Part shown: positions 1-22,640 of the stretch, one piece after another
Numbering within the stretch: position 1 is the stretch's first letter
Layout: every line of letters begins with the position of its first letter
IMG/VR virus record: IMGVR_UViG_3300035145_003716
Coordinates: 1-22,640 of that record
Length of the DNA: 22,640 nucleotides
DNA from: a virus
Direction: 5' to 3' (one strand)
Position numbers and translations under genes: made by a program
Notes under the pieces: model-generated
What the model was told of the DNA's origin: nothing
Seen by the model: only the letters and a program-made list of their open reading frames with translations
The model's database searches: none

Positions 1-103
1 ATACATCTGTACAAAAATACTCAACATTCTCGTACTTTTGAGAGTCCAACTTGAGTTGGAATCCAACAGGTGATAAAAAGTTTTTGTTAGTTGTAATAGT
101 CAT
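1..103 (-). CDS. N-terminus of an unidentified virion (tail or baseplate) protein, cut by the window edge
   Basis: The reading frame is open from an ATG at 103 down to base 1 and gives 34 residues, beginning MTITTNKNFLSPVGFQLKLD. The gene continues outside the window. The FLSPVGF start followed by a strand ending in EYFC is the kind of N-terminus I associate with small tail-tube or baseplate-type proteins of marine T4-like phages. In many marine T4-like genomes the gene after gp23 is gp3 (tail terminator), so gp3 or another tail protein is the likely identity. That rests on position and impression, not on a diagnostic motif. A late-promoter box lies only five bases upstream of the ATG and no convincing Shine-Dalgarno sequence precedes it, so either the message is leaderless or the true start differs. 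That this is a coding start is fairly secure; its function is not. Confidence 0.5.
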   Translation of the reverse strand, partial: MTITTNKNFLSPVGFQLKLDSQKYENVEYFCTDV

Positions 104-108
104 ACTAT

Positions 109-116
109 TATTTATA
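109..116 (-). promoter_or_regulatory. T4-type late promoter box TATAAATA
   Basis: This is an exact TATAAATA on the minus strand, just after the gp23 terminator and before the gene that runs off the left edge. In T4 this box alone, with no -35 element, is recognised by the gp55 late sigma factor with the gp45 clamp. Here the box ends only five bases before the ATG at 103, far closer than at the other five boxes in the window. Confidence 0.75.
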
Positions 117-134
117 TGTTTTAAAATGTAGAAT

Positions 135-162
135 AAAAAAAGGGAGACCGAAGTCTCCCTTT
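135..162 (-). terminator. Rho-independent terminator with UUCG loop after gp23
   Basis: On the minus strand this reads as a GGGAGAC/GTCTCCC stem closed by TTCG, flanked by AAA/TTT that extends the stem to 10 bp, and followed by a run of seven T residues. The C(UUCG)G loop is the extra-stable tetraloop common in T4 terminators. It lies about 20 bp past the gp23 stop. Read on the plus strand the hairpin lacks a good T-run, so it is directional for the capsid operon. Confidence 0.9.
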
Positions 163-168
163 CCATAG

Positions 169-186
169 TAAGTTAATACTAACTTA
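169..186 (-). repeat. Small inverted repeat spanning the gp23 stop codon
   Basis: Seven-base arms TAAGTTA/TAACTTA surround a four-base loop, and the arm nearer the gene contains the gp23 TAA stop. The repeat sits directly before the UUCG terminator, so the end of the gp23 message would carry two tandem hairpins. It is AT-rich and would be weak alone. Confidence 0.5.
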
Positions 187-1527
187 TACCATGATTCCGT
201 CAACTCTGAAGATTCTGAAGTAAGGATTACTTCTATCTGAACCTACAGATCCGTCGGTTGCTACGAATGGGTTAGCTACCATGCCATATCTAGTTTTGAA
301 ACCGATTCTTGGCTGGAAGTCTTCCTCACCGATTGCTTTAACCATTGTTAATGGTACGTATGGGCAATAGAATACACCTGCGTCATACGGGTTAGAACCT
401 CTGAAACCTACTGTTACGTAGTCAGGATTTGTTCCACCAGCATAAGGATCAACGTAAACTTTAAATCTACCGTTAAGAACACCAGCAAATGTATTACCAG
501 TATCGTCAACGTTTAAGTTTGTTGATAATGCAGGGCTATAGTCTAACATGCCTGAAGCTGCTAATACTGAAGCAACATCTGAAGAACAGATAATGTAGTT
601 ACCTTTTCCTCTTCTTGTTTCTTTAGCAATAACGTTTGCTTCTCTTTCGATTTGCATGATAAGACCTTTTGCTCTTTCTGCCAACCATCTTCCGTCTGAA
701 TCTGAATTCATATTGAAGATACCTTTAACAGCAACAGAAGCTTGAGCTGCACCTAATTTAGCAGTTCTGTTAACAGTTCTTACAATCTCTCTATTGATTT
801 CCGCAAGGATTTCAGAAGAAAGAATATTTGCAAGTTCTGCTTCAGCATCAAGACCATGAATTGCTTTAAGGTCTTGTGCAAGTTCCATTGTGTACTCAGC
901 TTTTAAAGCTCTTGACTTAGCAGTAACAGTAACCTTGTCGATTGAGAATGCCATCTCACCGAAAGATCCACCTGAACCACCAGTACCTAAAGCTTCTGCA
1001 GCTGCAGTTGACATACCACCAGCGTAATCAGAAACGATTTCACCAGCTGTTTCACCTGTACCTAAGTCGTTGTCGCCGTCATCAGCAGCAGATTCTAGAC
1101 CAGATGGTCCAGCTTCTTGAGTTACTGAACTGTCACCTGAGAAAGCAGTGTTTGCTTCGTCAAATAATGCTTCAGTACCACCTTGTGTTGAGTACTTTGA
1201 CTTCATTGCAAAGATAAGACCTGTAGGTCCACTCATTGGCTGAACACCAGCGATATCATATGCAATTAAGTTAGGCATAGCTCTTCTTACCAATGAGATA
1301 AGAACAGGGTTAAAGTTATCGATATTAGAACCAGTTGCGTTTGCAGGAGCGTCCTCTCCTAAGAAAGTACCCTGTACTGCAGCAGCTTCTTCTCTAGCAG
1401 CGATTTCTTGGTTCTCTAATAGTCTTGCTGTAACAGCTTTTTTATGACTATCTTGAATATTTTCTAGATCAGTGTGCTCGAGAACTGGAGTCCACTTTTC
1501 CATTAGTTTTGCGTCTGCGTTAAACAT
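184..1527 (-). CDS. 23: Major capsid protein gp23
   Basis: This is the major head protein of T4-like phages; hexamers of it build the prohead shell and it is cleaved by the gp21 protease during maturation. At 447 residues it is shorter than T4 gp23 (521) but aligns along its length by eye. Shared blocks include KW.P.LE near residue 11, VRRAMPNLIAYDI.GVQPM around 80-98, a stretch similar to LKAEYTMELAQDLKAIHGLD, AEI..EI.REIV, RGKGNYII, FAGVLNG.F.VYVDPYA, and a C-terminal GFKTRYGM. A probable maturation site FLGE lies at residues 55-58. The most divergent part is a Gly/Asp/Ser-rich stretch between roughly residues 125 and 190. The start has a good ribosome site (AGGGGA). No exact late box precedes it, so it is probably expressed from the promoter before gp67. 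It is the last gene of its unit and is followed by a strong terminator, which fits very high expression. Confidence 0.96.
   Translation of the reverse strand: MFNADAKLMEKWTPVLEHTDLENIQDSHKKAVTARLLENQEIAAREEAAAVQGTFLGEDAPANATGSNIDNFNPVLISLVRRAMPNLIAYDIAGVQPMSGPTGLIFAMKSKYSTQGGTEALFDEANTAFSGDSSVTQEAGPSGLESAADDGDNDLGTGETAGEIVSDYAGGMSTAAAEALGTGGSGGSFGEMAFSIDKVTVTAKSRALKAEYTMELAQDLKAIHGLDAEAELANILSSEILAEINREIVRTVNRTAKLGAAQASVAVKGIFNMNSDSDGRWLAERAKGLIMQIEREANVIAKETRRGKGNYIICSSDVASVLAASGMLDYSPALSTNLNVDDTGNTFAGVLNGRFKVYVDPYAGGTNPDYVTVGFRGSNPYDAGVFYCPYVPLTMVKAIGEEDFQPRIGFKTRYGMVANPFVATDGSVGSDRSNPYFRIFRVDGIMV
1351..1356 (-). other. Predicted gp21 cleavage site in gp23 (after Glu58)
   Basis: These two codons are Glu58-Asp59 of gp23. 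The preceding residues are Phe-Leu-Gly-Glu, matching the T4 prohead protease rule of Leu or Ile two residues before Glu. T4 gp23 is cut after Glu65 in the similar context FLTE/A. Removing about 58 residues would leave a mature capsid protein of about 389 residues. The residue after the cut is Asp, whereas T4 sites usually have Ala, Gly or Ser, so the exact bond is an inference. Confidence 0.6.
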
Positions 1528-1553
1528 TTTTGTTTTTCCCCTATAGACTTAAT

Positions 1554-2666
1554 TTATTTACTAAATTTTGAAATAGCTTGAGTATATCTAGCCATTACAT
1601 CACCGAGTTCAGCCGGAGCTTCATCGGTACCAACTACATCTTGTACATCACTAACAACTTCTGGAGTTTCAGATTTGAAATATGACTCTTTAACAACATT
1701 CACTTTCATTTCGAAAGATTCTGCATCGTCAAAATCAATATCTTCTACTAAAGAAGCAAGCTTCTCAGCTTCTGTTAATGCAAGACCAGAAGAAGCCTTT
1801 CTTACAATGTCTGCTCTCTGTAAACCAGAAACTGACTCTGTAAGTTTAATGTTATCTTCTGTAGATTTGTTTAAGCTCTCTTCAAGTTCAGAAACCTGAG
1901 CTGATAATTCATCAACTAGATCAACTTTACCTTCAGGAACTTCTACATAATGTTCTTTGAACACCTGTTGTAAAGAAGTCATAAAGTCTTCAGCAATTTC
2001 AGTTCTAAGACCGTTATTGATTGCAACTTCATTTTCTTCCATCCAGTTAGAAACAACATAGTTAAGGTATGAATCTACCTTTTCTACTAATTCTGACTTG
2101 ATTGAAGAAACTTCTTCTTCTAAGTTTGAAACGTACTCAGACTCGAGTCTTTCGACTTCAACCGCAACTTTAGATTTTAAAGCAGCTTCGAAAACGATTG
2201 ACGCTTTGTCTTTGAAACCATCACTTAGTGTAGCTTCTTCAGCAACTAATGAATCAAGATCTTCTTGATAATCAATATGACTTACATCAACTGATTCATT
2301 TGGATCTTTAACAACCTTTTCAGGTTCAACATCAGGAGCTAAAATCTTCTGCACTTGAGCATAGATCTTTTGAGCTTGTTCTTTTTTAGCCTTTTTGACC
2401 ATATCATGGACGCCTGCCATTAATGCAGCTTTTGTTTTCGGCATTTCGACTACAGGCTCTTCGTCTTCGTCATCTTCCTCATCGGAATCTTCCTTAACTT
2501 CTTCCTCATCATCGTCATCACCGTGATCAGCTTCATTTTTAGCTTTTGCTTCGAGAATGTCCTCGTCTTGAACTTGTTCGTCTTCAACGAGCTCATCTTG
2601 AAGCTCTTCAGCATCTGATACGTCTTCGACTAGTTCATTATTTAATTTAACTTCGTCTACTGACAT
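1554..2666 (-). CDS. 22: Prohead core scaffolding protein gp22
   Basis: This lies between the protease gp21 and capsid gp23, exactly where T4 has its major scaffolding protein. The 370-residue product is longer than T4 gp22 (269). It is extremely acidic at the N-terminus, with a nearly unbroken Asp/Glu stretch at residues 50-70. It then has a short basic patch (about 76-100), and the rest is predicted as long charged helices, with coiled-coil-like segments around 195-225 and 258-290. Scaffold proteins of this family are helical and are destroyed by gp21 into small peptides. Candidate cut sites fitting the Leu/Ile-x-Glu rule include ILE/A near residue 39 and a later LTE/A. The start has a strong AGGAGA ribosome site. 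Sequence similarity to T4 gp22 is low, as is usual for scaffolds, so the call rests on position, composition and length. Confidence 0.88.
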   Translation of the reverse strand: MSVDEVKLNNELVEDVSDAEELQDELVEDEQVQDEDILEAKAKNEADHGDDDDEEEVKEDSDEEDDEDEEPVVEMPKTKAALMAGVHDMVKKAKKEQAQKIYAQVQKILAPDVEPEKVVKDPNESVDVSHIDYQEDLDSLVAEEATLSDGFKDKASIVFEAALKSKVAVEVERLESEYVSNLEEEVSSIKSELVEKVDSYLNYVVSNWMEENEVAINNGLRTEIAEDFMTSLQQVFKEHYVEVPEGKVDLVDELSAQVSELEESLNKSTEDNIKLTESVSGLQRADIVRKASSGLALTEAEKLASLVEDIDFDDAESFEMKVNVVKESYFKSETPEVVSDVQDVVGTDEAPAELGDVMARYTQAISKFSK

Positions 2667-2679
2667 AATTATTCTCCTA

Positions 2680-3333
2680 TTAAGAATTTACAAGTTTAGA
2701 GAGGAAATTTTTGAAAGCTCTGATTTCGACGTCGGCCGATCTCATATTTCTAGCTTCTTTTATTTCAGTCTCAATTTCTTCAACCTGCTGTGCACAAAGT
2801 ACGCCATTATTCCATACCCAATCAACACCCTCCATAACTCCATTCACAAATGCTTCTGGAGCAGATGGGTCTTGAACGATATCAACAGTAGATAACATAA
2901 AGTCATCTCTCACCTGCATAGCGCCATTTTTCTGTACAAGACTTCCCATACCACGACTTGATACACCAAGCTTAACTCCACCTTCGAGCAAACCTTCAAC
3001 GATTTGACCCATAGGGGTTTTAAGAATTGATGCTTTTCCTACAACATTACTTCCTTCAAAATGAAGATCAGTAATCTTGTGTGAAACTTTATCTAAATTA
3101 ATGGTAGGACCTTCAGGGTGATTTAACTCCCCAACAGCTCTACCAGTATTTACTTGTTCTGTTACGTATTTGTTAACGGCTTTTTCTAGTATTTCTTTTG
3201 GATATAATCTACCATTTCTATTCTTAGAATCAGCCTGCATAAAGACACCTTCAATTACAAGGTTCTTTTTACCGTTAACTTTTTCTGTTATGACATTTAA
3301 GTCACTTTCCATATATTCTGCAATTAGCTTCAT
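2680..3333 (-). CDS. 21: Prohead core protease gp21
   Basis: This serine protease is built into the prohead core, cleaves core proteins and gp23, and finally cleaves itself. The protein is 217 residues (T4 gp21 is 212). The visible family pattern is NRNGR.YP around residues 38-45, GELNHPE with the likely catalytic His72, a LGVSSRG loop with Ser125/Ser126 as the nucleophile candidates, and a DIVQDPSAP stretch with Asp151 and Asp155, one of which probably completes the triad. These are hallmarks of the herpesvirus-like phage prohead proteases (MEROPS U9/S78 type). IVE/G (about 111-114) and LLE/G (about 115-118) fit its own cleavage rule and could be self-processing sites. It sits between gp68 and gp22 with gaps of about 12 bases and an AGGAAA ribosome site. 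Confidence 0.94.
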   Translation of the reverse strand: MKLIAEYMESDLNVITEKVNGKKNLVIEGVFMQADSKNRNGRLYPKEILEKAVNKYVTEQVNTGRAVGELNHPEGPTINLDKVSHKITDLHFEGSNVVGKASILKTPMGQIVEGLLEGGVKLGVSSRGMGSLVQKNGAMQVRDDFMLSTVDIVQDPSAPEAFVNGVMEGVDWVWNNGVLCAQQVEEIETEIKEARNMRSADVEIRAFKNFLSKLVNS

Positions 3334-3345
3334 ATTTTTTCCTGT

Positions 3346-3615
3346 TTACATAAACATGTCATTTAAATCACTTAGTAACTTAACTAAGTCATTTTTATTT
3401 TTAGGAATTTTAAATCCTAAAGCTTTTAAATCTTTTACTGGCATTGTTTGTTTACCAGCATTACTTGAGGCACCAGTTATTTCATAACTGATACCTTTTA
3501 CTGTATCAAAGCTAGCAGTGATTTTATCACCATCAGCCTTTTTAGGTAGCTTTACAGTAACTGGACCAAATTTTGCTTCACCTAATTTTTGTCTCATTTC
3601 GACAAAGGTTAACAT
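3346..3615 (-). CDS. 68: Prohead core protein, gp68-like
   Basis: A small 89-residue protein located between gp67 and gp21, the place of the minor prohead core protein gp68 in T4 (141 residues). It is rich in Lys and has a short beta-like N-terminal half and a helical C-terminal end (KNKNDLVKLLSDLNDMF). The sequence KLGE/A near residue 10 fits the gp21 cleavage rule, consistent with a core component. Its ATG overlaps the stop of the upstream gp67 gene by one base (TAATG), so its translation is probably coupled to gp67. I see no direct similarity to T4 gp68; the name follows gene order as used for marine T4-like phages. Confidence 0.68.
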   Translation of the reverse strand: MLTFVEMRQKLGEAKFGPVTVKLPKKADGDKITASFDTVKGISYEITGASSNAGKQTMPVKDLKALGFKIPKNKNDLVKLLSDLNDMFM

Positions 3616-3782
3616 TATTCTTCCTCTTTTGTTGCTACTCTATCTTGCATAGTTGACGCCAATTCAATTTTTTTAGCGTCTAAAGCATCGGTAATTTTTT
3701 GGGCCATAAGATTATCAAAATCTTTTTGAGCCTTTACATTTTCACCATTTTTAACATTATTAATTAAATTTTCAATACTCAT
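3615..3782 (-). CDS. 67: Small prohead core protein, gp67-like (55 residues)
   Basis: A short gene that is easy to miss, filling the gap between portal gp20 and gp68. It starts with ATG at 3782 behind a CGAGGAAAG ribosome site and ends with TAA overlapping the next ATG. The product (MSIENLINNV to ATKEEE) is highly charged and looks entirely helical. It contains the pattern FD.LMAQKI..ALDAKKIELA typical, as I recall it, of the small core protein annotated gp67 in marine T4-like phages. T4 gp67 (80 residues) is an abundant prohead core component needed for correct head shape. It is the first gene after the late promoter at 3803-3810 and so heads the head-assembly unit gp67-68-21-22-23. Confidence 0.75.
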   Translation of the reverse strand: MSIENLINNVKNGENVKAQKDFDNLMAQKITDALDAKKIELASTMQDRVATKEEE

Positions 3783-3802
3783 TTTTTGCTTTCCTCGTTA
3801 TA

Positions 3803-3810
3803 TATTTATA
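3803..3810 (-). promoter_or_regulatory. T4-type late promoter box TATAAATA before gp67
   Basis: Exact late box on the minus strand in the gap between the gp20 stop (3816) and the gp67 start (3782), with 20 bases between box and ATG. It is the only exact box in front of the gp67-68-21-22-23 unit. Confidence 0.85.
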
Positions 3811-3815
3811 AAAAA

Positions 3816-5300
3816 TTATATGTCAAGATCATCTTCTGATTCAATTTCACCTGACTTTTTTTCCGCATCAATTTGATCTTTAATTTCTTTAATTTCATCA
3901 TCAGATTGTCTAAGAATATTCTTTCTAATCCATTCATGAGAAATATATTTACCTACATATTCATCCATAGTAGATAACATTTCGAAACGCTCTCTAGTAA
4001 TTTCACCTTCTTTTAATTCAGAGAAGTAATTATCTTCTAAATAATCAAAAGCAATATTTTCTTTTAATTCTTTCCAATCATCTTTGGTAATTACACCCTT
4101 CAACATTAATTGAGTTTTTAGTAACTGCATAAAAATGTCACTAAATCTATTTCTCAACCTATCAATAAACTTTTTAAATTTAACTTCGTCTCTTGATATT
4201 TCAGTAGCTCTACCTAAGTTAAACCCTGATTCTTGTTCTAATCTATTTACTGGAACGTTTAAACTTCTATATAATTTCTTTTGGAAGTAGATAATGTCTT
4301 CGATTTGTCCGAGGTTTTCCCCTCCTGGTAATGTTGAGATTTCTGTACCTCTACCACCTTCTCTACGCGGTAAAAAGAAATCTTCAAGCATGGACATATG
4401 TTTCTTATCATCTTTAATATCTCCAGTCTTAGCATCATATACTAATTTATTTCTATATTGATTCATAATATTTTTTAAATATTCTTCAGCCTTACCTTTT
4501 GGTAAGTTACCTACATCAATATAAAATATTCTACGTTCTGGTGCTCTTGATATTCTATAAATAACAAGTGCATCTTCCATCATTCTTAACTGGTTAGTAG
4601 GTTTAATAGCTTTATGCATATAAGAAAGAATTCTCTTTCTAGCAGGATCTAATACACCTGATGTACAATATGCAATTGCATCAGGGTGAATTTTTAAACC
4701 TTCGCCTGCACCATCTTTACCTTTACTAAATACAAAAAACTCTTCTTGTTTTTTGATTATAGTTGCACCAGTTTTTTCGTCTTTTTCTTCCTCAACCTCT
4801 TTTACTTTTCTAAGTTTAGTTGGGTCAATATATCTTAATTCTTGAATCCCTTTTTGTGGATTCGATTGATCAATAATAATGTGATATGGTAATCTACCGT
4901 CAATATACCATTTTCTGAAAATATCATGGGCATAACTATTAAATCCTAATAAACTAACAATATTTTCGAACTCTGTCTTTATTGCAGTTTTAATTTTAGG
5001 AGAAGCTCTTACCTCATCTAAAATAATTTCAATTGGTGCTGATTTAAAATCACCAACAATTGCTTCATTAATAATATCTTCAACAGCAGCATCACATTCT
5101 GGTTGTGTAGCAATATCACGATACTTAAGAATAAGATCAACTTCATTCTTTGCGCTATCACCGTCAATATCAATATACTGACCAAAGTGACCGCCCGTCG
5201 ATATTACACCAACGCCATCTTCATCTGTCTTTGGAACAAAAGAAGGTAAGTTTTGTTCACTCCCTTTTCTTTTAATTTCAAATCCGAAAAATTCTGCCAT
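3816..5300 (-). CDS. 20: Portal vertex protein gp20
   Basis: This is the dodecameric portal that starts prohead assembly, serves as the docking site for the terminase motor and later binds the neck. It is 494 residues, close to T4 gp20 (524). Recognisable family stretches include ATQPECDAAVEDIINEAIV (about 62-80), the wing region with W..DGRLPYH and ELRYIDP.K.RKV (about 130-165), the long stem/crown segment with RMMEDALVIYR.SRAPERR.FYIDVGNLPK (about 238-270), and LPGG.NLGQIEDI.YF..KLY..LNVP..RL (about 325-360). It stands alone between its own late promoter and the promoter of the next unit. Its leader contains a long hairpin (5313-5350). The ribosome site is GAGGAA about 8 bases before the ATG. 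gp20 and gp23 are the usual marker genes for T4-like phage diversity. Confidence 0.96.
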   Translation of the reverse strand: MAEFFGFEIKRKGSEQNLPSFVPKTDEDGVGVISTGGHFGQYIDIDGDSAKNEVDLILKYRDIATQPECDAAVEDIINEAIVGDFKSAPIEIILDEVRASPKIKTAIKTEFENIVSLLGFNSYAHDIFRKWYIDGRLPYHIIIDQSNPQKGIQELRYIDPTKLRKVKEVEEEKDEKTGATIIKKQEEFFVFSKGKDGAGEGLKIHPDAIAYCTSGVLDPARKRILSYMHKAIKPTNQLRMMEDALVIYRISRAPERRIFYIDVGNLPKGKAEEYLKNIMNQYRNKLVYDAKTGDIKDDKKHMSMLEDFFLPRREGGRGTEISTLPGGENLGQIEDIIYFQKKLYRSLNVPVNRLEQESGFNLGRATEISRDEVKFKKFIDRLRNRFSDIFMQLLKTQLMLKGVITKDDWKELKENIAFDYLEDNYFSELKEGEITRERFEMLSTMDEYVGKYISHEWIRKNILRQSDDEIKEIKDQIDAEKKSGEIESEDDLDI

Positions 5301-5312
5301 ATTTAATTCCTC

Positions 5313-5350
5313 AATATTATTGGAGGGGATAACTCCCCTCCTCTAATATT
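5313..5350 (-). promoter_or_regulatory. Two-part hairpin in the gp20 mRNA leader
   Basis: On the minus strand, an outer stem AATATTA/TAATATT and an inner stem GGAGGGG/CCCCTCC, 7 bp each, are joined by a two-by-two internal loop (GA opposite AA). The apical loop is AGTTAT. The structure begins immediately after the late box at 5350-5357 and ends about a dozen bases before the gp20 ATG. No T-run follows, so it does not look like a terminator. A 5'-end hairpin could protect the mRNA or tune translation; that role is inferred. Transcription from the adjacent box would start inside the outer stem, so only the inner stem would certainly form in that message. Confidence 0.75.
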
Positions 5351-5357
5351 ATTTATA
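5350..5357 (-). promoter_or_regulatory. T4-type late promoter box TATAAATA before gp20
   Basis: Exact late box on the minus strand between the gp19 stop (5363) and gp20. Its last base is also the first base of the leader hairpin. The leader to the gp20 ATG is about 40-45 bases if transcription starts about 6 bases past the box. Confidence 0.85.
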
Positions 5358-5362
5358 TACCT

Positions 5363-5890
5363 TTAAGAAGTGGTATTTGATTCCCAATATTGTACTTGCA
5401 TTTCAACTGTGAATTCTTCAATCTGATTTTCATTATCATATGAAAGTTCAATAGTTGATAAGTTAGTTGGGAACACGCCTCTAAGATCATATGTCTTAGT
5501 AACTTCACCAGCTTTATTCAGCTGTTCAATAAGCATATCAGCTTGATAATCTGTTGGATTACTTAAGCCGCTATTATTATTGTGCTCATTGATACCATTC
5601 ATCCATCTTTCAAAAGAGTTTCTTACTTCGAAACCTACATCATTAATTACTGTTAATGATACTGGCTCAAATGTTCTATCACCAGCTAATTGTAACTGTC
5701 TGCCCCTGAATAATACAGGTACAGGTGCTACAACTGATGAAGGAAACTGAGCTCCTTTAATCATGAATGAAGATAGTTCAACGTCACCTTGAGCATATGA
5801 AGGAAAATTACATGTTACTTTGAACATGTTGGAACGTGCGCCACCTCCTACGAGTTTTGATTTAAAATCATCTACGCCTAAAATTGCCAT
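5363..5890 (-). CDS. 19: Tail tube protein gp19
   Basis: This is the subunit of the inner tail tube through which DNA passes; hexameric rings stack on the baseplate hub inside the gp18 sheath. The protein has 175 residues (T4 gp19 has 163). Family features visible are the N-terminal FKSKL..GGARSNMF.V.CNFP (about 9-31), a LFRGR..QLAGDR.F.PVSLTVIND segment in the middle, a F..WMNGIN..NNNSG helix-loop (about 94-109), and a C-terminal strand LSYDNENQIEEFTVEMQVQYWE, all typical of contractile tube proteins. It follows gp18 after 12 bases with a GGAG ribosome site and shares the gp18 promoter, so sheath and tube are made from one message. Confidence 0.95.
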   Translation of the reverse strand: MAILGVDDFKSKLVGGGARSNMFKVTCNFPSYAQGDVELSSFMIKGAQFPSSVVAPVPVLFRGRQLQLAGDRTFEPVSLTVINDVGFEVRNSFERWMNGINEHNNNSGLSNPTDYQADMLIEQLNKAGEVTKTYDLRGVFPTNLSTIELSYDNENQIEEFTVEMQVQYWESNTTS

Positions 5891-5902
5891 TTTAATCTCC
5901 TA

Positions 5903-7636
5903 TTATACGCCAGCGATTTCAGTGAAATCGACTCCGGTTCTTGTTGCTATAAAGTTCAATGAAATGAAGTTAATAGATCTTGATGGCTTGATAAAGATAT
6001 CAGCTACAAATCTATTAGCGTCAATTACCTGACCTGTGTTATTTGTTTCATCACAAACAACTTTAAAGTCAGTTACACCTCTTCTACCTTTTACGTCTCT
6101 TAAGAATGGTTCTAAAAGATTTCTGAATTGAGCTCTTGTAAATTCATCATTGAATTCAAAGAGTTGACCTTTAGCAGCTGTGCTAATTGCCTTCTCAATA
6201 ACAATAAATAATCTTCTAACATTAATTCTATCGAACGCACTTGGTTTGGCTAACAAAGTTTTGTCTCCAAATAACATAGTACCTTGTCCTGGGAAAGATA
6301 CTAATGGATTGATTCTTGCTTTATATAAAGAATCTCTATCAGCTTTCTTTGGATTTAGTGCTAACTTTGTTACACCTAGAAGTTGTCCTCTTGTTACACC
6401 TGCTGGGCTAAACCATGCATCTGCAACGTTATCTGTATTTGCACAAAGACCTGCTACAATACCTGATGCTCCAATCCATCTATATACGTCATTATACTTG
6501 TCGTATACATAGACAGCTGAAGAATCCATTGAAGCATATGAGCTTGATGGAATTGCTGTTGCGTTTCCACTTGCTTCTGTTCCATTTGCCCATGAAATAA
6601 CCTGTGCAACACTTCCGCCTGCAGCTGAATCTTCAACTGGTGCTGAAATGAATGCCATGCAATCTTTTCTTGCTTCTGCTATAGAAATAAGATGTCTTGC
6701 AATATCGCTTTCTCCATTTGCATCTGCTGCGGCAAACAATAAATTTACATCTACTGTTTCTGCATCCGCTAGTAAGTCAAATGATGATGTAATATCACCA
6801 TGTGCAGGAGCGTTATCACTTACACCGCCAGCTAATACAGCTGATACGATTGTATCAGAATCTGCAAAAGCTCTGCTAGCTACAAAGTTTGAACCTGCTG
6901 CTGAAGTTACTGGATCTGAACCAGCATCAAATGCTGAGTTATGACCACTCCACCATACATACTCGGATTGATTATTAATTACATCTTTATAGTAATTAGT
7001 TGTGCCATCTGATTTTTTACCTTGTGGTGATAAAGATAAGAATTGGAATACTTCTAGAACTGTTCCTTTAGTTCCACTCCATAATCCATCTTCATCAATC
7101 ACTGCTACGTGGATTTCATCATTTGTTGCACCTACAGCTGCTGCGCTTTCAGAAGTTCCTGGTGCTGCGTCAAAGCTGTCTTTAGGATCAGGTAAACTAC
7201 CTAGTCCTGTCCATGCTGCAAAAGATGTTGAATTTGAGCAAATATCTACTCTTAAGCTATCGCCTAAAGCGCCTGGATATTTAGCTACAAATGTTCCACT
7301 CAGTGAGCTAAGGGAATCATAATGGTCTTCGTTTTTAATTAAAAGTGCTGTGCCGTCTGTTGCATTTTTCATGTCAGACTTTTCAGCACGTACTACCTTA
7401 AGTGCGTTTCCATACTTTAAGAATGAAGCAGCAGTTAAGAAGTGTTTCGCCGTAACTGAGTCTGGAGCTCCAAAGATACTAGCTAATTCGTTTTCTGAAC
7501 TAACCGTAGTAACTTCTTCGACCGGACCCCAATTAAATGCACCTACGAATCCACCAATACTGGTAGAAACTGCAGGTACCACGTTCGTTGCGTCAATTTC
7601 TTTGACTTGAACGCCTGGTGATACTTGAAATGCCAT
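5903..7636 (-). CDS. 18: Contractile tail sheath protein gp18
   Basis: This sheath subunit wraps the gp19 tube and contracts on infection. It has 577 residues; T4 gp18 has 659, so the outer, variable domains are smaller here. The N-terminus SPGVQVKEID and the block SPAGVTRGQL (about 410-419) are characteristic. The C-terminal domain that carries the inter-subunit contacts is well preserved: RNLLEPFLRDVKGRRGVTDF..VCDE.NN (about 502-534) followed by VADIFIKPSRSINFI and a final strand. The central part (about 115-400) is rich in Ala, Ser, Gly and Asp and is the part expected on the virion surface. The ribosome site is GAGAGGA. It is the first gene of a two-gene unit behind the palindromic late promoter. 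Confidence 0.96.
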   Translation of the reverse strand: MAFQVSPGVQVKEIDATNVVPAVSTSIGGFVGAFNWGPVEEVTTVSSENELASIFGAPDSVTAKHFLTAASFLKYGNALKVVRAEKSDMKNATDGTALLIKNEDHYDSLSSLSGTFVAKYPGALGDSLRVDICSNSTSFAAWTGLGSLPDPKDSFDAAPGTSESAAAVGATNDEIHVAVIDEDGLWSGTKGTVLEVFQFLSLSPQGKKSDGTTNYYKDVINNQSEYVWWSGHNSAFDAGSDPVTSAAGSNFVASRAFADSDTIVSAVLAGGVSDNAPAHGDITSSFDLLADAETVDVNLLFAAADANGESDIARHLISIAEARKDCMAFISAPVEDSAAGGSVAQVISWANGTEASGNATAIPSSSYASMDSSAVYVYDKYNDVYRWIGASGIVAGLCANTDNVADAWFSPAGVTRGQLLGVTKLALNPKKADRDSLYKARINPLVSFPGQGTMLFGDKTLLAKPSAFDRINVRRLFIVIEKAISTAAKGQLFEFNDEFTRAQFRNLLEPFLRDVKGRRGVTDFKVVCDETNNTGQVIDANRFVADIFIKPSRSINFISLNFIATRTGVDFTEIAGV

Positions 7637-7698
7637 TTTTTCGTCCTCTCAATTTGAGTTAGTTAATATGTTTTCATAATACGGTTATATTCAATAGT

Positions 7699-7716
7699 AT
7701 TATTTATATAAATAAT
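7699..7716. repeat. Perfect 18-bp palindrome containing two opposed late boxes
   Basis: ATTATTTATATAAATAAT is identical on both strands. It holds TATAAATA on the minus strand (7701-7708) and TATAAATA on the plus strand (7707-7714), overlapping by two bases. It lies between the gp17 stop and the gp18 start. Confidence 0.8.
7701..7708 (-). promoter_or_regulatory. T4-type late promoter box TATAAATA before gp18
   Basis: Exact late box on the minus strand in the 85-base gap between gp17 and gp18, leaving a leader of roughly 60 bases. It lies within a perfect palindrome, so the same box also faces the 3' end of gp17 on the other strand. Confidence 0.85.
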
Positions 7717-7721
7717 AATTT

Positions 7722-9314
7722 CTAGAGATGATCTACCTCGAACCATACATTACCTTCACCGTCACCAACTCCCTCTTTTCTATTTCTACCATCTTCTATA
7801 ATACCAAATGGTAACATATCGTCTTGAATTGCCTTTAACTGTTCCTTATACATTAATTGTTTCATATCAATATTAGTCAATCCTGCAAATATATCAGTTG
7901 TAGTAAACCAACCAAATAATACTAAATTCATAACTAAGTCATCATGATTAGGTGCAACTGCCTCAAATGAAGCGCCTCTAGCAACAAATGTACACATTTC
8001 TGTAATAGTTTCAGCATCAACAATATGTAATTTCTTTGAAGCAATTAAATCTTTAAATGTAGAACAACCAATTCTTTTAACCCGTTTAGTCATAGTAGCA
8101 CCAATCGCATTAGCTTTAATTTGTGATTCTACAAACATATTTTCATATTCTAAATCGTAATATAATCCATTACAAACTATTGCTCCTTGATCATTACTTT
8201 CAACAATTGTATATGCGTCATTATACATTCTAGCATATTTGTATATAATATCAGGAAATAATAATGGTGATATGTTATTATCTCTAAATACACACACCTG
8301 TTTGAATGGATTTACAGATGTATCAATAATATTAAATGTACTATAATCTTGTCCACGGCCCTTAGATACATCGACTGTCATAACATAGTGATGTCCTTCT
8401 TTTGGGTCCTCATATTGAAATAAATTTTCTGACCATCGTATTGGATCAATGGCCTTTTGTGCTAATAAATCATTTGCCTCAATTAATGTATTACCTCTAC
8501 CATGGAAATTATTACCAAATTCTTGGTCGAACTGCAGCTCTGATGTATTGGCAATTGTTTCTTCTTTCCATTTTTCATCACGCCCTGGGACGTCCCACCA
8601 ATCTACTCTAAATGGTTTAAATTCATTTGTATTTGTTGTGGCACCTTCCCATAATTTGTGGTATATATTACCAACACCATTTGCTGTAGAAGCAATAATA
8701 ATTTTTGTATCTTTACCAGATGAAACAACCGGATATGTTGATGTGTAAAACTGAGCATCATTATCGATAAATGCAAACTCATCAAGAAATAATAAATTAA
8801 TTGATAAACCCCTGATAGAACTACCTGAGGTAGCTGCAGCAATAATTTTTGAGTTATTACTAAATTCTATAGAACCTTTATTTAATGCTTTACAACCTGG
8901 CTGCAAAAAGAATGGTAAGTTTTCTAATGCTAGTGTAATTCTACCTAGCATTTCTCTAGCCACTGCACCTTTGTTAGCTAGAATTGCAATAGTTTTTTCT
9001 GGATGGAAACATGCATACCATAATAAAAATACAACTGATGATATTGATTTACCACTTTGTCGACATGCTAAAACAATATTAAATCTGTTTTCATTGAAGT
9101 GATGAAACATTTCTTCTTGATATGGCCATAAATCAAATGGAACTAAACCTTTATCAAGTGAAATAACTTTTACATACGTACGAGCAAAGTATGCAGGGTC
9201 ATTCATACATTTTTTGTATTCAATTACCTGTTCTTTTGTAAATTCGCTTTCTACTCCATCCCTTTTTACATTAGGATTTCCTAGATAGCCATGCTCATTT
9301 ATTGCCTTCGTCAT
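7722..9314 (-). CDS. 17: Terminase large subunit gp17 (packaging ATPase and nuclease)
   Basis: This is the motor that drives DNA into the prohead through the portal and cuts the concatemer. It has 530 residues (T4 gp17 has 610). The ATPase half shows Walker A CRQSGKS (84-90), Walker B LLFLDE with Asp178 and the catalytic Glu179, and coupling motif ASTANG (208-213). The nuclease half has the RNase H-like acidic set: Asp315 in VDVSKGRGQDYS, Glu372 in VESNDQG, and Asp458/Asp459 in NHDDLVM, corresponding to T4 Asp401, Glu458 and Asp542. All key residues are present, so the enzyme looks intact. The start overlaps the end of gp16 by 20 bases, with AAGGA upstream. It is the last gene of the neck-terminase unit. 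Confidence 0.97.
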   Translation of the reverse strand: MTKAINEHGYLGNPNVKRDGVESEFTKEQVIEYKKCMNDPAYFARTYVKVISLDKGLVPFDLWPYQEEMFHHFNENRFNIVLACRQSGKSISSVVFLLWYACFHPEKTIAILANKGAVAREMLGRITLALENLPFFLQPGCKALNKGSIEFSNNSKIIAAATSGSSIRGLSINLLFLDEFAFIDNDAQFYTSTYPVVSSGKDTKIIIASTANGVGNIYHKLWEGATTNTNEFKPFRVDWWDVPGRDEKWKEETIANTSELQFDQEFGNNFHGRGNTLIEANDLLAQKAIDPIRWSENLFQYEDPKEGHHYVMTVDVSKGRGQDYSTFNIIDTSVNPFKQVCVFRDNNISPLLFPDIIYKYARMYNDAYTIVESNDQGAIVCNGLYYDLEYENMFVESQIKANAIGATMTKRVKRIGCSTFKDLIASKKLHIVDAETITEMCTFVARGASFEAVAPNHDDLVMNLVLFGWFTTTDIFAGLTNIDMKQLMYKEQLKAIQDDMLPFGIIEDGRNRKEGVGDGEGNVWFEVDHL

Positions 9315-9711
9315 CTATAATAATATCCTTACCATCATCAGCAGCTTTCATCAATAATCTTTGTAAATCAGTAGTACTTCCTACGAAAAGATTATTATTT
9401 GTCACTTCACGTTTTGTAGCTTCACCTGTTAAATCCTTTTTATTTTTTTGTAAAGCCATTAATTTTTCAGTAGTATCAGCAATATCTTTTATTGATCTAG
9501 ATAAAACTTCAAATGCTCTTGGATGCTCGGATTCACGAGCTAATTCAGCAAGTACATCAAGAGATAATGTACCTGTTCTAATTAAATCTTTATATGTCTT
9601 TCTAGAAAACTCATAATCATCTTTAATTTCAAGATCATCTTTAGTAATAGTTTTCTTTGCTGGCAAGTTTTTGCTCAGATTTTTATTAATCTTTTCTAAT
9701 TTATCACTCAT
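9295..9711 (-). CDS. 16: Terminase small subunit gp16
   Basis: This regulatory subunit recognises DNA for packaging and stimulates the gp17 ATPase; in T4 it forms rings. The product has 138 residues (T4 gp16 has 164). It is highly charged and helical, with a basic N-terminus (KINKNLSKNLPAKK), a conserved-looking core DDYEFSRKTYKDLIRTG..SLDVLAELARESEHPRAFEVLS (about 31-72), and a second helix IKDIADTTEKLMALQKNK. The Tyr-Glu-Phe-(Ala/Ser)-Arg opening and the HPRA.EV block recur in gp16 of T4-like phages. It directly precedes gp17 and overlaps it, as in T4. Confidence 0.92.
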   Translation of the reverse strand: MSDKLEKINKNLSKNLPAKKTITKDDLEIKDDYEFSRKTYKDLIRTGTLSLDVLAELARESEHPRAFEVLSRSIKDIADTTEKLMALQKNKKDLTGEATKREVTNNNLFVGSTTDLQRLLMKAADDGKDIIIDDEGNK

Positions 9712-9718
9712 AACATAC

Positions 9719-10465
9719 CTACGTTATACTTACATTTACTGTATAATTATCATCTTCATCTGCATTGGCTGGTGTAATTGTTAAATCCATGTTTTCTAAT
9801 ATTTCTGAACCACCAGCATCGTTATTAAAATCTATGTTAATTTCTTTAATTACACCCTGATCTTTTGTTGGTCCAAAGTATTTCATTTTCATATTAAAAT
9901 CAAGTTGATATATTAATGCTCTTCTTGTAATAAAATCACCTTCATAATCATCTTGTATAGCAACTGATTGTAATATAATAGGAACATCTTGTTTATATTG
10001 AAATCCATCAACAGGTGTAATTGTTACAGTATATTCTGGTTGAAAATATGGAAGTATTTGTTCCATAATTTGTAATCCATCATCTTGATTCTTAGCCAAA
10101 ATATATAATGACATACCAATATCATATGCAACAATATGATTTAATGTTTTCTTTTTAGTAGAATCTGTAGCATGATTTTCAATAACTTGATTTCTCTTTT
10201 GCATTTTTTGTGTAGAATCAAGTGTTAAATTTGTAATTTCAAAAGCAACTCTTGGTAATTTAAGAGCCATAGAAGCATCACTACCTGTTATAGCATCTAT
10301 TCTTGCTAAAAATTTTTGTTTAGGACCGTAAGCTAATGGAACTTTTATTTGATTTAGTACATTACCATTACCATCTTTTCTAATAACCTTTAAGTTATTA
10401 AATAAAGTACCAAAAATAGCTACTGCCTTTCTAGTTGTTGCGTGATAAAAATGACCGCCAAACAT
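9719..10465 (-). CDS. 15: Tail terminator / sheath stabiliser gp15
   Basis: gp15 caps the tail after tube and sheath polymerise and forms the connection to the neck (gp13-gp14) of the head. The protein has 248 residues (T4 gp15 has 272). Family marks are the N-terminal HFYHATTRKAVAIFGTLFNNL, KVPLAYGPKQKFLARI (about 43-58), LPR.AFEI (about 69-76), a VAYDIGMSLYILAKNQDDGLQI.EQILPYF segment (about 112-141), and a YEGDF..RRALIYQLDF.MK strand near residues 173-193. Its ATG overlaps the gp14 stop (TAATG), implying coupled translation with the neck protein. The start follows from that overlap and the HFYH N-terminus. Confidence 0.94.
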   Translation of the reverse strand: MFGGHFYHATTRKAVAIFGTLFNNLKVIRKDGNGNVLNQIKVPLAYGPKQKFLARIDAITGSDASMALKLPRVAFEITNLTLDSTQKMQKRNQVIENHATDSTKKKTLNHIVAYDIGMSLYILAKNQDDGLQIMEQILPYFQPEYTVTITPVDGFQYKQDVPIILQSVAIQDDYEGDFITRRALIYQLDFNMKMKYFGPTKDQGVIKEINIDFNNDAGGSEILENMDLTITPANADEDDNYTVNVSIT

Positions 10466-11394
10466 TAATAAGTCTCCGATGGATCACCAAACGGATTTGA
10501 TTCCGTAAAGTCTATAAAGTTATCACCTGCAACTTCAAATTCATAATTCATTGCTTGTTCATCTACAGGGAATGATGTACTATCTGTTACACCATGAACC
10601 TTAGTAATAAAACAGGTATTATTTGATTCACTACCAGTTAAACCCACTGTATTTGAAACAAAGAAATCTTTTGCTTCTGTACTACCTGTTACACCAATAC
10701 CAGAAACAGTTATACTAGCTGCGATGTCAGATGTTTTTGTAACGGTTTGAACTTCACCATATACACTTACCGCGGGATCGGTAGATATAACTTGTGTTAC
10801 AATTTCACCCTGGGTAAAGTGATTACCACCAGTTACGGTTACATCAATCTGTGTTTGTTGAGCATTAGTAATTTCTTTTGCATCAATTTCACTAACACCA
10901 GTTTCAAATTGTTCATCATTATATTCAAATAATGAACATTGCATTTTAAATACTGGCAAATTAGATAATTGATAGAATGGTTGTTCATCCTCAACAAACA
11001 TGATTTCAAAGAATGTATTTGACATTGGCATAAATAGTAGATCACCTTCTTGAGGTTTTGGATCCTCTAATGAATTATTCCAAAATCCTACTAAATTATT
11101 CCATTGTCTTCTTGAAATTATAAATGTAGCTTCATCTCTAATTTCTAGGCCAAACTTATTATATAAATCACCGGCTCCTTCGAAACCATCTACATTTTCA
11201 ATATATGCTTCAATAAGATAAGCATCATCAAACTTAGACCCAATGTCTTCGCCCATAATGTTATCCCTATTGACTAAGGTTCTAGGAATATAGTAAACGT
11301 CTTGTCCAAAAATCTTTAAAGATTCTATGATTAAGTCTTCGTATAGATTTTGCTCCGACTTTACTGCTTGTGAAAAATATACATTTCGTGGCAT
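10465..11394 (-). CDS. 14: Neck (head completion) protein gp14
   Basis: This neck protein closes the filled head together with gp13 and joins it to the tail. It has 309 residues, longer than T4 gp14 (256). The N-terminal half is strongly patterned like gp14 of marine T4-like phages: NVYFSQAVKSEQNLYEDLIIESLKIFGQDVYYIPRTLV (about 4-41), then FDDAYLIEAY.EN.DGFEG.GDLY.KFGLEIRDEATFI.SRRQW, then a FEIMFVEDEQPFYQLSNLPVFKMQCSLFEYNDE block. Between about residues 175 and 265 lies a Thr/Ser/Val-rich beta-type segment (VTVTGGNHFTQGEIV...), which accounts for the extra length and looks like an inserted domain. The protein ends with INPFGD-like DFTESNPFGDPSETY. It is preceded by gp13 (3-base gap) and overlaps gp15. 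Confidence 0.9.
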   Translation of the reverse strand: MPRNVYFSQAVKSEQNLYEDLIIESLKIFGQDVYYIPRTLVNRDNIMGEDIGSKFDDAYLIEAYIENVDGFEGAGDLYNKFGLEIRDEATFIISRRQWNNLVGFWNNSLEDPKPQEGDLLFMPMSNTFFEIMFVEDEQPFYQLSNLPVFKMQCSLFEYNDEQFETGVSEIDAKEITNAQQTQIDVTVTGGNHFTQGEIVTQVISTDPAVSVYGEVQTVTKTSDIAASITVSGIGVTGSTEAKDFFVSNTVGLTGSESNNTCFITKVHGVTDSTSFPVDEQAMNYEFEVAGDNFIDFTESNPFGDPSETY

Positions 11395-11397
11395 TGA

Positions 11398-12150
11398 TTA
11401 CCCCGTGTAAAAGTCGACTGGTTGCTCCCAATTCAATCTAACTTCTTCTTCTAGTTTTTGTAGTTCTTCTCTAGCATCATCGAATAATTGTCGACCATTA
11501 AATGTTACACCACCAGGCATTTGCATACCTTCAAACTTTAATAAATTCATACCCCATTGCATTTTTAATAAAGCAGTTGCATATTTTTTTAAAAAGTAAT
11601 CGTTATAAACGTCTGTATATGTGTCTGGATTTAATATTCTATAACACTCTATAATTACGTAATCATTTAATTTTACTTCGTCATCCCAATTCATATCGAT
11701 TCTTAGTTGATTTTTATGCCTATCAAAACTAATATGCTTTTGATCATTATCGATAACCATATCTAATAATGATAACCATTGTTGTGTCATTTCGTATTCA
11801 ACTAATGATCCCATAAATCCAAGATTATAAACATCGTTTAAGTGCATTTGATATCTAACATCAAACATTGAATCACCAGTATTTTTATTATCTCTTAATG
11901 GAAATAATTGAACTACATCAGTAACCAAATCATTTAATGGTATATATTGATTATCAATATCGCTTTGTGTTATTTGATGTTTTAAATAAACTTTTTCTAT
12001 TGCATCAGCATGATAATGTTGATAAAACTGTAATGCTTCATCAATTCTATCACCAATCTGATCGTCATCTAAATTAATCTCAATAACAGGCGCGCCTAAT
12101 GCTCTTAAGCAATAATCTATTAATGTTGATCTGCTATTAGGCTTTGCCAT
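11398..12150 (-). CDS. 13: Neck (head completion) protein gp13
   Basis: gp13 assembles on the portal after packaging and, with gp14, forms the gate and collar to which the tail binds. The protein is 250 residues, shorter than T4 gp13 (309). The N-terminus SRSTLIDYCLRALGAPVIEIN.DDDQI.DRIDEALQFYQ (about 6-44) is typical of gp13 of marine T4-like phages. It is followed by VYLKHQIT..DIDNQYI and, in the middle, DVRYQM.LND.YNLG. Near the C-terminus is YFLKKYATALLK.QWG.NL.KFEGMQ.PGG..FNG..L. The order 13-14-15-16-17 matches T4. Its ribosome site (GGAG) lies inside the stop region of the preceding gene, three bases away. Confidence 0.9.
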   Translation of the reverse strand: MAKPNSRSTLIDYCLRALGAPVIEINLDDDQIGDRIDEALQFYQHYHADAIEKVYLKHQITQSDIDNQYIPLNDLVTDVVQLFPLRDNKNTGDSMFDVRYQMHLNDVYNLGFMGSLVEYEMTQQWLSLLDMVIDNDQKHISFDRHKNQLRIDMNWDDEVKLNDYVIIECYRILNPDTYTDVYNDYFLKKYATALLKMQWGMNLLKFEGMQMPGGVTFNGRQLFDDAREELQKLEEEVRLNWEQPVDFYTG

Positions 12151-12153
12151 GTT

Positions 12154-12423
12154 TTAACTCCAAACTGCCGTACAAACATCTTGTACTAATTGATCTTCAC
12201 TACTAACATTTGTAGCAGTTGTACCGTCTGATTCAAACTTAGTGAGAGTTTTTGACCTTGTATGTTCTATTGGTAATTCAGAATCATCTGGATCATCAAA
12301 TGATTCGTTATATACTACTAATACACTGGGCCAGGCTAAATTTCCCGCTTCAGCTCCACCTTCTGGTGAAACTGCAGGAAGAACTCTAATATGTTGAACC
12401 GTAGTTGTTTTTGTAATTGCCAT
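12154..12423 (-). CDS. Small unknown protein upstream of gp13 (89 residues)
   Basis: I cannot assign a function. The 89-residue product starts MAITKTTTVQHIRVLPAV and alternates short beta-like strands (HIRVLPAV, SVLVVYNESF) with an acidic loop (DDPDDSELPIEHTR) and ends in LVQDVCTAVWS. It has no signal peptide or membrane segment. It is the first gene after the late promoter at 12443-12450 and only three bases before gp13, so it is made with the neck and terminase proteins and may be a small virion or assembly protein. T4 has wac (fibritin) at this position; this protein is far too small and lacks a coiled coil. I recall similar small genes at this place in cyanophage genomes. The start has a clear GAGGA ribosome site. 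Confidence 0.8.
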   Translation of the reverse strand: MAITKTTTVQHIRVLPAVSPEGGAEAGNLAWPSVLVVYNESFDDPDDSELPIEHTRSKTLTKFESDGTTATNVSSEDQLVQDVCTAVWS

Positions 12424-12442
12424 TATTAATCCTCTATTATAC

Positions 12443-12450
12443 TATTTATA
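12443..12450 (-). promoter_or_regulatory. T4-type late promoter box TATAAATA before the neck-terminase unit
   Basis: Exact late box on the minus strand, 19 bases before the ATG at 12423. It overlaps the stop codon of the upstream fibre gene (12446-12448), so box and coding end share bases. It would drive the 89-residue gene, 13, 14, 15, 16 and 17. Confidence 0.85.
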
Positions 12451-12757
12451 ACTCTTTATTCTTTAGTTGATCTTTGAGATCATCAATCTCTTGTTTTAAT
12501 TCTTTTATAGCTTCTACCAATACTGGAACTACAGCTTGATAATTAACTACCTTATGTGTTTCACCATGTCTATCACCAAGTGAATCAATATCATTTACTA
12601 CTTCAGGTAAAACTTCTTCAACTTCTTGTGCAATAAATCCTAGTTGGTCATTACCTTTATGCTCATCTTTCCAATCAAATTTTACACCTCTTAAGCTAAG
12701 TGTTTTATCTAAACAACTATCTAAATCTCTAATATTTTTCTTTAATCTAATATCTGA
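12446..12757 (-). other. Peptidase S74 (endosialidase-type) chaperone domain of the 1483-residue fibre
   Basis: Residues 1381-1483. Ser1381 and Lys1386 fit the S-D-x-x-x-K pattern in which Ser attacks the preceding bond after trimerisation. The conserved core R.VKFDWK, then LGFIAQEVEEVLPEVV, then VNYQAVVPVLVEAIKEL follows, and a heptad-like KELKQEIDDLKDQLKNK helix ends the protein. The predicted cut is just before Ser1381. Confidence 0.88.
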
Positions 12758-15700
12758 ACCTGTTTGTGTTGAATACGCAGTAATATCACCATCAGCATGA
12801 AAATCTTTATGATTCATTCTAAAGTTTATTACTCTACTAGTAGTTGCTGCAGCAGATGTATAGAAATATATATTGCCTGGCTCACCTGTATTAGTTTGTT
12901 TTCTAAACTCCATATAAGATGATCCAGTATTAGTTACTGCATTAAGACCAACTTGGTGCATTGTAGTACTATTGGCAGTAGTTACTCTTGAATCATCTGG
13001 TATAGACGCTGCTTTTAACTTACCACTACCATCAATACCATAATTGGTACTATCTACAAATAAGCCGCCATCGGCTCTAATATAGCGCGGTGTATAAATG
13101 TTTTTAGCGGTCTCTTGGTTAATGCGGAGCCAAGTTGTATCCTCACAACCAATTTCACCTACTCTAGTAGTGCCATTATAAAATTGTATATGGTCTGAAA
13201 CATTATTATCTGCTTTATATACTCTAATTTCTGTTTCACCACCACTTCCATCACCCACATCTAAACGAGCATTCAATTGTAATTCGCCAGTCATGGTTCC
13301 ACCAGTTAAAGGCAGTTTACCATCAAGTGCTGTTTGTAATCCGTCAACATTTGAGATTACATGATTATGTGAATCATCTGCAACTGTAACAGCAATTGAA
13401 GTTGTACCTGAACCAGATGCATCCCCAGTTAATGTAATTGTTTGGTTACCTGTCAAGTAGGTATTATTAGAATCAAACTTTGTAGTACCTGCAGCAACAA
13501 TTCTTACTCTATTGTCTGTAAATCTAATGTATGTATCTGTATCTGCTAAGTGATATAAGTATTGTGGAAAATATGCACCTGTTTCTGTTAATTCCATTGC
13601 TGATGGAGTATTAACAGCAGTTGTACCTGTATTTGACAATAACTCAAAAGTCATAGTAGCATTAGTAGTACTATCAGTATTTACTACAATACGTCCACAG
13701 TTATTTCCTTGTTCTGGTATACCATTAACGTGGTTAAATGTTACGTTTGCATTTCCATATCCATCATTGTGAGTAAGTGCTACACCACCACTACCTCGAC
13801 CTGCTTGGAAATAACCAGAAGTTGAATATGTTCCTGTGCCTGATGTTTTAGCTGTAAGGTTATTAAATGCATGAGTATGTGAATCATTAGAAACTGCAAC
13901 TGAAATAGATGCATTACCAGAACCATCCCATGATGTTGAACCTGAAACATCACCAGTTAGTGAGAGTGTCCTTGATGTTGTCCACTTATCTGCATTTGGG
14001 TGATATGTATCATGAAATACTCTATCCCATGTAGACATCCATGTACCATTTTGTTTCGACCTTAAATATAAATCATTACTATGAAAATCATGATATTGTT
14101 GAATACCCCAGCTAGTACTATCCCATCCAGCAGTTAAAATAATTCCATCACTAGCACCTGATGGATCATCACTACCAGTCGAAACATCCCATAATCTTAT
14201 ACTGGCTTTACTTGCTGCTAATAAATTAGATGCATCACCAGTATATCTAGAACCCACTGTTACATAATTACTATTTGTTGGAATTGTAGGAGTATTAGTA
14301 AAGTTATTGTAATTTAGATAATATGACCCCTCCTGAGCATCTAATTTGTCTGCATCTAAACCGCTGCCTGAGCCATCTGTGCTTGATGTCCATATTTCTC
14401 TCCAACCAGGAGAATAAGTAGAACCTTGGTCATTATAAACATATACTCCACCCGCAGAACCTCCAGTATTTGGTGCGATTGCTAATACTGTAATATTTCC
14501 TCTTGTACTATCATTGGAATTATCTGTCCAAGTAAGATGTGCCATACCAGCAGTTTCGGTAGGTCCAAAGCTTCCTGCGTCTGATAAATTGTCATTACTC
14601 GCATATGACCAAGATGTTTTAAATGCAGAAGTATATGAATCAAAAGCTCCATCACCTTCCATTTCTGAAATATACTGTGCAGTAGTCGCGGTGCTATTAC
14701 TTCCACCGCCTGCTGTAAATGCAGTAGTTCCTAATGATCTTAAATGATCAAGTGGAGTTTTACCATCTAAAGCGGCCTGTAATCCATCAACATTTGAAAT
14801 TACGTGATTGTGTGAATCATCTGCAACTACTATTGCATTATATGTACCAGAAACATCTCCACCAAATGTTGTACTAGTGTGAAGAACTGCAGAACCGTTA
14901 TTTGTATCTAAATATGTTCCACCTCCATCAAATATTCTTACTCTATTTGTATCAAATTTTATTGAAGTATCAGTATCGCCATCATGATAAATATAACCAC
15001 CTACTCTCATGTTATTAAAATACGCATGATCAGCGCCGTCAGTTGCACTTTGGAATGAACCAGGTTTTGTTCTATGTGTAAGTGTTGTACCTGTATATGA
15101 GTGTGAACTTACTGCAGTGACAATTGATTCTCTATCTAATGGTGTACACGTGTATTTAATACCAGCTTGTGATGTCTGTGTATCAGTTCTTTTAAATTCA
15201 ATAGCAAAATCTTCATTATTATTTGATGTAACTTTAATATCCATTTGTGTATAATTACCACTAATAGATGATACGAAAATATCTTGTGAATGATTTACAA
15301 GAATTTCTGCTTTAAAATTAACAACAACATTTCCTGTAGTACCATGTCCTGTAACTACAACGCATGAACCTAAGTTAGAACCATTTACATTAAATACAGT
15401 AACAAAATCTGTTGAAGATGTGGCCGTACTATTTGTTGCAACAGAGGCTTCTGCTCTCATTAAAGCTGTGTTATTGCCAATCAATAATTTAGCTGCACCA
15501 TCAAATTTCATTATATTATCTGCAGCATCATCAATTGCATATAATACAACGTTATTTGTACCAGTGAAAATAATACCTTCACCTGGATCATTGATTGTTA
15601 ATGCATTAACACCACTAATATTATAATTAGACCCCGTAATAGTATTACCACCCATATTAATATTACCAGTCATGGTTCCACCAGCTAGTGGTAGTTTATT

Positions 15701-16897
15701 TGTAATAGCAGTATTTGATGCTGTTATGTAACCTGCGCCATTTGTTAACTGATTATTGTTTGTTGGAATTGTAGTTGAGTTAAATGCATTGGAGCCAAGA
15801 TCTCTCTTACCAACAATATTACTTGTATTAATTGTTAATACTGTTGTTTCTGAACTCTGAGTTGAAATACTATTAAGTGTTAAATTATCAGCTGTAACTC
15901 TACCGCCAACTCGAGCACCACCAAATACCGCAAATACGTCACTACCATTTGTTTGGCCGTGATCACCGAATCTTGCGATATTACTAAATGAGTTTGCAGC
16001 ACCCTTTGATTGTCTTACATAAAGTGGTAAGTTTCCACTTCTATCTACTTTTGCAAATTCTGTTGTGTATTTTCCATCAGTATAATTACCTTCGAATCGC
16101 ATTATTTCTGCACCAGTAGTATCTGGAATTGACGCAGAATCTTGGTTAGTATTTTGATCTGATGAAGCTTGTCTTACTAATGCTCTACCATATATCAGTG
16201 CACCAGATGTACTTAAAGCAAGTCTTTCATCAGTTGATGATGTTCCAAGTACAAGTGTACTACTGCTACCCCAAATATCAGGAGTTACTAATCCACTACT
16301 ACTTCTTGTAAAACTTGCCGCATAAAATGAACTACCAGAAGATGCACTTGAAGATATTGGCCCAGATGTTGATATCCCTTTATTAAAGATCCATCTATCA
16401 CTTGATTCACCCCAAAGAATAGAAGCACTTGACCCATCAATAATAATACCTGAGTTACCAGAGTTAGCTTCAGTTTGGCCAACACCTAATGTAATTGTTT
16501 TATCCGTTACATCTAAATCTGTTACGTTATAAGAATTAATATCTCCTGTAATTGTTAAGTTACCTGTGACAGTTAAATCACCAACATTAGTTAGATCATT
16601 ACCACCAAGAGATAAATCAGTCGCCATAACAACACTACTGCCAGAAGCACCAAGTGTTAATGTGACACCTGATGTACCACGAATTTCTCCATCTTGTTCG
16701 AAGACGATATCTACATTATTTGTTCCATCTCCAATAAAAACATCTGACGAAGTGTCACCAATAGATATATCACCACCTGCGTTTGTGATAAGTAAATTAC
16801 CACTCGCATCAGTTTCTATTTTTGCATCGACATTCCCCGAATTATCTTTTATCTCCAGTTTCCTGGAGCCGGGGGTAATCAGTAAATCATCTGACAT
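12446..16897 (-). CDS. Large tail fibre protein with C-terminal S74 self-cleaving chaperone
   Basis: A 1483-residue fibre-type virion protein that probably contacts the host surface. The N-terminal part (1-160) is made of short glycine/aspartate-rich strands (GDISIGDTSSDVFIGDG, then DLTVTGNLTITGDI) that recur in marine phage fibres. The long middle is Ser/Thr/Asn/Gly-rich beta-type sequence with repeated modules: two copies of SHNHVISNVDGLQ.ALDGK, LPL.GGTMTG twice, and DGSGSGLDADKLD. The last 103 residues are an intramolecular chaperone of the endosialidase type: Ser1381-Asp-Ile-Arg-Leu-Lys1386 has the spacing of the Ser/Lys pair that cuts its own chain, followed by LGFIAQEVEEVLPEVV and a C-terminal coiled coil. 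It should form a trimer and release this piece. It has its own late promoter and a TTTGGAG ribosome site. The attachment point on the virion is unknown. Confidence 0.92.
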   Translation of the reverse strand: MSDDLLITPGSRKLEIKDNSGNVDAKIETDASGNLLITNAGGDISIGDTSSDVFIGDGTNNVDIVFEQDGEIRGTSGVTLTLGASGSSVVMATDLSLGGNDLTNVGDLTVTGNLTITGDINSYNVTDLDVTDKTITLGVGQTEANSGNSGIIIDGSSASILWGESSDRWIFNKGISTSGPISSSASSGSSFYAASFTRSSSGLVTPDIWGSSSTLVLGTSSTDERLALSTSGALIYGRALVRQASSDQNTNQDSASIPDTTGAEIMRFEGNYTDGKYTTEFAKVDRSGNLPLYVRQSKGAANSFSNIARFGDHGQTNGSDVFAVFGGARVGGRVTADNLTLNSISTQSSETTVLTINTSNIVGKRDLGSNAFNSTTIPTNNNQLTNGAGYITASNTAITNKLPLAGGTMTGNINMGGNTITGSNYNISGVNALTINDPGEGIIFTGTNNVVLYAIDDAADNIMKFDGAAKLLIGNNTALMRAEASVATNSTATSSTDFVTVFNVNGSNLGSCVVVTGHGTTGNVVVNFKAEILVNHSQDIFVSSISGNYTQMDIKVTSNNNEDFAIEFKRTDTQTSQAGIKYTCTPLDRESIVTAVSSHSYTGTTLTHRTKPGSFQSATDGADHAYFNNMRVGGYIYHDGDTDTSIKFDTNRVRIFDGGGTYLDTNNGSAVLHTSTTFGGDVSGTYNAIVVADDSHNHVISNVDGLQAALDGKTPLDHLRSLGTTAFTAGGGSNSTATTAQYISEMEGDGAFDSYTSAFKTSWSYASNDNLSDAGSFGPTETAGMAHLTWTDNSNDSTRGNITVLAIAPNTGGSAGGVYVYNDQGSTYSPGWREIWTSSTDGSGSGLDADKLDAQEGSYYLNYNNFTNTPTIPTNSNYVTVGSRYTGDASNLLAASKASIRLWDVSTGSDDPSGASDGIILTAGWDSTSWGIQQYHDFHSNDLYLRSKQNGTWMSTWDRVFHDTYHPNADKWTTSRTLSLTGDVSGSTSWDGSGNASISVAVSNDSHTHAFNNLTAKTSGTGTYSTSGYFQAGRGSGGVALTHNDGYGNANVTFNHVNGIPEQGNNCGRIVVNTDSTTNATMTFELLSNTGTTAVNTPSAMELTETGAYFPQYLYHLADTDTYIRFTDNRVRIVAAGTTKFDSNNTYLTGNQTITLTGDASGSGTTSIAVTVADDSHNHVISNVDGLQTALDGKLPLTGGTMTGELQLNARLDVGDGSGGETEIRVYKADNNVSDHIQFYNGTTRVGEIGCEDTTWLRINQETAKNIYTPRYIRADGGLFVDSTNYGIDGSGKLKAASIPDDSRVTTANSTTMHQVGLNAVTNTGSSYMEFRKQTNTGEPGNIYFYTSAAATTSRVINFRMNHKDFHADGDITAYSTQTGSDIRLKKNIRDLDSCLDKTLSLRGVKFDWKDEHKGNDQLGFIAQEVEEVLPEVVNDIDSLGDRHGETHKVVNYQAVVPVLVEAIKELKQEIDDLKDQLKNKEL
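13317..13385 (-). repeat. 69-bp imperfect direct repeat, copy A (fibre gene)
   Basis: Matches 14760-14828 with about 10 mismatches over 69 bases and no gap. Encodes the module SHNHVISNVDGLQTALDGK of the 1483-residue fibre. Most differences are silent. Confidence 0.85.
14341..14380 (-). repeat. DGSGSGLDADKLD fibre module, copy 1
   Basis: Encodes DGSGSGLDADKLD in the 1483-residue fibre. The same peptide occurs in the fibre at the right edge (20231-20273), with a diverged form at 20670-20715. This is a shared short module in two otherwise different fibres. Confidence 0.75.
14760..14828 (-). repeat. 69-bp imperfect direct repeat, copy B (fibre gene)
   Basis: Second copy of the module at 13317-13385, in the same frame, encoding SHNHVISNVDGLQAALDGK. 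The copies are about 1.4 kb apart and could recombine. Confidence 0.85.
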
Positions 16898-16919
16898 TAA
16901 TTATTCTCCAAATATATTC

Positions 16920-16927
16920 TATTTATA
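16920..16927 (-). promoter_or_regulatory. T4-type late promoter box TATAAATA before the S74 fibre
   Basis: Exact late box on the minus strand between the stop of the 829-residue gene (16932) and the ATG at 16897, with 22 bases between box and start. Confidence 0.85.
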
Positions 16928-16931
16928 ACCA

Positions 16932-19421
16932 TTATACTAATCTTCCACCTAATCTTTTCTTTCTTCTAGTAGATGAATTATTAAATCCTCTTCTACTTTG
17001 ATGTTGTACCAAGAATCTCTTTTCTTTAATTCCAGTGCCTTTATCAATGTATATTTCAATTGGCTTTTGATGCCAATGTTCTAAATTATCAGCAGCATTT
17101 GCACTATCTGAATATATACTTACTGATATATAGTAGTCATATGTTGTAGGACTAATAGTTAACGTTTGTCTTTCATATGCTCCAATTGCACCTGAAGTAA
17201 ATTGAACAGATTCGTTGTGGCCTGCTGGATATGTATTAGCCGTTGTTTCAGATCTTTGATCGCTTGTTGTACTACCATCATAATGTCTACCGTTGTGATA
17301 TGAATTTGCGTGCTGTGCTCGTAAGTAAGGTCTGTTTCCACTAAATCCTGTACTTAACTTAATTTCTCCTGCTAAATAGACTGTCGCACCCGCGGGTACA
17401 TATACAGCTTCTGCTAGACCTGCTACGTTGTTAGTTGATGTGTCTCTAAATGTTTTCCACGCATTTTCATCATCGTCCCACTCTCTCCATATATAGCTAC
17501 CCCATTGAGCAGTCTCACCATCTTTCCAATTATGGTTTATTGAATACATAGATTGAGGATGATTACTTCTATCTGGCCTTAAATCTCCCAATTGAACTAT
17601 TTGAACACCTGGTGTTGGACTTGTATTTCCTGTAGTAGCATCCCAATCGTTACCGAAATAACTATTTAAATGAATTATATCTCCACCCGCTCCAATATAT
17701 GGCCACGATCTATACCAATTAAAATAGTTATTTTCCCAAATAATATTATGACTATTATAGAACGTATATAATGGTCTTTGTTCGTGATGTGTCCAATAAT
17801 TGTGTCTTACTTGTCCTGCAGAATTTCTATGATGATACCATAATGATCCATGGTCATCAGATCTTGAAAAATGATTATAACAAACAAACATTCTAGGTTC
17901 ATAAGCACCATCTTGCAAGAAAGTAGTATAGTGTGAACGCCAAGATATATTATTATTGAAGTTAAGATTATTTCCTGAAGAATATCTCCAAAAATTATGT
18001 TGTCCATCGTACGCTATGCAATTTCTCCAAGTGGTTTGATGAGCTTCTCTCATGTAAAACGCTGCATTACTAGATGAATTATTTGGCTTCCAAACACATC
18101 CTTCTACACCAGAAGCATAATTACCGTATGATGTTGTTTCATAACTCATATAGCCATTCCAACCAACGCCTCTGTTCCACGTAGTGTTTACAGCGTTTGA
18201 ACCAATACCATCAAATAATACATTTCTCCATCTTAATCTTCTATAATATGCATCGGTAGATGTCCAACGATTCATTATAATATAAACTCTTTGATTTGTA
18301 TCAGTTATATCAGTAGACCTTACCTGAGTATCTCTATCATATATTGTTACCCAGCCACCAGTTCTTCTAGTATTCCCTAAATTAGAGGTTAACGTAATTG
18401 TATTTCCTGAAATAGCAGAAATGGTATAAAGCATTTCATAATCCCAGTTAGTATCGTCATTATTATTTGCTTCTATAAGTATTCTTTTTCCAACAGCCAT
18501 ACCAGCTGTAGAAGCTACTGTAATTGTATTTGTGCCTGAGTTTGAATCCGCAGTTAATGGTGTTGCAATTTTTTGTACATCTGCTCCAGACTCATGATAA
18601 ATTTCTGTTCCCGTTCTATATACTGTTTCTCCTACTACACTTCCACTAATTGAACTATCACAGGTAATTCTGCCAGATGTTTTTCCAATAGAACTAATTG
18701 TTTTTATATTTCTATTTGAACCTGTGCCGAATATAATCTTTTGGCCTACTCTAAATATAGTAGAATCATTAACAAATATTTTACTTCCTGCGACACGTGT
18801 AATAGTTGTGTTTGGACTTACAAACCAACGAGGATATATTGTATTACCAGAAACATCATGAACGATCATACCTTCATCTTGATATCGATCATATTCCCAA
18901 TCAGCGATATCTTCTAAAGCTCTAAATATATTAATCCAATCTCCAGAAGCAAATCCAGTTCCTGATGCCACCGATACAGAGGTAGAATTTAATGCAACTG
19001 CACTTGATGTAGTAGTTTTTTGATTTGGATTTGTGCCATCAAACTCTACCCAATTTCTTTTTTGTGATCCAATTCGAAGTCTATGGTTATCTCCACTTAC
19101 ACCTTTCATTTCTAAAATAGCACCATTGTCCATTTTAAAATATGCACCAGTAGTTGAATCATTCTCTGTAAAATAATCATCGTTACCAGTAGAAATAACA
19201 TCAAGAATACCATTCATTCTTAATTTACCTGAACCAGTAATATGAAGTTTACCATTAATTATTGAATCATGATATCCATTCGTTACACGTCTATCGTCGT
19301 TAACTGTTACAATATGACCAGCTGCAATCGTAAATTGATCTCCATCTACAGGCACTGCACTACCACCCCACGTTGAAGTAGAGTTAAAATTTCCTGATTG
19401 TGATGATGTTCTTAATGCCAT
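16932..19421 (-). CDS. G8/beta-helix-like virion adhesin or tail spike (829 residues)
   Basis: This is probably a surface-exposed virion protein that binds or trims host glycans; the function is inferred from fold-like patterns. The first 45 residues (GNFNSTSTWGGSAVPVDGDQFTIAAGHIVTV in outline) resemble the start of G8 domains: a Trp, then Pro and a Gly-Asp before a strand with a conserved Gly. Repeated short strands follow (INGKLHITGSGKLRMNG, GAILEMKG). Residues about 140-360 have recurring ...SVSVASGTGFASGDWI / TITVASTAGMAVGKRILI units. Residues about 395-600 are rich in Trp, Tyr, His and Asn with repeats such as WRNCIAYDG, FNNNISWRS and IIWENNYFNWY, typical of a right-handed parallel beta-helix. 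The C-terminus (EHWHQKPIEIYIDKG, then RRGFNNSSTRRKKRLGGRLV) is strongly basic. Translation is probably coupled to the preceding 57-residue gene (TAATG). I see no S74 domain and no identifiable catalytic triad. Confidence 0.8.
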   Translation of the reverse strand: MALRTSSQSGNFNSTSTWGGSAVPVDGDQFTIAAGHIVTVNDDRRVTNGYHDSIINGKLHITGSGKLRMNGILDVISTGNDDYFTENDSTTGAYFKMDNGAILEMKGVSGDNHRLRIGSQKRNWVEFDGTNPNQKTTTSSAVALNSTSVSVASGTGFASGDWINIFRALEDIADWEYDRYQDEGMIVHDVSGNTIYPRWFVSPNTTITRVAGSKIFVNDSTIFRVGQKIIFGTGSNRNIKTISSIGKTSGRITCDSSISGSVVGETVYRTGTEIYHESGADVQKIATPLTADSNSGTNTITVASTAGMAVGKRILIEANNNDDTNWDYEMLYTISAISGNTITLTSNLGNTRRTGGWVTIYDRDTQVRSTDITDTNQRVYIIMNRWTSTDAYYRRLRWRNVLFDGIGSNAVNTTWNRGVGWNGYMSYETTSYGNYASGVEGCVWKPNNSSSNAAFYMREAHQTTWRNCIAYDGQHNFWRYSSGNNLNFNNNISWRSHYTTFLQDGAYEPRMFVCYNHFSRSDDHGSLWYHHRNSAGQVRHNYWTHHEQRPLYTFYNSHNIIWENNYFNWYRSWPYIGAGGDIIHLNSYFGNDWDATTGNTSPTPGVQIVQLGDLRPDRSNHPQSMYSINHNWKDGETAQWGSYIWREWDDDENAWKTFRDTSTNNVAGLAEAVYVPAGATVYLAGEIKLSTGFSGNRPYLRAQHANSYHNGRHYDGSTTSDQRSETTANTYPAGHNESVQFTSGAIGAYERQTLTISPTTYDYYISVSIYSDSANAADNLEHWHQKPIEIYIDKGTGIKEKRFLVQHQSRRGFNNSSTRRKKRLGGRLV

Positions 19422-19594
19422 TACTCAATTCCCTCTGGATAATCAAATTCTTCTTCAGTATCACAGTCAATTCTAAATAAAACTCGAGTTGTAGTATCTG
19501 ATGTTATTTCTGCGTGTAAAGAAATTTCATCACCCTCTTTATCCACAATTGTTAATTCACCAGTACTTTTATTATATTTTAAATTAGCTATCAT
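19421..19594 (-). CDS. Small unknown protein between fibre genes (57 residues)
   Basis: A short gene in the 162-base gap between the two fibre genes. It starts at ATG 19594, inside the last 11 bases of the upstream fibre gene, and ends with TAA that shares one base with the next ATG. The product runs from MIANLKYNKSTGELTIVDKE to EEEFDYPEGIE. It is acidic and beta-rich, with two hairpin-like strand pairs (ELTIVDKEGDEISLHAEI, TTTRVLFRIDCD), and has no signal or membrane segment. Tight overlap on both sides argues that it is translated in a coupled chain with the two fibres. An accessory or assembly role for a fibre is possible but unproven. I do not recognise the family. Confidence 0.75.
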   Translation of the reverse strand: MIANLKYNKSTGELTIVDKEGDEISLHAEITSDTTTRVLFRIDCDTEEEFDYPEGIE

Positions 19595-19901
19595 ATTCTA
19601 CCTCAAATCTCTCAACGTCTTTTCTTTCTGCCATGATATAATAAAAATATTCTGTATCATTTGATACCAATACTTTATTATCAGCAATGTCTTTTACATA
19701 TAACTCTGACGATTTTCCAATCGGAGTTAATTGTACTGTAATAGTATCTTCATGTACCAATCCAGTCCAATGATCGGGCAACTGAATTACAGAGCCCTTT
19801 GTTCTACCTCGTACATATACACCATTTTCTGGTCCCTCTAAAACTCCATATCTTAATCTCATTCCCTCTTTTGTAGGGTGCTCGATATCGAATGATTTTG
19901 T
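19584..19901 (-). other. Conserved-looking C-terminal module of the right-hand fibre (not S74)
   Basis: The last 105 residues begin with TKSFDIEHPTKEGMRLRYGV and contain LEGPENGVYVRGR, VIQLPDHWTGLV, ITVQLTPIG and a final YIMAERKDVERFEVEY. I recall this pattern as a recurring C-terminal end of marine phage and cyanophage fibre proteins. It lacks the Ser/Lys pair of S74, so it is a different end module occupying the same place. Confidence 0.65.
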
Positions 19902-22640
19902 TGTTGCACTTAAATTACCACCTGTATCAACACTAAATCCACCAGAAGTAACAAGACCATTTGTGCCATCATATGTTAAAGTTTTTCTACCTGCCCAAGA
20001 ACTTGACCAGTTATCTGGACTTACATTTACTTGGAAACCAGTATCAGCATTTACATATAAATACTCACCAGTTTGTGAAGTAGCTACTGAATTAGATTCA
20101 CCAACATTAATAATAACTTCTTGTCCAGTATTACTTCTAATTTCATGTAAATTAATTCTATCACTAAATGTTATAACACCACTTGCAGTATCTGTGGCAT
20201 CACTTCTTAGGAATGAAGCACCTTCTACGCCGTCTAGTTTATCTGCATCAAGACCAGAGCCTGATCCATCGTTTTCATTACCCCATGCTGCTCTCCAAGC
20301 AGTAAATGTTCCATTCCACATAATACGTGAATATACAATATCGTGTTGATGAGGCCAAAATTCTTGTAAGACATAAGTTCCTGTACCAGAACTTGAACCT
20401 GATGCAGCTTGCCAGTTTGTAACTCTTAATATACCCCAACCATAAGAATCACCTGCAGCAGTGTTTGTTGGTCCGTTTGCTACTGTATCATTTGTGTCTG
20501 ACCAGTTATTTACTGCATATGTACCTGTTGTTAAATAGTTATTAAAGTCTTCAGAAGATGAATCAATTGTATCTCTTCGATATGAATCAAAGATATTATC
20601 TGGGAATCTAGCAGATGGTATTGTTCCACTTGATAGATTACTTGCATTTGTATAGTATGAACCATGTTGATCGTCAAGTAAATCCGCATTTAAACCCGAA
20701 GAAGCACCATCATTGCCTTCATGCCAAATTAGATACGCATTTGATGATGTTCCATCTCTCCACCTAAGTTGATTTTCTGTATCTGTTGCATATAAGATAC
20801 CAATTTGTCCACCATCATTTGACCATGTTATAGAAGGAGCATTTGAGGCATGTTCTCTATGTATTTCTAAAGCATTACCAAAAGTATCATGTTCAATTCT
20901 AACACCCATTGCTGTGCCAGAATCTACTGTTAATGTCCCTGTAACTTCTGAAGAAGTACCTAAAGTAATTAATGTACCAGAATCTGTAATATTTGAATCA
21001 TCTAAAATAGATCCGTTAAACTTAACAACTTTATTTGTAACAATATTTGTTACACCAATTTGAGTACCACTAATACTTCCTGCAAAGGTTGCATTACCTG
21101 CAGCAGTTAAACTCATTGCTGTTACGTTATCAGCAGTGTTTACAAATTGGAATCCATTACCACTTACACCTGTTGTACCTTTCCATACTCCAGCATAGTT
21201 TCTAAATGAACTACCACTACCAGTATAAACATTTGCAAATGATGTAACACCAGCATCATTTAAATGCATTCTTCGTGCTCCACCAGTTATAAAATGAAGT
21301 TCGTCTTGGCTACCAGAATTCGTTACACTCATTCCTGTAGTTGTATGACCAACAAAAGTAATAGATGGATCAGTTGTTGAATTACTATCAGCTGCGTAAA
21401 TGTCACCATAAAAAGTAGCATTACCAGATGTATCTAATCTAAATTTATTTTGAGCGGCATATGATGATTGAGATCCATCAGCCGCATATCCAATATTAAA
21501 CCCACTTTGGTTATAACCACTTCCAATAAACCATTCTCTATTACTTGCCCCACTAGCACTATTAACATTGTCCTGAATTTTAATACCAGCTCCACGACCT
21601 TCATAGCCTTTTAGTCTAAATAGCGCGGTCATTGCTGGAGAGCCCCCACCGTCAGCAATATCAATTGTCATATTACCAGTTGTTGTTAGTGGCGCTGAAA
21701 GTGTTGATCCTGAATTAAGTAAATCTAATATATCAGAGCCGGCAGTTGTAAACTTTAAACGTCCTGCAGAAGCAAGATACATACCAGTATCTTGATCACT
21801 ATGGAATGTATAGCCCGGAGCACTTACTGTTCCATCTGCTGATCTAAATATTCTACCTGATGTAACAGCAATTGTTCCACCAACATAATAGTGACCGTCA
21901 GCTCTTATATTGCCATTAACTTGTAATTTTTGGGTAGGATTAGTTTCATTAATACCAACATCTCCGTCAGGAGCAATTGTCATTCTTAAAGATCCGCCAG
22001 ATGAATTATTATTTGTATAAAATTCTAAATTACCTGCAGCAGCATTAGCACCCGTATCAGTAGTACCAGTTGTTGAGGCAATACCAGCACTTCTCCAAAC
22101 AAATTGATTACTATTACTAGTTCCAGCAGCAGGATAGTCTGAACTACCAAACCACAATGAACCTGTATATCCCTGTGCACCCGTTTGGACAGCACCTGTA
22201 CTAATAACTATATGAGCTTCATTACCCAAATCTACACCAGATGCATCATCAACAATTTCATGAATATGCATTGATGCGGTTGATGATGGAAATTCACTTT
22301 CAGTAGTACTTACATCTCCAATAAAAGCTTTACCAGCTACATGAAGCTTTGATACTGGTGAATCAGTTCCAATACCAACATTACCGGTTGCACCTTTAAT
22401 TCTCATTCTCTCTGTTGGAACGGCAGTGCCACCAATTTGTGGAGAGAAAATTATATCTCTTGCAGTAGCAGATCCAGTATTACTGCCTTGTGTAAAGAAT
22501 TCTAAATTATTATTCCAAACTGCAACATGTCCACCACTACTATCATGGAAAAATTTTGCAGACCAGTTCATATCGGTGCTACCCATTTGAACTTGATTAC
22601 CATTTAATGAAATTTGCGGGCTACCACCAGCATCTACTGC
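19584..22640 (-). CDS. Large tail fibre protein, 5' end outside the window
   Basis: The frame is open from the right edge through 18 codons before the first in-window ATG (22586), so the gene starts outside and at least 1018 residues are present here. The ATG at 22586 has no ribosome site and lies inside normal fibre sequence (SPQISLNGNQVQ precedes it), so it is internal. Content is typical beta-structured fibre: GNVGIGTDSPVSKLHVAGKAFIGD, DGDVGINETNPTQKLQVNGNI, RSADGTVSAPGYTFHSDQDTGMYL, then LIWHEGNDGASSGLNADLLDDQHGSYY and DGSGSGLDADKLDGVEG. Such GIGT..P..KLHV motifs usually introduce chaperone-tailed fibre regions. The final 105 residues form a distinct end module without S74 residues. No late box lies between this gene and the 829-residue gene, so the two and the 57-residue gene probably share an upstream promoter. 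Confidence 0.9.
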   Translation of the reverse strand, partial: AVDAGGSPQISLNGNQVQMGSTDMNWSAKFFHDSSGGHVAVWNNNLEFFTQGSNTGSATARDIIFSPQIGGTAVPTERMRIKGATGNVGIGTDSPVSKLHVAGKAFIGDVSTTESEFPSSTASMHIHEIVDDASGVDLGNEAHIVISTGAVQTGAQGYTGSLWFGSSDYPAAGTSNSNQFVWRSAGIASTTGTTDTGANAAAGNLEFYTNNNSSGGSLRMTIAPDGDVGINETNPTQKLQVNGNIRADGHYYVGGTIAVTSGRIFRSADGTVSAPGYTFHSDQDTGMYLASAGRLKFTTAGSDILDLLNSGSTLSAPLTTTGNMTIDIADGGGSPAMTALFRLKGYEGRGAGIKIQDNVNSASGASNREWFIGSGYNQSGFNIGYAADGSQSSYAAQNKFRLDTSGNATFYGDIYAADSNSTTDPSITFVGHTTTGMSVTNSGSQDELHFITGGARRMHLNDAGVTSFANVYTGSGSSFRNYAGVWKGTTGVSGNGFQFVNTADNVTAMSLTAAGNATFAGSISGTQIGVTNIVTNKVVKFNGSILDDSNITDSGTLITLGTSSEVTGTLTVDSGTAMGVRIEHDTFGNALEIHREHASNAPSITWSNDGGQIGILYATDTENQLRWRDGTSSNAYLIWHEGNDGASSGLNADLLDDQHGSYYTNASNLSSGTIPSARFPDNIFDSYRRDTIDSSSEDFNNYLTTGTYAVNNWSDTNDTVANGPTNTAAGDSYGWGILRVTNWQAASGSSSGTGTYVLQEFWPHQHDIVYSRIMWNGTFTAWRAAWGNENDGSGSGLDADKLDGVEGASFLRSDATDTASGVITFSDRINLHEIRSNTGQEVIINVGESNSVATSQTGEYLYVNADTGFQVNVSPDNWSSSWAGRKTLTYDGTNGLVTSGGFSVDTGGNLSATTKSFDIEHPTKEGMRLRYGVLEGPENGVYVRGRTKGSVIQLPDHWTGLVHEDTITVQLTPIGKSSELYVKDIADNKVLVSNDTEYFYYIMAERKDVERFEVEYDS
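20231..20273 (-). repeat. DGSGSGLDADKLD fibre module, copy 2
   Basis: Encodes DGSGSGLDADKLDGVEG in the right-hand fibre; identical at peptide level to the copy at 14341-14380 over 13 residues, with several silent differences. Confidence 0.75.
20670..20715 (-). repeat. Diverged fibre module (GNDGASSGLNADLLDDQHG), copy 3
   Basis: Related to the two DGSGSGLDADKLD copies: same length and the GL-x-AD-x-LD core, followed as at copy 1 by GSYY. Confidence 0.65.

Follow-up and report, generated by a model that had tools for sequence, protein, structure and literature searches.

A G+C-rich hairpin was identified on the minus strand in the 62 bases that separate the tail tube gene gp19 from the portal gene gp20, and it recurs at this gene boundary in every unique junction sampled from one marine clade of phages (57/57) and in 69 of the 71 sampled from another. 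The window, by which we mean the whole stretch of DNA analysed, is a 22.6-kb virus record (22,640 nucleotides) with the late genes of a T4-like phage on its minus strand. We tentatively interpret the hairpin as a barrier to RNA decay placed where the tail message (gp18-gp19) gives way to the portal/head message (gp20 onward), with a second role as 5′ stem of the portal mRNA, a reading that we hold with a little less than even confidence.

Tail sheath and tube are needed at more than ten times the subunit number of the portal, and the genes are adjacent. To our knowledge, the setting of such ratios at the RNA level has been little studied in T4-like phages, and the recurrence of the hairpin in the two clades offers a definite object for such tests. 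The literature searched contained no mention of a gp19/gp20 hairpin, and Rfam has no model for it. A search of the window with Rfam 15 gave 0 matches at the gathering score, and 17 matches to 5250-5420 were all below that score. The 19/20 junction is not among the conserved terminators in the part of PMC1524935 available to us.

Sequence and setting of the hairpin

On the minus strand, the portal late box is followed by ATATT (5349-5345), the A at which transcription is predicted to start, the paired arms with their loops, the Shine-Dalgarno sequence and the gp20 ATG, from 5300 (Table 1). An initial annotation had described a perfect 7-bp G-C-rich stem within a second, outer 7-bp stem, separated from it by a GA/AA internal loop, with a late box adjoining and no T-run following. 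All of these features are present in the sequence. The inner stem gains one A-T pair, making 8 bp, and the outer stem (7 bp, AATATTA/TAATATT) shares a single base, 5350, with the late box. Within the clade, GA often stands on one side of the internal loop, facing GA or AA, and the GA/GA type is frequent; the loop possibly forms tandem sheared G-A pairs.

Table 1. Features of the gp18-gp20 region of the window
Feature	Position	Strand	Basis or remark
Late box upstream of gp18	7701-7708		
gp18 tail sheath	5903..7636	-	PHROG tail sheath, E 6.9e-132; first gene of presumed readthrough RNA
gp19 tail tube, gene upstream of hairpin	5363..5890	-	PHROG tail tube, E 4.8e-60
Late promoter box TATAAATA of gp20	5350..5357	-	exact match
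Outer A+T stem, 5′ arm AATATTA	5344..5350	-	predicted -6 to +1
Predicted transcription start (+1)	5344	-	T4 rule, box at -13 to -6
Internal loop, GA side (5′)	5342-5343	-	read from sequence
Inner stem, 5′ arm GGAGGGGA	5334..5341	-	sequence, fold, clade conservation
Loop GTTA	5330..5333	-	loop sequence and length vary within clade
Inner stem, 3′ arm TCCCCTCC	5322..5329	-	sequence, fold
Internal loop, AA side (3′)	5320-5321	-	read from sequence
Outer A+T stem, 3′ arm TAATATT	5313..5319	-	pairs with AATATTA
Shine-Dalgarno GAGG of gp20	5309..5312	-	sequence; accessibility computed
gp20 portal	3816..5300	-	PHROG portal protein, E 3.3e-207

The RNA fold of 5295-5370 had an energy of -22.9 kcal/mol (z -3.04), and 0 of 200 shuffles were as good. 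The hairpin is the sole stem in the window that combines 7 bp or more with 6 or more G-C pairs and a loop of 3-8 bases; dinucleotide shuffles of the window contained on average 0.05 such stems (2 of 40 shuffles had one). Lowering the threshold to 5 G-C pairs added one more hairpin, an ordinary terminator at 139-162. When 7 bp or more and 5 G-C pairs were required, genome G003 (88.8 kb) had 2 stems and the initial 100 kb of genome G001, a stretch without the portal junction, had 3; phage C48C1 had 20, of which 11 lay outside long frames and several had T-rich tails, and only the portal one sits just after a late box.

The late genes on the minus strand are gp18 (sheath), gp19 (tube), gp20 (portal), a small prohead protein gene, gp21 (protease), gp22 (scaffold) and gp23 (capsid). 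The initial annotation had argued from the 12 portal copies per virion. The portal late promoter also stands before the small prohead gene, gp21, gp22 and gp23, and a further late box lies at 3803-3810; portal copy number is thus not the sole consideration. A scan of the window for stems found no hairpin after its other late boxes. Upstream of gp18, the late boxes of both strands overlap in a palindrome (7701-7714).

Conservation in two marine clades

The window's clade was represented by the best 80 relatives listed, with 74-82% portal identity, and the sister clade, around phage C48C1, by the best 80 loci listed (L093-L172); all counts refer to these samples. One locus with no upstream DNA (L060), two of the 160 loci without a start, three unparsed loci (L090-L092), duplicates and non-adjacent junctions were left out. 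ATAAATA was found in all 80 window-clade leaders (79 relatives with upstream DNA, plus the window), the full TATAAATA in 79, and in all 80 a strong hairpin of -8 kcal/mol or lower followed it. The objection foreseen in the initial annotation, that close relatives might lack the hairpin or compensatory changes, does not hold: all 57 unique junctions sampled have it directly after the portal late box, and among 51 unique elements the stem letters change on both arms (GAGGGGAG, GGAGGGA, CAGGGAC, GGGGAGA, GGGGGAAA and others), with loops of 3-9 bases.

Since the stems were picked by a best-stem search, shuffle and flank controls were needed. The best 40-nt fold of the 57 window-clade junctions averaged -18.2 kcal/mol, against -7.4 for dinucleotide shuffles (2 of 570 as good). 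Control windows after the gp20 stop averaged -1.5 kcal/mol, with 0 of 57 at -10 or lower. Those inside gp19 averaged -8.8, and 15 of 55 reached -10 or below.

Of the 71 unique junctions from the sister clade, 69 have the hairpin downstream of the box and the other two have no recognised box; the stem letters are unrelated to those of the window's clade. The best fold averaged -19.0 kcal/mol against -7.9 for shuffles (2 of 710 as good); control windows inside gp19 averaged -10.6, and 38 of 68 were at -10 or lower. This occasional good folding of gp19 coding sequence, seen in both clades, counts against the proposed decay barrier. Tetraloops were of the UNCG or GNRA type in 28 of 43 cases, where about 4.5% is expected from base composition, although kinship of the sequences inflates the count. 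Their use indicates that selection acts on RNA.

An element acting as DNA at the late start, either an operator for a dimeric protein or a cruciform as raised in the initial annotation, would fit the position of the inverted repeat across the predicted start. Neither the letters of the stem nor the length of the loop is constant, however, and the sister-clade loops are tetraloops of RNA type, and we consider such an element extremely improbable.

Column-wise tests gave a mixed picture. The stem register moves by 1-2 bases between subgroups, and the second of two alignments takes in 7 antisense matches. RNAalifold on a MAFFT alignment returned 4 consensus pairs only (-3.91 kcal/mol); in the two alignments 81.1% and 83.2% of cells were paired, against 79.4% and 81.6% in shuffles. 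The covariation score was equalled by 0 and 1 of 500 shuffles, yet a +3 slide scored higher still. In place of these counts we parsed each sequence separately and used shuffles and swap tests. A search with model R1 found a single strong match in each of six window-clade records and none in C48C1 or Mosig. Its matches in HTVC008M were weak (best E 0.017), and the best of them reads as a terminator before a late box.

Stems in readthrough and late RNA

T4 late promoters have their box at -13 to -6 (PMC1524935). Applied to TATAAATA, this rule puts the start at 5344, so that six of the seven bases in the 5′ arm of the outer stem would not be transcribed from the portal late promoter. The portal mRNA would then begin with AGA and hold the inner 8-bp stem only, from +4, and the outer A+T stem would form only in RNA reading through from gp18-gp19. 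This argument needs a start at the T4 position and falls if the start lies further upstream. The initial annotation had assigned the hairpin to the 5′ leader of the portal message; this agrees with the predicted late transcript as far as the inner stem is concerned, whereas the outer stem would be absent from late mRNA under the T4 rule.

Pairing between promoter and leader was assessed by permuting the segments from the box to -1 among leaders differing at more than 8 positions. In the sister clade (64 leaders, 59 segments), a leader's own segment gained -5.63 kcal/mol against -2.92 for permuted ones, and 0 of 100 permutations were as low. In the window's clade (26 leaders, 11 segments) the values were -3.56 and -2.72, with 1 of 100 permutations as good by energy and 12 of 100 by number of pairs. 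Larger leader sets agreed with these results. Two swaps of 3′ flanks relative to the inner stem detected no co-variation in the window's clade: one gave 6.29 versus 6.27 pairs, and the second -4.91 versus -4.72 kcal/mol, the own flank being better in 19 of 51. Own 3′ flanks did beat shuffled flanks in 47 of 51 elements. These comparisons suggest that the structure extends into promoter DNA; the signal is clear in the sister clade and only marginal in the window's. Co-variation of bases that late RNA would lack points, in the sister clade, to readthrough RNA.

A possible decay barrier between two messages

In RNA reading through from the gp18 promoter the whole structure would form, with the portal promoter sequence as part of its outer 5′ arm. 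It would stop 3′-to-5′ exonucleases and shield the gp18-gp19 segment, and we propose that this protection would let the many-copy tail proteins and the few-copy portal be made in different amounts. RNA from the late promoter would lack the outer stem, and its inner 8-bp stem, near the 5′ end, may hinder 5′-end-dependent decay. We infer the readthrough, as well as every effect on RNA stability or protein amount, from the arrangement of the region.

A precedent exists in E. coli, where a stable upstream segment ended at a hairpin without a U-tract in 26 of 34 operons (PMC5927463, which cites mal and puf as cases). As in these 'differential decay' operons (malEFG, puf), the portal hairpin is stable, has no U-tract and stands between segments needed in different amounts. 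The E. coli hairpins, however, mostly sit inside the downstream coding sequence (PMC5927463), whereas the one described here is outside it, with a predicted late promoter separating its stem from the stop codon of the upstream gene. The constancy of the hairpin at the gene boundary in both clades, its folding far below shuffles, the UNCG and GNRA loops, the single strong R1 match in each of six records and the fit of untranscribed segments to their own partners all favour a decay barrier. Against it stands the weakness of the outer stem in the window's clade, both by number of pairs and in the two flank swaps.

The main rival is a purely 5′-end role, because in this clade the distance from the late box to the stem (median 9, sd 1.5) varies less than that from the gp19 stop (sd 3.3), a spacing that counts against the barrier. 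The hairpin would then be a 5′-terminal stem-loop serving the portal late mRNA only, slowing its 5′-end-dependent decay, with no role in readthrough. Such stem-loops slow this kind of decay in E. coli mRNAs, and in the ompA and papA type the stem is likewise only a few bases away from the 5′ end, which is a predicted one here. From the start given by the T4 rule, late-RNA folds leave few 5′ bases unpaired (2-4 in 49 of the 55 leaders of the window's clade, none in 41 of the 69 leaders of the sister clade); the Shine-Dalgarno sequence stays open clade-wide; and stabilising 5′ mRNA structures are on record (PMC3997798). The same source reports that two unpaired 5′ bases suffice for B. subtilis RppH, with at least three preferred, so the 2-4 free bases of most window-clade members, a departure from the ompA/papA type, would protect poorly. 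A second departure is that in readthrough RNA the structure would reach upstream of the start. The co-variation of untranscribed bases in the sister clade, the lack of hairpins at the window's other late boxes and the position of the hairpin upstream of the box in T4 and most sampled Straboviridae also speak against a role confined to the late 5′ end, which we regard as somewhat unlikely.

Termination and access to the Shine-Dalgarno sequence

A scan of 3500-8500 found no intrinsic terminator, and the stem is not followed directly by a U-tract. A T-rich tail (5 or more T among the 8 bases that follow) was present on only 1 of 42 unique window-clade stems, and an intrinsic terminator was rejected for this clade. 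For contrast, the window has a textbook one on the minus strand after gp23, at 139-162, where AAAGGGAGAC-TTCG-GTCTCCCTTT is followed by T's and, at 109-116, by a late box; T4 and five relatives are also reported to have a terminator after gene 23 (PMC1524935). Both are G+C-rich hairpins near a late box in an A+T-rich genome, but the portal hairpin is without a U-tract and has its late box before the stem instead of after it. The view of the portal hairpin as a remnant or modified form of an intrinsic terminator or attenuator, ending tail transcription before gp20, gains something from the 18 of 73 unique sister-clade stems with T-rich tails, some of which may terminate transcription, and from the terminator-like hairpins before late boxes in some HTVC008M-like and Straboviridae junctions. 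The sister-clade tails also weigh against the decay barrier. Given the window-clade count and the contrast with 139-162, we consider a terminator origin very unlikely.

The Shine-Dalgarno sequence was predicted to be unpaired at 0.65 in readthrough RNA and 0.72 in late RNA (56 unique window-clade leaders), and it was closed in readthrough RNA only in 2 of the 56, with the reverse in 1. It is thus about as open in readthrough as in late RNA, which gives no support to the option, raised in the initial annotation beside stabilisation of the mRNA, that the hairpin limits portal. In T4 genes e, soc, 49 and I-TevI, hairpins form only in RNA from upstream promoters (PMC3014915). As predicted for the outer stem of the window, the e, soc and I-TevI leaders have the late promoter in the 5′ arm, so that readthrough and late RNA fold differently; their hairpins sequester the ribosome-binding site (PMC3014915), and that of the window's clade does not. 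A switch of the gene e type was therefore rejected.

Translational control in a broader sense, with the hairpin lowering portal translation from readthrough RNA or aiding ribosomes on late RNA, could draw on this T4 precedent, on the lower openness of the -20 to +6 region in readthrough (0.49) than in late RNA (0.61) in the window's clade, and on HTVC008M-like leaders that close in readthrough RNA only. Nevertheless, the Shine-Dalgarno sequence is not sequestered in the clade and the portal start of one relative (L107) has lost its adjoining hairpin, and we consider translational control quite unlikely.

Shuffling the upstream sequence (10 mononucleotide shuffles each) lowered the clade value for the Shine-Dalgarno sequence from 0.65 to 0.53, as might be expected if the hairpin merely insulated it from pairing with upstream sequence. 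The window's own Shine-Dalgarno was, however, predicted to be closed (0.05 in readthrough and 0.06 in late RNA), below the 0.37 obtained with shuffled upstream sequence, and the stability of the hairpin exceeds the need; we give almost no weight to insulation. In our opinion, the window's Shine-Dalgarno probably pairs with the first portal codons.

The same junction in wider relatives

Relatives fill the junction in different ways: with a hairpin before the promoter, a promoter inside a hairpin, a hairpin after the promoter, or none. In the loci sampled, which again were the best of those listed, the hairpin of 16 unique Straboviridae junctions was upstream of the late box in 10 (T4 included), around it in 3 and downstream in 2, with no box in 1. 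HTVC008M-like phages (75 unique junctions) had it upstream in 14 and the box in the loop in 7, with no strong hairpin in 52 and no box in 2. In syn9-like cyanophages (51 unique junctions), the box was in the loop in 10 and a strong hairpin was absent from 41. Absence from most junctions of the last two groups indicates that the function is not general and counts against the decay barrier. The Straboviridae arrangement, with a hairpin at the same boundary but before the box, supports the barrier and limits the initial view of a portal-leader element, which describes the two marine clades, with the hairpin downstream of the box, but not most Straboviridae.

In T4 (L253, 6130-6147), ATGGGGA-GAAA-TCCCCAT begins five bases after the gp19 stop. 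It shares with the window's hairpin the gene boundary and a G-rich stem, here with a GAAA loop, but it lies upstream of the late box and outside the late leader; the likeness is one of place and form. Where a gene has been inserted between gp19 and gp20, the hairpin stays on the gp19 side, which also favours the decay barrier. In L107, a NUMOD3-containing (homing-endonuclease-like) gene at 1556-1984 stands between the gp19 hairpin and gp20. In L260, a 192-aa frame without a Pfam match (889-1467) occupies this place, and its opening codons contain the hairpin, at a distance of about 60 bases from gp19. The common feature, as far as these sequences indicate, is the gp19/gp20 boundary and not the portal leader.

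Taken at its widest, the gp19/gp20 junction of many T4-superfamily phages would carry a transcript-boundary RNA hairpin that helps to set tail-to-portal ratios at the RNA level. In both marine clades it would span the portal late start, one stretch of DNA serving as promoter, as 3′ guard of the tail message and as 5′ guard of the portal message through two folds, with the ribosome-binding site not hidden. We think it unlikely that this joint proposal holds in full.

Among HTVC008M-like leaders, 14 of 72 were predicted to be closed in readthrough RNA only, with the reverse in 0. In one of this group (L195), CCTACTAAATA...AGTAGGAG, upstream of the portal start equivalent to 2451, places the late box inside an inverted repeat that covers the Shine-Dalgarno sequence. 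By these predictions, HTVC008M-like portal leaders look like the T4 gene e switch on the portal gene. Two further loci (L258 and L259) had a longer gap between gp19 and gp20 with a similar hairpin. In three others (L291, L305 and L327) gp19 lay 726-750 bases before gp20, and the gap of L291 contained a second gp19-like frame and a terminator-like hairpin.

What the first reader, a model, noticed from the sequence alone, without database searches (positions are those of the whole stretch)
19584..19901. Second big fibre ends in a different C-terminal module
Two large fibres from the same cluster share internal modules but end differently: one with S74, the other with a 105-residue HPTKEGxRLRYGVLEGPENGVYVRG-type module. 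This placement suggests an alternative folding, trimerisation or tip module that, as far as I know, has no assigned biochemical function. Similar ends recur in marine phage fibres, so it could be a widespread unnamed domain.
Basis: inference. Interest (0 to 1): 0.6.

Follow-up and report, generated by a model that had tools for sequence, protein, structure and literature searches.

The report
Widespread unnamed phage-fibre end cap
One of this marine phage's large fibres ends in a roughly 105-residue cap with no name, no known function and no matching solved structure; the same cap closes hundreds of otherwise unrelated viral fibres and some bacterial and archaeal proteins, and most likely helps three fibre chains fold and stay together at the tip.

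Summary
The fibre at 19584-22640(-) ends in a 105-aa module (19587-19901) and its neighbour (12446-16897) ends in S74. The two share only short repeats.

The module has no Pfam, NCBIfam or PDB-sequence match. Two PHROGs of unknown function match it. A confident AlphaFold2 model (pLDDT 91) is almost all beta, and its best PDB Foldseek hit has E=0.55.

It occurs in at least 590 IMG/VR stretches. Of 163 distinct copies, 125 end within 10 aa of the C-terminus. None shares a protein with S74. At 60-70% cap identity the preceding 250 aa are near background identity, as with S74. It also occurs in bacterial and archaeal proteins, a few times internally.

It lacks S74's Ser/Asp/Lys motif, so S74-type self-cleavage is unlikely.

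Module-ended fibres are followed directly by a LamG-like lectin or G8-like gene in 79/161 cases, against 2/72 for S74-ended fibres. This is a T2 gp37-gp38-like layout, but lineage-restricted.

Best reading: a probably retained trimerisation and folding cap, possibly a docking platform for the adjacent adhesin. Trimerisation, retention and docking are inferred, not shown.

The parts
19587..19901 (-). C-terminal module, 105 aa (KSFDIEHPTKEGMRLRYGVLEGPENGVYVRG...RKDVERFEVEYDS)
   Evidence: PHROG 17490/28536; F11, P16, E29, P31 and R100 invariant over 73 diverse members; AF2 model pLDDT 91, nearly all beta
19584..22640 (-). large fibre that carries the module; frame open to the window end (1018 aa seen; L001 homologue 1352 aa)
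   Evidence: PHROG tail fibre matches upstream of the module; 68% identical to the L001 fibre
20208..20297 (-). 30-aa repeat shared with the S74-ended fibre (WRAAWGNENDGSGSGLDADKLDGVEGASFL)
   Evidence: 63% identity to P0003 aa 832-861
19421..19594 (-). 57-aa ORF whose start overlaps the fibre's last codons and stop
   Evidence: a similar ORF sits at the same place in L001; no relative in the other 161 downstream genes
16932..19421 (-). 829-aa G8-like / beta-helix type protein, the first large gene after the module-ended fibre
   Evidence: (weak G8, E=0.01), 70, 101: belongs to a family that follows module-ended fibres in other phages
12446..16897 (-). second large fibre, 1483 aa, S74-ended
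12596..12757 (-). Peptidase_S74 (chaperone of endosialidase) domain of the second fibre
   Evidence: PF13884, E=3.8e-18; catalytic S-D..K motif present (GSDIRLKKN)

Best explanation
The module is a self-contained, almost all-beta C-terminal cap. It most likely trimerises, sets the register in which the fibre (or collagen-like) shaft folds from its C-terminal end, and remains on the fibre as the end plate of the tip. In one branch of marine phages the lectin-like or G8-like adhesin encoded immediately downstream probably docks on or near that capped end, an arrangement that works like T2/S16 gp37 with gp38. Shown by computation: an autonomous conserved domain, C-terminal position, independence from the shaft, mutual exclusion with S74, absence of the S74 motif, and linkage to adhesin genes. 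Inferred: trimerisation, folding role, retention and docking.
For: Position: 125 of 163 distinct modules end within 10 aa of the C-terminus and 145 within 30; in the named phage records read out, the tails after the match are short. Cap on unrelated shafts: pairs with caps 60-70% identical have upstream 250 aa only 19% identical, against 15% for shuffled sequence; S74-ended fibres show the same pattern (23% at 60-70% cap identity). Trimeric setting: the cap closes Gly-X-Y (collagen-like) shafts, e.g. a 735-kb phage with a very long run of GTS/GTT triplets, and L055 and L068 with GXY ending 45-47 aa before it; GXY is enriched in module proteins, 15/152 against 19/614, p=0.001. Fold: pLDDT 91.1, pTM 0.80, eight strands. 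Not S74-like cleavage: S74 Ser 99%, Asp 100%, Lys 100% conserved, whereas the module's boundary Ser is 68% with N/T/G substitutes. Adhesin linkage: LamG or G8 gene directly downstream in 79/161 against 2/72 for S74-ended fibres, and still 8/28 against 1/31 clusters at 60% identity, p=0.01. Host-independent role: the same conserved residues in phages of Synechococcus, Prochlorococcus, Flavobacterium, Arthrobacter and Agrobacterium and in cellular proteins.
Against: No trimer was modelled; only a monomer prediction was possible. The GXY enrichment partly reflects that module proteins are fibres (S74-ended fibres also carry GXY). The adhesin linkage is not significant when clusters are drawn at 50% identity (3/12 against 1/13, p=0.32), so it belongs to particular lineages. 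Some cellular proteins continue 60-370 aa beyond the module, so a terminal position is not essential everywhere.
Confidence: 0.6

Rival explanations
1. The module is a transient intramolecular chaperone, like S74 in function though not in sequence: it folds and trimerises the shaft and is then cleaved off, so it is absent from the mature fibre.
For: Same position as S74, same cap-on-variable-shaft pattern, never together with S74. A second, beta-type intramolecular chaperone is known from phage phi29 (cited in PMC4690869).
Against: No invariant Ser at the N-terminal boundary and no S74 catalytic motif. In several cellular proteins and in phage L197 more protein follows the module, and in L099 peptidoglycan-binding domains follow it, which cleavage would release.
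Confidence: 0.2
2. The module is itself the receptor-binding tip (knob), for instance a carbohydrate-binding beta domain.
For: Terminal position on a fibre; all-beta fold; lectin genes next door.
Against: It is the most conserved rather than the most variable part of the fibre, with the same conserved residues across phages of unrelated hosts and in cellular proteins. No fold match to a lectin in PDB. Separate lectin-like genes are present to do the binding.
Confidence: 0.12
3. The module is an enzyme or metal-binding domain (invariant E29, R100 and near-invariant H15, K9, D102).
For: Conserved polar residues.
Against: The conserved set is rich in structural residues (P16, P31, P49, G39, F11) and no fold or family match to any enzyme was found.
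Confidence: 0.08

Closest known systems
Peptidase_S74 / endosialidase-type intramolecular chaperone (PF13884; phage K1F endosialidase, T5 pb1)
   Same: C-terminal, about 100 aa, conserved cap on rapidly changing fibre shafts; an S74-ended fibre lies in the same cluster here.
   Different: No profile match, no catalytic Ser/Asp/Lys motif, all-beta instead of a trimeric coiled-coil with a mixed alpha/beta body (T5 chaperone, PMC4690869).
Phage_fiber_C (PfC, PF06820), C-terminal trimerisation domain of prophage collagen-like proteins (PMC3368898)
   Same: C-terminal globular domain closing a Gly-X-Y or fibre shaft; PfC was shown to trimerise by SEC/MALLS.
   Different: No Pfam match to PF06820 in any of 73 members; trimerisation not measured here.
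T2/S16 gp37-gp38 tip (PMC12892980)
   Same: Fibre gene paired with a separate receptor-binding protein at its tip; here a lectin-like or G8-like gene lies immediately downstream of the module-ended fibre.
   Different: Downstream proteins are LamG-like (PF13385) or G8-like, with no polyglycine-helix gp38 detected; binding to the tip not shown.
PHROG 17490 and 28536 (unknown function)
   Same: Same domain: 72 of 73 diverse members, including cellular ones, match.
   Different: These are clusters of whole proteins without function; the five short motif strings tried were found in no paper held.

Membership tests
Peptidase_S74 | profile match to PF13884 | tested here: not met
   no match for the module; the neighbouring fibre P0003 matches
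Peptidase_S74 | conserved catalytic Ser-Asp...Lys at the domain start | tested here: not met
   S74 set 99/100/100%; module position 10 Ser 68%, Asn 15%, Thr 9%
Peptidase_S74 | C-terminal cap on diverse fibre shafts | tested here: met
Peptidase_S74 | helical coiled-coil core | tested here: not met
   eight strands and one 4-residue helix in the monomer model
Peptidase_S74 | autoproteolytic release | not testable with these tools
   needs recombinant protein or virion mass spectrometry
Phage_fiber_C (PfC) | profile match to PF06820 | tested here: not met
   none of 73 members
Phage_fiber_C (PfC) | C-terminal to a collagen-like or fibre shaft | tested here: met
   (14 of 163 distinct proteins with at least 6 GXY repeats)
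Phage_fiber_C (PfC) | forms trimers on its own | not testable with these tools
   only monomer prediction available
gp37-gp38 type fibre tip | adhesin gene immediately downstream of the fibre gene | tested here: met
   LamG/G8-like gene in 79/161 against 2/72 after S74 fibres; lineage-restricted
gp37-gp38 type fibre tip | downstream protein is a gp38 adhesin | tested here: not met
   Laminin_G_3 for L059 and no significant match for P0002; only these and L022 were scanned
PHROG 17490/28536 module family | profile match | tested here: met
   E=3e-36 and 2e-31; 72 of 73 members

The most novel reading that the evidence does not exclude
A previously undescribed fold: an all-beta trimerisation cap shared by phages, bacteria and archaea, used in phages as an alternative to S74, and in marine myoviruses serving as a universal docking plate on which interchangeable lectin-type adhesins, encoded in tandem downstream, are mounted.
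Probability: 0.25. Interest if true: 0.75.

Novelty: new variant of a known kind. Interest (0 to 1): 0.5.

Why it matters
Phage fibre ends decide how fibres fold and what they carry at the tip, and only a few C-terminal cap types are understood. This is a common, unnamed one, frequent in marine and cyanobacterial T4-like phages, without a solved structure. If it is a retained trimer cap that accepts separate lectins, it would give a simple rule for finding receptor-binding genes in marine phages (look directly downstream of the cap) and a small trimerisation tag for protein work. Its presence in secreted bacterial and archaeal proteins suggests the same device is used outside viruses.

Tried and rejected
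PDB by sequence with single sequences and two profiles: only chance-level matches. PDB by fold with two models: best E 0.2 and 0.55, TM below 0.4, discarded. Motif strings in the literature: none. Whether the 57-aa ORF after the fibre is a general chaperone: no relative in 161 other downstream genes, only in the close relative L001. Searching with the shaft next to the module for swapped ends in related phages: only one related contig came back, so swaps could not be shown directly; the cap-versus-shaft identity comparison was used instead. Identifying the Micromonospora neighbourhood by Pfam: no matches. Virion proteomics: one cyanophage proteome paper was read (PMC10665884) but gives protein-level, not end-resolved, data; the Baltic Flavobacterium phage paper (PMC7077304) has no proteomics of immuto.

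Full report
What is there. The window is the structural region of a T4-like myovirus: major head protein, scaffold, protease, portal, tail tube, sheath, terminase, sheath stabiliser and head-closure proteins lie at 184-11394, all on the minus strand. Upstream of the neck gene phrog_211 (11398-12150) lies a fibre cluster: a fibre ending in S74 (12446-16897), a G8-like protein (16932-19421), a 57-aa ORF (19421-19594) and a fibre ending in the reported module (19584-22640). The last is cut by the window end: the frame is open to 22640, and the homologue in L001 has 1352 aa.

The observation. The module is exactly where it was reported: 105 residues at 19587-19901. The neighbouring fibre has a clear S74 (E=3.8e-18). 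The two fibres share a 30-residue repeat at 63% identity and a weaker stretch, nothing more.

Identity of the module. No Pfam, NCBIfam or PDB sequence match was found. Two PHROGs of unknown function match at E=3e-36 and 2e-31. tblastn finds it in 49 annotated phage records, mostly Synechococcus phages, plus Prochlorococcus, Flavobacterium and Arthrobacter phages. IMG/VR holds more than 590 stretches. A scan of genome contigs found it in Micromonospora, Planctomycetota, Omnitrophota, WOR-1 and a Woesearchaeota archaeon, several with signal-peptide-like N-termini (signal peptides judged by eye). A bacterial copy used as query finds the phage copies back at E down to 5e-10. Of 73 diverse members, cellular ones included, 72 match the same two PHROGs. 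By genome survey, 11 of 149 sampled genomes of the planctomycete phylum and 4 of 61 of the Micromonospora genus carry it. A more distant branch includes P-SSM2, S-TIM5/54 and Agrobacterium phage OLIVR5; the P-SSM2 protein (Q58M60) was found independently by fold comparison.

Position and architecture. Over 199 loci there are 163 distinct modules: 125 end within 10 aa of the C-terminus, 20 at 11-30, 9 at 31-60, 6 at 61-150 and 3 beyond 150. The last group includes a Micromonospora protein followed by peptidoglycan-binding domains. No ORF carries both the module and S74 (0 of 218 and 122). Where two fibres have caps 60-70% identical, their preceding 250 residues are 19% identical against a shuffled background of 15%; S74-ended fibres behave alike, 23% at the same cap identity. 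The window fibre and its L001 homologue show it on a small scale: the module is 99% identical, the whole fibre 68%. So the module is a transferable cap, not a co-evolving part of a receptor-binding tip.

Trimeric setting. Module proteins carry Gly-X-Y runs more often than other large ORFs of the same loci (15/152 against 19/614, p=0.001); the comparison partly reflects that they are fibres. The clearest case is a 735-kb phage in which a very long run of GTS/GTT triplets is closed by this module. The analogy with PfC, a C-terminal domain shown to trimerise in prophage collagens (PMC3368898), is functional; no PF06820 match exists.

Structure. With a diverse 73-sequence alignment AlphaFold2 gives pLDDT 91.1 and pTM 0.80 for the monomer, eight strands and a single short helix. 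F11, P16, E29, P31 and R100 are invariant in the 73-sequence alignment, H15, K9 and T66 nearly so.

Cleavage. In the S74 copies collected here the catalytic Ser, the following Asp and the Lys are 99-100% conserved. The module has no such motif: its boundary Ser is replaced in about a third of members. Proteins in which functional domains follow the module also speak against removal as a rule. Retention is therefore the better guess, but not shown.

Downstream genes. The gene directly after a module-ended fibre is LamG-like in 61 cases and G8-like in 18 of 161; after S74-ended fibres it is 2 of 72 (p=6e-14). One LamG member is confirmed by Pfam (PF13385, E=6e-17). LamG genes form tandem arrays, the first following the module fibre. 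The sequences are not independent: collapsed to clusters at 60% cap identity the contrast is 8/28 against 1/31 (p=0.01), and at 50% it is no longer significant. In the window the G8-like protein P0002 holds this place. The layout resembles T2-type gp37-gp38, where a separate receptor-binding protein sits on the fibre tip (PMC12892980), and the lectin-like genes that vary between marine phages (PMC3909814).

Conclusion. The module is a widespread, unnamed C-terminal cap, an alternative to S74, most likely a trimerisation and folding domain that stays on the fibre. Trimerisation, retention and adhesin docking are inferences that need the experiments listed.

Noticed in passing
L001-L080, L106-L186 downstream of module-ended fibres: Tandem arrays of LamG-like lectin genes begin directly after module-ended fibres in marine phages (61 follow the module gene, 106 follow another LamG gene).
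   Followed up: partly
window 16932-19421: 829-aa G8-like / beta-helix type protein (weak G8 and K1-lyase Rider matches) of a family that often follows module-ended fibres.
   Followed up: partly
window 19421-19594: 57-aa ORF whose start overlaps the fibre's stop (ATGATAGCTAA); a similar ORF in L001 only. Possibly a small fibre-associated protein.
   Followed up: partly
L101, L104, L202, L203, L204: In several Kyanoviridae cyanophages, 225-305-aa proteins ending in the module sit beside the gp5 baseplate hub and spike genes, a different place from the large fibres.
   Followed up: no
L091-L094, L097, L099, L100: Micromonospora proteins carry the module; in L091 and L099 they share an N-terminal stretch (MARPRYYDxxYLRAxDLTQA). 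The neighbourhood of L094 has no Pfam match.
   Followed up: partly
L197 3528-10259: Three consecutive proteins each carry a divergent module followed by about 100-155 aa.
   Followed up: no
L199 5731-7566: In P-SSM2 a protein annotated as containing PF00082 (subtilase) lies two genes after the module-bearing tail fibre.
   Followed up: no
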